Below, in pieces: positions 1 to 64,000 of a stretch of DNA of 64,000 nt (within the stretch, counting starts at the first letter, position 1; each line of letters opens with the position of its first letter). A program made the position numbers and the translations under genes. The notes under the pieces were generated by a model. It ran no database searches and had not been told where the DNA came from. It worked only from the letters and a program-made list of their open reading frames with translations. This DNA is from Melampsora larici-populina 98AG31 (taxonomy: Eukaryota > Basidiomycota > Pucciniomycetes > Pucciniales > Melampsoraceae), in contig NW_006768794.1 of assembly GCF_000204055.1 (NCBI RefSeq), forward strand, positions 969,563 to 1,033,562. Reading direction: 5' to 3'.

Positions 1-3000
1 GTAAACTCTCTGCCGGGAGTAGTCATTTGAACTGTCTAGCCTAATCTGGTCTGGCAGCCTCAGCTCGAAAATAAGACGCAGATCAACGGCAGCAAGACCA
101 ACGCTGTTGAGGGATGAATCCATCCCAATCAGGGTCTTTTCGAGTTTGTAGAGGGCGTAGTTGTCACCGAACTTGCTCCGGCGTGGGCTCCAGGCGAGGA
201 TTCATCTTCTTGATCAGATGTGCACAGTCGTCAGAGAGATGGTCAAGATGCTGTCCTCACAAACCAAGAGGGTTGGTAGGCGAGCTATGACATAGTATAA
301 TAGCAAGCATGTGCCTTAGTTGGCGGCCTGTTTTCCAAGAAGCTGCCTCGTTGAGTGATTCGTGATAGTTCCTATCGTCCATCAAGAGGCCCAACTTGTC
401 GGCGGCCTCTCGGTAAGTGTTATAGAGGACGCCGTCAATAGTACGGAGGTAAGCAAACGATGTAGGGCCAGGGATGTGACTTAATAGCAGCCGCAGATAG
501 TACACATCGCCTCGCTTCACGTTGGCAAAATATACTCGGCCAATGGAGATCAAGCGATTCTGACGAGGAGTCAATTTCCTTTGCTCTTCATTCCAGCAAA
601 AATGCCTGGGCACTTCGTGATATTTGATAGATCGAATTGTTGCATTGTCATGGAAAGGCAGTTTGACATTTTCGTGGCATAAGCAAAAAAATTCAGTCAA
701 TGTAGTACGATCCGCGCGGCCGGATTCCATTGACTGACGCAATCCGTCTTGATCAACAAAATAGATAGTCTGGCAGTCTTCCAGGTGCAAACTTAGTCGC
801 TGAACCGCAGGATATCTACCTGACAACTCGTACATGAACAGACGCCAGACAGCTGATTTACTCGGCGTCAGTATATCGAATTGAATATCTTGGTGGAGGC
901 AATCACTAACCTTCCGGGGCTGTCAAAAATCTTGCATTTACATATGCCTCGATTTCATCTTTATTATCCTCGTCTTCTACTTGAGCAGTAGTCCTATCAT
1001 GTCCTTTGAGAATGTATTTGAATAGATATTTGATTGCCCGGATACTACCGGCCACCTCGACATTAATGTGACACTGGTATCTCATTAACAAAAACCGGTT
1101 ATGAGGTACCACACTACCATTGTCAAACCGATCTTGGGCCTTTTGAAAGTAGAGGCCATTATTAGGTCGTTTGTAAGTCGGATAGGAATTGTCATTCAGA
1201 TTAGTTAAATCACAAAACGGCCTTGGGTACCCCAATTTGCATTCGCTCCCATTCCAACATTTGTAAGATTGGCAAGGTCCATGTAGCATGTTATTCGTGA
1301 CCAAGCCAAATAGTCGAGGTTCTGTCACCGGGTCAGGTAGTTGGGCTGATATCAGGCAGTCGACGGCCTCGGGAGTATCAGGGCGAGAGTCGGGAGAGAG
1401 GAAAAGTATAAGGTGTGCATGCGGCAGACCACGTTTCTGGAATTCAATAGTATAAACGTAGGCGGGGCATTTTCCGAACCTCTCGCGCTTGGTCACATCA
1501 TACAGCATGCTGTGAAATCTGTGATAGAAAGCACGCGCTACCAGGTCTGGTCTATCGCTAGGGGTTTGTCCGTCATCCAAGGCCTCAATGATTTCAGGCC
1601 ATTCCGGGTTAGCTGTCATGGTGATGAACAGGCTAGGATTCCCAAATTCTGAAACCAGTGTCATAGAGTCTTGATACAGCTGCTGCATGTTACGAGGACC
1701 ACCTACAAAAGAAGAAGGCAGGACCACTTTCCTCCCAACTACTTCGTCATCGAGTTCGTTATCCAGGGCTTCCACGGCGCCACTATAGACCTCGGCATGT
1801 AGCTCCTTTTGGTGATATCGTAAGTATTGGAGACGAGAGTGCTCCACGCAGACATACATGTCTACCGCGAATTCCTGAAATAGGCGGCCTGACGCCAGGA
1901 TGACAGAATATTGACGACGTTGGAATAATAAATACGCAAACCATTGAAGGTTTGATACCTTCCCTCCACCGTCTGAATAAATGATTAATGGCAACATCAA
2001 AATCAAGTAATGCCCATACAAGGTATGAAAAAGATGGTACACACTGGCAACCGTCGGCTTAGTGTAGGCATGGTGCCACATTTGCGAACCATGTAGGAAA
2101 AGCAAAGGGTAACGCAAAGCAAAGTAGGCGGTGTGCAGCTCAGATATGTATTGTATCTCACCGGTCTTTCGACGTAGAATAATGTCTCCCTGACGTGCTC
2201 CAATCTCGCCATCGCCTTCAATGATCGCGGCAACCTTGTTACAAGTGGGCTTGTTATAACGACGGTGGTCAGTCCCGGGTGCTAAGACAGTCTTGATTCG
2301 CAACGTCCTGGGCCGTACAGCTTGCTCGTCGCAGATTTGCGCCGCCGACTTGAATACCCGGGCGTACGGATTGTGATCATACATGAACTGTTGAAAAAGG
2401 TAAACAATCTGGGGATCCAAATCAGATCCACTTCGCCGGACTCTGAGCTCAGCCTCCTCTGCACCACCGCCTCCGTATATAAAGATTTGGGCAAATGCTG
2501 GTTGTATACCGTCAGGAGGCACCAAGGACCCAATTCTGTGGGTGAGTTGACCGGTTATTCTGAAGGTATAAATACCAGGCCGACTCATAACGTCATTGTC
2601 AAATGTAACACCCAGTGAAGCAAATGACAGCACATTATTGTATTTTTGGATCTTTTCACGAAAAGTGCGCGATCCTACATGGGTGATAGTCAGCAGCCAC
2701 CTCGAAAACAAGTCATAATCCTGCTTACTTTGGTCTTTGCCCCGCAGCAAGTCACGAAAGAACATTGGGATCTGTTCCCCCACATCTTGTGGGAAGTATC
2801 TAAGAGGTAAATCAACCTTTACGTGTTTGCAACAATTTAAGTAAGATGCTTGCAGATGGTTTTTGTCTTTCTTGCGACGCTCTATTTGCCATCTGAATGC
2901 GCCACAACCAGTGCATGGATCGTCCGCTTTGCCCATGTTAAATGGAATTTCGTCGGGAAAACGGCTTAGTAAATTAACCTCTCGTGCACAATCTTCAAAC

Positions 3001-3083
3001 GGCACAGCTGGCCCTTTGTCTTGATGTCGGCCTTGCATAATCAAAGAGAATAGGTGGAATCCAATACAAATAGTGGAGAACAC
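1..3083 (-). pseudogene. Helitron Rep-helicase (RepHel), partial and broken
   Basis: This encodes the rolling-circle replication initiator and the start of the linker to the PIF1-type helicase of a Helitron; the helicase itself lies beyond the left edge. Exon 1 (911-3083) carries a Cys-rich finger (CTGC near residue 57, CC about 25 residues later), the HUH motif as GLPHAHLILF near residue 551, and the two catalytic tyrosines in KYLFKYILKG near residue 685. A 58-nt intron (853-910, GTTAGT to CAG) joins in phase to exon 2 (AVWRLFMYELSGR onward), which matches the usual Helitron linker. Reading is broken by an in-frame TGA at 257-259, where the family has Trp after PLxL. A frameshift follows near 140-160, after which SKFGDNYALYKLEK continues in another frame. 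The start at 3083 is the first Met; an extra 5' exon is possible. It is a relic or inactive copy. The Helitron assignment is firm. Confidence 0.88.
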
Positions 3084-4878
3084 GTGGATAGTTTTTTAAT
3101 TAGATGATGTAAAGAAATGCGAGTGCAATTGAAAAATAGTGTCCAGGGTCGATGCTCTGAAGCAAATATCGATATGGTATTGACGTTGGGCAAAAGGCAA
3201 CTGGCGCGACGTGAAATTCTTGCACATGCAATAATTCTTATGGTGTATGAAGCAGAGTGACAGCATCCACGTCAGGCAAATCGTAGACTAATAGGCATCG
3301 GGGAAATACATCGCCAGGCACAGTCGCGGTGACTTCCATGGCTCAAATAATAGTATTCGTAGATGCGAACAGACAGTCCTTCTTGTTGACGATTGCAATC
3401 CAGTGTGATGCTCAGCAGGAGACGTGTGAAATCAAACGGCATTGCGGGTGACATTGGAGTTGGTGGCGGGTACATAATGCAGGCCATTTGGCTTGCAACA
3501 ACGGGAATTTGCTGCATATAGTTCCGCCGGAATCAAATCGTAACTCATTCTGCTATTGGCTTTAGGCAGTGGCCGTTTGCAGGAATGAAATATGGAATAA
3601 CATCATTTGATCGAATCAATGTTGGACGGATCAACTAAGATGGAGTGAGGGCTATCGGATTTCAAGTACACCGATGAAATCGAAGCCACATCGGACTGAC
3701 AGGCAATCTGGCGACATTCATGGACCAGAGAGGATGTTCCGATGTCGTATGTCAATCGATATCATGCCGAAAAGGTATGAAACTACGTTGCCCCTGCCAA
3801 ATATGTCAAAATGTGTCCTTGAGACGTTCGGGCCTCATATTTTGAGGTAATATGTCATCTCTGAGATGGCAATTGCGCCTGCGACTCAGGGTAAATCGGG
3901 AATCTTTCTACTTCCGAAGCACAAAACATGAAGTAATTGGCGTACAATAGCCACTCAAGATGAGAGATACTGCGTCGAGGTTGTGCGATAATTTGAAGTA
4001 GAGTGGTAATAAATGAAACCTATCATACCACATACAGGCACCTGACCCAATCAGTCTCAGTTGACCAAAAGTTGCAACCCGCCCAATACATCAGCTTACA
4101 CAGGTTCATATGTAACCTACCTATCAGTAATTGTAGGCTAAGAGTAAAGGTAGGTAAGCCCCGGATACCTTGGCCCACAGATTATGTACCCAGGCCACAC
4201 CCGTGAGAAATGTGACATACACATACCGAGTAAAATCGGCACCTGTACGTGCAGAGCATATACATACCCAACTTTGGAATGTACGCACGGCATCAGGTCA
4301 TTTGGCAACTCATCATGTTCGAAGTATAGGCCATTAGGTTAGACCCAATTTTGCCCAAGTTATTGAGCAAGCCCCCTCATATGGACTACACGGCATAATG
4401 TAAAGAAAAAAGCTTGATGACTGAGCCATTCTTGCGAGATTGAGCTCGGCAGTGGCTGCCCCTGCATACCAGTTGCGGCAATTTAGTTACGTCCCTGGTA
4501 TTGTATCCAAAGCAGAGGAACCATATACTCAGCACCAGTGCGTGCAGGGCGAACTGCAGTGAAGTAGTAGAGGTAGTGGGGGCAAAAATATGATCATGAT
4601 TGTCAAAGCAGATGCGGCCATAGGTACTCATCTCGCACACAACTTACAACATATTCTGTGACTAAGTACATAATGAAGTGGAAATTGATCAAACATTGCG
4701 AGCCGCACACACAACATCATATTACAATAATGTGATATAACTCAGCAGTATGGATTTTCATGGGCATACATCGTCCCATATCGGGAGTGATAATAAGTTC
4801 AAGGCACTGGTAAGATAGTTTTGTATTAGTTCAATGGGTGTGTGTTTGGTGTCAGGAAGCTATTTTAGGGGCCACATG
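3084..4878. other. Intergenic, no gene recognised
   Basis: This 1.8-kb stretch separates the Helitron Rep gene from the five-exon gene on the same strand. Short open frames occur on both strands but none has splice-compatible neighbours or a motif I recognise. If the two genes belong to one Helitron, this is its internal spacer. Confidence 0.5.
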
Positions 4879-6139
4879 TTAATCGTCTTGGGCTACACCC
4901 TCATCCATCTCCTTTGCAGCCTTGCGCTTCGGTTGGTAACGTGCCCGCTTTTTGGGTACTTGTCCTGAGAAGTCGGGTGGGGTGGCCAAGCTACTACTGC
5001 CTGAAGACGTCGACGTTCCCGCAGTTATAGTAGAAGATGACGAAAACGGAGTATCAAGTGAAGCAAAGTCAGCGGTAGTGATACCGCTGTTTTCATCGGT
5101 AGCCGGCTTAAATGAGGTGTTTGGGCCCTTCGGCTTGAATCTGTTAATCATAGAGCCCTGTCAGACTCCATAAAACGCTTTTATGGACAAATTGTGTGAC
5201 TTACTTCTTTGGCTTCTTCAACGTGTTATCTACATTGTTGTGTTGATCATCGTTTTGAGTATTCACTTCCTGAAATCCATTTGTCATTATGACCTTGTTG
5301 GCCTGTGGATAAAGCACCATATTCAATATGCAGTCAGGATGATCAGACGTAATGAACTTACCACAACAACGTAGCACGAAGTCTCTTCGTTAAAGTCCTT
5401 GATATATCCATGGAATTGACATTCCCGCCCCAACCTGACGAAGCTGGCAATCTTGGCCAGGTTTGGAGTTGGTCGCACGCGATACTCAACATTGCATGTA
5501 CGTGCAGTTTTCATCTAATGACAAAAGATTACGATTGATAGTCAGACTTATGAAGTGCATTGTAGCAATTTGAAAGTAAATATGACTCACTATGGGATGA
5601 TAATCTGAGTGTTGCACAGTGAAAACTGTGGTCGGGACTGGGTCTTGATCAGGAGATTTTTTCATGTACTGACAGCTTTGTTCGACAATGTTATTAATGC
5701 CAACAACAATTCCAAGGCCTGTTACACCAACTGTATCAACTAAATCTCCGTGAAAGCTCTCTCTGGGTCCAACCAAGGCAACATCACTACCTTCAAATAT
5801 GAATTGGTCTGCTCTGGTGTCCGCGGTGTTAGAGGGGAATAGTGTTCCTCGCATAAAGTATATGTGGCTAGGGAATAACTTATACTGAGCCGCACTAAAA
5901 CCCTTTGCAACAATTTCATACAACAACCGCTCCTGGCGATCGGCACCACCACACCCAATGGACATGACGTATGTCCTGTATTCGGAGCGCCAGCCGTTGT
6001 CGGGCGATATCTGGCGAAGTAATGGAATTTCAATTTGGTGGCTGGATTAAGCGCAAAAGAGATTTAATACCTTTTCTTCAATTTCAAAATTGCCGGATAA
6101 GTAGATTCCTCGGTGAGTTGGGGTGTTGGTTTCTGACAT
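4879..6139 (-). CDS. Five-exon gene, possible OB-fold protein next to Helitron Rep
   Basis: Model: exons 6071-6139, 5591-6010, 5362-5514, 5205-5302 and 4879-5140 on the minus strand. The introns are 60, 76, 59 and 64 nt, all GT-AG, and the phases sum to 1002 nt, giving 333 aa. The start MSETNTPTHRGIY is the first Met of an open exon 1. The core (about residues 25-215) contains FEGSDVALVGPRESFHGDLV, GVTGLGIVVG and ECQFHGYIKDFNEETSCYV. These are short alternating hydrophobic strands with glycines, as expected for a beta barrel of OB-fold type. The tail is Ser/Thr-rich and ends in a basic cluster (KKRARYQPKRKAAK) that could be a nuclear signal. It lies upstream of the Helitron Rep gene on the same strand. 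Some plant Helitrons carry RPA-like single-strand-binding genes, so a similar role is an inference only. The gene structure is well supported, the function is not. Confidence 0.68.
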
Positions 6140-7704
6140 TGATTGGCGGTATGTAATTACTAACAATTCGGAAGATATAATCAGTGAATAGGTACGGGAC
6201 AGTCACAGGTCAAGGATCTAACCTGGCGTATTGAAAGAACAATATCAGTAGGATGGATTGATCGACGAAAATGATAAATTGTATGATTTGGTACGTGTGT
6301 TGGCTGGGCAGGGTGATGGCCTTGATAATTGAGCAAGACTAAGGTTAGGATTCTGGTATGTATAGGATATAGGATTTAATGATCAAAGACTGACTTGTGT
6401 TATTTGTATGCTGTGGCGAGTTGAACCTGAGGTGACTGGGGTAAATGAAACACCATTAGCAAAGATTAGTGCTTGGTATTTATGGAGATACCGATGTATG
6501 TGCCATCCAGCGCTTTGTTTCGTTTGATTGTGTGTTGCGTTGGGTGGGACTTTGGACGCCCGGCGGCGTGAAACTGGGTAGGCATATGTCAAGGGGGATT
6601 GATTTCGGAGAGTGTGAAACGGTCCCTTTGGCCTATTGAAGCGTTGCCATATGTCTTTCCATTGATTTGCTTGTGACTGGCGTGTCCGTTTGTATGCGGG
6701 GATATATTGCGGATTGTCCAAAATGTGATATGTTGAGGTATGCATGCTGATACGCCTATGAGGCCAGGTAAAGTTTATTGATATCTTAGTCAATTGAGAA
6801 TTTGCTGAACATTTATGGTGACAGGATTTATGGTGACAGGATAGCGATAAGGATGTTGCCAATGTGTAATAGTCTTCGTAAGACACAAAGCTCCAATTGA
6901 ATATGTTGACGTTTGAAAGTATGTGATGTCCGGCGAATGTGGAGCGTGATTGGAATGATATGCTGAATTCGACATCATCCAGTGTGGCAAATTGGATTGG
7001 GCTCCTACGATGGCATGTAGTTACATATGGCATATTGACCTACTTGTTTGTTGTGTGGCATGAAAGGAGCGTTAATCCGAGTTGAGAGGTGATGATATGG
7101 TGAGATTCTGTGACTATGCGAATTGAGGCGGCTTCCGGTCACTTGAAAATACACCCGCTTGGGATATTGAAAAGGACGTTATGATGGGAGGGATCAACAT
7201 ACCATTTTGCTGTCTCCAGTGGAGGCAATTGAGCCCATTTGACTTAGTTTGTTGGGGTTGAGGAGACAATCAAATATGTAGCAATAGTATCCTGTTGATC
7301 GTTTGCTGAAAGAAGTGAAAATATTGGTGGCCCAGTTTGGCCTACTTGAGTTGGTTCGTTGGGGGATGTAAGTTGATGTAGGGAGGGGTATGCGGTGATG
7401 GTAGGCTGGGGATCAATTGCTGAAATATGAACGGATGGTACCCCGTTGGATGGTAGCACATGCCACGGCTGGTATTGTCGCCAAATGACGTGGTATGCGC
7501 CACGATGCGGCCAGTTTAAATGTACTACTTGATGGACGCATGTCTTTCCATGTGTTTCCGACAAGTTTTGGACCCTTCTCCAAAACTCGTTTGGCTGGGT
7601 GATCGGATACTTTGGTGTATTTTGTCGAGTTTTGTTTTTGAACCGTTCCTGAGATTAATTGTTATGATACATGCATAGTAAGCCGGTGTAACAACCCCTC
7701 CAGT
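6140..7704. other. Intergenic, no gene recognised
   Basis: The region holds a 216-codon frame on the minus strand (6383-7033) rich in His, Ser and Thr with no recognisable domain, which I do not accept as a gene. A 16-bp direct duplication (ATTTATGGTGACAGG type) sits at about 6811-6842. The region probably contains the body of the Helitron that ends at 7731. Confidence 0.4.
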
Positions 7705-7731
7705 GTGGCGCCCGCCACCCAATTGTGCTAG
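7705..7731 (+). mobile_element. Helitron 3' terminus (hairpin + CTAG)
   Basis: The hairpin has stem GTGGC (7705-7709), loop GCCC and GCCAC (7714-7718). It is followed by a 9-nt AT-rich spacer and CTAG at 7728-7731, then T at 7732. This is the canonical Helitron end: a GC hairpin about 10 nt before CTRR, inserted before a T. The element extends leftward; its TC 5' end was not identified. Its orientation is opposite to the RepHel gene at the left edge, so it is a separate, probably non-autonomous copy. Confidence 0.8.
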
Positions 7732-8118
7732 TAATTGTTTATATACTCATCATACAGTTGATTCATCATGTGCCATGAATGAACTGGTGTTGTCCACATA
7801 CTTTGTACAGCTCTGTGAGATGATCAGAGATATAGAGAGTGCACATATTTTCAGTCATAACCATGTTGATGGAATTATTAAAAAAATGATCCTGACCTAC
7901 CTGATGCTGCATCCCACAAATTTTTTTTGATTCCCTTAACTGATAACACATTGATTCTTCTACTAAGTCTCAAGACTCGAACGGAGTGGATCAAACATTA
8001 GACCAAAAAGTATCAACATGCATTTTCAAAATAGTGATCTTGGTAGTCATTGAACGTTGGATATGAGACATTGGCTTAATTGAGCAACCCTCTTAGTTGT
8101 TGAAGCCAAAAATTGTCA
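7732..8118. other. Flank of Helitron insertion, nothing recognised
   Basis: This AT-rich sequence lies between the Helitron 3' end at 7731 and a small minus-strand frame. No gene or repeat is seen. Confidence 0.4.
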
Positions 8119-8352
8119 TTACATTGAGATACTTTTACCACAAGGACAAGAAGTCACTGATCCTTGAGGTAGATTTGGTGTAGGTGATGTTTTTTCAGAT
8201 GGAGTTCGATTAATATCATTGACATCATGATGATTATCATTGACGGTGATAGATGGTTTAACTTTGACAATATTGTTCTGGTCACGTTGCTTTAGACAAG
8301 GTTGTTCAAGTTTTGGTGATTGGTTGGTAATAATTGCTTCTTGAATGATCAC
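8119..8352 (-). CDS. Hypothetical small exon-like frame
   Basis: This 77-codon frame is rich in Asn, Pro, Thr and Ser, with a CPCGK near its end. I do not recognise it. It lies on the same strand as the decayed coding sequence at 9016-9438 and may be a remnant of the same gene. It could also be a chance frame. No splice partners were found. Confidence 0.2.
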   Translation of the reverse strand: MIIQEAIITNQSPKLEQPCLKQRDQNNIVKVKPSITVNDNHHDVNDINRTPSEKTSPTPNLPQGSVTSCPCGKSISM

Positions 8353-9015
8353 AGTGAGATTGATAAGTAACAGATGTCAGTACAAAACCAATTCAAAAGA
8401 AATTCAATACTTGAATATAAGGAAATGGAACAAAGTTACACAGTAAAACTAAGCTGAACAGGGAAAAGGAAATCAAAGTCCTTTAGCTTGCTTGTTTCCA
8501 TCTGGCCAAAGTATGGTAGGATACCTAGCTTTGTTTGGGTCATCTTCTGAATTCATAACTTTTCATTTCAACATTTTTTCAAAAGTTACAATTCATCACT
8601 TTCCAAGTTGTCATTTGTGGACATTTTTTTACTGCAGGTAATTTATCTGATACATCTACTAAGGTCATTTCAGGGAGATGATCTAGGGTAGCAGACAGAA
8701 CGGCTTCATTTTCAATGGATTTAATGAACAAGTTAAAGAAACCAATTGACATCCAGGCTTTTATTGAGCAATGAAACGGGATAAGAGTCGTATTTGTATA
8801 CTGTGCAGACAAGCAACCAAAGTACATTAGAGACCCATTGAATGTGGGCATTTTGAGTGGCTTTAGGCGGCTTGATAGAGAGCATGAGGTATTGGCAATA
8901 GTGAAGATTCATGCAAAAAAAGGAATCATGTGAACCAATCCCGTTTGCAGTAACGATGTACATGGCCATAACCAAAATCAGTAGAACCTGATTGATATTT
9001 TCCCTTTATGTTTTA

Positions 9016-9438
9016 TATCTGGTGATTCAAAACGTCCAGTTGGTGAATTTGTTTAAGGGTTTGGAGACTTTTTGGTTTGATCTATTTCATCTTTTTTTAT
9101 ATTCTTTCATCATGTGTCCCACTTCTGATTGATTTTGATTATTTGAATTTGAGGTTGTTTTATAATTTAATGATTCTTCATGAAAATGCAGGATGACAGG
9201 GATGATGTCAATTCAATCAACCAAAATTGGGCCAAATCTATGATCTAAAGTAGGAGCTGTAGTAAAAGTAGTTGTTATAGTTGTGGTTGATTGAGAATTA
9301 GGTAAAATTGAATCAGGTGTCTGCCAATATGATTTAGGATTAATTAGTTTTAATTCAGGTAACTGATCCCAACTTTCTCCAATTCTAGTTGGGAATACTT
9401 CACTTAAGTCTCCCCAAAATACTGATTTAGTTGATAAA
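9016..9438 (-). pseudogene. Decayed coding fragment cut by a Helitron
   Basis: One minus-strand frame reads as protein-like sequence for about 140 codons (for example FWGDLSEVFPTRIGESWDQL, then LPELKLINPKSYWQTPDS). It is broken by three TGA codons and then a TAA, and the TGA codons could derive from CGA. It starts abruptly at the A next to the Helitron 3' end at 9439, so the Helitron appears to have inserted into this gene. The family is not recognised. Confidence 0.4.
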
Positions 9439-9464
9439 CTAGCCAGATCAGCGGCGGGCGCCGC
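9439..9464 (-). mobile_element. Helitron 3' terminus (hairpin + CTAG)
   Basis: Read on the minus strand: GCGGC, loop GCCC, GCCGC (positions 9464-9451), an 8-nt spacer, CTAG (9442-9439), then T (complement of A at 9438). The structure matches the ends at 7731, 58212 and 62858. The element extends rightward from here. Its 5' end is not identified, so the body may cover the next one to two kilobases or more. Confidence 0.78.
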
Positions 9465-10564
9465 ACAGCTCTTGCTCTACCACTTAAACACTTCCTGATG
9501 TTCAGTACATTGTAACAAACCACACAGATGTCATACTTGGTTAGCTTGTATGACTGATGTTTCAGCCCTTGAAAGCAGTAGCTGTGTCTTGCATATGTTT
9601 TATTTGAATTCTTTGTGATAGCATTTCCTTTGACCACTCCTTGATCCTCAGACATGCACTCTAAGTTTTTGCATTTTTATCTCAAAAACTCCTGTTTACT
9701 GGAACATTTGTATCAAATCAAACCCACTCAGGGAAACATTGTTCTCACAGCCATGCATCACACTTTTACATTGTGAAAACCTACCCCTATGTTGTTCACA
9801 CTGCAGGGTAACACAAGACAACTAAATTGATATGTAGTAAAAGAAAAAAGCAGATCTAGATTTTGATGCTGATGTGACTATTATTGCCCTTGCGTTCTGT
9901 AACTCATGTATGTGCAAGCATCATTCTCTCCTACAAAGGATGAATAAGCCTGAATCATTTCAGTTGCCTTATATCAGCTTTGGTCATCATATCCTGCACA
10001 GAGGTCAATTCAGATCATTACAAATGATTTGTCAATCTGAGCCAAACCCTGAGTTTGCTCACCAATAGTTCCAGTTATCCACATTGATATCTGAAATGGG
10101 ACTTCATTCCATAACCTTCAAAATTCCTGACTAAGGCTGGATCTTCTACTCAAACATTGTACGTGAGGAAGAAAATGTGTCTGGAATTAACAGGCATTGT
10201 TAGAGCATGTCCATTGAGGCCTCTAAAAATACAGTGTCACTAAGACAATAGCCTGTGATCAGAATCACCATGTTCTGAAAGATCTTCACAATTGTAACCA
10301 CTCAGGGGGTCTGCATACATTATTTGACCTGAGAGCTTGAATAACCCAAAGTCATGGGCAGTCAATATTGCAAATGTCAATTGGAAAATTATCAGGAACT
10401 AACTGCGTGAAGAATTTTTCATGTGAGTTTAGAACGGCCAAGCCCATTGAGCCTGTTTGTTGACAATCATTGTGTGGTGCATATTTGAGACATCTGATCC
10501 TTTTCCCCAAATTCTGGCAAATGTCTAAAATACTACTGTGAATGCATAGACTACACTTCACAGA
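9465..10564. other. Probable Helitron interior, no gene recognised
   Basis: This is AT-rich DNA to the right of a Helitron 3' end. Short frames occur on both strands without recognisable motifs. Confidence 0.35.
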
Positions 10565-10890
10565 CAAATGCTTGAGCCAAGCCCTCACATTCTGATCCAG
10601 CCAACGTAAGAAACCAAGATGGATTCATAGTGATCAGAACTTGGTTGTTGAATCAAGTGAATTCCTCAGGGACTCCATGTTGTTCATACCACTACTGCCA
10701 GGTCTTTGAATAACAATTGATAGAAAAATGCTTGAGGCAATGTTGTAATCCCACATTCTGATTGAACCAGCGTAAGAAATCAAGGTGAATTGATCAGGAT
10801 CAAAACTTGGTGGTTGAATCAAGTGAATCTTTCAAGAACTCCAATTCATGCATACCACTACTTCCGGGTCTTTGAATAACAATCAATACT
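10565..10890. repeat. Two-copy tandem duplication, ~160-bp unit
   Basis: Two adjacent diverged copies share the same order of blocks: AAATGCTTGAG, CACATTCTGAT, the GTAAGAAA region, TTGTTGAATCAAGTGAAT-type, ATACCACTACT and GTCTTTGAATAACAAT. The first runs about 10565-10722 and the second about 10727-10890. It is possibly a duplicated exon of a decayed gene; no protein family was recognised. Confidence 0.6.
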
Positions 10891-11097
10891 TTAGGATCTT
10901 CATCAAGCCGGTCCCCAGATCTATACTTCAATGCAACCGCCTAGGCATCACAACGTCAGTAACATCAGCCTTCAGACCTTCTCCATCCAGACCAGCACAA
11001 ACACTATATATTGTGATTCAAGAAGAAAGATACTACAACTGAAATTAATATGAAATTTGCTGGGGACCATTTTCAAGGAACTCAAGATCAAATAATA

Positions 11098-12944
11098 CAC
11101 CACGGGAGGGTTCTGTGTCTGCAGACCGCCTGCCGCAAAGGCCGTTGTAGAACTTATAACCCAACAAGGGTTATACAGAGCTGGAAGAGGATAATCTACT
11201 AATATAAGAACTAGTAGAAGTTGTCTGAGACTGCTCTTCTAAAACAACACAATAAGGAAAGGATCTGTTGTATTGAGTACAGATAAGGCACCAGAGAAAT
11301 ATATCTTCACACGTATTTTAACTTCAAAAGCACAATTTGTATTACTATCAACACTGCTATAGTGTTATTCCCAAATGATAACTGAAGAAATAAGCAATAT
11401 CTGATTGATATTATTCCTGATGAGTCTTTATGACTATAAAACTAAAGTAAATTTCTCTTTATAATTGTAATAAAGGGCGTATTTAAGTGACCAGGTACTA
11501 TTAAAATAAGTTTATAATGATAAACAAAATAATAATGGCGTAAATGATAAAGATAAAAGGGGAACAACAGTCCCAAAACCCTCTCAAAGTATATATAACA
11601 ATGTACCACAACTTTTACAATGGTCAACAACCTCAAAACCAATCAAATCCGCCCAAAATTCCCTAAAAACCCTATGATGACGCAATGTAATAATTTTGTT
11701 ACTAATAAATGATGTAATTTTCGCAGCCAAAAGTGATCGATGACGCAATAATATGATGTACAGCACTTCTTATGATGAATACAGGTGATTTTTTTCTTGT
11801 AAACTAGCTGAAAACCAATTTTTGAGATTACAAATTTTTTCAGATGTGCTCCAATTTTTGATTACTAAAGTGCATCTTGTAGCCCACGTGTTACTGATCA
11901 TTTCCGACACCCATATGACCTACTTCCAATGAGTGATGAGTAAGATATTGAATTGTGAAGTTAAGGTTTTGAGCATTACATGTTGACTTGTGACTGTAAA
12001 TTCGAGATTCACACCAATTCTTTATTTGCCTTATAACTTTTTTCATACACCTTCGCTACTATTGATTTAAAGCTTGTACAATATGTAATCCACTCTTCCG
12101 CGTTGAATGAGCCATCTACCAACCTATTCTGACGTCATTTGACATATGTAATTAGCTGAAAACCTCTATTTTCCACAAAATTCACCCATTTTCTCCACTT
12201 TTCACAGCTGCTACTCTCTTTTTCTTGCTCATGTAATATGAAATCATCCTCTATAACCTTAAAAATCCCGGAAAATCCTCTTGGCAACCTTAAATTCCAT
12301 TACTACCACTATTTCATAACCAAACTACACGTGTACCTCTTGGTTACCAACTTCGAAAAAGTGCCTTTTCCCTGATAACTTTTGTTTCTCCTTATCAACC
12401 TTCAAGATTAAAATTGTCATAGTATAATATAATGTTGTTCTTTCATATTCTAACCTCATAATACCCATAACTTTATTTTTACTAACCTAAAAACCATTTT
12501 CCAATCTTTGTACCTATAATTTTGAATTTTTCTTATATTTTTCTTTATTTATTTTTGTAATGAGTTTGTAAATAAACTATAGTGATCTTAATGAATAATG
12601 TGAAATAAAATGATGTAATGTTAACCGGATGACCAATACATAAGCCTACAAGAGCTTCAATTGATCTAAAAACCTCCATTTCGAATTTTCTTTCCTGCTG
12701 AATCCTGCTAATAAACTGGTAAACTGCTAATTGTGGATTTTTTAATTGATCCCATAAATTGATCACCACACCGTCTGTAGCTGGACCACAGGGTGTCACA
12801 GAATGGTCTAATGCGGTCTCAAAAAGGTTGGGGGTTTTGCAGACCATTTTGAGACGGGGTAAGACCATTTCAGGACGCCCTGAGGCCTAGCTACAGACAG
12901 CCTTCACAGCAGGCGGTCTGCAGACACAGAAACCTCCTGTGGTG
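11098..12944. mobile_element. TA-flanked MITE, split by a solo LTR
   Basis: Without the inserted LTR this is a ~218-bp element. Its ends form inverted repeats of about 60 bp beginning CACCACGGGAGG (left) and CACCACAGGAGG (right, reverse strand), with mostly transition differences. Both ends are flanked by TA (11096-11097 and 12945-12946), as for Tc1/mariner-type elements. It encodes nothing. The superfamily assignment rests only on the TA duplication. Confidence 0.72.
11146..12770 (-). mobile_element. Solo LTR of the Ty3 family (subfamily 1)
   Basis: A 1625-bp LTR runs from TGTAGAACTTATAACCC to GATCACCACA and is flanked by CCGT on both sides (11142-11145 and 12771-12774). It is closely similar to the LTR at 26555-28184 and more distantly to the LTR pair at 30406 and 40019. 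No internal sequence remains, so it arose by LTR-LTR recombination after insertion into the MITE. The strand is given as that of the family's gag-pol. Confidence 0.9.
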
Positions 12945-12946
12945 TA

Positions 12947-14002
12947 TCAAGGTGGTAGCCTTGGAAATTCACTCACGATCCAATCAAACAGAATATCCAT
13001 TCTTCTAGACAACTCATTCTGGAATTTTCTGACAATTGATCTTCTGAATCTAACAGACCATTCATCACCATCATCATCCATTCTCCTAATCAAAGCCCAA
13101 GCCAAGCAACTGTATTCGACTAATATTCTTTATGTACCCAATTCACGCATTTCCTTTTGAGCAATTTTAGTCGGTGCAAATTGAGTCAATGAGGAGAGTA
13201 ATTGACAGGATTCAGGGGTAGAAATGCATTCTGAGGTGGACAAATAACATCGGATTGATGCCAATTGGTGAGTGATATCAATCTTTTGCCAACCTTAGCA
13301 TTGAAGACACCGGGCCTTGTGAACCCTGCTCTCATCGGTCTCTTTTAGATCAATTGCTTCTTACATAACCTCCAGCACCTTCATCCCAGCTCATCTCAGC
13401 CTGGACAGCGAACCAAATTGAATACTTCCAAGCAAAATAATCTGACATAAGACATAATATCAGTCCAAGTATAGTGGAAAGGTAAAGTCAAGGTGGGGCA
13501 ATTGTGAACTGGCTGACTTTCTTCCATAGACTGGTCATTGTATCCCATGCCTAACCCTCCTATTCTTTGTACCCCCTTGAACCTTCGCCCGTTGCATTGT
13601 TAGCTTGTTAGCTGGTTAGCTATTTGTCTATGATCCTGCCCGTTGCACCTTGAAAGTTTAGAAATAGATACGAAACAGTGAATCAGTTTGGAAGCCTCTC
13701 AATTCAGATGGAATAGGATGTGATGATTTGAGCTCCTTTTAGATATTGTACAAAGCGGGAACCGTGTGTCTCCAACAATATAAGGGCTGAGGATGTTCCT
13801 GTATGAGGATGAATCAAAGCAAAAAGACACTTGATGACTGATATTCATTCAAGAATCCTTCATTGTATACCTATATCACTTATGGGCAGGAACGAAAGAT
13901 GAAGCATGCACTGCCAGCATTCAATAGGTTCCCTGGTCGGAACATCACCTAGGCTGGGAATATCATTGAGGGAAGAATGGAGAATCAAATCATCTTGCAC
14001 TG
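12947..14002. other. Intergenic, nothing recognised
   Basis: A 73-codon frame at 12939-13160 starts inside the MITE end and looks like chance. The remainder has no gene, repeat or motif that I can support. Confidence 0.4.
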
Positions 14003-14235
14003 CACATCTGAGCCATCAAGCATACACTACATATGTGCAAACATCCAAGTAAATCCTTAGCTATCAGCTACATACAGGTCGGCTCAGTTATCTGCTCATC
14101 TAGATAAGAAAATCATGTGTAATACATCCTGTAAATTTGTTCAGATTGAGACGCACATTTCAAAATATTGACTACATATATCACAATGGCTACTCAGGAA
14201 ATATTCATGGAACTGTGTAACAGTAGCAGAATGGG
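14003..14235. mobile_element. Partial MITE, same family as 42346-42802
   Basis: It starts CACATCTGAGCC and shares with the 42.3-kb element the blocks CACTACATATGTGCA, CTACATACAGGT, TCTGCTCAGTTATCTGCTCAT-like and the GACTACATAT and CTCAGGAAATATT regions. Only one arm and part of the centre are present; the opposite inverted terminus is missing. Confidence 0.6.
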
Positions 14236-16112
14236 AATCTGATCACTAGGACCCGTATTCCCATCTGGGAACCTCTTTAATGCTGGCAGTGATGGGAGAC
14301 CGAAATAAGGAAGCCCCATGTCCAAACAAAGTGTTCATATGTACAATTCCCCAAGGCGAACACAGCAAACTTTAAATTGCTGAGGTTGAGTCGATTTTGA
14401 GGCGTAGTCTTGAGAAACTCAAGCATGTTGACCGCATGATCCGTGGGCTCTTCAAAATCACTAATTGTCTTTGGTCATCTGATCGAGCACATCAAAGTCA
14501 TAACTGTTGATCATAGTTGGATTATGAGGACAAAGACATACTCAAATTCATCAGGACGGAGTCAAATAACGCACTCTTCCGGATTGACTACCAGAGTGCT
14601 GATTCTGTATCAAGATTTAGCTTCCTTTGCCAATGTGGTTGTGTAATCTTCGGCTGTGCCAGTCTGTTGAATAAGATCAACTCAAAGTAAATTAGGTGAA
14701 TGAATGGGACGAGCTAAAAAATTGCAGTCAAGTTAATTAGTAAGATGATGAATTAAAATACATAAGAATTGACTAAGCTGCTGAATCAAATCAAATCAAC
14801 TCAATCACCATTCACGATTTGAAGACCATAGATCCAAAAAGCTAAATATTTGGTTGATCAATCAGTGGCAGATGTATCTAAAGCTTTTTGCGAATCACTT
14901 ATTTCAATGTGTATTTGGAATGATTAAGACAATGATGAATCGAGGCATGATGATTATGATAGTTGATTTGATTACTAACTTTATAATGAAATTGAATGTA
15001 TTAGGCTGATGAGAAGACTCCTTGCACATAGATATTGTTCCCGGCCATCATTTAGCATGACAGGCTTCATGAGAGACCGAAGGTTTCAATTGTAACTAAC
15101 TTATCCTTTGATCCTAGCGACATTACAACTGATAGAAATGTATTTGTGCCACAAGTGAACTTATTGGACAGGCATCTCTGGTCGATCGTTCAACAATGCC
15201 AAGATTCTAGCACAATTAGGGATAAGAGTTGAAGCACTGAGGCGCCTGGTAGTGGCATCCGCCGCATAAACATCCATCAGGTTTTGCCAATCATGATGCA
15301 TTGAAAAATTTAACCCTAAATCGTGACACCACTGAAGAGCTTAATTGTCAATGTATGTGGTTTTCATAGGAAGCGGTGATGGTAAGTTTTCAACAACAAG
15401 ATTGCTCGGCTTGGAAGGATTTGGGCTGTGAACAAAATGAGCGCCGGATGGAGATATCAATCAATTCCTTTTGAGGTGCTTCCAATGTGATGAAAACTGT
15501 GAGATGGAAAGAGAAAAAGAATCAATAGTCAGTACAGGAAACCAGGAGCTACGTAGACATCAGACAAAACTGAGAACATGATGAAGATAAACCTTTGAAT
15601 GAAGTGATGCTGGAGTGATGCTGGAATGATACTTCTGGCTGTGACTGGATGGTAACATTGCTGACTATTTGGATGAAGGTTTGAAATTCAGATGAATCTA
15701 AACCAAACACGTTGAACGGGGATTTTACCTACTGGACGCGTAAACCTGTGAATTTTTAGTAGGGTTTGGGGGTTAAGTGAGTTTTGTCTGGGAACACAGT
15801 TTCCCTTTAACTTGAATGATGATACTAAGCAAAAGATTAAAACTCTTTGTAGTCACTTATAATCACCTGACTTGAAAACCGGCTTCAAGAAGGTTTTCAA
15901 TTTGATGTTGTTTATCGATTCCCAAAATCACATATTGGCCTTCTTCTCCCTGTAAAAAATGTATGTAGCAAACAATATGTACATGTACATACTTGCTTTC
16001 AGTGCCATAGACTGTGTTTCCCTCCCAAGGAATACATTTCCCAGAACTTTTTTTGAGTTTGTGTAGACAGGGATCTGCTGAAAAGAAGGAGGCACATCTC
16101 CCTGACCACTTT
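14236..16112. other. Intergenic, nothing recognised
   Basis: Short frames on both strands are of low complexity or overlap the inverted-repeat element that follows. No supported gene. Confidence 0.4.
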
Positions 16113-17199
16113 ATAAAAAAGGATCCCACTATTTTCCGCCCCTTTGGCAAATACCCGGAGCCCCTTTGTTTTGGGGCATTACCCGATATACCCGACACAA
16201 CCCGAGTGCACTCAGCCAAATTCTTGGTGAGTCAGACCTCAGGGGCTCTTTAGTGGCTCCTTACGTAAGCATGTCCTTACTTTCGAGCCCCTTTCCCACA
16301 ATGATGAGCCCTACTTTAACCAATAGGGAAATAAACTCTATGATGCCCCCCTAAAAAGAGGAAGAAGGGCTCAGCATTAACTGTGCGCCTGGACCGGACC
16401 ATGTATGATGGACACCACCCTTATGATGTGGTCCTCACAGTGTAAGAATGTGTATTATAACCAGGTGAGCTTGCCTTGGTCAACTGCTTCAAGGTCTTAA
16501 CATGGTCACCAAGCAACTGCGATGTGGTATAGCTCACCACATGAGCCAAAAGAAAACTCCCAACCAATCCAAATTGGATCGGTCATGAGCAAAATTCACC
16601 CAAAAACGACTCGTGTGACATGCTGGTTCCATTGATTTCCCTCAACAAAATAAAACAAAGATTGATTCAACTACTGATACAAATGAAGAATGGCAGGATT
16701 TTGATGCTAAAACCAATGTAGGAACAAATGGAGAAGTGTTTGCTCAAGCATTCCATGATATAAGTTTGACAAAATGAATGGTAATGAGTAAACATGATGG
16801 AAAAGTATCAACCGATATAAAATAGATCAATTAAGAGTCAAAGGTGTAGCTAACCAGAGGTTTTGGTGTAGTTAGTTTGAAAAGAATTTGATAATCAAGG
16901 CAATGAATTGAGTATGATTCAGATAGCTGAAAGAGAATGGTTGGGAAAAGGTGAGGAGTTCGATGTTCTATGAGTAAGAGAGTTATTGAGAAGTGGGAAG
17001 TTTTTGAAGTCGTATCAGGAGATGTTGAAGGTATTTATAATAAAACCTTTGAAAAAAGAAAACAATTGCTAGGCTGGAGCCCCACATGTAGCCCCATTTT
17101 TTAAAGGGGGCGATACAATGATTGTTGCCCCTAGGTCCGGCCCAACAGGGGGCTCCGGATATTGTCCCGGGGGCAGAAAATAGTGGGATCCATATAAAA
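16113..17199. mobile_element. Candidate ~1.1-kb inverted-repeat element
   Basis: The left end reads GGATCCCACTATTTTCCGCC (16121-16140) followed by GGAGCCCC. The right end on the reverse strand reads GGATCCCACTATTTTCTGCC (from 17191) followed by CGGAGCCCC. The arms are similar over about 45 bp with indels. No transposase is visible between them and no target duplication was confirmed, so this may be a degraded non-autonomous element. Confidence 0.45.
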
Positions 17200-18198
17200 A
17201 TGGTAATTGGGAACTTGATGAGTGATTTCCTCTACCAAGACCTACTACCTTCCGTGCAAATCTCACTCTTTTCCTGAAAGTCCTCTACGCCTCAGGAATT
17301 GCTTGCTATGTTGAACCACTGCACAAGGGACTTTGTTAAGTTAATTCACTTCCCCTAGATTGTAATCTGGCACATGGGGGTCTGATTCAAGTGCCATACA
17401 TGATGAGAAACTGTAACACCTTGTCAAATTGAAGCTGTCCTTCAATTCTGGTTACCTACAGAGTTATATGCAATTGTGGAATGTTTTGAGGGTGATGAAA
17501 GGTACTAGAATAATATTTACATTTTTCTCCACAAATTAAATACAGTCAAATCAAAAAGTGATGAAAAGTCATTTAATTTATGTAACTGTACATTGAATGA
17601 AAGTGTGAGGTCAAATAGATCTGTGCGGGTGTGAAATACACCCTCCCTTCTTCTCCACTTCCTTTGAAACAGATGTTTCAACAGGTTCATACCAGTTTGA
17701 GGAGATAGCATTGTGTGATTTTGTATGAAGTGGTTACCAATGTTGCGCTCAGGAAGATATCCATAAAGCATTAACTCTCTTGAATCTTTCCCTTCAAACT
17801 TCTCATCAGTCATCAATACACTCTTTCCCTACTGCTCTAAAATCTTGGTTATTCTAAAGCTCTATATAAATTAGTTCTAGCTACAAAAATATTTTTTGGT
17901 GAGTACTTTTTGATGCTTCTTATTATGTTTCTCTTTGTTTCTATTGCTCTACTATACACCACTTGGAATTGTTAGCCAGTCATTATAGATGAAATTCTCT
18001 TAGAACCATATTATCACCAATCTATATCTGCTATTCCAAAAAGATGATAGGTTTCCATCAATACCCCCTATATTTTCTTATCTACAACAGTCCTTCTCAT
18101 TATTTTATTCCTATTCTAATATTTTGGTCAGAGGCTTTTAGAGACTATCAACATTTGGTGCTGACATTTCTATATATTTATGTAACAGCCTGGCCAAG
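17200..18198. other. Intergenic; possible LTR remnant with PBS-like site
   Basis: No gene is supported. The motif TTTGGTGCTGACATTTC near 18154-18170 resembles the primer-binding start (TGG...) that follows a retrotransposon LTR. I could not define an LTR upstream or gag downstream. Confidence 0.25.
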
Positions 18199-18672
18199 AT
18201 GAGATTTCAACAGATCTTCTTAACCATCAATATGTTGATGGATCACACTACTTCTAGTCCTATCCTACGTCAACTTGATATGGCCACCTCCACCAAACCA
18301 AGTGAATTGGCTAGCCCAAACGGGTTTGGATCCAGTGGTGTGGTCTACCCAGATGCTATTCAACAATACAATCAGCGCCAAGAAGATGCAGCCCAAATGG
18401 AAGCAATGGCAAGACAGTTTGGTCCTCCAGACTATCTAATTCCTCACAGAAAAATTCAGGACTATGGTGATTCTGGAGATTCTAGTGTAAGGGAACCTCC
18501 ATCACTGACTCCAAAATAAATTGAGGGAATTACTAACAACACCAATCTGTGGTTCAAGTCAGATGGTGTAAACGCGGTATGGCCAATTATTGGGGCACTC
18601 GGAGGTGCTTGCTTCCTGATTATTTGTGGTATATGCTACCGGAAGCATGTGAGTGGGGATGGAGGACAGTGA
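18199..18672 (+). pseudogene. Single-pass membrane protein remnant with in-frame stop
   Basis: One frame runs from ATG 18199 through a Gln/Pro/Asp-rich part (QQYNQRQEDAAQMEAMARQF). It meets TAA at 18517-18519 and continues in the same frame for 50 codons to TGA at 18670-18672. The part after the stop contains a clear membrane segment, VWPIIGALGGACFLIICG, followed by YRK, as in a type I membrane protein with a short cytoplasmic tail. The stop separates the soluble part from the anchor. Either the gene is dead or there is an unrecognised intron over the stop. Family unknown. Confidence 0.4.
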
Positions 18673-19099
18673 AGATGGAGCTTAATCTGGTGATGAAGTG
18701 TATGAGCCCCCACTTCAATTTACCCTCACAAATATCTTTACTAAACTTTGTTTCAATTATGCTTTGTTGTGATATTGGACTTGCATGTTGGTATTCAGCA
18801 TTGAATCAACCCTCATCAAGAACACAACATCTGCAGTGGATATGTTGAAAATGAATCTATGAAACCAACTATAAATCAAGATGAGAATAGTGAAGGAGAA
18901 GTTGATGAGAATTTCCAAAATGGGTTCATGTTTGTTTGCTTTGGGAATAAGTCGTATGTGGCCCTTGCATGCAATCTTCATCTTTTTCTTTGTGTGTTGC
19001 AGTTTTTGGTTGTTTGGCTAAACATATACATACGCATGTAGTGCCTGTTTTCCATCACAAAATCTGTTCCCTTAAGCTGTTGCTATTTGCAGCCTGCAA
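18673..19099. other. Intergenic, nothing recognised
   Basis: Short frames only; no repeat or motif that I can support. Confidence 0.35.
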
Positions 19100-19640
19100 A
19101 AAAACCATGTAGGTGCTGCCAAAACAGCGCTTACATGGGTGTTTCCCACCAAAGAGCACCTACATTGAGGATGTAGGCGCTCAAAAATGACGCCTATATC
19201 TCAACATTCAAGTGTAGGTGTCTTTTTCATATATTGTAAGACATAAAAAGAGCTTTCAAGTTGAAAAGAGTGTATTGGAAGACATAAAAAGCAGTTTGGA
19301 GCTGAAATGAGCATACCAGAAGATGTAAAAGCAGTTTGGAGTTGAAAGGAGCGTACCAGAAGATGTCAACCACTTTTTATGTCTTCTGATATGCTCATTT
19401 CAGCTCCAAACTATCATTTTTTCTTCCAATACACTCATTTCAACTACAAACTGCTTTTTACATCTTCCAATACGCTCATTACAACTCTGAACCACTTTTC
19501 TTGTATTCTGATATGCTAATTTTGACTTGAAAATTGTTCTTCATTACCTGTCAGACCATTTCGGAGTTGTAGACTCTGTATTTTCAGCGCCTACATATGC
19601 AAGACTGCATGACACCTCAATACACATGTAGGTGCTTTTA
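19100..19640. repeat. Foldback array of short direct and inverted repeats
   Basis: The outer parts repeat ATGTAGGTGCT and its complement AGCACCTACAT several times. The centre repeats a ~50-bp unit (AAGACATAAAAAGCAGTTTG, GAGCTGAAATGAGCATACCAG type) about three times. It then repeats the reverse complement about four times. The whole can fold back on itself. It is probably a foldback-type or MITE-like element; no target duplication was established. Confidence 0.65.
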
Positions 19641-20219
19641 TGAATGCCTATGGCTTGCCCGCCAGAACCAGTGGTTAAATGGTGTGTAAACTCAGTGTCA
19701 ACTGGGTTTACACCGGTGCTGAGCCCTTGGTTGATACACGGTTTGGCATAGCGTTGTTGATCAACCATATCTTCTACGCCAAGGCATCTCGGTTGGTCAA
19801 CCAAAAAAGATCCCTGGTTTATAAACCATTTTCAGGCCTTCACGCTACAAAAAATATAATGTCCATTAGATAGCGAGTGCATGTCTTTAGTCTTATGGAT
19901 GTCATCTGGCCTGTTCCTTTCACGTACATGGTGTCTGTGACAGGAACCCTTATGCATTACTTTCTATTCTACCAGTATAAGTTAATACAAGATCTAAACA
20001 CATGTTTTAAACCCTGAAGACCTATTACGTGGTGTGGGGGGGACCCTGTAGGGGGGGTGGTATGTAACGTACCCTACTGGATACTTACAATGGTACCCCC
20101 TCATGAGGTGAGAACAGGCTGTAAAAGAATATGGGTTTCTTGACCCCTCTCACTCACGGGAGGAGAGCCGTGAAGATCATGTATGGCTATGAACTGCTGG
20201 CAAGGTCTCTGTTTGGTAC
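19641..20219. other. Intergenic, nothing recognised
   Basis: Contains G/C-rich patches (GGGGGGGACC near 20037) but no gene or repeat that I can support. Confidence 0.35.
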
Positions 20220-20423
20220 ATGGATGGTGATTGGTACTACTTTACATGGCAATTTAGGTTATGTAGGTTGAGCCTCTTCGCGGTGATTGTGTTACGTCAT
20301 AAAAGTAATTGTTACAAGGGTTTTGTCAGTGCGGAGGAGGTAAACAAAGTATGCATGCCACTAAACAGAGAATGCGCGGAAGCTAAAAAGGAGGGTAGGT
20401 CGTGCTTCTGTCGTGTCAAATGA
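20220..20423 (+). CDS. Possible small cysteine-rich protein fragment
   Basis: This is a 67-codon frame. Its second half, NCYKGFVSAEEVNKVCMPLN followed by RECAEAKKEGRSCFC, has a Cys spacing reminiscent of small secreted rust proteins. A hydrophobic stretch (LSLFAVIVL) precedes it but is not a clean signal peptide. An overlapping frame (SNEAQICRLGCW) could continue the protein after a frameshift at about 20412. Low confidence. Confidence 0.25.
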   Translation: MDGDWYYFTWQFRLCRLSLFAVIVLRHKSNCYKGFVSAEEVNKVCMPLNRECAEAKKEGRSCFCRVK

Positions 20424-21658
20424 GGCTCAGATATGTAGACTGGGTTGCTGGATAGTGTTTCACTGCGGAGCCGACGGAGTTTCAACCAGTAGCAGGATGG
20501 CGTGGGGGGGTCCGCTTCTTTGTTGCTCAACAACAATGACGTACTGCATTGATCCATGCGTTCATAAAATATTGTACGACCGGCTGTGTGGGGTCTGGAC
20601 CCGCAGAGAGTTGTTGACGACGATGTGGCACGGAGCAGTGCTTAGAGAAGGAGTAGTAACCTACGGAAGCAAGAGTCAGTACGCATTTGGAAGATACAAC
20701 AAAGTTTTTTGGTGTACATTATCATGTGCGTCGTGTGGCATAGTTGACAAAGTCAGTATTTCCTGAGTAGTGGTGTGGTTGATGGTGTTTTGGTTTGAAA
20801 AGATGCGGGTAGACAGAAAATGCTGGATCACGGTGTTCAAGGTGTAGGTAGTGTTGACGTTTATAACGGCGTCCACGACAGGCAATATTTCCATTGGCGT
20901 GGATATTTGATTGTAAGTACAAATGTATAGTAGGGTTGCATGTTGCCGCGGTGAATATGTACAACGCCGGGGCAGGGTTTAAGTCGCAGTCTACCATGGT
21001 GTTTGGCGATGGGTCGCGAACAGTTAGACGTTGATTGACGTGGCCTTGACAGTTGGAGACTCACGGGATGTATCTGGCAGATGTTGTAATTTGGGCGGCA
21101 ACCAGGGGTGCTCAGGTCAGACTACAACGCCCCTGTACTGCTCTGACAAAATTTCAGCAGTGATAAATAAGCATCAGTGGAACGTGATCAGGGGAAATGG
21201 GAGTGTCTGCATTTTCCACTTCATCTTTTCAATATGTCGCATCCAACTCACAAAAGGTTACCGATGCGTCAGAGCGGTGTATTTCGCATGGCTAAGAGCA
21301 GCAGCACCAGACCTTGTAAAAACATGAATACAGGTCGTTTTACAAATCCGTGAGAGGAAACACAAGGCACCGGGCCTCGCAAACGGCCTGTATGATTTGC
21401 GTGTCATGTAAAAACTTACCTTCAATCATAACACTAAAGGCACAACCCAGTTTCTCGGCGAAACTGGATTAAACCCCTAAGCCCTTAATAAGCTGTACAC
21501 CTAAGACTCTGACCTCCTTAGGCTCAGTTGTTCCCGACCCCACCTCTCTTCATGGCCTGTCAAACCACTGTGAGTTACAGATGATCTCTATTTCTTCCAG
21601 TTCCATAACAAACTAACTTGTTTCTCTCATCTTTCCTGTTCATCAACAATATCACAGT
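20424..21658. other. GC-richer stretch, coding status unclear
   Basis: Overlapping frames on both strands include Cys-containing ones at 20413-20766 and 21031-21327 (plus strand). None can be joined convincingly, so I do not call a gene. It may be the decayed remainder of the cysteine-rich gene. Confidence 0.3.
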
Positions 21659-22640
21659 ATGGTAAAACAGAAAACAACAAAGAATCCAACTTCCACTTCA
21701 AATTCACAACAATCAAAATGGTACGTTTTCAATTTCTCATTTTCATAATCAACAGAATGAACCTATCAAAAAGAGAAAACTAACAATGACCTTTCCTTTG
21801 AAAGCTAATTTACCAAATCAAACCCAATCAAGTACCAGAAGACATTCATAACAAGTTAAAAAGCCAATTCAAAGTCAACCAGAATTGAGTCTAAATTCAG
21901 ATCAAGAAGAACAAGAAAACATACCTTCTTCACCTTCATCGGATCATTATTGAAAGAAATCTAAAGAATTAATTAGATCTAAAAAACCAATTCGAACGCG
22001 TAAAACTTCAATTGAAAAACCTAGAACTAAATCAACAACTAATCAAAACCTGAAACAACAATAAGCTCAAGAGATTGATCATGATCATGATGAAGGTGTA
22101 AGAAGTGTTACAGAATCAGCAAATCAAGTTAAAACAGATTATATCATATTCAATCTCTTTACATACTTTCTTATCAAAAACCGATTATCTTTCAACTTCA
22201 TATGATTCACCTGCTTTTCCTCCTAATTTTCAAAACTCATCATCATGTCCAACTACTTCAACTCAAATGTTAAATACTCTATAGTTTTGCTTTAGAACCT
22301 AAATGGGCTACTCATTTCTTTCCTGAAGATGCTTTTGATCAAATTGATGAACTTCATTTACCTAATGGTGATCCTAACCCAATCACTACTTTACCTAGAG
22401 TCGGTTGGATAGAAGCCCCAAAGACATGACACCTCCTAATTCAGTTGATAACATTCATAGTGAATTGAGTAGACTTGTAGAAAACGCTTACCTTGAGATG
22501 CCTCGAAAATCTTTCTCATCTTCAGACAACTCGATGGATATTGATACTCAGTACTCTCATCATCATAATCCTTATCATTTACAGAACGATCCTCAGGCTG
22601 AAGATCCAAGACTTTCAACACCTACCAATCAGTCTACTGC
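21659..22640 (+). pseudogene. Decayed Lys/Ser/Gln-rich gene fragment
   Basis: It begins MVKQKTTKNPTSTSNSQQSK, followed by a 37-nt GTACGT...CAG interval that could be a degraded intron, then NEPIKKRKLTMTFPLKANL. Several in-frame stops interrupt it (three visible between 21860 and 22065, where CAA or CGA would be expected). A later stretch in another frame reads EPKWATHFFPEDAFDQIDEL. The parts may come from more than one gene. Family not recognised. Confidence 0.35.
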
Positions 22641-22737
22641 ACTTTGGGATAATAAAGGTCTACAGAAGGGAAAAGGTAAGAGTATTGTTGCCTCTACCTC
22701 AACTACACACCTTTGGCTCCCCCTCCTACACCTGCTA

Positions 22738-23432
22738 ATTTTGGAATCGTTGGAAAAGTAGGTCAATTTGAAGTCTTATGTGGGCCTGGCGAGGGAACTG
22801 GCAAGGCTTGGTCAAAGTGGCGAAATCATGATGAACGACTCCCTGAAGAAAAAACTAAAGGAATGGGTCCTTAGGGTCTTGTCTTGTGGAATGATGAGAA
22901 CATAGTTATGCCCAAGTCATTGATCAAGTTTCTATGGCTACCGGTTGTTCTCAAGAGAAGCTTTGGAAAAACGAATCGAGTGGACAGTAAAGTTGGTACC
23001 CCTCTTACTCTCAATGTATTAGTTACTTGATAAGCGTACAAATTTGATTTATCCATTCAATTTTCATTTACAAGATTTTTATTAGATGATATCAAACCTT
23101 GGAAAGATGCTCGAGATCGATTGAAAAGCCTTTATATCTCGCTCTTGGCTTTGGGACAACCTACCAAATTACAACTCGGCATTTTGTTCACTTCAGTCTT
23201 TCCTCAATTGATTGATTACAACTTGTTGGTTGATTGTGAACCTGAGCACAATATCTTACTCTTCAGTCTACAAATTGCTACAGTTCCCAGTGTAGTGTTT
23301 GTTTTGGTCAACAATCATGAATTCTTGCAGATGATCCTCGATTTACTCTATTCTTTCTTTACTCATCAATTTGCACCTTCAAATTTGATACATGGTGATT
23401 TCAGATATATCATCTATCCTCCTGACCTTTGA
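22738..23432 (+). pseudogene. UBR1-like E3 ubiquitin ligase fragment (N-end rule)
   Basis: The first part, with VLWNDE and AQVIDQVSMATGCS in adjacent frames, resembles the ClpS-like N-degron-binding segment of UBR1-type ligases. The second part (from 23073) contains the WKDARDRLKSLYISLLALG region, then FPQLIDYNLLVDCEPEHNI and TVPSVVFVLVNNHEFL. These match the conserved middle region of UBR1/UBR2. Frames are broken and no zinc UBR box or RING is present, so this is a fragment of a cellular gene, possibly carried by a transposon. Confidence 0.5.
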
Positions 23433-23787
23433 AAGAAAACGATCGATCCTAAAGGGATGAGTTTTCGGTGCAAACAATCATCATATCATAGCGTCATCAT
23501 CATATCATACAAGTTAAGACCAAACCCAGTTCGCCCAAGACTGGACAAAATTTGGGCAAAACTCGGTTTAAACCCTTTTTTTCACCCTTGCCCCCCTTGG
23601 CCTGTGGGTCAATCCTGTCTCACAATTCCTTCTCACCTGATTTCCGTCTCGCCTGATCAAATCTGTTTCTCCATTGCCAAACAAATCAAAACTCATCTAG
23701 ATGAAGATCTACCTGGTCCAATCCTTTCTAGACCTCTAGGACTTTGGAGATTATGTAATCCACCTTCCCAACCCTTGATCCCAACTC

Positions 23788-24270
23788 TTGACCTCCAAGA
23801 TTTCTCAAGCCCCAATTAAACCTGAATCAGATCAAATCAATCCAAATGAAGCTCTCTTAACTGATACAGAAAACTATTCAGTCATTGAACCACAAAAAGA
23901 TGATGGTATTTGGTTATACATCACGTCTGATGAATCTTCAACTAATCAGGGAGTTTCAGATGCACAAACCGCGGTTTCAGTAATCGGTGGCAAGCCTTGG
24001 TTAGATCAAATGGATTGAATGACTTATATCAACAAACTGATCCTGAATATTAAGAATGTCCAATCACCACTCTTCAATCTCCAGTAACCGATGCTTTGGC
24101 TCAGAAGGCTTCCAGTAGTACCGGTGTCGGTTTCATCTCTTGATTGAAAAGAGTTACTGGATCAGTTGGTACTAATGATCAAAACCACGTTTTCAAACCA
24201 GGTATTGTTTGAGGTTTGGTAGGACTCAGTGTTATAAGTAATGCACGCTGTAAGTCTTGATACTTTGTTC
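23788..24270 (+). pseudogene. Decayed cellular gene fragment
   Basis: An open stretch ends at TGA 24016-24018 (CGA or GGA expected) after VSVIGGKPWLDQMD. It continues with MTYINKLT, DALAQKASSSTGVGFIS and NHVFKPGIV, interrupted by stops and frame changes. At least two stops (before LKRVTGS and GLVGLS) could be CGA to TGA. I do not recognise the protein. Confidence 0.35.
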
Positions 24271-24432
24271 TTCCCTACCTTCCTATTGCATTTACTCATC
24301 TATTTGCTTATGGTATTATGAACTTCAGCACCTGATTCATCTATTAGGGCGGTTCAAGATGGCCTTTTACAGCCGGAATTTAAATTATAAGTTTGGTTCG
24401 GGACCTGTAAATTTTAAGTAAATTTTAAAGTT

Positions 24433-24460
24433 CGTGAACCACCTCTAAAGGTGGTTCACG
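24433..24460. other. Perfect 12-bp hairpin
   Basis: CGTGAACCACCT, loop CTAA, AGGTGGTTCACG. It lies in an AT-rich stretch with other GGTTC repeats (24351 onward), possibly a small foldback remnant. Confidence 0.6.
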
Positions 24461-24971
24461 GTTTTGCAAACACCGATCTAATTTTAAATCTTAAATTTCC
24501 ACTTCCTGATATCAAGCGCAAATCAGGAACCATGCTCGAAAAAAAGTTTACTTCCACATTTTTTTTTTGTATGTTCCTGAACGTTGAACCTTCATTCTTT
24601 GAAAAAAAACTTTTTTTTCTTCGCGATCACTTGCCTCTTTCATTACCAAAGTTAAGTTGGTCATTCACGGTTTTTCACCCAAGCGGAGCAGCTGGGTTTC
24701 AGGGTTAGTCATCTGCCTTTTTCGGTCGTTCAACTCCTTCCGCTTTGGTTGGACACTCTTGATGACTCTCGATGATTTTGATATACATATAAGCCCGATA
24801 TCATAGCTTTCCCCATCAGCCTCAGTTCATTTTTCCGCGTACTTCATCTCTTTTGTGCTTGATTCCTGTTTGCTTCCCGTTTTCTTTCATTTTATTTCTC
24901 AAACAACTACTCTCTTCTATATCTTTTGGTTTTTGATTATCGGGGTTAGGTCATTGAGGTCCCAATTGGAG

Positions 24972-26554
24972 ATGCCTGCAAAAACTCAGCCAACCGGCAA
25001 GGTTAGTCTTCTAGTAACCTCACTTTCTACTTTTTCCTATGGACACTGAACTGACCCACCTTTATTTCGTATTTTAAAGGCACCCAGGGCTCGTCGCACC
25101 AGGGCTCAAATCGAAGCCGACTTGCTCGCGTCTGGCCTACCTGTGGCGTCAAAATCTACCCCAGCCACTATCAAACGATCTCGACTCGCTGCCGAAGCAC
25201 GTGCGAAAGGGGCCTCGGTGTCCCAATCAGTCAAAACGAAAGACAGCCCGACCTTTGATCGGATCGACTATCAAACCATCATCACATACATATCCAAACC
25301 AAGTATTCAAAACGCTTTGTTTGGTGGTGGTAGTCAAACTCGGGTGACTGGTATGCCTATGAATCCTAAATCGCTGTTAAATCCCCTCGCCGTGGAGATC
25401 AACAATGACTACAACATAAGACACAACACTACAGCGATGCGACTGAATGGCCGAGTCCTTTATTTACGTCTGAAGCGTTATAAGTCAAAGTATAACGCAG
25501 CCAAAAATTTCAGCCTGAAAACCGGAAGTGGCCTCTCGGCCAAAAACGTCGCTGATGGAATACACACCATGGAAGATCTTCTCGAGTCGATGTGCCCGTT
25601 TTACAAGGATATGGACGCCTTGTTCCGTGACAAAGGCAATGTGACGCCCTTTGGGATTCTCGACAGTGGGGTTGGCCCTGTGGATGACTCTGATGATCCT
25701 AGTGAGAACAAACGAGATGAGCCCAGCGTTGAAGAGGAGGAGGAGGATGGCGAGGGTGACACAACCAATGGCCACGATCATTGTAAGTTTGACCTGGTTC
25801 TTTTTCAAGCTGCTCCTCAAATTGACAAATGACACTTTCCTTTTCAGCGCGCGATTTGCCCAAAGGAAACCTCTCGATGACCAATAACGGCGTCGGCATG
25901 GGCAGTCCTGAACCCGAAGAGTTAGAACACTACACAGACTTCTTCAACGCTCAGGTCGAACCCAATAACCGCGATGTCATTGATACCTTGGACACGGCCT
26001 TCAGTTCTCCTCCACCTACCCCTGGTGTGCCTACCAGAGAGACGCCGATTAACCGCCTACTTCGTGCTGAGGCGCGACCCGCGGCTGTGGCCATTCCGAT
26101 TGAGGAAGATCATCACATAGTTTCAGCGGCTGATCAGAAAGTGCCTTCCAAGAACTCCGCCCGTACAACTCATAAACCAAAATCAGCTAAGAGATCATCC
26201 AAATACGCTCTTACCGCCGAAGAACGCGCGTTGGATACCTCGGAGGATGACGCAACTACGACTACTGCTAGCCTTACCACGGAAAAAGCCACCAAGCGAA
26301 GCGCGCCGCCTCGTTCAACTCTATCTCGACGTGATCTGGACCCTCTCCCCTCAATCGACCCTTCCCAGGTTCACAGCAAGGAGAATAAGCACGCTCTTGC
26401 TTCTGTGATCCAACAAGGGAATGAAGCCCGACTTTTGATGATCACCAAGGCGAACGAGTTACGTCAACACCTGGAATCAACACATTTGCAGGCAGAATTG
26501 GACGCTCGCACCTCCGATCTCTCTTGGGCGAAGGAAAAGTACTTCCTGGACCGT
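24972..26554 (+). CDS. Rust-type nuclear protein gene, 3' end cut by an LTR
   Basis: Exons 24972-25001, 25080-25782 and 25848-26554, with 78- and 65-nt GT-AG introns that keep phase, give 480 codons up to the LTR. The start MPAKTQPTGK is the first Met in a short first exon, followed by the basic stretch APRARRTRAQIEADL. Residues about 60-205 include FDRIDYQTIITYISKPSIQN, YLRLKRYKSKYNAAKNFSL, GSGLS and MEDLLESMCPFYKDMDALF. I recall this arrangement from abundant rust proteins of unknown function. An acidic run (EEEEEDGEG) and a Ser/Thr/Lys-rich part with a second basic patch (KPKSAKRSSK) follow. The end (KHALASVIQQGNEARLLMIT) looks helical. The frame stops at the LTR boundary, so the true C-terminus is lost or lies beyond 41637. 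Probably DNA-binding or transposon-derived, by inference. Confidence 0.7.
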
Positions 26555-28184
26555 TGTAGAACTTATAACCCAACAAGGGTTATACAGAGCTGGAAGAGGA
26601 TAATCTACTAATAAAATGACTAGTAGAAGTTGTCTAAGGACTGCTCTTCTAAAACAACACAATCAGAAAGAGCTCTGTTGTATTGAGTACTGATAAGGCA
26701 CCAGAGAAATATAACTTCACACGTAATTTTAACTTCAAAAGCACACTTTGTATTACTATCAACACTGCTATAGTGTTATTCCCAATTGATAACTGAAAAA
26801 AAAATAAGCAATATCTGATTGATATTATTCCCAATAAGTCTTTATGACTATAAAACTAAAGTAAATTTCTCTTTATAACTGTAATAAAGGGCGTATTTAA
26901 GTGAACAGGTACTATTAAAATAAGTTTATGATGATAAACAAAATAATAATGGCGTAAATGATAAAGAAAAAAAAGGGGAACAACAGTCCCAAAACCCTCT
27001 CAAAGTATATATAACAATGTACTAGAACTTTTACAATGGTCAACAGCCTCAAAACCAATCAAATCCGCCCAAAATTCCCTAAAAACCCTATGATGACGCA
27101 ATGTAACGGTTTTGTTACTAATAAATGATGTAATTTTCACAGCTAAAAGTGATCAATGACGCAATAATATGATGTACAGCACTTCTTATGATGAATACAG
27201 GTGATTTTTTCCTTGTAAACTAGCTGAAAACCAATTTTTGAGATTACGAATTTTTTCAGATGTGCTCCAATTTTTGATTACTAAAGTGCATCTTGTAGCC
27301 CACGTGTTACTGATCATTTCTGACACCTACATGACCTACTTCTGATGAGTGATGAGTAAGATATTGAGTTGTGAAGTTAAGGTTTTTAGTGTTACATATG
27401 ACTTGTGACTGTAAATTCGAGATTCACACCAATTCTTTATTTGCCTTATAACTTTTTACACACACCTCCGTTACTAATGATTTAAAGTTTGTACATTATG
27501 TAATCCACTCTTCTGCGTTGAATGAGCCATCTACCAACCTATTCCGACGTCATTTGACATATGTAATTAGCTGAAAACCTCCATTTTCCACGAATTTCAC
27601 CCATTTTCTTCACTTTTCACAGCTACTACTATCTTTTTCTTGCTCATGTAATATGAAATCATCATCTATAGCCTTAAAAATCCCGGAAAATCCTCTTGGC
27701 AACCTTAAATTCCATCACTACCACTATTACACAACCAAACTACACGTGTACCTCTTGTTTACCAACTTCGAAAAAGTGCTTTTTTCCTAATAACTTCTGT
27801 TTCTACTTATCAACCTTGAAGATTAAAATTGTCATAGTATCATATAATGTTGTTCTTTCATATTCTAACCTCATAATACCCATAACTTTATTTTTACTAA
27901 CCTAAAAACCATTTTCCAACCTTTATACCTATAATTTCGAATTTTTCTTATGTTTTTCTTTCTTTCTTTTTGTAATAAATTTGTAAGTAAACTATAATGA
28001 TCTTAATATATAATGTGAAATAAAATGATGTAATGTTGACCTAATGACCAATACATAAGCCTACAAGAGCTTCAATTGATCAAAAACCTCCATTTCGAAT
28101 TTTCTTTCCTGCTGAATCCTGCTAATAAACTGGTAAACTGGTAATTGTGAATTTTTTAATTGATCCCATAAATTGATCACCACA
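26555..28184 (-). repeat. LTR of Ty3 element A (subfamily 1)
   Basis: 1630 bp, from TGTAGAAC to ACCACA on the plus strand. On the element's sense strand it starts TGTGGTGATC. It is closely similar to the solo LTR at 11146-12770. It is followed inside by TCCTCCTCTT, the complement of a polypurine tract, which marks it as the 3' LTR. Confidence 0.92.
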
Positions 28185-28281
28185 TCCTCCTCTTATTCCA
28201 AACTGCCCCCAGTTTATCAATTAAACAATTCAATTAAACACTCCAAATCACTAAATTCTCAAATTTTCCTTTATTTCCAAT

Positions 28282-29111
28282 ATGGTCAACACTGTTCACC
28301 TTCTGTAGCTTCACCTTGTGTCCAATGCCGGATGGTAAACTCCTCCTGCCACTATCAAATCAATCCTGCTTGCCAAAGATGCCATAGTCTAGGAATAATA
28401 TGCTGTAAGTCCAATTTCTTTCTTCTATTTCTTTCTTCTTTTCTTTATAATAAGTTTCAATGTTTTTATTTAATTCTCTTACAATTTTTTAATGTCTTTT
28501 CTTTATTTAATTTTAATAGCCTACCCCTCAGCGCCTTCATCCAATAATTCACCTGTACCTAATTCTCCTGCCAACAATTACCCTCCACCAAACACGCCTA
28601 ATACTCCTATCAGAATAAATTTCCTTAACCCTTATAATATTAATTTAAATAACACGCCTTCAGCACCTGATTCCCCTAATCCCTCTATTACTTCATCAAT
28701 TGAAACCAACTTTACTACATCTGATCCATTTTTTGAAAGATTATATGAACATAACCTGGCGTGGAAAACTGATTATATAACTTATCAGAATTGGCATTCT
28801 TGGAGGATCCTGGATGATACAATCAGACAATTTAAAGAAGCAGGCTTTGAAGTTCCAAACATAATTAATAATCATTATCATTTGTTGCGTGCACATTCTA
28901 TAGCTGAGTATGTTTCAAGAAGGGGTGAAGATGAGTGTTTGACTGCAGCAACTTTTATTCCATTCCTTAATCATGCTGAGCGTGCAAATGCTGCTATTTT
29001 ATCCCCCTACAGTACTCCTTCTACCAATCCTCCTAATACTGAACCTCCTCTAATTAATTATGTTAATAATAGTCCTCCTGTAATTCCCGCTGTAAATTCT
29101 CCTTATACTGA
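28282..29111 (+). pseudogene. Antisense Zn2Cys6 accessory gene, copy A
   Basis: Exon 1 carries CVQCRMVNSSC then PACQRCHSLGIIC, the CX2CX6CX7CX2CX6C pattern, and ends at 28404. A GTAAGT...ATAG intron (28405-28519) leads to exon 2 from 28520, which runs into the assembly gap at 29112. Compared with the copy at 32137, one extra base after the equivalent ATG (28282) puts that ATG out of frame with the cysteines. An upstream in-frame ATG at 28173, inside the LTR end, could replace it. Exon 2 is open throughout and highly similar to the other copy. The gene may be broken only at its start, or may use the LTR-borne ATG. Confidence 0.7.
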
Positions 29112-29281
29112 NNNNNNNNNNNNNNNNNNNNNNNNNNNNNNNNNNNNNNNNNNNNNNNNNNNNNNNNNNNNNNNNNNNNNNNNNNNNNNNNNNNNNNNNN
29201 NNNNNNNNNNNNNNNNNNNNNNNNNNNNNNNNNNNNNNNNNNNNNNNNNNNNNNNNNNNNNNNNNNNNNNNNNNNNNNNNN
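29112..29281. other. Assembly gap (170 N)
   Basis: A run of N that hides the C-terminus of the copy-A accessory gene. Confidence 1.
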
Positions 29282-29406
29282 ATATCCTTATTTTTTTTTT
29301 TTAAAAATCTTATCTTATATTTTTATTCTGGACTTTTAATTCTTTTAATCTTTTATATATATTTTTATCTTTTGAAATTAATAATATTATTAGTGGTAAT
29401 TTATAC

Positions 29407-30405
29407 TTATAATTGCGCCTCTTCCTCTTCAATGCCCACCTCCTCTTCTTCTGCTAATATTGCCACACCCCTAGGATAAAATCTTTTAACATGTTCAGCA
29501 GCATATTTTCGCGATAATTGAGTTCCATCTAACTCTTCTAGAATATAAGCACCTCCCATATGTTGTTCAACTACCTTATAAGGCCCATTCCATCTATTTT
29601 TAAATAATTTTCCCCATTGAAATTCTAAACTTTTGTTATAAGTTAATACCAAAGTTCCCTTCTCTAATGGATTTCTTAATCTATGCGCATTTTTCTTGTC
29701 CCAATATATAATTCCATCTACTCTTGCCTTCATCATCTTTTCATAAGCCTTCTTCCTTAATTCTTCTCTTCCCAATAATTGTTCCATTCTTGCTTTTAAT
29801 AAATCTTCTCCAGTGTAAATAATATCCCAATCAATACCTAAAAATGTCCCAGCTTCCAAATCCACGGGTAAAATTGCTAGTTGATTAAATAACATCTCAT
29901 AAGGAGATAATCCAGTGGTTCTTTTCGTGGAAATCCTGTCTGCAAATAATACTTGAGGTAGAAATGTTTCCCAAGAAGTCCCAGTCTCATCACTTAATTT
30001 TACCAAAGCTCCTTTAATATCCTTATGACCTCTTTCAACCATTCCTTCTGACTGTGGCCAATATGCCGTGGATTCCCCTAATTTTGATCCTGACATAGCA
30101 ATTGCATCTCTAAATACCCCTTTAAATTCAGAACCTCCATCCACAGTAAAACATTTAACAGAACCATATCTCATTAACCATTCTTTAGTAATAAATTTGG
30201 CCACTGCAGGTGCTGTTAACTTCTTTAAAGGTGCAGCTTCTACCCATCCAGTTAAATCATCTCTAGCTATTATAGAATAATTATAATTACCCGCCTTAAT
30301 ATGAATTGCATCCAAGCTCACTCTTCCAAATAAAGTACTTTCACCAGTTGCCCTTCCCATTTCTTTTTCTTTCTTTGAACTTTTCTTCTGACATATTTCA
30401 CACAT
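29407..30405 (-). pseudogene. Integrase end of Ty3 pol (element A), truncated
   Basis: The 332-codon open frame corresponds to the last part of the element-B polyprotein. It has the CEICQ end of the HHCC finger, catalytic D in SLDAIH, D in TVDGGSEFKG and E in SEGMVERGHKD. The C-terminal RWNGPYKVVEQHMGGAYIL segment follows, then an acidic tail. There are no internal stops. The 5' part is missing because the element-B LTR starts at 30406. Protein similarity to B is high, with many replacements, so this is a sister lineage rather than a recent copy. Confidence 0.9.
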
Positions 30406-32024
30406 TGTAGTATTTAAAGCTCAACAAGAGCTTTACAACACCTAAGAAGGGATAATCTACTACGTGTAATATAGTAGAAGTTGCCTAAAGACTGCCTTCT
30501 TCAAAGAAACCAGCACAAGGGCACTTGCTGACCACTTTGTGATAACAGAGAAAAGGATAAAAGGCACCAGAGAAATAAAGCAATACTGTTGTTAAGTATT
30601 ATTCCCAGATTTTAAGCGCAAAAAAGTCACACACTATGTTTATTACTAGCAATACTGTTGTAAGTATTATTCCCAATTAGACTTGTAGTCTTTAACACAC
30701 GTAAATAAATTTCTCCTTGCTTTTGAAGGGGCGGATTTAAGTGATCTTAGTACAAATATAGTAAATAAATGATGATTTATAACACTACAACAAAGGTATA
30801 AGATGCAGAAAAGGGCGCTACAATCCCAAAATCATCAAGGAGTACTTATATCCACATGTAACAATCTTTACAACAGTCAACAGCCTCAAAAACCAATCAA
30901 ATCCGCCTAAATAACCCTAAAAACCATGTAATGACACAATGTAATGATCTTGTTACTAATGTATGATGTAATTTTCACAGCCAAAAGTGATCAATAACGC
31001 AATGATGTAATGTACAGCACTTCTTAAGATGAATACAGGTGATTTTTTCCTTGTAAACTAGCTGAAACCCAATTTTTGAGATTACGAATTTTTTCAGATG
31101 TGCTCCAATTTTTGATTACTAAAGTGCATCTTGTAGCCCACGTGTTACTGATCATTTCTGACACCTATAAGACCTACTTCTGATGAGTGATGAGTAAGAT
31201 ATTGAGTTGTGAAGTTAAGGTTTTTGGTGTTACATGTGTCTTGTGACTGTAAATTCGAGATTCACACCAATTTCTTATTTCCCTTATAACATTTTACATA
31301 AACCTCCGTTACTAATGATTCAAAGGTTGTACATTATGTAATCCATTTTTCTGCGTTGAATGAGCCATCTACCAACTTATTCTGACGTCATTTGACATAT
31401 GTAATTAGCTGAAAACCTCCATTTTCGACGATTTTCACCTATTTTCTTCACTTTTCACAGCTGCTACTCCCTTTTCCTTGCTCATGTAATATGACATCAT
31501 CTTCTATAACCTTAAAAATCCCGGAAAATCCTCTTGGCAACCTTAAATTCCATCACTACCACCATTACATATGTAAACTACACGCCTAACCCTTGTTTAC
31601 CAACTTCGAAAAAGTACCTTTCTGCTAATAACCTCTGTTTCCCCTTATCAACCTTGAATATTAAAATTGTAACTGTATAATAAACTGTTGTTCTTTCATA
31701 TTCTAACCTTATAAAACCCATAACTTAATTATAAATAAGCTAAAAACCATTTTCCAACTTTTACACCTATATTTTCGAATTTTTCTTATCTTTTCTTTTT
31801 CTGTCTTTTTGTAATAACTTTTTAAGTAAACTATGTTGATCTTAATAATAATTTTGAAATAAGATGACATAATAATGAGCTAATAAGTATACATAAGCCT
31901 CTAAGAGCTTCAATTGATCTGAAAACCTGAATCTCGAATTCTCTGCTATATTGAAGTTTGCTAATAAACTGGTAAAGTAAAGATGATTAATTTTTTTGCT
32001 TAATATCATAAATAGATCACCACA
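30406..32024 (-). repeat. 3' LTR of element B (subfamily 2)
   Basis: 1619 bp, TGTAGTATTTAAAGCTC to GATCACCACA on the plus strand. Adjacent to the polypurine tract on its right side, hence the 3' LTR of the minus-strand element. Confidence 0.95.
30582..30674 (-). promoter_or_regulatory. Twin hairpins in the LTR, each followed by ATTCCC
   Basis: Hairpin 1 is AATACT-7 nt-AGTATT (30582-30600) followed by ATTCCC. Hairpin 2 is AATACT-6 nt-AGTATT (30651-30668) followed by ATTCCC. The subfamily-1 LTRs have the same pair with changed stems: AACACT/AGTGTT and AATATC/GATATT (11350-11366 and 11396-11412 in the solo LTR), again followed by ATTCC(C/T). The equivalent pair lies in the 5' LTR near 40195-40290. 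Conservation with compensatory change suggests a functional structure or a palindromic protein site. Function unknown. Confidence 0.55.
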
Positions 32025-32037
32025 TCCTCCTCTTCTT
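32025..32037 (-). other. Polypurine tract of element B
   Basis: On the sense (minus) strand this reads AAGAAGAGGAGGA directly before the 3' LTR start TGTGGTG. That is the expected primer for plus-strand DNA synthesis. Confidence 0.8.
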
Positions 32038-32136
32038 CCCAAACTGCCCCCAGTTTACCAATCAATAAAATAAATCATCTACTCAATAAATTCGAATTTT
32101 TCCTCAAATCTTTAAATACCCTTCTTAATTATAAAT

Positions 32137-33039
32137 ATGGTTATCACTACACCTCCATCTTTTGCTTCACCTTGTGTTCAATGCCGCATGGTCCATTCTT
32201 CCTGCTTATATCAAATAAATCCTGCGTGTCAAAGATGCCATAACCTTGGTATAATATGCTGTGAGTCTTTTCTTTCATTTCTTTTACTATAATAATCTTC
32301 AATGTTTTTATTTATATTAATTAATTTTACTCTTTTTATACTTTCTTTTATAATTTTTCTTTTAATTCTAGCCTATCCAGCAGCGCCTTCTACCAATATT
32401 TCACCTGTACCTGGTTCTCCTGCTTATAATTTTCCACCTCCAAACACGCCTAATACACCTATCAGAGTCAATTTCTTAAATCCTTATAATATTAATCAAC
32501 ACAATACACCTTCAGCTCCTGATTCTCCAAATCCTTCAATAACCTCATCAATTGAAACCAATTTTACTACTTCTGACCCCTTTTTCGAAAAATTATATGA
32601 ACATAACTTAGCTTGGAAACTTGACTATATTACTTATCAAAATTGGCATTCTTGGAGGATCTTGGATGATACTATAAGACAGTTTAAAGAAGCTGGATAT
32701 GAAGTACCCAACATTACTAATAATCATTATCATCTTTTGCGTGCCCATTCTATTGCTGAATATGTTTCCAGAAAGGGTGAGGATGAAAATTTAACTGTAT
32801 CCACCTTTATTCCATTTATTAACCATGCTGAGCGTGCAAATGCTGCTATTTTATCCCCTTATAATACTCCTTCTACTAATCCTCCTAATACTGAACTTCC
32901 AATAATTAATAATGATCCACCCGTAATTCCTTCTGTTAATTCCCCATATACTGATTATAATTATTCTGAATATACTCCTACCATTTATGAACTTCCCAGT
33001 TGGCTTGATCCACGCCTTTACCCATCTTCTCCTTCTTAA
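32137..33039 (+). CDS. Antisense Zn2Cys6 accessory gene of Ty3 element B
   Basis: Two exons, 32137-32260 and 32372-33039, with a 111-nt GTGAGT...CTAG intron give 263 aa. Exon 1 starts MVITTPPSFASPCVQCRMVH and encodes six cysteines as CX2CX6CX7CX2CX6C. It has Arg after the second Cys and Pro two residues before the fourth, the classical fungal Zn(II)2Cys6 DNA-binding pattern; the last Cys is the final full codon of the exon. Exon 2 has a Pro/Asn/Ser-rich linker (to about residue 100). A conserved helical region follows (DPFFEKLYEHNLAWKLDYIT, then WHSWRILDDTIRQFKEAGYE, then HAERANAAILSP). It ends in a Tyr/Pro-rich tail. It lies between the pol stop and the 3' LTR, on the opposite strand to gag-pol, 159 bp tail to tail. 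Transcription would have to come from the antisense side of the LTR. The domain call is by pattern; the regulatory role is an inference. Confidence 0.82.
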
Positions 33040-33198
33040 TATTACTATTCTTTATTAAATGTACATTGATAACTAGTGAAACATATCCATTATTTTTAAT
33101 CTTTTATATTTTAAATTCTTTTCTTCTATTCTTTTAGTCTTATTATATATTTTTATATTTAGTTATTTGAAATTAATATTATTATATACTTTAAGTAA

Positions 33199-36100
33199 TT
33201 ATAATTGCGCCTCTTCCTCATCAGTGACCTCCTCCTCTTCTTCTGCTGTTGGAATAATACCCCTTGGATAAAATCTTTTGACGTGTTCTGCTGCATATCT
33301 TCTTGACAATTCTACACCATTTAACTCTTCTAAAATATAAGATCCTCCCACGTGTTGTTTGATAATTCTAAAAGGCCCATTCCATCTATTCTTGAATAAT
33401 TTTCCCCATTGAAATTCCAAACTCTTATTATAAGTTAATACTAAATCTCCTTCTTTTAATGGTTTCCTCATTCTATGCGCATTTTTCTTATCCCAATATA
33501 TAATCCCTTGAACTCTTGCTTTCATCATTTTATCATATGCCTTATTAATAATTTCTTCTCTACATAATAATTGTTCCATCCTTGCTTTTAATAATTCTTC
33601 TCCCGTGGTAATTCTTGCCCAATCAATACCTAAAAATGTCCCAGCCTCTAAATCAATTGGTAATACTGCTACTTGATTAAATATCATCTCATAAGGAGAC
33701 ATTCCAGTTGTTCTTTTCGTGGAAATTCTATCAGCAAATAAGACTTGAGGTAAAAATGCTTCCCAAGATGTTCCACTTTCATCACTTAATTTAATTAATG
33801 CGCCTTTAATATCCTTATGTCCTCTTTCAACCATTCCTTCTGCTTGAGGCCAATAAGCTGTTGATTCCACCACTTTTGATCCAGCCATAGTAACTGCTTC
33901 TCTAAATATTCCTTTAAATTCTGATCCACCATCAACTGTAAAACATTTCACGGACCCATATCTCATTATCCATTCTTTTGTAATAAATTTGGCTACTGCT
34001 GTAGCTGTTAATTTCTTTAAAGGTACTGCTTCTACCCATCCAGATAAATCATCCCTTGCAATTATAGCATAATCATGACTTCCAGCTTTGATATGAATAG
34101 CATCCAAACTGACTCTTCCAAACACGGTATTTTCACCTGTAGCCCTTCCAACTTCTTTTTCTTTCTTTGAACTTTTCTTTTGACATTCTTCACATGATAC
34201 CACCCAATTTCTAACTGATTCTTTCATTTCAGGCCACCAAAATCTTATTAAACACCTTCTGTAAGTTTCTTCAATTCCTCTATGTCCCAATTCCTCGTGT
34301 AACTTCTTTAATATATATTCTTGTCCTTCAATTCTTGATATTACCAATCTTCCTTGAGGTACTCCTCTTTTCTTTAACCTGCTACCATCCACGTAAAATA
34401 AAGGTACTTTACTCTTAATCTTTTGAAATTCAGCATCTTCACAATCTTTTGGTCTTATTAAAGTTGTTAAATATTCCTCCAAATTACGCCAAATTCCTTC
34501 TTGACTCCACATAGAATTTTCTTCAAGTATAACCTCCTCTTCCTCTAATTCTGAACTTCCCACCTGTAATTGAAAACTTTCATATACTTTAATTTCTTTC
34601 TTATCTTCATCAAAACTTTCTGCTTCATCTGATTCACTTCCAGGTTCCCTTCTTGATAATCCATCAGGCATTCCAAAGCTCTTTCCATGTTTATGAACAA
34701 GATCAAATGAAAATAATTGTATGTAAGCTACCCATCTTGTCATAGCTGCATTTGGTAAACTAGGCGCATTAATCATTTGAATTAAAGCCTTTGCATCTAC
34801 TTGCAATTCAAAATGTTGACCCCATAATTTTGTTTTAAACTTCCTCATAATCTTTGCCACGTCACATAATTCCAATTTAGGTTGAGAGTATCTTGATTCA
34901 ACTTCTGTAAATACTTCTGACTCATAAAACACGGGCCTTATTTCTCCTTCATCATTTTCTTGCATCAAAACTCCTCCAGCTGCAATATAACTTGAATCCA
35001 CGGCCAATATAATTTTATTTGCTCCTTCACTATAATCCAAAGCTGCTAATACAATATCTTCCCCCACTATCTTTTTTAATATATTAAAAGCCTTATTACA
35101 ATCTTTATTCCATTCCCAGTCCACATTCATTCTTGTAAGTCTTCTTAAAGGTGCAGCAAGGTGTCCAAAATTAGGAATAAACATCCTGACATAAATACAC
35201 GTGCCCAAGAATCCAAGAACTTGAGTTTTATTTGTTGGAATTGGCCAAGTCTGAATTTTATTCTTCTTTTTAATTGATACACTTCTTCCTTTTCCACTCA
35301 CTATATGTCCAACAATTTCCAAAGCTGGTACACACACGGCAAATTTCTTTCCAGACACTGTTAACCCTGCTTCTTCAATTCTGAATAATATTCTTTCCAA
35401 TATAATAGCATATTCCCAAATAAATTTCCTTATACCATTATTCTCTTTTAAAACTTCATTATTATAATCACTTTCAGGTCCTTTAATTCCTCCATCATCA
35501 ATAAATATCCCTGCATGTTTAGGAAGCTCTTCTTGCAATATCCACATCATTTGCGCCTGATAAACTGCTACAGAATTAGTTGCACCTTGAGGTAATCTTG
35601 TTAATTGCAATCTTCCCAAAGGAGTTTCAAAAGTTGTTAATGGTCTTGAAACTTGCGCCAATTCCCTTTCATCATATCCTCCCATAATATCCCCTAATCC
35701 ATAACAAGCTCTACCAGAGAAAGATTCCACGAATTCTTCAGGTGAAGGAGGTATTCCAGCATCTTTAATAGTTACTTTATTTAATACTTGAAGATCATGT
35801 ACTATTCTCAATTTGCCATCACCTTTAAGCACGCAGAAAACTGGACTAGAATAACTTGAAGAGGATTGTTCATAAAGACCAGTCTTGATTCTTTGTCTTA
35901 CTAATTCAATATAATCATTTCTAATGGCTGTAGGTATTGGAATTGGTCTAATTTGCCAAGGTTCATGATCAATTACTGGAACCACGTAAGGTAATCCATA
36001 AGAGTGCTTCAATAATCCTCTTTCTTCTTCACAATAAGCCACAGCTCCTTCTCTTAAGACTAATATAAAGAGAAATAATTTCCATTCTTCATCTGAAAGC

Positions 36101-39100
36101 CATCCTGAAGGTCCAAAATTACACTGCTTCAACCTTTCCACCGTGGTCTTATCAGTTTCAATAAATTCTGGAGGGTTTGGAATTAAAGGAGTCTTATAAG
36201 GGTCTCTTGATAAAGCTGGTCTTTGAAGAGGAAAATTTAAATATTGAGGCATAGGCGCATTAACAGGTTTAACTTTTCTTTCAACTGATTTATATTTGGC
36301 GCCAAAACTTCTATATTCAATTCCTCCTTGATTTTCAAATATATCTTCATTTTCCAAGTTCATAATGATATTAATTTCATCAATTAAAGTTTGCTCCATA
36401 TGGATTTCATTTTCAAACTTAAGTCCATATATTTCATCTTCAATTAATTCCTCACGTAATTCTTCAAATAATTTATTTCCTCCATCATTTTCCAACATAA
36501 AGCCTTGTCTTTCTTCAATTGAAACATTTAATTTCCTTTCCCACGTGCCTTTATCAGGTTCACACAATCTTATCTTCATCCATACACCTCTACTATCTTT
36601 TAAAGTCATTCTTTCACCAACATCTTCTTCAAAATTCAACTGAGCTTCAAAATCAAAGAGGAAAGGCCTTCCAAGTAAGATAGGCGTGTCATCATCTTCT
36701 GCCACAAAGAAATGAACTATTCCATCAATATTGGCGCCTACATGAATCTTGACATTCTCAGCAATACCACAAAGAGGTGTCCTATGTCCACTAATTCCTC
36801 TCACGCCACTTTTTAAATTAACCAAGGTCTGAACTGGTAATAATTGCATAATTTTTAAAGGAATAATATTGATTTGAGAGCCTGAATCAATTAAAGCTTT
36901 AACCTTCATCTTCCCAATTGTAATTTCTACGTGTCCCAAAGGTGTTGAATAAAGAGTTGCTTGAGGAACATTAACTTCCAAAGAGGAATCTGATTCTGTT
37001 TCATATTCAAAGTCAGATAATATAGAATTGTTTGCAACTGAAGCCATGGTTGTTTGATTTAAATTAAGCCTTCTTTTTGAAACCCATTTCTTAACTTCAT
37101 CAGAGATTACAGGTGAGATGGCGCATAATTCTTTAATTTGAAGTTCAATAGCACCATTCATAATCTTTTCCACAACCTCAGAAACTATCTTTGCCTTATT
37201 TGCAAATGCTGGTAATCCTTTGCTTAATCTGTCCTTCACAAAATCCCCGTCATTTGGAATAATATATGTAGGTTTCTTTGTTTGAGCTGAACCATCTTCA
37301 CTCTTATTACTCTCTTCATCTTTATGAATTCTCCTTAAACTTCCATCCAATATATCACGCTGATCTTGAACATTATTATCTTCATCCACGTCCATAGCAT
37401 CAATTTCCTCTATCATATCATTAATTGTAACTTTCTTCTTCTTCTTTAATTTGTTTAATACATCTCCTTGATCCACAGCTTTCCCACTCCTTGTCTTCAT
37501 TTCCACGCCATATAATTTAGTCCCAGCTCCAGCTTTAACTTCAGTACACTTCTTAGTAAATTCAGGTACAGACCATTCTTCTAAAACTCCACAATTAGTT
37601 TTTAATTCATGTACCTTATCCTTTCCTTCCTCTCTAGTTAAAACACTCGTGGGAATTACAGGTGGTACTACTGCTGTATTTGTTACAGGTGGATTGTTTA
37701 CAGGTTGATTATTCTGCTGTTGTTGTTGCATATTATTACGTGCCATAGCATTTGCTTGATCTTCAGAGTACTTAATAACTTGTTGTCTAATTCCTTCATT
37801 AGCCTTCTTATACATCCTTTCATTACTTCTAGGTAAGAATAAACCATCCATTCTATCTTGAAGTAATCCAGCTTGCTTATCCTGAATAACCCATTTACAC
37901 CTTCCCATACTATGTCCCTCCGTGTTACAATAAGAACAAAATGGCATAGTATTCTGTTGAGGCATAAAATTTTGATTATTAATGGCGGGAATTTGATTAT
38001 TATTATTGGGTAAAGGATTATTAACAGGTCTATTATTATTATTGTTATTAAACCTGTTAAAATTTGAATTATTAGGCGCTCTGTTGGGTTGAAAGTTATT
38101 ATTAAATTGTTGAGGCCTTGAGTTATTATTTGGCGGATATTGAACATTGTTCCTTTGATTTGGAACAACTTGTTGATGAATTTGATTCTGTAAAGCATTT
38201 GAAATTGGAATCTGAAAATTATAAGAATTATTTAAAGGTAACTGTAAAGGATTTTGGACGTGATTTATTTGTAAATTCTTTAAATCAGTACATAATATTT
38301 CCATTTGTTGATTTGCTTTAGCCTGCATTCCTCCAATCTTTGCAACTTTACTACTAGTATCCTTTTGAATAACTTCACTTTTAACTCCAGCAATTTCATT
38401 CTTGATGGTATATTTCTCTTCTCCAATATCTTCAAATACCAAAAGCGCCTCTTCTTCAATATAATGATCAACCACCTTCTTTAATTTCTCTAAGTTAGGT
38501 AATTTATATCTTCCACTTGATACTTTCTTCATCATCTTCTTCTTAATCATCCTCTTCTTAAATTTCTTCTGAAGTTCATCTGAAAAAGCCTCATAGAAAT
38601 ATCTTGCCACTTCTTCATCACTTGAATCCACGTAATCATGTCTAGCCAAGTATTGATGAATTTTATCAAAGTTAATTCTGAATGTTTGATATTCACTTTT
38701 ACACGTAACACCTCCATTTCTCATTGTTCTTTCAGATAAAGTTCTTAAGTGATCAATAGAATATCTTGGCTGTTCCGTGGTAGTCTGATATCTGGCAATT
38801 AATTGCTCCTTGACCTTCTTCCAACTCCATTCACCAACTCCCCAACCTTCCATATCACGTATTTCCTCCTTAAGTTCTTCTCCAACAACAAAACTGGTAA
38901 TTTGCCTGACCATATCCAATTCTGAGGCGCCATTTGCTTCAGCTTGACTATGATAATTGATAATAAATTTCTTAACATTTCCTCCAACTTCAAATCTAAC
39001 ACTTGTATCAGAATTATCAATTTTCCGTGGTTTAACATGACTCCTACTTCTCTCATTTCCTTCTTCCTCTTCACTTTCTTCTGAAGTTGAGCTTGAATCA

Positions 39101-39645
39101 TCACTTGAGCTGCTTGAGGCGCTTGAATCTCCATCACTTTCTTCTTCCTTAATAACCTCCTTCTTCCTACTTATCTTCTTTCCTTTTCCCTTCTTAACTA
39201 CCTTAATAACTTCCTTAACTCTTTCCTTCTTCCCTTTTTCTTCCTTAAGTCTTATTAAATTAATTATATCCGCCATTTCTCTCTCTCTTCTTAAATAATG
39301 TTGTTGTTGATTAATAAACTGTTGTTGCCAATCAGGTTCTTCCTCGTGGTCTGAGGGTAATAATGTTTCTTGTTCTCTAAATCCAGTAAATGCTGAAGGT
39401 GGAATTGGATCCTCAGAAGTTGATTCTTCACGTTGTTTTCCACGTACAGTTGATCCTGAAGCAGGTCCTGGTGGTGGTGGTAAAGAGCCAGAGGGTAAAG
39501 ATGTTGAATAATTCACAGGATTTTCTAAAGCATAAGTTCTACTACTACGTGGAGTTCTTTTATAATGAGAAGTTGGTGGTAATTCTAATTCTGAATCCCC
39601 TTCTTCTCCTCCTTCTTGATCATGAATTTGAATGATTGAAGACAT
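33199..39645 (-). CDS. Ty3/Gypsy Gag-Pol polyprotein, intact
   Basis: A single 2148-codon frame. The N-terminal third is Gag: low-complexity acidic and basic stretches, a helical core, Asn/Gln-rich runs, then the zinc knuckle CSYCNTEGHSMGRC near residue 570. Protease follows with ALIDSGSQINIIP near residue 915. Reverse transcriptase has LPQGATNS and the FIDDGG catalytic motif near residue 1380. RNase H starts at ILAVDSSYIAAGG near residue 1545. Integrase has the H-H-C-C finger (HEELGH ... CEEC, about 1780-1820) and D-D-E in SLDAIH, TVDGGSEF and AEGMVERGHKD (about 1843, 1905, 1933). No chromodomain is visible; the end is acidic (EEEEEVTDEEEAQL). Start MSSIIQIHDQEGGEEG is 373 nt inside the 5' LTR. 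Gag and Pol are fused in one frame, with no frameshift or stop between them. Confidence 0.96.
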   Translation of the reverse strand: MSSIIQIHDQEGGEEGDSELELPPTSHYKRTPRSSRTYALENPVNYSTSLPSGSLPPPPGPASGSTVRGKQREESTSEDPIPPSAFTGFREQETLLPSDHEEEPDWQQQFINQQQHYLRREREMADIINLIRLKEEKGKKERVKEVIKVVKKGKGKKISRKKEVIKEEESDGDSSASSSSSDDSSSTSEESEEEEGNERSRSHVKPRKIDNSDTSVRFEVGGNVKKFIINYHSQAEANGASELDMVRQITSFVVGEELKEEIRDMEGWGVGEWSWKKVKEQLIARYQTTTEQPRYSIDHLRTLSERTMRNGGVTCKSEYQTFRINFDKIHQYLARHDYVDSSDEEVARYFYEAFSDELQKKFKKRMIKKKMMKKVSSGRYKLPNLEKLKKVVDHYIEEEALLVFEDIGEEKYTIKNEIAGVKSEVIQKDTSSKVAKIGGMQAKANQQMEILCTDLKNLQINHVQNPLQLPLNNSYNFQIPISNALQNQIHQQVVPNQRNNVQYPPNNNSRPQQFNNNFQPNRAPNNSNFNRFNNNNNNRPVNNPLPNNNNQIPAINNQNFMPQQNTMPFCSYCNTEGHSMGRCKWVIQDKQAGLLQDRMDGLFLPRSNERMYKKANEGIRQQVIKYSEDQANAMARNNMQQQQQNNQPVNNPPVTNTAVVPPVIPTSVLTREEGKDKVHELKTNCGVLEEWSVPEFTKKCTEVKAGAGTKLYGVEMKTRSGKAVDQGDVLNKLKKKKKVTINDMIEEIDAMDVDEDNNVQDQRDILDGSLRRIHKDEESNKSEDGSAQTKKPTYIIPNDGDFVKDRLSKGLPAFANKAKIVSEVVEKIMNGAIELQIKELCAISPVISDEVKKWVSKRRLNLNQTTMASVANNSILSDFEYETESDSSLEVNVPQATLYSTPLGHVEITIGKMKVKALIDSGSQINIIPLKIMQLLPVQTLVNLKSGVRGISGHRTPLCGIAENVKIHVGANIDGIVHFFVAEDDDTPILLGRPFLFDFEAQLNFEEDVGERMTLKDSRGVWMKIRLCEPDKGTWERKLNVSIEERQGFMLENDGGNKLFEELREELIEDEIYGLKFENEIHMEQTLIDEINIIMNLENEDIFENQGGIEYRSFGAKYKSVERKVKPVNAPMPQYLNFPLQRPALSRDPYKTPLIPNPPEFIETDKTTVERLKQCNFGPSGWLSDEEWKLFLFILVLREGAVAYCEEERGLLKHSYGLPYVVPVIDHEPWQIRPIPIPTAIRNDYIELVRQRIKTGLYEQSSSSYSSPVFCVLKGDGKLRIVHDLQVLNKVTIKDAGIPPSPEEFVESFSGRACYGLGDIMGGYDERELAQVSRPLTTFETPLGRLQLTRLPQGATNSVAVYQAQMMWILQEELPKHAGIFIDDGGIKGPESDYNNEVLKENNGIRKFIWEYAIILERILFRIEEAGLTVSGKKFAVCVPALEIVGHIVSGKGRSVSIKKKNKIQTWPIPTNKTQVLGFLGTCIYVRMFIPNFGHLAAPLRRLTRMNVDWEWNKDCNKAFNILKKIVGEDIVLAALDYSEGANKIILAVDSSYIAAGGVLMQENDEGEIRPVFYESEVFTEVESRYSQPKLELCDVAKIMRKFKTKLWGQHFELQVDAKALIQMINAPSLPNAAMTRWVAYIQLFSFDLVHKHGKSFGMPDGLSRREPGSESDEAESFDEDKKEIKVYESFQLQVGSSELEEEEVILEENSMWSQEGIWRNLEEYLTTLIRPKDCEDAEFQKIKSKVPLFYVDGSRLKKRGVPQGRLVISRIEGQEYILKKLHEELGHRGIEETYRRCLIRFWWPEMKESVRNWVVSCEECQKKSSKKEKEVGRATGENTVFGRVSLDAIHIKAGSHDYAIIARDDLSGWVEAVPLKKLTATAVAKFITKEWIMRYGSVKCFTVDGGSEFKGIFREAVTMAGSKVVESTAYWPQAEGMVERGHKDIKGALIKLSDESGTSWEAFLPQVLFADRISTKRTTGMSPYEMIFNQVAVLPIDLEAGTFLGIDWARITTGEELLKARMEQLLCREEIINKAYDKMMKARVQGIIYWDKKNAHRMRKPLKEGDLVLTYNKSLEFQWGKLFKNRWNGPFRIIKQHVGGSYILEELNGVELSRRYAAEHVKRFYPRGIIPTAEEEEEVTDEEEAQL

Positions 39646-40018
39646 GATATTGATTTTAATTATTATAAAATGATATTATAAAATAAAGAAAGAAACTCGA
39701 AATATTGATAATTTTGAAAGTTATAATGAATTAAAAGTGAATATATGCGTGGTTTTTAAGTTATATTCTTTCTTTTAAAGATTGATTATTGTTATTTAAT
39801 ATGTTATTAGTTGATATTGAATTTTATTAATTGAATTTTGTTGATATTTGTTGAATATAATTTTCTTTCGAAATGATGAATTGTATTATTATTAATTTGA
39901 TTATTGATGATTTAATAATAAATTGTTGATGTTTTAAGATAATAATTAGGGAAATTATTAAATATAATTGACGGATGTTGCTTGTTTAAAGTAAAGAGCC
40001 CCAGTGGAGTCACCAATA
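39646..40018 (-). other. 5' leader of element B
   Basis: This AT-rich untranslated leader lies between the 5' LTR and the gag start and contains the candidate primer-binding site next to the LTR. No further feature is seen. Confidence 0.6.
39998..40015 (-). other. Candidate tRNA primer-binding site
   Basis: On the sense strand TGGTGACTCCACTGGGGC begins three bases after the 5' LTR end. The TGG start complements a tRNA CCA end. The tRNA is not identified here. Confidence 0.6.
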
Positions 40019-41637
40019 TGTAGTATTTAAAGCTCAACAAGAGCTTTACAACACCTAAGAAGGGATAATCTACCACGTGTAATATAGTAGAAGTTGCCTA
40101 AAGACTGCCTTCTTCAAAGAAACCAGCACAAGGGCACTTGCTGACCACTTTGTGATAACAGAGAAAAGGATAAAAGGCACCAGAGAAATAAAGCAATACT
40201 GTTGTTAAGTATTATTCCCAGATTTTAAGCGCAAAAAAGTCACAAACTATGTTTATTACTAGCAATACTGTTGTAAGTATTATTCCCAATTAGACTTGTA
40301 GTCTTTAACACACGTAAATAAATTTCTCCTTGCTTTTGAAGGGGCGGATTTAAGTGATCTTAGTACAAATATAGTAAATAAATGATGATTTATAACACTA
40401 CAACAAAGGTATAAGATGCAGAAAAGGGCGCTACAATCCCAAAATCATCAAGGAGTACTTATATCCACATGTAACAATCTTTACAACAGTCAACAGCCTC
40501 AAAAACCAATCAAATCCGCCTAAATAACCCTAAAAACCATGTAATGACGCAATGTAATGATCTTGTTACTAATGTATGATGTAATTTTCACAGCCAAAAG
40601 TGATCAATGACGCAATGATGTAATGTACAGCACTTCTTAAGATGAATACAGGTGATTTTTTCCTTGTAAACTAGCTGAAACCCAATTTTTGAGATTACGA
40701 ATTTTTTCAGATGTGCTCCAATTTTTGATTACTAAAATGCATCTTGTAGCCCACGTGTTACTGATCATTTCTGACACCTATAAGACCTATTTCTGATGAG
40801 TGATGAGTAAGATATTGAGTTGTGAAGTTAAGGTTTTTGGTGTTACATGTGTCTTGTGACTGTAAATTCGAGATTCACACCAATTTCTTATTTCCCTTAT
40901 AACTTTTTACATAAACCTCCGTTACTAATGATTCAAAGGTTGTACATTATGTAATCCACTCTTCTGCGTTGAATGAGCCATCTACCAACTTATTCTGACG
41001 TCATTTGACATATGTAATTAGCTGAAAACCTCCATTTTCGCCGATTTTCACCTGTTTTCTTCACTTTTCACAGCTGCTACTCCCTTTTCCTTGCTCATGT
41101 AATATGACATCATCTTCTATAACCTTAAAAATCCCGGAAAATCCTCTTGGCAACCTTAAATTCCATCACTACCACCATTACATATGTAAACTACACGCCT
41201 AACCCTTGTTTACCAACTTCGAAAAAGTACCTTTCTGCTAATAACCTCTGTTTCCCCTTATCAACCTTGAATATTAAAATTGTTCCTGTATAATAAACTG
41301 TTGTTCTTTCATATTCTAACCTTATAAAACCCATAACTTAATTATAAATAAGCTAAAAACCATTTTCCAACTTTTACACCTATATTTTCGAATTTTTCTT
41401 ATCTTTTCTTTTTCTGTCTTTTTGTAATAACTTTGTAAGTAAACTATGTTGATCTTAATAATAATTCTGAAATAAGATGACATAATAATGAGCTAATAAG
41501 TATACATAAGCCTCTAAGAGCTTCAATTGATCTGAAAACCTGAATTTCGAATTCTCTGCTATATTGAAGTTTGCTAATAAACTGGTAAAGTAAAGATGAT
41601 TAATTTTTTTGCTTAATATCATAAATAGATCACCACA
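40019..41637 (-). repeat. 5' LTR of element B (subfamily 2)
   Basis: 1619 bp, same ends and length as the copy at 30406-32024, with about 16 single-base differences and no indel seen. Confidence 0.95.
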
Positions 41638-42345
41638 ACGTGTATGTCAGAAATGTTACGTTTGCAGGTCTGCGGTGGAGATGCTCTAACGAATCTTACA
41701 TACTGGTCTTACAAAGTGGTCATCTAGAAAATGTGATCATATACTTACAATTGTATGAAGAAACTCAGATAAAGTGGCTCAATTCAATCTCAGATTAGAA
41801 GCTCCGATCGAAATGCAGTTGTCAACGTTTCACCCAACAAAAGAACCATGTCAACTTGTCAAATTCAAATTTGAGATTCAACAAATCAGCTGATTGATCT
41901 TACAAAAACAGACTCACTTCCACCGCGCGACCCTGTACAACTCGACTAGTAGTCGAATTGAGGGGGACATTTCAAACGACTACTAGTCGAGTGTGGCTGT
42001 TAACAGCCTCTCTCAGAGATGACCTGTTAAGCCCACCCAAATACACACAAGTCCCCCGGGCGAAATTTTTTGAAATTCAACACCGTAACTTGCCCAAATC
42101 CGGCTTAAGACTTCCTACAGTCAAGTCCGTGTGTAACATCGGGTTTGCCCTACCCGGTCACCGCTCATAGGGGCCTGTCAGTGTCGGGCCATTGGCTCTT
42201 GCTGAGTTGTGAAGTTGCTGAGCTGGTACGTTCGTCCTAAATATTGATCGCTTTCTCCATACCACTGTAAACATCATTCAACTTCCCCAATTTGGCAGAG
42301 GAAAATGATTAATAGTACAGTTTTTCATAAAAGAATCTAATACTG
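41638..42345. other. Right flank of the Ty3 cluster
   Basis: No gene is supported. It begins ACGTGTATGTCAG. Read in the frame of the interrupted gene at 24972-26554, it gives 15 codons and a stop, which may or may not be its lost end. It also contains the inverted repeat at 41941-41991. Confidence 0.4.
41941..41991. other. Perfect 15-bp inverted repeat, 21-bp loop
   Basis: CTCGACTAGTAGTCG (41941-41955) and CGACTACTAGTCGAG (41977-41991). Each arm itself contains the palindrome CGACTAGTAGTCG-type core. Possible foldback remnant or protein site. Confidence 0.7.
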
Positions 42346-42802
42346 CACACCTGGGCCATTTCACCCACACTACATATGTGCAGCAAGCTAAGTCAATAGT
42401 TGTCTATCATGTACATACAGGTCTGCTCAGTTTTTTGCCCATCAGAATAAATAAATCACATGTTATACCACATGTAACTTTTTCGACTTTGAATTTTGTT
42501 TCCCAAAAATTCACTACATATAATTCTGTAGCTGCTCAGGCAATATTGTTGAAGCTATGTCTTAGTAACAGAAAGTGTGTTACATGCAGTTGAGTTGATG
42601 AGATCACACCAAAACATTGAGTCAGTGTATGTAGTCAATCTTTTGGAAGCTTTTTTCAATCTGAAAGAAGTTACAGCATGTATTACATATGAATAACTTG
42701 TCCTGATGAGCAGATAACTGAGCAGAACTGTATGTACATGATAACCACATATTCACTGAGCCTGCTACACATATGTAGTGTGGGTGTTATGGCTCAGGTG
42801 TG
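42346..42802. mobile_element. MITE with long inverted termini
   Basis: A 457-bp element. The left end is CACACCTGGGCCATTTCACC; the right end on the reverse strand is CACACCTGAGCCATAACACC. Both are followed by CCACACTACATATGTG. Further inside, both arms share ATCATGTACATACAG and TCTGCTCAGTT. It encodes nothing. A half copy occurs at 14003-14235. Target duplication is unclear, so the superfamily is open. It sits about 130 bp upstream of the KDZ transposase gene. Confidence 0.75.
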
Positions 42803-42928
42803 GAGTGATAGACCATTTTATGACAAATCATACTCCCAATCATTTTTCCCTGCCCACTTGGGGAACCCGAATAATGTCTGCAGTGTACGTCACCTTCACC
42901 ACCTTAACCGCACTTCAATCAAGCATCC

Positions 42929-45900
42929 ATGGTACGATCACGTCAGCCGAAGCGCGATTCAAATGTGCTCGCCAACCTTGGGACTAGGCCTTCACGCAAA
43001 AGACGAGCAGATACCCCACCTCGAAAACCTCCTGATATACCGAAATCGATTTCTGATGCGCTTGGCATTTACCCGAGTAGAACAAATGACCAGCCCATTC
43101 AACAGAACAACAATCATCATTTGAATGATATCGACATAAATGATGACCCGGTAGCAGCTCAATTTATACCTCATCCTGAAAACCCGGAAGCCAATCCTCC
43201 TCCGATTTCTATTCCTGGTACACAATTCGCTCAAGAAAGTCGAGAGTATTGGAATGCAGAGGCTCGACGACTTGAAAAAATCAAATGGGCCGCCATAGAA
43301 TCCGAAATGACCGCTACCTATCTTGAATGCCAGCATCGTACAAGGAACTGGACTTCTCAAGCCTCTTACCTCGATGTAAATCTCATCTGCCAATGTCCGG
43401 ATTCAAAACTTGTCAAGCAAACGGTCAACCTCTATGAACAGTCAAGCTTTCAATTTCAAAAAGAGATCACATTTTGTTCATGTATGCCGAGACCGGTACG
43501 GCTCTTACACTACGGATATATTGCAAGCTCAAGTCAAATTCCCAAGACAGCTTTTGCAATCCCACTCTTACAATTCCATCATCAACTGTGGAGCGAGACT
43601 GTTGTAGCAAGCACAGGATTTGTCAATGCGTTGTTTAAATTTCTCAAATCACGAAGCGACGGAAGTGAAACAAATACAAAACTCAAAAACACCCAGCACC
43701 AGTCTCTTATACATGATCGAGATTTGAGAAAGCAATTCACACAATCAGTCAATATGTATCGATCTATGAGTATTTGTACGAAGCGAATTTATACACAAGG
43801 CCTGAAGCTTTCTAATGCTCAGCTTTTGGCCGACCGATGTGCACGTTGTTTCGGTCCAGCAATCAATGAAAAGAAGATTTCACCTCAAGAGCCAGATGTT
43901 ATAGTGGCCTTAGATGGTAATTTCCAACATCGTCACTATACAAAGTCAAGTAAGGATAATCCAACCGAAGAAGAATATCCCGATATATTTATCAAGCCCT
44001 CTAGTATGAAGAAAAACGAAATTATTCAAAATTCGACTGAAAATCAAGTCAAGAATATGAAGGTGAGTCTTTCAGTAATTTCGTTATATTATACTGATCT
44101 ATTACTGATTTGAATCATATCCAGACTGCGTGTGCTGACTCTCACACTGCAGCAAACGATGTTAGAAACTCTACCTCTTGGAAGCAAAGCGATGACACGG
44201 GCCTCTTTGGATGTACATGTCGACACGATGTACCCCTCAAATTAGCCAACATTTACAAAACTGGTGAAAAGTGAGTGACTTGGCTCAATTTCTTATCGAC
44301 TGGGTTGATATTCATGTTATCTTCTGAATGCTCAAAACAGGCTGTACTACCCGCTCAGCATCCTGGAGAAGTTGTTGACCGATTTGCCCGAAATCAAGGT
44401 TGGAGTACTGTATGATATCGGGTGTCAATTGGAAGCGCATATCAAGAAGGTAAGTTTTGCTATTCTACCAATTTTACATAGGTCTCTAATCTTTTTGTAC
44501 AATCAGCGAGGTTTTCTTGAGGAGCTCAACCAACGACTTAGTTATGAAACATCAGTATTCCATGCGTATGTGCACAACTGGGCCTGTCAAGTATTGTACA
44601 ATCCCCGATTCAATAACTTTTGGGGATTATCCGATGGCGAAGGACTCGAAAGGTTCTGGTCTTTCCTGTCCTCGCTAGTGGCTATCAATCGTATCTCTAC
44701 CCGTCTTCATCGACTACTCAATATCGACTGGAGGACAAGTTTTTATGTGGAGATCACATTAATGTCAACAGGTATGTGAGAACAAATAAAAGTAGAACTG
44801 CTTATCAATGACTTACTTCCTTTTGATTCACCATAGCCAAATGGCTCTTACGCAGGCTACAGAATGCTCAAACAGTATCTGGTCAAGCTAGAACAGCTCT
44901 TACAAGCCTATCGAGCAAACGAAGTTCCCTTTTCCCTACCATCAGATACACTGACGACTTTTTGCGTCAACAGTGGCTTGTTGAGCGCAATTCTCAACAG
45001 AAGAGGTGCCATATAAAAGAAGAACAAAAATTAGAACTAGGCCGATTATTATATTATGAGGAGATGGCTCAAACGGTGTGGTAAGTTCAATTACAACTCA
45101 TCTAGTACTATAAACAATAGAGTGACGAAATCAATTTCTCAAGGGATAAAGATGCAGAAAATGTTGAAGAAGCGGTGCTTAGGTTAAAAGAACATAATAC
45201 ATACAAAAAGAAGATCGAAAAACAGCGTGAAAAAATTGGTTCCGAAGTGATTCTCAACAATCTGGATGGTACTTATTTTTTCTTCCTATCACTCAACCAA
45301 ATCACTGATGTTGCATCATACCCCTTCAGCTCACGAACAAGACCAGATCTTGAAGATCTGGTACACTAAGCAAGAGGTTCGTGATCAGTTTCTGGCAATT
45401 TGCAAACAGAAACGACCTTTGGATATAAGCCGACGTGATGGAAGGAATTCGAGTATTGGTAAGATATTTCTTTGCCGTAAATTCTCAATCAAAGTGTTTT
45501 TTTGAAGATAAACATTCCTCCATATATGTACAGGCTACAACGACAAGACACCTCTACTCAAGACACTCCGCGATCAGGCAGCTAAATTGAAAACCAAACT
45601 AGAAAACTATCAGAAGATGTTAAGTACATATTCAACCACGTCTCCACATCGATCTCAACCTGCAAACATCACCTACCCTGAATTGCTAAAGATCGACTTT
45701 GATCACCCATTCTGGAACGATGGCTTGTTCACAAACGGACGGGAACCTTGGGCGATTGATGCTAACACACAGTATGGAATGCAACAGGTCGCCTATTTGG
45801 ATCGGGCTAGTGAGGAGATTTGCCGAATAGGATGGGAAGTCAGGAGAGTAATGAGGTGGGCAATGAACTCGCACAAATCTCTTTATAGTTTTTTGTTTCA

Positions 45901-46396
45901 ACTTCAATCACATCAATACGATGACGAGGCAATTCAAATGGAACTTCCCCTGGTTCAACATCCGGCTCTAAGTTCACTCAGTAGACCGGGTATCATTTCA
46001 GCTGCACAGGTGATCATCAATGAGAGGCTAGTAAAAGTTTTCGATTTGCAACTGTCCTGGAATCCAAAACTGCTCAAAGTTTTTCAAAGGACACCACCTC
46101 AAGATGGCGATGGCGACCTCAGAATTGATTGGCGTAAGCAAGTTCAAAAAATACAAAATATGAAATCAAGTCGTGCGATTGTATTGAACCCAGGAATTAT
46201 CAGTATCTTGAATGAGGAAGATGATGAGATTCAGATGGAGATTCAAGGGACTGGTGGGGTATTACCTAATGAGCTAGGAGTGCAGGGTGTTGTGAATATT
46301 TATGATGAGTCCAATGAAAGTGATGAAGAAATTGAGAAGGAGGATGAGGATATTCATGAAGCACTCAATGTTTTTTCCAATTTGTCTGTTACCTGA
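42929..46396 (+). CDS. KDZ-type transposase with CxC1-like cysteine cluster, intact
   Basis: Eight exons: 42929-44062, 44125-44270, 44341-44449, 44507-44771, 44837-45080, 45144-45268, 45330-45458 and 45534-46396. Every junction is GT-AG and in phase; the total is 3015 nt, giving 1004 aa with no stop. The N-terminus is basic (TRPSRKRRADTPPRKPP, likely nuclear signal). A cysteine cluster follows (ECQHRTRNW, LICQC, FCSC) with RPVRLLHYGYIASSSQIPKT, as in the CxC1-like domain associated with KDZ (Kyakuja-Dileera-Zisupton) transposases. Catalytic-type acids lie in VALDGNFQHRHY (about residue 328), LYDIGCQLEAH (about 450) and DGEGLERFWSFLSS (about 507). A long helical C-terminus follows and ends acidic. 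It may be a functional DNA transposase or a domesticated copy. Element termini were not found. Family assignment is firm. Confidence 0.92.
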
Positions 46397-46892
46397 ATGT
46401 AAAGTTGTGAAAATCAAGTTGTTGAGAAAGTGAAATTGGATTGTAGGAGAATTGCATCATGTGATATATTTGCCTTTATCATATGTGAAAATCAAAGTGA
46501 GCCTAGTTTACCTACTTGAACTTTTCAGTAGCCATCCACTGTCAATTTATCAAGCTATCAGGTGTTGAAACAAAGCCCAATATGACTGTAGCTCTGCTGA
46601 TAGCTTCGGATCCAAGGTTTCACATCATTTTTCAAAATTGAGAGAGCTGATATGGGCCCATGCTGAAGCCCATATGTAGGTACTGTGAGACTGAGTTTTG
46701 GATGTAGAAGTACCAATTTCAAATATTTGATCAATGAGATTCTAGGGATTACTAATCTGTTATTTTATAAACTTCATTGAAGTATGTTATTGATTGTTAT
46801 ATATCTGAGCAGCCCATGTGCTGGGTGGGAGAAGTGTGTAGGGTTATACTTTTTTCTAAATAGGCTACAGAAGTATTGTGATTTAATTTTCT
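46397..46892. other. 3' flank of the KDZ gene, nothing recognised
   Basis: AT-rich, probably 3' UTR and spacer of the transposon. No terminal inverted repeat partner of the upstream side was identified. Confidence 0.4.
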
Positions 46893-47624
46893 TAAAGTAA
46901 CAATAGTAGCGGAGAGAATGGGCAACTTTTAAGCTATTTGGGCAAGAAATGAAAAAGTTATTGAGAATTGAATCATATGCATAGTATGAAGAAATTGTGC
47001 AGGACGGGGTGGACAAATATGGTTATGGAGAGTTACACAGACATGAAAAGCTTAATATGGTGGTATATTCAGAAATCTTACATATTAGCGGATCAAATGG
47101 TCCAATTTTCAAGTACTTTGGACAACAACTGACAAAGTTATTGAAGATCCTGTCCATGCAGGTGGGAATAGGGAAAATGTGCAAAACGGGAGAGACAAAT
47201 GCACTTATACCTTTTGTCACACATGTCATGTAGCTGATGTAATGGTATATTGATCATCTTTTCTTAAAGTGACAATACTAGCGGAGAAAATGAGACTATT
47301 TTTATGCTATTTGGGCAAGAAATGAAAAAGTTATTGAGAATTGAATTATATGCATAGTATCAAAAAATTGTGCAGGACAGAGCAGAAAAAAGTGGGTATG
47401 GACAGTGCCACACATGTAGTAAGCTATATATGGGAGTATTTTCAAAAAGCCCACATATTTGCGGAGAAAATGGCCCAATTTTTAACTGCTTTGGACAAAA
47501 AGTGACAAAGTTATTCAAGATTTCATCCATGAGGGTCAGAATGAGGAAAATGTGCTGAACTGGAGAGAAACATGTACTTGTAAGTTTTTTCAGACATGTC
47601 ATAGAGCTGATATGTGTGAAAATT
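46893..47624. repeat. Satellite-like tandem repeats, ~180-bp unit
   Basis: Four diverged units each contain GCGGA(G/T)..AATGG, TTTGG(G)CAA, TGACAAAGTTATTGA or GAAAAAGTTATTGA, and a GTGCA..AC(G)GG block. The blocks starting GCGGA lie at about 46911, 47090, 47282 and 47461. Units 1+3 and 2+4 are most alike, so there is a higher-order ~370-bp period. The array runs into the assembly gap, so its true length is unknown. Confidence 0.78.
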
Positions 47625-47805
47625 NNNNNNNNNNNNNNNNNNNNNNNNNNNNNNNNNNNNNNNNNNNNNNNNNNNNNNNNNNNNNNNNNNNNNNNNNNNN
47701 NNNNNNNNNNNNNNNNNNNNNNNNNNNNNNNNNNNNNNNNNNNNNNNNNNNNNNNNNNNNNNNNNNNNNNNNNNNNNNNNNNNNNNNNNNNNNNNNNNNN
47801 NNNNN
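47625..47805. other. Assembly gap (181 N)
   Basis: A run of N directly after the tandem array, consistent with assembly failure in repeats. Confidence 1.
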
Positions 47806-48009
47806 CTTATCCTACATCAACTATGCTTTGCTACCTCCCAGCCAAAGATTCTTCATTGCAGGATGCGAATCACCATGGGGCAAAGACCGTGTATCAACTG
47901 GAACTACATCGACCTTCAATCCGAGAAATCTCCAAGCAGCGATGAACTAGAGAAGAGACTTTGCGACTCATTCAGACTCATGTGAAACCCGACCAAACAT
48001 CGCCTCGAG
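47806..48009 (+). other. Possible coding remnant after the gap
   Basis: All three frames are partly open. One reads CINWNYIDLQSEKSPSSDEL before a stop, another ends QTHVKPDQTSPRDGW. It could be the end of a gene hidden by the gap or an upstream exon of the next gene. No choice is possible from this sequence. Confidence 0.25.
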
Positions 48010-48780
48010 ATGGCTGGTAAATTTGTGTTAGCGGCAATCAGTTTAGTGGGCTCAGAAGCCGGACCCCTCCCCCCCCTTCACGATTTCACTGAGTGCAATC
48101 TACCTTTCCTCGAGGTCAAGGATTCTTTTCAATGTGCCGTGCACTATCAAAACCTTCAATCCAAGGCTCAACACAAGGCATCGCACAATCAAACTATCGA
48201 GATGACCTGTATCGAACAGCTTACCAAATTAGTGGACTCGGTTTACGGTTGTATTGAAGCGCTTGCAGTCATCCGAGCCCACCACCATCACCAAACACAA
48301 ATTCAGAAATTTCGTAACTCACAGAGCGACATTGATGCAAGCTTCCATAAAGTGGCTTCAACGGTGGCACTCAGATCCCAAGCCTTAACACCCCTTGTTG
48401 CTTTCCTTTCACTTGGTTTCAAGGGGCTCCTCACTTACCGCCGCGACACCAGGAGATCAAATAAAACCGAACTCATTCAACTTTGCCTTGTCACCGGTCG
48501 AATGTGCAATGTTGAATTTTCTGACGAGCCCGTTTGGAAACGCGCAAGTGATTACGTTTTGAAATGCATATCAAAGGCTCTCTTCCCCAAAGGCAATGGA
48601 GAAGGAGTCCCTTCGGAGTGGGAACATGTGACTTGCAGGAAATATGATCTTGCCCTGGCTATGTACCTAGATGTATCCGAGCGCTGTCGCGATTCGCCTG
48701 TGTCTGACCCAAAATTCCCGCTCTACAAACTGCCCGTGTATGACGATTTGACGCCCGAGGAGTCAGAAACTTGTTATTAG
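48010..48780 (+). CDS. Hypothetical protein, 256 aa
   Basis: An uninterrupted frame from MAGKFVLAAISLVGSEAG to TAG at 48778-48780; an in-frame TGA 27 bases upstream supports this Met or an exon boundary nearby. The N-terminus is mildly hydrophobic but not a clear signal peptide (Glu within it). The middle part is helical and contains a His run (RAHHHHQTQ). The C-terminal half has charged and Cys-containing stretches (GRMCNVEF, KCISKALFP, WEHVTCRKYDLALAMYL). No family is recognised with confidence. The lack of stops over 256 codons and the even codon use favour a real gene, perhaps with upstream exons lost in the gap. Confidence 0.6.
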   Translation: MAGKFVLAAISLVGSEAGPLPPLHDFTECNLPFLEVKDSFQCAVHYQNLQSKAQHKASHNQTIEMTCIEQLTKLVDSVYGCIEALAVIRAHHHHQTQIQKFRNSQSDIDASFHKVASTVALRSQALTPLVAFLSLGFKGLLTYRRDTRRSNKTELIQLCLVTGRMCNVEFSDEPVWKRASDYVLKCISKALFPKGNGEGVPSEWEHVTCRKYDLALAMYLDVSERCRDSPVSDPKFPLYKLPVYDDLTPEESETCY

Positions 48781-49005
48781 TTGATGATCATGACTTCACT
48801 GTGTTGTAATTTTTCCTTCAAATACGTTGTTTGTAAACGCTGATAAGACAATGATCCAGGGAAAATTACATACCCCATATCAAGGCAGCCTAGCCCCCGT
48901 GTCTCATGTGCCCTACCTCTGTATGAAAAGCCTCACCGTGCTCTTGGTCATAATACATTTGTGATGCCATAATTAAGCACTTTTCTGGCGTTGACCATTG
49001 AACTG
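48781..49005. other. Intergenic, nothing recognised
   Basis: 3' flank of the preceding gene. Confidence 0.4.
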
Positions 49006-49174
49006 AGTTCAACATTTCATGAAATGTTGAACTGATGATCAATGTTGAAATGAGTTCAACATTTCATGAAATGTTGAACTGATGATCAATGTTGAAATGA
49101 GTTCAACATTTCATGAAATGTTGAACTGATGATCAATGTTGAACTGAGCTCAACATTTCATGAAATGTTGAACT
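49006..49174. repeat. Four tandem 47-bp units, each a 28-bp palindrome
   Basis: Palindromes start at 49006, 49053, 49100 and 49147. Each is 28 bp with the half-site AGTTCAACATTTCA; the fourth has one base changed (AGCTC). The 19-bp spacers contain GATGATCAATGTTGAA. A fifth isolated copy with one change lies at 49324-49351. Function unknown: possible cruciform, protein-binding array or a small satellite. Confidence 0.9.
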
Positions 49175-49351
49175 CACATTTCATGTGTGGCTTCCTAATT
49201 ATCTCGTATGCTCACATTTTGATTGCTCATTGATTTTTGTGCTTTGAAATTGTAGTACATTGTGATCTGAATCACAATCTTTTCTCACCTTTTTGACTTG
49301 GATCTTTTTTGATTATAATTAGGAGTTCAACATTTCACGAAATGTTGAACT

Positions 49352-50224
49352 TACTATTTAATATTTCAACTAAAAGTTGAGCTCATCAATACACGAGATC
49401 TGAGGGTTGGTGCACATGATCATTCACTTGATCAATCTTTGATGCAACCCTCCAATTTGGAGATCACAACAGTGACCAGCCATTCCCGAGGCCGGGTATA
49501 ATCAGTTCCAATTAGATACAACTCATAATTTAATTAGAAGTTGACCGAGCTCACAACCAGATCAGGTGAAAAAATGAAAAAGGTACGGCAGGATGTTGCT
49601 GCAAATCAACAAAAGGGCGATTTGTTGCAACCAAGATTATAATCAACATGCTTTGGTTAATTTAAGCATTATAATCAGACAAAGGCAAGTTGTGTCTGCC
49701 ACTGCTCGACACTATTTGCCGCTCAAAAGGCGTTATAGAATATTTACGTAATTCATGAGTATCTCCCCACTCTCTTTCCTGATCTACTCTTTATGTCGAT
49801 TGTGTTTGCCAAATGCCCTTCCATCCCTGTCCATCAATTTCTCTGATTATCACCTTTACCCGCAAAATCAGTAATCCTGAATCTTTCTCTAGTACTCATC
49901 TATCTTTTGATCATCTTTTATTGTCTACTCGTCCGACTGGCTTATAAATTACGTTTTGCGTCCACCATCAATCTGTGCTACACAACCTTTCTTGATCAAA
50001 CACAATTCTCCCTGTTCTGAACCTCAGTCTGATCACTGGGTACCGTTGTTTACATATCACGCACTATTAATCAGTAATATACTTGAAGTAAGTAGTTCAA
50101 ATTTTGGAGTAGACGTAAAATCGCTGATTATCTGACTCATGAATCCTGAAGACTTGCTCCGCAACTTGTTACAGATCTCCAAGTAGATATCTCGCGAAAT
50201 TTCACGATTTTCCTGCGTTCAAAG
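49352..50224. other. Upstream region of the 50225 gene
   Basis: No gene is supported. AT-rich with some pyrimidine-rich stretches near 49840-50030, as often seen before fungal start codons. A 5' UTR intron is possible (GTAAGTAG at about 50089) but was not established. Confidence 0.35.
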
Positions 50225-51172
50225 ATGCCAAGCACCTCAAGGCGACCCACCAATATGAAGCCTCCTGCACTTACTGCAAGCGGTAAAAGTAGTCAAGAAA
50301 GCAAGGCTGATATTATATCGGTCTCTGGACAAATCACGTCACCCAGCGGTATGCCCAAGTTTTCAGCAGGGCCCGGCATGCCGCCGACCAACTCACCGAC
50401 TTCAGATCCAAAGAAAGTACACCTAAAGTCTAGTACCGAAGCGACATCAAATCCAAACTATACTCCACTAAGTCAACATCCATTGTACCCTAAAGTTCAA
50501 AGCCTTCACGTGTCTTTACATCCGTTCCTATACCACGATTGGGAGTCAAACGGAGCTTACAATCTCACCAGCCTCAAGTATTACAACATCTTGCTACATT
50601 TCAATCCCAGCACTAAAGCACGTCCGAATAAAAACAAGAAGATCTTGATTGACATGTTCAAGTCCGATTTGCTACCCCAACTTGCGCCTTTCTGCACTTC
50701 TCCAACAGCAGCACCAACTTCGTATGCGATGGATACAGATGATGATCAGGATACAGATACAGACTTCGACCCATTGGACCGCCGAACCACCATCGCGATG
50801 CTCTGTGACGCGATCAGATCCAAAAATTCCCGAGTTAATATATCGTCTGTTGCATTAAAGGACGAGGTCTTGGCTCTCTACAAGCACTTTGTCAACCCGT
50901 TCCTTCAGGGCCTCCAGAAAAGTTCCTACACTTCCAAGCCCAACGTTGTGTCATCGAAGAGACTTGAGAAACTTACTAGCCATCAAATCCGACATGCACT
51001 ACAAGCTCACCACCCCGAGGTTTTTGTCAACTGCCCAGTCTTGAAAGTATCACATTACAAAGCTTTGTACCGTAAATTTGTGATTGAGGACAAGAAACTT
51101 GACACTGAAGAAGAATTGGTTGAAGGATATCACTACTGGATCATCGCCGACTTGGTCCAAGATGTTGAATAA
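50225..51172 (+). CDS. Hypothetical protein with three SAP/HeH-like repeats
   Basis: A 315-aa single-exon frame starting MPSTSRRPTNMKPPALTASG. Residues 1-90 are Ser/Pro/Lys-rich and probably disordered. Three helix-extended-helix-like segments follow. The first is NLTSLKYYNILLHFNPSTKA then KKILIDMFKSDLLPQL. The second is TTIAMLCDAIRSKNSRVNIS then LKDEVLALYKHFVNPFL. The third is KLTSHQIRHALQAHHPEVFV then SHYKALYRKFV. Each has a short helix, a loop and a Lys-bearing second helix, the layout of SAP or LEM-like DNA-binding motifs. An acidic insert (MDTDDDQDTDTDFD) lies between the first and second. A nuclear or chromatin role is an inference; no exact family is recognised. The codon pattern is regular and uninterrupted. 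Confidence 0.72.
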   Translation: MPSTSRRPTNMKPPALTASGKSSQESKADIISVSGQITSPSGMPKFSAGPGMPPTNSPTSDPKKVHLKSSTEATSNPNYTPLSQHPLYPKVQSLHVSLHPFLYHDWESNGAYNLTSLKYYNILLHFNPSTKARPNKNKKILIDMFKSDLLPQLAPFCTSPTAAPTSYAMDTDDDQDTDTDFDPLDRRTTIAMLCDAIRSKNSRVNISSVALKDEVLALYKHFVNPFLQGLQKSSYTSKPNVVSSKRLEKLTSHQIRHALQAHHPEVFVNCPVLKVSHYKALYRKFVIEDKKLDTEEELVEGYHYWIIADLVQDVE

Positions 51173-52211
51173 GCCAAGGTATCTAATTATTTGATTCTTC
51201 CATTGGATGTGAAAAATTCTGATCATTGGGTTGCTCCTGCTTGATGATTGTCCCTTCTTTAATGTATTTCTATTTCGTGCCATTCAGTAACAGCCAACAT
51301 CAAGAATGTTTCTCTTGTAATCAGTGAATCGACCCAATGGGAAACAAAAGGTTTTTAAAGATTATTGAAGTGGATTATGTCTACACAATTATATTTTGAG
51401 TTCACCTTCCTTAGACCTACATGTTTTGTCCACCCCGAATTCAGTATAATTTGTGTTGTATTATCACGGTTTGTGCAGCATGATGCACCTATGAAAGCTT
51501 CAAAGGAATAAAATATTGTTCCATCAGGATGTTGTTTTAATCCGGCAATGTGGAATGATGACGTGGAATTTTGTTTCATTGAGCGTCTTTCAACAAAATT
51601 TTGAGATCTTAGAGATCCCGTAATTTGTTTTGTACTATTATATCATGTCTCTAGCCACTCATGATCAGTTCATGCAGGGTAGAGTGATCTCAATACTTAT
51701 ATTTGATTTCCAAGAAACGATAGGGAACACTCCCGTTTGTTCAACGATTGTTTTTTTTGCTCCATTCATAGCATTGTATAGGTAATTGATCGACAGGGAT
51801 CTATCATAAGCAAACCATGATCATATTGTCTCATCTCTAATATATATATATATGAGATTTGAGATGAATCTAAATTGGAAATACTTTGGAGTTACGTAAT
51901 TATAAGGTAACGTCACACTTTAGCCAAATCTGTACAGTATACAACCTCATGTCGGGCAGGAGGATGTAGCATTCCAGAATTACGTGATCATTATCACTAC
52001 TCAGACAACCACACTTGTGAAAAATATAACATGATCAATTAGGCACGCTGGTGGGTGTGATACATGAACAAATTTGTAGCAAACCAAACGCAATATATCT
52101 GCATGAAAGCATTCTGTTGTGCAAAAAGATGATAATGGTATCAGACCGTATCCAAGGGGAAGTTGAGAGCGAAAACTGACCCTAGGTGGTTTGATATGAT
52201 GCGTGGTCAAT
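51173..52211. other. Intergenic with one diverged direct repeat
   Basis: No gene is supported. The stretch at about 51845-51950 (GGAGTTACG... TTTAGCCAAATCTGTACA) resembles 53975-54050 on the other side of the next gene. A short TATATATATA run lies at 51841-51852. Confidence 0.4.
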
Positions 52212-53644
52212 TCAATAAGCTTCCTCAGAGGGTTTGTCTCCTTCAACATCTTTCAATAAAGGACTTATATTTGAATTTCCAGCGATATCCGACGCACTTT
52301 CAACAAACGGGTTCCTAACATTATGATCAATTGTCATCAAATGACCAATGCAGAACCGAGTCAGTCTATGCATAGTAGCAACTTCAATCTACCACACAAA
52401 ATTATCTGAGCTTACTCCTGGTACTCCGCCAATGCCGAGATACGCCCATTCTCTCGAACAATTTGATTGAATATCACCTTACGTGAATTCAAGGCTGTGA
52501 GCTTTCTTTCGAGGGAATTTTCAAGTAGTTTACGTTGGATTGGCATGAGTTCAGCCTGACTTAAAAGCAGATGGATCACTTCGATTGCCTTATGAGCATT
52601 CTCGAGGGATGAGACACTCTCATGAAGTGCAACTAGAGAATCTTCATATGCATCAGCAATAGCAGATGCAGTATCGTCGATGCCCACTTGAAGCTTTCCA
52701 TGAGCCGCATGGATTTTGGAGTCGTGAGGCTTGCCGTCGACTCCACCTTGATCAACGTGCTGCGATAAAGAACTGAGTGTGTCTGCAGGGAAGTACCATT
52801 GACCTTTGTCAGAAAGTTTCCTGAATATTTCAAAGGGTGGTTTTCTCATCAGTTGCATGATCAGACAATCAGATACTCCATAATCAGGGACTTTGCAAGA
52901 CCAAACTCACTTGTGATGCTCCACCAAAGCAGAAATAAAACCAGCTTGTTCAACTTTTAGATCGAAAGTTTTCTCACGTGACTTGAGTTTCGTCATCAAA
53001 GCATTGAGCTCGTTTTCCAATCGGCGGTGCTCTTTGGACGATAGATTGACCTCACGTAACAGAAGCCGGATCCCCTCGATGGACTCATGAGTATCTTGAA
53101 GGTACGTGGTGCTATCGTGGAGGGCGTCACCAGCATGTTTGCAAAAAGACTCAATCTCGTTGATTTCGTCTTTATTGAGGTGCTTGTAACGTCGGATAAA
53201 TACAATGAGGCCCTCCGAGGCTAAACGATAGTTCCCATCGTGAGGTCTTGAGAGACCGTACGCCTGGAACATACTCATGCGTTCAGAGTCGATTTCAGAT
53301 TCTGATGTGATTATCCTAGGGAATTCATGAGCGGAGTATCGTGGACGCTCTAAAGGGGCTTTGAAGTAGTTCGGAGGAGAGTTGTGACTCGGCATGACCA
53401 CGTAAGATAGACGTCTTGCGACCGATTTTTCAAATATACTTATGAGGAGTTCTCGATTGTCTTTTTCAGTTTCATCAAAAATAAAATGAGGTAAGAACAA
53501 AACCAGGATTTCTCGGATCTCAGAAGTAGTAGCTCTCTCTATAACCAGTTCAGGATCAAGCCGAGGGGTACCAGATTCAACTCCAACATACTGTAGAATC
53601 GAAGTGGGTAGGAATACGGAGTCGGTTTGAGATTCAGTGGACAT
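52212..53644 (-). CDS. Three-exon gene, duplicated coiled-coil module
   Basis: Exons 52911-53644, 52416-52844 and 52212-52314 (minus). The introns are 66 and 101 nt, GT-AG, and phases agree; the total is 1266 nt, giving 421 aa. The start chosen is MSTESQTDSVFLPTSILQYV; an in-frame Met at 53746 would add 34 residues. The C-terminal part of exon 1 (DTHESIEGIRLLLREVNLSS then KEHRRLENELNALMTKLKSR) and exon 2 (NAHKAIEVIHLLLSQAELMP then QRKLLENSLERKLTALNSRK) are two copies of one module. Each ends in a (F/R)ISAL(V/A)E sequence. They are strongly helical and probably coiled coils. Exon 3 adds a short polar tail (ENPFVESASDIAGNSNISPL). No signal peptide or membrane segment is seen. Function unknown. 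Confidence 0.72.
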
Positions 53645-53749
53645 AATGATTTTAGTGAAAGTGATGCTTTGAGGTTGATCAAGGTTATATTTTTCTGGGA
53701 TGCTTGGGGACGCGCACTTTGGTTGACAAGTGAATATAAAGGTCAACTT

Positions 53750-56231
53750 GAGTCGTAGAAGAAAGTTCTCCGATCTTTCACCCTACATCTTTTTTTTGGA
53801 ACAATCGGAAGGCACAACAACATAATTATATTGGGGAAGATTGAGGAGTGTGCGGGGCATGATTATCTTCATCACAAAACATAAAAGCATGTTTGCAGGT
53901 CTCAGGGTTATCACCGCTCAATATTCACCAAAGCAATCAAGCCAGAAAGGACCCTCATCTTGCATGGATTTTGTGTTCTTGAGGAGAATCCTGAATTGAG
54001 AGTACTCTGGAGTTAACCCCACTCAGAGTTACATTTTAGCCAATCCGTACATTTGCCTAATCTGGGTGAAGGTTTTGGCTTAAATATATTTACCTAATCC
54101 AGCTGGAAAACTTTTCTTTTTTTGTAGTGTATGTTCACCAAGAAACATGTGATGTTGTTTCTATTATCACCAGTAATTGATTGAAAGACAAAAGGCAAAT
54201 CGATGATTATGAAGATCAAAAATGAAAGTTGAACTTGAAAGGATCACAGTTGTTAGCAAAGATCAAAGTAAAGTTACAACAATTGAAGTACAAATCAGAG
54301 TAGAGTTGATAGTCTGAACGTTTGAAGTCGCTTGTGTGATAGAGAATGATTTGTTTGTAGTCGGCGAGATTTTAATCGGAAGTGGTCTTGAGTCTCAATG
54401 CGACAGAGCCCCGATTTTTGAGGCTTCCTCCAGGTAATAATGGATTATTAAAACTTGAAAGCTGGTCTAGAGCAGCTTTCAAAATGATCGAAAATAATAG
54501 ATTATTGACTATAAAATGGCTTTTGAAAAGAGGGGCAAAAGAGGGCAAAAGCGATAACAAACGACTTTTTTTGAAAAAGTGTAAAATGTATTATTTTCAA
54601 AAAATAATACATTTCTCCCGGTTTTTGTAAGCTATACCAAACGGGGCCTGATTCATCCACCGTACTGTTCAAATCACAGGCCTTTCCAACACTGTACCAG
54701 AGGTGGTTATTTGGTGCCCTTATCGGCAAGTGACCCCAATTCAAAGCAATTGTATCACACCATTTTTGATGAAGCAGGTCGCCGAGTCGCCACTTAGTAC
54801 CTCTCTGCCCTTGATGGACAACTTACATGTCATCAGACATTCATTTTGGACTAATTTTGGATCAAAGATCCATCTATAGATTGATTTACCCGATTGAATT
54901 GGATTTTTGGGAAGAGCTTTTCTAGAATCGACTCATCCATCTCCATGTACCACATGTCAAGCACAAATAGCTTAGAAGCTTTATCGGTAGACTATGTAGA
55001 TAGTCATCAGCCAGCTCGATTTCGATTCTAGACCTTATTCGCAAATGATCATACATATCATCCGCCGAGTTGAATATGGGCAACATAGAACAACATGCGT
55101 GAAGTGCTCAAACTCTTGAACCGTATGAATTTTGATCAAATCTCACTTTGTTACGCAGAGCTCAGTCTCAAAGTTTACTAAGGATCTTGGGTACGGTTTT
55201 TTTCAAAGCTCTCTGCATTTTTATTTTATACAACTTTGTTTACTAAACTCAACAAATCATTTTAGATGAATTGCGCCAAACATCAAAGTCATGCATAAGT
55301 GAATTTAAAACAAATCTTCACATTCAAACCTACACGCTTTAATCTCATTTCCTTGCCTTTTGCTATATTGGATCCGGTAATCTGCTACAAATCAATCAAA
55401 CTGCCCCTTTTGCAACGTTTTGAATCAAAGCAAACTATGCCTCAATCAAAACAAAGTTGGGTTGCTTTTACTCAGAAGAATCAATATCTATCCATTGTAA
55501 ATCACAGTGGCTTCTAAACTCAAACAACATCTGTCTGTGTCATTGCTGAGACTTTACCAACATGACTTGAACTGTCTTCAAGAATCAATCTTCTACCAAG
55601 ATGTAAATCTATAATCATTTCAGTGATATAACATCAGTGAAGGCTTGATAAAAGAATACAGCTGTACTTGGGCAGGACCAGATGAGAAGAAAATCATTAA
55701 TTGCCCTTGGAATTTATTATTGCATTATTCAGGATCAATGAAAATGGGATTGAATACGTAAACCATCAATTCATCAAATCACATTAAAATGAACCTAACC
55801 TACACTTGGTTGAGACTTATCTCATTTGCTATCATAGTGATTTTTCTCATCTTTGTCATTTCAATCATTGCTTCAATCTTTCTTGAAGACGGTGGACTTG
55901 ATTTTCAAATAGGCTATTTCTAATGTAATCATGTTCTAAAAATCTTAGGCGCTGTCATCAAACAATTGAATGATGGAGTAAGAATAATAAGTACTGCTCA
56001 ATTTCATCTAGCTAATCTGAAAATACAGTCAATCTCACAAATCTCAACAATAATTCCAAACAAAAGTGGAATTCTGTGGGCAAACCCTGGTCAAACTTTC
56101 TGAAAATGAGTGTAAATGAAGTTAAACCTGCAATTGATTCAAAAAGTTTCAAAATTTTAAATTAGAATTAAGCACTTATCAAGAACAAGGCTTGAATTGG
56201 TCATTAAATATGAAAACTTGTTCTGAAAAAA
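53750..56231. other. Intergenic, small hairpin, no gene recognised
   Basis: Only short frames occur. A perfect 14-bp hairpin lies at 54584-54614 (AAATGTATTATTTT, loop CAA). It is inside a stretch whose ends (CAGAGCCCCG near 54402 and CGGGGCCTG near 54642) could be a degraded inverted-repeat element. A hydrophobic frame at 55791-55923 (WLRLISFAIIVIFLIFVISI) is too short and isolated to call. Confidence 0.4.
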
Positions 56232-57590
56232 CTGATTCTATACATCCACTTTGGAATCAGTTTAGTGATCTTCTTTGTAATTTTTTTCCACTCTGTTGAG
56301 TTTTTTTCCTTTCTAAAGATATATTTTTCCAAAGGAAGAATGCATCACTGAATCTTATGAACCACTTGAACCATTTTGTAAGCTTGATCTTTTCTTTTTG
56401 TTCTTTGTGATGATATTGGATACTAATCTTAAGTTGACCTGATTTATTTATTTCTTTGGAAAACAGTTTATAATCCATATACGGAATGTTTCACCCTATA
56501 ATTTCCACATAGCGCATGTAAATCTGGAGGAGGAATTTTGGGGGATGAGATAAGTTTTTTTACAACCTGACATATATGTTTGGTTGACTGATTTAATCCA
56601 CATGGCTTTTGGTCTAGATGGGATTAGGAAAAACAATTCAAATGGTGTCATTGATTTGTGCAGCTAGACCTGTCAACTGTGAGAAGTCCTGCAGATCAGA
56701 ACCTCCGTCATATTGACAGGTATCCATAACAAATTCCTTACTACATATATTATATATAAATAAAATACATAAGAAGAATATATATTTGAATTTAACTGTA
56801 CACATCTCTCACTTGACTATCAAGCGTGTAATAACAATGAATTTACATTGTGATCAATCAAGAACAAGATTGTAGAAATTAACTGAAAACATAGTTACCA
56901 TCTCATCCCAACTAGCCGAAAGGATGAGGACTAAGAAGCCCTGAAATGGTCCAGATGAATTGAAGCGACAAACAACTAGCCCTTATCAAAACACTTAAAA
57001 TTCAAGAAACTCAATTTTATTGCTTTCTTTTTTGAATTGTAGTTAAATGACATTGAATCATTTCCAATGAAGCACATACCATTAATAATTGAAATGCAGT
57101 AACTACTCAAGTGTGCTGTGAATTAAAGTTGCTAGATGTTGGTGGCTGACAGGTACACCAATTGTGAATCAACTAGATGACTTGTCTTCTCCGGTAAGTT
57201 TTGTTAAAGTATGTTTTAGTCTCCTACCTAGATAGAAAGATATTTCATTGCTGAATTGCATGTTTGGGAAGGATCATTTAGTTGGAACCTTGGGGTGATT
57301 TTTTTCCAATTGTTTGTGATGATACCCTTTAGTAAAGGTGACCAAAAGGTATATCAGCCTTATTTGTATTTGTGTCTTCACAGCAGTGTGTTAAACTTGT
57401 GAGTAAACATTAACTGAAACCCTCCATGATGTTTGTTTCATGACAATTGGCGGTAGAAGTAGTCCAAGTGATAATGAAGAGTACAGTACCAAGCAGGGAA
57501 AAATCGATGAAAGACAAAGAAAGTGAATTGAAGATCGGAGGTTTACCACCCAAAACAATTAGAATCAAATCATTAAAGATGAATGAAAAA
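56232..57590 (+). pseudogene. SNF2/RAD5-RAD16-type helicase fragment, decayed
   Basis: Recognisable pieces in order are FYNPYTECF (near 56466) and the ATP-binding motif MGLGKTIQMVSLICA (56618 on), preceded by a mutated donor (GAG|ATAAGT) and an intact TAG acceptor. Motif III follows as LTGTPIVNQLDDLSS (57146 on), with EPWGDFFPI-like sequence after it. A late block reads EKSMKDKESELKIGGLPPKT then IRIKSLKMNE (57498-57590). These match the SNF2 subfamily of HLTF, RAD5 and RAD16. The region between motifs I and III is largely lost and stops interrupt the frames. Because a Helitron 3' end follows at 58212 in the same orientation, the fragment may have been captured by that Helitron; this is inference. 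Confidence 0.72.
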
Positions 57591-58185
57591 TAATATAATC
57601 AGGAATGCAGAAAGCTATGATATCTTGAATCATAGACAAGGGGAGACAACCAATTTTGAACAAAAAACACTGTCACTTCTGAAAGTGTACTATTCATCAA
57701 GGGATTGAATTGACATATTGATCCATCTACAAACCTTCTAGAATGTATCTTCACTGATTGGTATCTTTTTACTGTGTTTTTTTGGAAACTTAAAAGAGTT
57801 AGTGAATGAACTGATCACAGTGGTTATTGGACAGGTACATTCCATACCTTTTACAATCTTCAGAGAAGTCTATTGTGGTGCAATCACAATGCCACAATCA
57901 GAAATATACTCAAGCCACAAGGATAACAAGAAATCATTGTGATTTTTAGCTAAGATGAACCATATTAACCCTGATCTGGATTGCTTCTTCTGAAAGGTCA
58001 ACAAGTGCATTCAACTTTAATGATCATGTGCTCATTCCATATCTCAAAAATTTGTTATTCTCAAAGTACATGAAATCAGCAACTTATATCCTTCCCTTAA
58101 AATTAAAAGCCAACATTGCTCAGATTCAACAATTTCCATACCATTTAAGACAATTGATATCCCCAGTAAGCTCATAACATAGAAT
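57591..58185. other. Between helicase fragment and Helitron end, nothing recognised
   Basis: AT-rich, no supported frame; probably Helitron interior. Confidence 0.35.
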
Positions 58186-58212
58186 GGCGGCGCCCGCCGC
58201 CCAATTGGCTAG
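58186..58212 (+). mobile_element. Helitron 3' terminus (hairpin + CTAG)
   Basis: Stem GGCGGC (58186-58191), loop GCCC, GCCGCC (58196-58201), 7-nt spacer CAATTGG, CTAG (58209-58212), then T. It belongs to the same family as the end at 7731 (shared CCCAATTG). The element extends leftward and probably includes the SNF2 fragment. The 5' TC end was not found. Confidence 0.82.
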
Positions 58213-58739
58213 TGTCCATTAATGGACTGCAGCGTAAACTACAAAAATGGACCAAAGCAGACCAAACGTTGAATGTTAAACAACCGATTTGGACCCGTTG
58301 AACCTTTCCTTCCTTCTATCCACCTCATATTCCTTATTGCGATCAATCCTTGATCATACGCAAAGCTCAGTCTTTGCACGATCACCATAACTCGATTCAA
58401 ATCAGCGGCCAACCACCTTCACCACTGAAGGCAAGCTCCCTTTCATCTCGTTGTGGATATATTGATCACAATGAATTGCCCGTCTGTTATAATTGTAGAG
58501 CGTTGAAGGTGAACACGATGGAACACCATGTGAATCAACACATACTTACTGACCAGTGGAAGAGGTTGTGCTCCAAAATAGTATGTGCTTTTTTTTGTAT
58601 ATAACCGCCCAGCAGTCGCTTCAATCTCAAAAATTTATCTGCTTGTTATACATTTCTCTCTTAATACCCTTGTTTATTGTTCATATTGATCCGTTACTTC
58701 ATTAATATTTAGTTTGCATCTCCCAGTGGTCGGCCTATC
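58213..58739. other. Promoter side of the next pseudogene
   Basis: No separate gene is supported. An 84-codon frame at 58350-58604 has an HNELPVCYNCRALK stretch, but no splice link to the next exon was established. Confidence 0.3.
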
Positions 58740-60334
58740 ATGTCATCACAGCCTTCAAGAACTTATCAGCAGTCAATGTCTAGTAGTTCTAATCCAATCT
58801 CGCATCCTCATCCAGAAAGCCCATCTTTCTATTGGCAATCCGGAACTGCGCATCCTTCCAACTACAACTACAACGGTTCACATCCATTTGGTGTTGATCG
58901 CAATCATCGCTCTTTGATAGAGCCAAACCCTGGAGACAATGGTAAGATGTTATTGATTTATTTTTTGGTTGAATTTGTTCCAAATATGCTGATAATTGAT
59001 AATGACTGTATCATGTATTAATTTAGGTCATATCATAGGGAACGGTTTGCCTTTGCGTATTGATCAATGTGCCTTGCATCGCAATGCTTCTAACAGCAAC
59101 CAAATCGAACAACTTCCATCTCCTAACGCCTCCCAATCTTACCAATTCCTTCATCAACAATCACCCGGTGAGTCATGTTTCCTTTGGTTACATTTGTGAC
59201 CCATAGCTAACTGTTTTACTTGGTTTCAGTCGCACCTTGTAATGATGACCCACCAAGATTCTTTTCTCAACCGATAAATGGTAAGCTTTCCTTTAACTAC
59301 ATAATATATTGATCTGGTACCTCAGCTGACGTAGCTTGTCTCCAGTAGACCACCAAATTGGTGGTATTACTGTGAGCACTTCTGGCCAACATCACATTGC
59401 CTCCCCAATTTTGCCTGTTGTGGCTACCTCTCCCGGCCCAGCCCCAAAAAACCGTCGCAAGCGCAAATTGACGGCGTCCGCCTCCAAATCTGGCGAGTCC
59501 TCTGGTCGTGGTTTGAAATACTCCGCCGCCAAAGATCTCCAGTTATGCTAGTCCTGGCTCAATGTGTCTCAGGATCCGCTGGTTGGCAATGGTCAGAGCT
59601 CTAATGCAATGTGGACTCAGATTACGAATGATTTCCAGACTAACATGGCCAGAATCCATGAGGAAAACAGGAAGAAGGATAAGAACTATACCAACGAGCT
59701 AATTATCCGCTCCCTTGACTCTCTGTCTGGACGCTGGGGTCCTATGAACAAGGCTATCAACTTTTATGCGGCCTGTCTTTCAAAGGCAAAATCCCTAAAT
59801 GGCAGCGGTAAATCAGCTCAAGATCTGATGGCCGATGGGAACGAGATGTACTATCAGAAAGAACAAACACACTTCAAGGATTCACACTGCCATGCCTTCT
59901 TGTCCACTGCTCCAAAGTGGATGGATTACAATACCAACCAACTTCCCACTGCGAAAAAACCGCCTCCTTCCGTCATTTCTATCTGTTCCACTCCTTCTAC
60001 TCTAACCGACTTGGACTCCGACATCGAGATCATTTCTTCAGAAACTCATGAGCAACCAATGGGTAACAAAAAGGCAAAAACTGGTCAAAATATGGAATCT
60101 TACATATTGCAAGTCGCCAACAACACCCGGTCTATTGCTGAATCGAGTGCCTCAATGGCAGTGGACTCTTGAAGGCAATGCCAGGTGGTCGACTTTCTTA
60201 CTGACAATGTAGTACTCAAGACTGATACCTCCTTGCTTCATGGAGATATCAAGGCATTCTATGAGATGAAGCAGGCGAAAATAGCGAGAAAGCAGATGGT
60301 TAAGATGGAAAAGGAAAACAGTGATGGTGAATAG
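58740..60334 (+). pseudogene. Myb/NAM-associated-like protein gene with two in-frame stops
   Basis: Exons 58740-58941, 59027-59167, 59230-59280 and 59346-60334 join in phase 1 at each GT-AG intron (85, 62, 65 nt). The frame is 461 codons to TAG 60332-60334, broken only by TAG at 59549-59551 and TGA at 60170-60172. The N-terminal part is Ser/Pro/Asn-rich. A basic stretch KNRRKRKLTAS precedes a domain with SWLNVSQDPLVGNGQSSNAM, then LSGRWGPMNKAINFYAACLS and SHCHAFLSTAPKWMDY. I recall this layout from the NAM-associated/SANT-like proteins that are abundant in rusts and related to Harbinger-type Myb partners. The C-terminus (DFLTDNVVLKTDTSLL, then MKQAKIARKQMVKMEKE) is helical. Both stops fit C to T changes (CAG to TAG, CGA to TGA). 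Readthrough is unlikely but not excluded. Confidence 0.75.
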
Positions 60335-60786
60335 GATCCTGTAGAAGTATCAATTATGTCTTTTTTTTGGTTCAACTGATTATTTCAAGTTGTGAGGTGT
60401 CTTCCTTTGAATATAACTATACATGTTTATCATCTCCCAATGTTTTATGTATCATATTTTTATGTGTCACTCTTTACAAACCTAGTCTCTTTTCTTTCTG
60501 CTTGTTTATTTCTCATTGCCAAAAAAAAATATTTTCTGCGTAAATATTAATTTACCTTTCTATGTGAATTTTAACGTATATAAAATTGTTTTGACTTAAC
60601 TCGGAAGTGCCTTCATTACGATTTGATGAATCGGAGTCAAAGTTGACTCTTTTGGTCATTAGGGGTCCTGTGTTGTCATGACTGTGCTTGCGCTGGTCTG
60701 TCTATTGGTTCTGCGCGGTCGCGCTTGTGATCTTTAGATCATGGTTTCCCCCAATTTTTTGGGATAAATAACGACTATCCCCTTGC
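60335..60786. other. Intergenic, nothing recognised
   Basis: 3' flank of the pseudogene up to the MITE target duplication at 60787-60789. Confidence 0.4.
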
Positions 60787-60789
60787 TTA

Positions 60790-61605
60790 CACTACACCAA
60801 ATGTAATCTTTACCCGGCGGTAAAGAAAACTACTGACATAGGAAAGTCCTGAGGCAACAGGAAGAGAGCTAAAAATCTGAAAAAATATGCACCTTGTTCC
60901 TAGATGTTGGGGCGTCATGATGAGTATTTTTTTGTATTTTACACGCAGATATTGGTTTATGTACTAACAATAAACGCTGAAAATCATCAAAAACTCACAT
61001 GTAACAATACCTGAAATTTGGGTCATGAGTATGAAGACAATATTTTGTGGTCTAAAAACTTCAATAACTTTTGCAATTCTGCTCCAAATAACTCGATTTT
61101 TGGTTCATTCAAAAGCTGAACTATTCTCCTTCACACTTCATAATGTTAGTAAGGTGCTATCTAGTCATTTAAACACTCTACATATGTTCAAACAGTTCTG
61201 CATGAAGTGCTCTGTAGGATCTTTTTTAGACCAGCTACAGATGTGATGTCTCAATGAAAAATGTAGAGGAAAGGCTCACCTTTTTAATGCACTTCAAATC
61301 GAGTGATTTAATTCAGAACTGAAAAAGTTATTGATGTTTGAAGATTCCAAAATCCTGTCTTCAAAGTCAAGGGCCAAATTTCAGGTATTGTTACAGGTGG
61401 GTTTTTGATGATTCTCAGCCTTTATTGTTAGTACATTAACCAATATCTGTGTGTAAAATACAAAAAAATACTCGTCATGACGCCACAACATCTAGGAACA
61501 AGGTGCATATTTTTTCAGATTTTTAGCTCTCTTCCTGTTGCCTCAGGACTTTTCTATGTCAGTAGTTTTCTTTACCGCCCGGTAAAGATGACATTTTGTG
61601 TAGTG
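60790..61605. mobile_element. Foldback MITE, PIF/Harbinger-like (TTA duplication)
   Basis: An 816-bp element flanked by TTA on both sides (60787-60789 and 61606-61608). The ends begin CACTACACCAAATGTAATC and, on the reverse strand, CACTACACAAAATGTCATC. About 230 bp of each arm is nearly identical in inverted orientation (60790-61020 against 61375-61605), and the centre is a more diverged inverted copy. The 3-bp TTA duplication is typical of PIF/Harbinger. It encodes nothing. Confidence 0.9.
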
Positions 61606-61881
61606 TTACAATCCTCATACATAGTTGGTCAGTGTATCTCTTTACGATGTGTCTAATCATCCTCTTATTGTGTTCATATACCTTGTTGTATAAATATTTT
61701 TAACGCTTTACGATCACACCGTCCAATAACCTCAAGGATTTAATCAATGGCATCATTGACCGTTTCTCCTGCTCTTAATGTATCAAATTGTTGAATTACT
61801 CGATCACCTGAAGTCAAGTCTTTGTTATTTTGTCAACTCAATACAAACTTTACATTGACCATGTGGTTTTATTGAGAACAG

Positions 61882-62533
61882 TTTCTTGGTTTGCCTCACC
61901 AGGAGGCTCTCGATTCAGACCGTACATTCCGGCAAGGGCCTTTCTTGAAGAGCGTGGACCAAGGAACGATGCGGTCGGCTTGCCACCTAGACGCGAAGTC
62001 CACTTAGACCCACGTCTGCGTTCAAAGACCAATGTCCAAGGTGAGGTTGTTCATTAATCTATAAGTTGAAGCTTTGGAAGTCACTATTAACCATGGTACG
62101 AACAGAAGGTGGCTTAATTACCCCACCTTGTGAAGTAGTCGACCTGACTGTTACACCTTGAACCCAGCGTGCGAATCGACAAAATGACAACAACAACAAC
62201 CGCACACCACCTGTGGTTATTGACCTTACCATCAGTCCCAGAGCCCAGCGTGAGGTGGAAAGGCTTCAAGAATATCATCGCAACCAAGATGACAAGCTGG
62301 CCATGCGTCAAATAATCAAGATTATCCAAGACAAACGCCGAGAAGAGTTTTGCCTACTCCGCGAAGCCCTCGGCCAGGTCTATAGTTACACTGGCCGCTA
62401 CTTGCAGCTTCCAGGTGAAAAGGAAGTTGCAGCCCAGTTGTTACGCCCTGGAAACTTAGGTTCTGAGTTTGTAAATGATTTTGATAATGATGCCAAATGG
62501 CATTGGCTTCAGCTTCGAGTTAACGCCCTGTAG
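61882..62533 (+). pseudogene. Gene fragment with two VxDLT (SIM-like) motifs
   Basis: The exon ending at 62040 (SWFASPGGSRFRPYIPARAF, ERGPRNDAVGLPPRREVHLD) joins in phase through a 65-nt GTGAGG...CAG intron to 62106-62533. The second exon holds two similar units, EVVDLTVTP and PVVIDLTISPRAQRE; VIDLT-type strings fit the SUMO-interacting motif consensus. A helical region follows (DDKLAMRQIIKIIQDKRREE, LREALGQVYSYTGRYLQLPG) and a stop at 62533. An in-frame TGA at 62159-62161 replaces the Arg codon position seen in the second unit (CGA to TGA type). The upstream exons were not found. Not recognised as a known family. Confidence 0.45.
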
Positions 62534-62857
62534 TTATTATAGGTATTGAAGAGTTGTGATGTACTCATTTTGATTGATTATCTTATGCTTTACCATCTTC
62601 TTGTAAATGATTGTGATACGACCTTTTTTTCATGTTTTTCAATGTCAAATGTGAATAGTCTCAGCTGCTGTGTGCTTCATGGTTGCATTGCCGCACTTAA
62701 TAATACAAATGAACCAAAAGTTGAGACCGTAACATGTATATGATTACAAAAGTAAGCAGACAACAAAAAAGATAAAAAAGGAAGTGAGAACAGTAACAGA
62801 AATAACGAGCGGAAACCAGTATGAATTACAAAAAGTAAGTTGTAAAATAGGATAAGA
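62534..62857. other. Intergenic, nothing recognised
   Basis: 3' flank of the pseudogene up to a Helitron insertion site. Confidence 0.4.
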
Positions 62858-62884
62858 CTAGTCAGATTGGGCGGCGGGCGCCGC
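62858..62884 (-). mobile_element. Helitron 3' terminus (hairpin + CTAG)
   Basis: On the minus strand: GCGGC, loop GCCC, GCCGC (62884-62871), 9-nt spacer starting CCAATC, CTAG (62861-62858), then T (complement of A at 62857). The element extends rightward, so the end of the window is probably inside it. Confidence 0.8.
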
Positions 62885-64000
62885 AGTCATAATGTTAAGA
62901 TGGGCTCCACTGAACTCAATCCGCCTATGCTTGTTGAAAGATCACTCAAGCAGGAATGATTTGTTAGCAGTTGTTTGGATGTAAATCCAGAAGAATGTAT
63001 TTCATAACCTACTGGAGATCACTTCATCTATTATGAGTACTAAAAATAGATCAGAGAAATATGAGGGAGGCCTGTTAAGTTTTCACTACTGGCAGCAAGC
63101 AACACGGAAGGAATGGGGCAGGGCAAGGTATGGAAGCCATGCTGTGTGTGTGGTCTAATTGTGCTGAAATCCAGGATTGAGAGAAATCATGGTGATTTGG
63201 AGCCGAGTTGATGTCACATACCCTTGAAGCAGGGTAAAAATATCCTTGCCCTAAGCCTAATCCCCCAAGCCTAATCCCTAACCCCTCACTACCTAACCAC
63301 CTAATGGTTTCAATTCCAGAGCACATCAGGTATCATTGTGTCTCATTGGCAGATACTCATTTTGGGTTGTCTGTGAATATATGGTTCTTTTTGAACTTGA
63401 AAGATGTGCATCATTCTCACTTTTGTAGAATACTTTTGTCAACATTGACAGATATATCTCAACCAAATGATTTTCAATCACCATCATCATTGGTATGGTG
63501 CACTGCAAGTACTACACCTCAGCATGAGCCCTGTTACCTGCAGGCTTGAGGATCTCTGCCTTCTGTACCGCTGGTACGGTGACTTGGGCTAAGGATCCCG
63601 GGTTTTTATTGGGGAACCAAGCTACCTCAATCTTTGCAGAAATGTATGCTATTGAGGGCAGATACCAAGAATTTAAAGGTTGGAAAGACCTAATAACAGT
63701 TCTTAGATAGCCAAAAGAAGGTAAATATGTTGAGACACTTGCATAAGAAAAGAGAAGATGGCCAGAACTCGCTCATGAAAAGAATGTACAAAAGTGTTCT
63801 GCTTCATCAGGCACTACCGGCTAACACTTGATGGGGAACCAACGGGGAGCTGATAATTTGGTACGCCCCCAATTTTTGGTGGCGGGGACGGTCTGAAGCT
63901 TACTGTTACCATTGCCTTATTCATTCCACTCTTTGAATAATTGTCATCAACCAGCTAAGGCTCATTTTGAGCCATGAATTTGTGGTATTGAACTATGGTG
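62885..64000. other. Probable Helitron interior; telomere-like patch
   Basis: No gene is supported. At about 63240-63305 there is a degenerate run of CCTAA and CCCTAA-like words (GCCTAATCCCCC, AATCCCTAACCCC) resembling interstitial telomere repeat. It could also be chance low complexity. Confidence 0.35.

What the first reader, a model, noticed from the sequence alone, without database searches (positions are those of the whole stretch)
32137..33039. Antisense Zn(II)2Cys6 gene carried inside a Ty3 retrotransposon
Seen: a two-exon plus-strand gene lies between the pol stop and the 3' LTR of a minus-strand Ty3 element. Exon 1 gives CX2CX6CX7CX2CX6C with the Arg and Pro typical of fungal Zn2Cys6 domains. 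The intron sits right after the last Cys codon. Known: antisense genes between pol and the 3' LTR occur in some plant Ty3 elements of the Tat/Grande type; Zn2Cys6 proteins are normally host transcription factors in fungi. Inference: the element carries its own DNA-binding regulator, possibly controlling its LTR or silencing competitors. A retroelement that spreads an intron-containing antisense gene must keep that intron because the genomic RNA is antisense to it.
Basis: partly seen in the sequence, partly recalled or inferred. Interest (0 to 1): 0.88.

Follow-up and report, generated by a model that had tools for sequence, protein, structure and literature searches.

The report
Antisense zinc-cluster gene in rust retrotransposons
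A family of jumping genes in a poplar rust fungus carries, on its opposite strand, its own small gene with an intron for a protein with a fungal zinc-cluster domain, and evolution has kept that protein about as carefully as the enzymes that let the element jump.

Summary
The window is from Melampsora larici-populina. A minus-strand Ty3-type element (LTRs 30406-32024 and 40019-41637, 99.0% identical) carries a plus-strand two-exon gene (32137-32260, 32372-33039; 263 aa) between pol and the 3' LTR. Public models have the same splicing; Pfam Zn_clus exceeds its cut-off (24.0 vs 21 bits). The gene belongs to the element: it faces integrase convergently in 35 of 35, 14 of 14 and 4 of 4 hits with an integrase nearby, in three sublineages. 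Two sublineages share the six-Cys layout and a phase-1 intron directly after the sixth Cys codon; two Melampsora americana proteins also have the six Cys. The third has an antisense gene without the cluster. Between kinds A and B dN/dS is 0.088 (pol 0.10-0.13). Most of the LTR and the antisense gene share a history that changes at the pol stop. Best reading: an ancient protein-coding accessory gene, probably a nuclear regulator. LTR binding is not shown, and canonical CGG recognition looks unlikely (no loop-1 lysines, acidic group 1 proteins, no CGG enrichment). Antisense accessory genes are known in plant Ty3 elements and Botrytis Boty; I found none described with a spliced Zn2Cys6-like domain. 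New variant of a known kind.

The parts
30406..32024 (-). 3' LTR of the element (kind B), lying upstream of the antisense gene and presumably holding its promoter
   Evidence: 99.0% identical to 40019-41637, 16 mismatches in 1619; TG..CA ends
32025..32056 (-). polypurine tract (32025-32040) and conserved inverted repeat AAACTGCCCCCAGTTT (32041-32056)
   Evidence: repeat, or the form with one base changed, found in 33 of the loci fetched, kinds A, B, C and D among them
32137..32260 (+). exon 1 of the antisense gene (start codon, six-cysteine cluster, first base of codon 42)
   Evidence: public model MELLADRAFT_86121
32173..32259 (+). Zn2Cys6-like domain CX2CX6CX7CX2CX6C, residues 13-41
   Evidence: Pfam Zn_clus 24.0 bits, cut-off 21
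32261..32371 (+). phase-1 intron, GT-AG, directly after the sixth Cys codon
   Evidence: same position in models of kinds A, B, C, D and of group 2
32372..33039 (+). exon 2: Pro/Ser/Thr/Asn-rich linker, conserved core, C-terminal LDPRL motif
32536..32847 (+). conserved core, residues 97-200
   Evidence: dN/dS 0.048 between kinds A and B, lowest of the four parts
33068..33088 (.). 21-nt conserved island GATAACTAGTGAAACATATCC between the two convergent stop codons
   Evidence: its 17-nt core is exact in 30 of the loci fetched (27 without overlapping ones), kinds A, B and C; one base differs in L032, more in L034, absent in kind D
33199..39645 (-). gag-pol ORF, 2148 aa (Ty3-type, no chromodomain match)
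40019..41637 (-). 5' LTR of the element
26555..28184 (-). LTR of a second, incomplete element (kind A) in the same orientation; ends placed by eye
28299..29109 (+). antisense gene of the kind A copy; frame broken near its start codon, exon 2 incomplete
29407..30405 (-). truncated pol of the kind A copy, abutting the 3' LTR of the kind B element
11146..12770 (-). solo LTR of the kind A family; ends placed by eye

Best explanation
The gene is a long-standing accessory gene of a Ty3-type retrotransposon lineage in Melampsora rusts, in the class of antisense additional ORFs between pol and the 3' LTR. Shown by sequence: position, orientation, splice signals, old age, purifying selection on the protein, and joint inheritance with most of the LTR. 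Inferred: it is transcribed from a promoter in or beside the 3' LTR, spliced by the host, and the protein returns to the nucleus and regulates the element. Activation of, or feedback control on, its own LTR through the N-terminal zinc cluster, with the conserved core and disordered linker contacting host factors, is the mechanism I think most likely. Because the packaged RNA is the opposite strand, the intron is never removed from it and is inherited. Odds: real, selected, element-borne protein gene 0.95; nuclear regulator of the element's expression 0.45; direct recognition of LTR DNA by the cluster 0.3.
For: Public models agree with my splicing for four members: P0001 (kind B, 2 of 263 residues differ from the window) and P0004, P0005, P0011, identical to my models of L033 (kind D), L049 and L046 (group 2). 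Orientation convergent with integrase in 35 of 35 hits (group 1; 44 hits, 9 without an integrase hit within 6 kb) and 14 of 14 (group 2; 22 hits, 8 without) (which was given 75 of the 132 integrase hits), and 4 of 4 by reading (group 3; 5 hits). Hits are pieces; some elements give more than one. dN/dS 0.088 over 262 codons between kinds A and B, pol 0.10-0.13 at similar dS of 0.73-0.80; other frames 0.25-2.0 with stops. Group 2: 0.11-0.30 for the five pairs with dS below 0.8. Six-Cys layout and intron position shared by groups 1 and 2 where the rest has diverged; six Cys in two M. americana proteins, whose genomic surroundings I could not see. LTR and antisense gene share one history and pol another: exon 2 AB|C 174, BC|A 38, AC|B 40; RT region 150, 195, 150. 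Zinc-cluster match. Lys/Arg-rich KGKKR tail in 4 of 4 group 2 proteins scanned (altered in P0007, L047 and L048).
Against: No transcript, protein, localisation or binding data. CGG/CCG triplets in one LTR of each kind are at or below shuffled expectation (B 5 vs 6.5, A 3 vs 6.0, C 6 vs 6.3) and no separate pairs within 15 nt exist. The lysines of loop 1 are missing. Group 1 proteins P0001 and P0004 are acidic (pI 5.5 and 4.4) without an evident nuclear signal. Kinds C and D score below the Pfam cut-off (11.8 bits) and five group 2 models give no Pfam match. The group 1 and 2 profiles align only weakly (probability 6% full length; 28% for exon 1 alone and out of register), so their common origin rests on intron position, six Cys and the x-[YW]-P after them, which kind C lacks. 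Public models P0007, P0009 and P0010 start differently and lack the cluster, and no six-Cys spliced model was found in L052 and L054. Some copies have lost a cysteine (L021, L022, L045, L046). Group 3 does without the cluster. Between A/B and C or D dN/dS is 0.40-0.69 with near-saturated dS.
Confidence: 0.5

Rival explanations
1. The protein acts in replication or integration rather than transcription, for example by steering the pre-integration complex in the nucleus or choosing chromatin targets.
For: Beside the 3' LTR and selected about as strongly as pol. The core is more conserved than the zinc-cluster exon (dN/dS 0.048 vs 0.093 between A and B). Pol shows no chromodomain match, so another tether may be needed (inference).
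Against: Antisense transcription suits a separately timed product better than a particle component (inference). No data on particles.
Confidence: 0.2
2. The protein is a counter-defence that blocks host silencing of the element.
For: The protein diverges much faster than pol from kind B to C and D: dN 0.55 and 0.66 against 0.083 and 0.105 for the integrase part, as an arms race would give.
Against: Most of the LTR diverges with it, so module exchange explains the jump as well. dN/dS is low between close kinds. No link to a silencing pathway was looked for or found.
Confidence: 0.15
3. The antisense RNA is the functional product (double-stranded RNA or transcriptional interference); the open frame is a by-product.
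For: Such a role is proposed for antisense genes of plant elements in PMC7264820 (parts 1 and 2 of 3 read).
Against: Codon-position bias 23/18/83, dN/dS 0.088, conserved cysteines and splice sites say the protein matters.
Confidence: 0.04
4. A host transcription-factor gene recently captured as a passenger.
For: Zn2Cys6 genes are host genes in fungi, and the host has ordinary ones (5 hits at E <= 0.001).
Against: No clear host homologue was seen, though the 9 group 1 hits without an integrase nearby were not all examined one by one. The layout is in two sublineages of elements. Of five host cluster hits fetched, four were readable by pattern and none of these has an intron directly after the sixth Cys codon.
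Confidence: 0.03

Closest known systems
Retand lineage of plant Ty3 elements with antisense TRP28 ORFs (PMC11963269, passages read)
   Same: Antisense ORF between pol and the 3' LTR in nearly all clusters, old, predicted to bind DNA, function unknown
   Different: TRP28 (PF04195) domain, flowering plants, long 3' region often with tandem repeats; the words zinc finger do not occur in the main text
Maize Grande gene23 (PMC7264820, parts 1 and 2 of 3 read)
   Same: Antisense accessory gene at the same place with its own promoter; nuclear protein
   Different: Different protein, plant host; expression was shown there and is not shown here
Botrytis Boty-like elements with antisense gene brtn (Zhao 2011, title seen in reference lists only; PMC8365987 and PMC4227169, passages read)
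   Same: Fungal LTR element with an extra antisense gene
   Different: Boty pol has a chromodomain and its host is an ascomycete; the brtn protein could not be compared
Antisense genes of deltaretroviruses such as HTLV-1 HBZ (recalled; antisense genes of HTLV mentioned in passages of PMC11963269 and in PMC7264820)
   Same: Antisense gene driven from the 3' LTR, product a nuclear regulator
   Different: bZIP (recalled) rather than zinc cluster; no sequence relation tested
Fungal Zn2Cys6 transcription factors (Pfam PF00172)
   Same: Six-cysteine cluster with the family spacing at the N terminus of a protein with a Pro/Ser/Thr/Asn-rich linker
   Different: Small protein, no loop-1 lysines, no other fungal transcription-factor domain found, long C3-C4 loop in kinds C, D and group 2

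Membership tests
Fungal Zn2Cys6 cluster (PF00172) | Six Cys spaced CX2CX6CX(5-12)CX2CX(6-8)C (spacing rule recalled) | tested here: met
   Kinds A and B exactly (X7); in C, D and group 2 the middle loop is 14-20 residues, outside the rule
Fungal Zn2Cys6 cluster (PF00172) | Pfam score above curated cut-off | tested here: met
   Window protein 24.0 vs 21 bits, P0001 the same; kinds C and D 11.8, five group 2 models no match, so met for the window's kind only
Fungal Zn2Cys6 cluster (PF00172) | Basic loop with the Lys residues that read CGG (recalled from Gal4) | tested here: not met
   Loop 1 RMVHSS, RMVNSS, RLEEVD, TPSQQS, FEAGRE and others; host clusters read for comparison have REKKQK, RTRKLR, RSAHLA and RRLKMR
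Fungal Zn2Cys6 transcription factor | Fungal_trans middle domain (common, not universal; recalled) | tested here: not met
   No such match at E <= 1 for the window protein or P0001
Fungal Zn2Cys6 transcription factor | Sequence-specific DNA binding in the nucleus | not testable with these tools
   Needs experiment; CGG sites not enriched in three LTRs
[quoted passage not shown]
   26 of 27 near-complete group 1 integrase hits have it within 6 kb; dN/dS like pol
Retand/TRP28 antisense ORFs | TRP28 domain PF04195 | tested here: not met
   No match at E <= 1 in the window protein, P0001, P0003, P0004, one kind C model or five group 2 models
Boty/brtn | Homology to brtn | not testable with these tools
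   brtn sequence not held
Boty/brtn | Chromodomain pol | tested here: not met
   No chromodomain match in pol at E <= 1
Ty3-type LTR retrotransposon | LTR pair, purine tract, protease-RT-RNase H-integrase order, RT nearest Ty3 | tested here: met
   best solved match Ty3 7q5b, E 7.9e-40
Ty3-type LTR retrotransposon | Short target-site duplication | tested here: not met
   The flanks outside the two LTRs do not match by inspection; the left flank is a truncated kind A pol, so the site is rearranged

The most novel reading that the evidence does not exclude
A retrotransposon lineage encodes its own dedicated transcription regulator, a spliced antisense zinc-cluster protein that recognises its own family's LTR by a non-CGG code. 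The regulator and its LTR are exchanged between families as one cassette, so families can change regulatory specificity while keeping the same enzymes.
Probability: 0.25. Interest if true: 0.85.

Novelty: new variant of a known kind. Interest (0 to 1): 0.66.

Why it matters
Antisense accessory genes of LTR retrotransposons are a known but unexplained class. Here is one in fungi with a recognisable domain type, a conserved intron that fixes its strand history, several divergent families in one genome and relatives in a second species. That makes the class testable: each family offers a protein paired with its own LTR, so matched and mismatched pairs can be compared in laboratory yeast or in vitro. 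It also warns annotators: several of these genes sit in public databases as ordinary proteins (two with names beginning 'Zn(2)-C6 fu', two beginning 'Secreted pr'), which could inflate counts of fungal transcription factors and secreted proteins.

Tried and rejected
Structure prediction: P0001 with an 11-row alignment gave mean pLDDT 34 and P0005 with 9 rows gave 55; Foldseek against PDB gave no match at E <= 0.001 for either. Not used as evidence.

Solved-structure sequence search with P0001 gave nothing significant (3 matches up to E 10, best 0.042); the Zn2Cys6 protein PUT3 appeared at E 9.1 only.

Relatives in IMG/VR and in GTDB contigs: none confirmed (group 1 query only). Protein database: only M. 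larici-populina, M. americana, one short ENA contig and one contig filed under a Rickettsiales MAG, so presence in other rusts is untested.

CGG sites in LTRs: rejected as a signal. The AAACTG..CAGTTT inverted repeat beside the purine tract has no second copy inside the three LTRs tested, so it is kept only as an unexplained feature.

Homology of the cores of group 1, 2 and 3 proteins: not established (for groups 1 and 2; group 3 by eye only).

Simple recombination versus faster change of the LTR/antisense module in kind C: not separated; dS is close to saturation.

Rows dropped: the RT comparisons with L034 (kind C) were left out because its fetched RT stretch is frame-shifted (dN 0.53-0.59 against every other row); its integrase rows are normal. 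In one search I gave 75 of the 132 integrase hits, leaving out the distant ones of about 35% identity or less and one 32-residue fragment. Models with a start inside exon 1 or a donor one codon early were passed over for the one matching the layout.

and one search used a protein with one wrong residue at the splice; corrected. In one search the script skipped a stop in L007 by choosing a later acceptor; that model was discarded.

Literature: (listings; no paper beyond those named was opened) showed no description of an antisense zinc-cluster gene in a retrotransposon in the held open-access library; subscription papers are mostly absent.

Full report
Labels. 'Kinds' A-D and 'groups' 1-3 are my own names for families of related elements in this genome: group 1 holds kinds A, B (the window), C and D.

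Where the window is from. The window lies in an unnamed 98.3-Mb assembly, contig C30:969563-1033562. The protein search returns a 99% identical public model of Melampsora larici-populina 98AG31, and public records P0004 and P0007 lie on contigs whose lengths (1918270 and 467153) equal those of C9 and C71 here, so the species is the poplar leaf rust.

The element. On the minus strand one ORF of 2148 aa (33199-39645) holds protease, reverse transcriptase, RNase H and integrase matches and no chromodomain match; the nearest solved structure is Ty3. It is bounded by LTRs at 30406-32024 and 40019-41637 with 16 mismatches in 1619 bases. The 3' LTR abuts the truncated pol of a second, kind A element (26555-30405); no target-site duplication is visible, so the site is rearranged. 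A solo LTR of kind A lies at 11146-12770.

The gene. Exon 1 (32137-32260) and exon 2 (32372-33039) surround a 111-nt GT-AG intron, phase 1, starting one base after the sixth Cys codon. The product is MVITT...C-VQ-C-RMVHSS-C-LYQINPA-C-QR-C-HNLGII-C-SYP..., 263 aa. Public model P0001 differs from it at 2 residues; P0004, P0005 and P0011 are identical to my models of L033 (kind D), L049 and L046 (group 2). Public models P0007, P0009 and P0010 (group 2) start differently and lack the cluster. Pfam Zn_clus scores 24.0 bits, above its cut-off of 21.

It is a family trait. A search with exon 2 gave 44 matches in the genome; kinds D and C as queries returned 38 and 42 matches, largely the same places. 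Of the 44 hits, 35 have an integrase hit within 6 kb and all 35 face it convergently; group 2 has 22 hits, 14 with an integrase nearby, 14 convergent (given 75 of 132 integrase hits). Hits are pieces, so some elements count more than once. Group 3 has 5 hits, of which 4 lie beside an integrase and all 4 are convergent, read off; one of five group 3 integrase hits (C137) has no such hit. Conversely 26 of 27 group 1 integrase hits (81% identity or more, at least 292 of 303 residues) have the gene within 6 kb, read off; in group 2, 7 of the 10 hits with 66-69% identity and at least 258 residues do. The other three (C17, C40, C141) are undetected with one query rather than shown absent, although a 4-kb look at C17 (L040) showed no evident homologous ORF. 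Of the 24 best exon 2 hits, 20 have an intact six-Cys spliced model; L006 lacks exon 1, L007 has a stop, L021 has lost the third Cys and L022 the first. Many kind A copies give identical proteins, so these 20 are not independent.

Depth. Kinds A, B, C and D and the group 2 models L041, L045-L051 and L053 share the exon 1 layout, the phase-1 intron directly after the sixth Cys codon and, except in kind C, x-[YW]-P as the next residues. L045 has His for the third Cys and L046 has lost the first. No such model was found in L052 and L054. Two M. americana proteins (P0006, P0008) carry all six Cys followed by DWP; whether they lie in elements I could not see. Group 3 elements (integrase 61-62% identical) have an antisense gene of about 275 aa at the same place without the cluster. 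Profile comparison supports the group 1 to group 2 link only weakly; the shared intron position is the stronger argument.

Selection. Between A and B the antisense gene has dN 0.067, dS 0.76, ratio 0.088 over 262 codons; by part, exon 1 0.093, linker 0.12, core 0.048, C-terminus 0.13; pol between B and two A copies gives 0.10-0.12 (RT) and 0.13 (integrase) with dS 0.73-0.80. Control frames of the same DNA give 0.25-2.0 with 9-36 stops per sequence, and changes fall 23/18/83 on codon positions 1/2/3. The five group 2 pairs with dS below 0.8 give 0.11-0.30. The gene does not overlap pol (159 bases lie between their ends), so this is not a shadow of pol. Between A or B and C or D the ratio rises to 0.40-0.69 with dS near saturation, and dN from B is about six times that of the integrase part.

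Module. In 250-base steps A and B are 0.67-0.94 identical in LTR and antisense gene and B and C only 0.61-0.78, while in pol the three pairs are alike (0.72-0.90), with the change at the pol stop. The outermost 500 bases of the LTR are an exception: there A-B (0.69, 0.67) is no closer than B-C (0.78, 0.66). Site counts agree: exon 2 AB|C 174, BC|A 38, AC|B 40; LTR 296, 103, 107; integrase part 109, 98, 73; RT region 150, 195, 150; the short intergenic stretch (16, 10, 14) does not decide. One representative per kind was used. LTR and antisense gene therefore mostly share a history that differs from pol. Exchange by template switching is the ordinary explanation; faster change of the whole module in C is not excluded.

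How it may work. The start codon lies 112 nt inside the 3' LTR boundary, so the promoter should be in or beside that LTR (inference). The packaged RNA is the opposite strand and cannot lose the intron, which explains its retention; between one A and one B copy the intron has 31 differences in 101 aligned sites and 24 gap columns, so only the splice signals and position are held. The protein looks like a small regulator: N-terminal cluster, 37-45% Pro/Ser/Thr/Asn/Gln in six proteins measured, conserved core, and a KGKKR tail in the four group 2 proteins scanned (altered in P0007, L047 and L048). Group 2 proteins are neutral to basic (pI 7.2-8.8), group 1 acidic (5.5, 4.4). Evidence against textbook Gal4-like action is real: no loop-1 lysines, acidic group 1 proteins, no CGG enrichment or separate pairs in the LTRs of A, B and C. 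I therefore keep 'nuclear regulator of the element' as the best reading but not 'CGG-binding factor'.

What is known. [quoted passage not shown] PMC11963269 (passages) reports antisense TRP28 ORFs in 97% of Retand clusters with predicted DNA binding; brtn of Boty is known to me from titles and passages only. PMC12210899 (passages), on rust transposable elements, has neither of the words antisense and zinc in its main text. PMC12477816 and PMC12810828 (passages) held nothing on such a gene. The placement and strand are thus a known kind; the zinc-cluster domain, the conserved intron and the fungal Ty3 lineage without a chromodomain are, as far as the searches named in Tried and rejected show, new.

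Noticed in passing
window 33068-33088: A 21-nt island (GATAACTAGTGAAACATATCC) between the convergent stop codons is kept in kinds A, B and C while its surroundings drift. Could be a shared polyadenylation or terminator signal or an RNA element of the sense transcript.
   Followed up: partly
window 32041-32056 and 28200-28215: Inverted repeat AAACTG-CCCC-CAGTTT next to the purine tract, kept in kinds A, B, C and D (one base differs in C).
   Followed up: partly
window 30906-31655: This LTR stretch is 90-94% identical between kinds A and B, more than their intron; constraint or recent exchange.
   Followed up: no
window 906-3083: Minus-strand ORF with a strong Helitron_like_N match.
   Followed up: no
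window 42929-44113: Plus-strand ORF with a CxC1 cysteine cluster linked to KDZ transposases, close to the right end of the Ty3 element.
   Followed up: no
window 60789-61606 and 42263-42885: Long inverted repeats (353 and 258 nt arms, 87% and 76% complementary), possibly DNA-transposon remnants.
   Followed up: no
L033: The kind D element has about 2.5 kb between antisense gene and integrase with repeated TTTTACACCG-type stretches in both orientations, apparently a nested insertion.
   Followed up: no
P0007, P0009: Public models of group 2 antisense genes lack the zinc-cluster exon and bear names beginning 'Secreted pr', probably mis-annotated starts.
   Followed up: partly
P0003: A group 1 relative (47% over 60%) on a 2277-bp contig filed under a Rickettsiales MAG, starting inside what looks like the intron; probably eukaryotic contamination from another species.
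   Followed up: no
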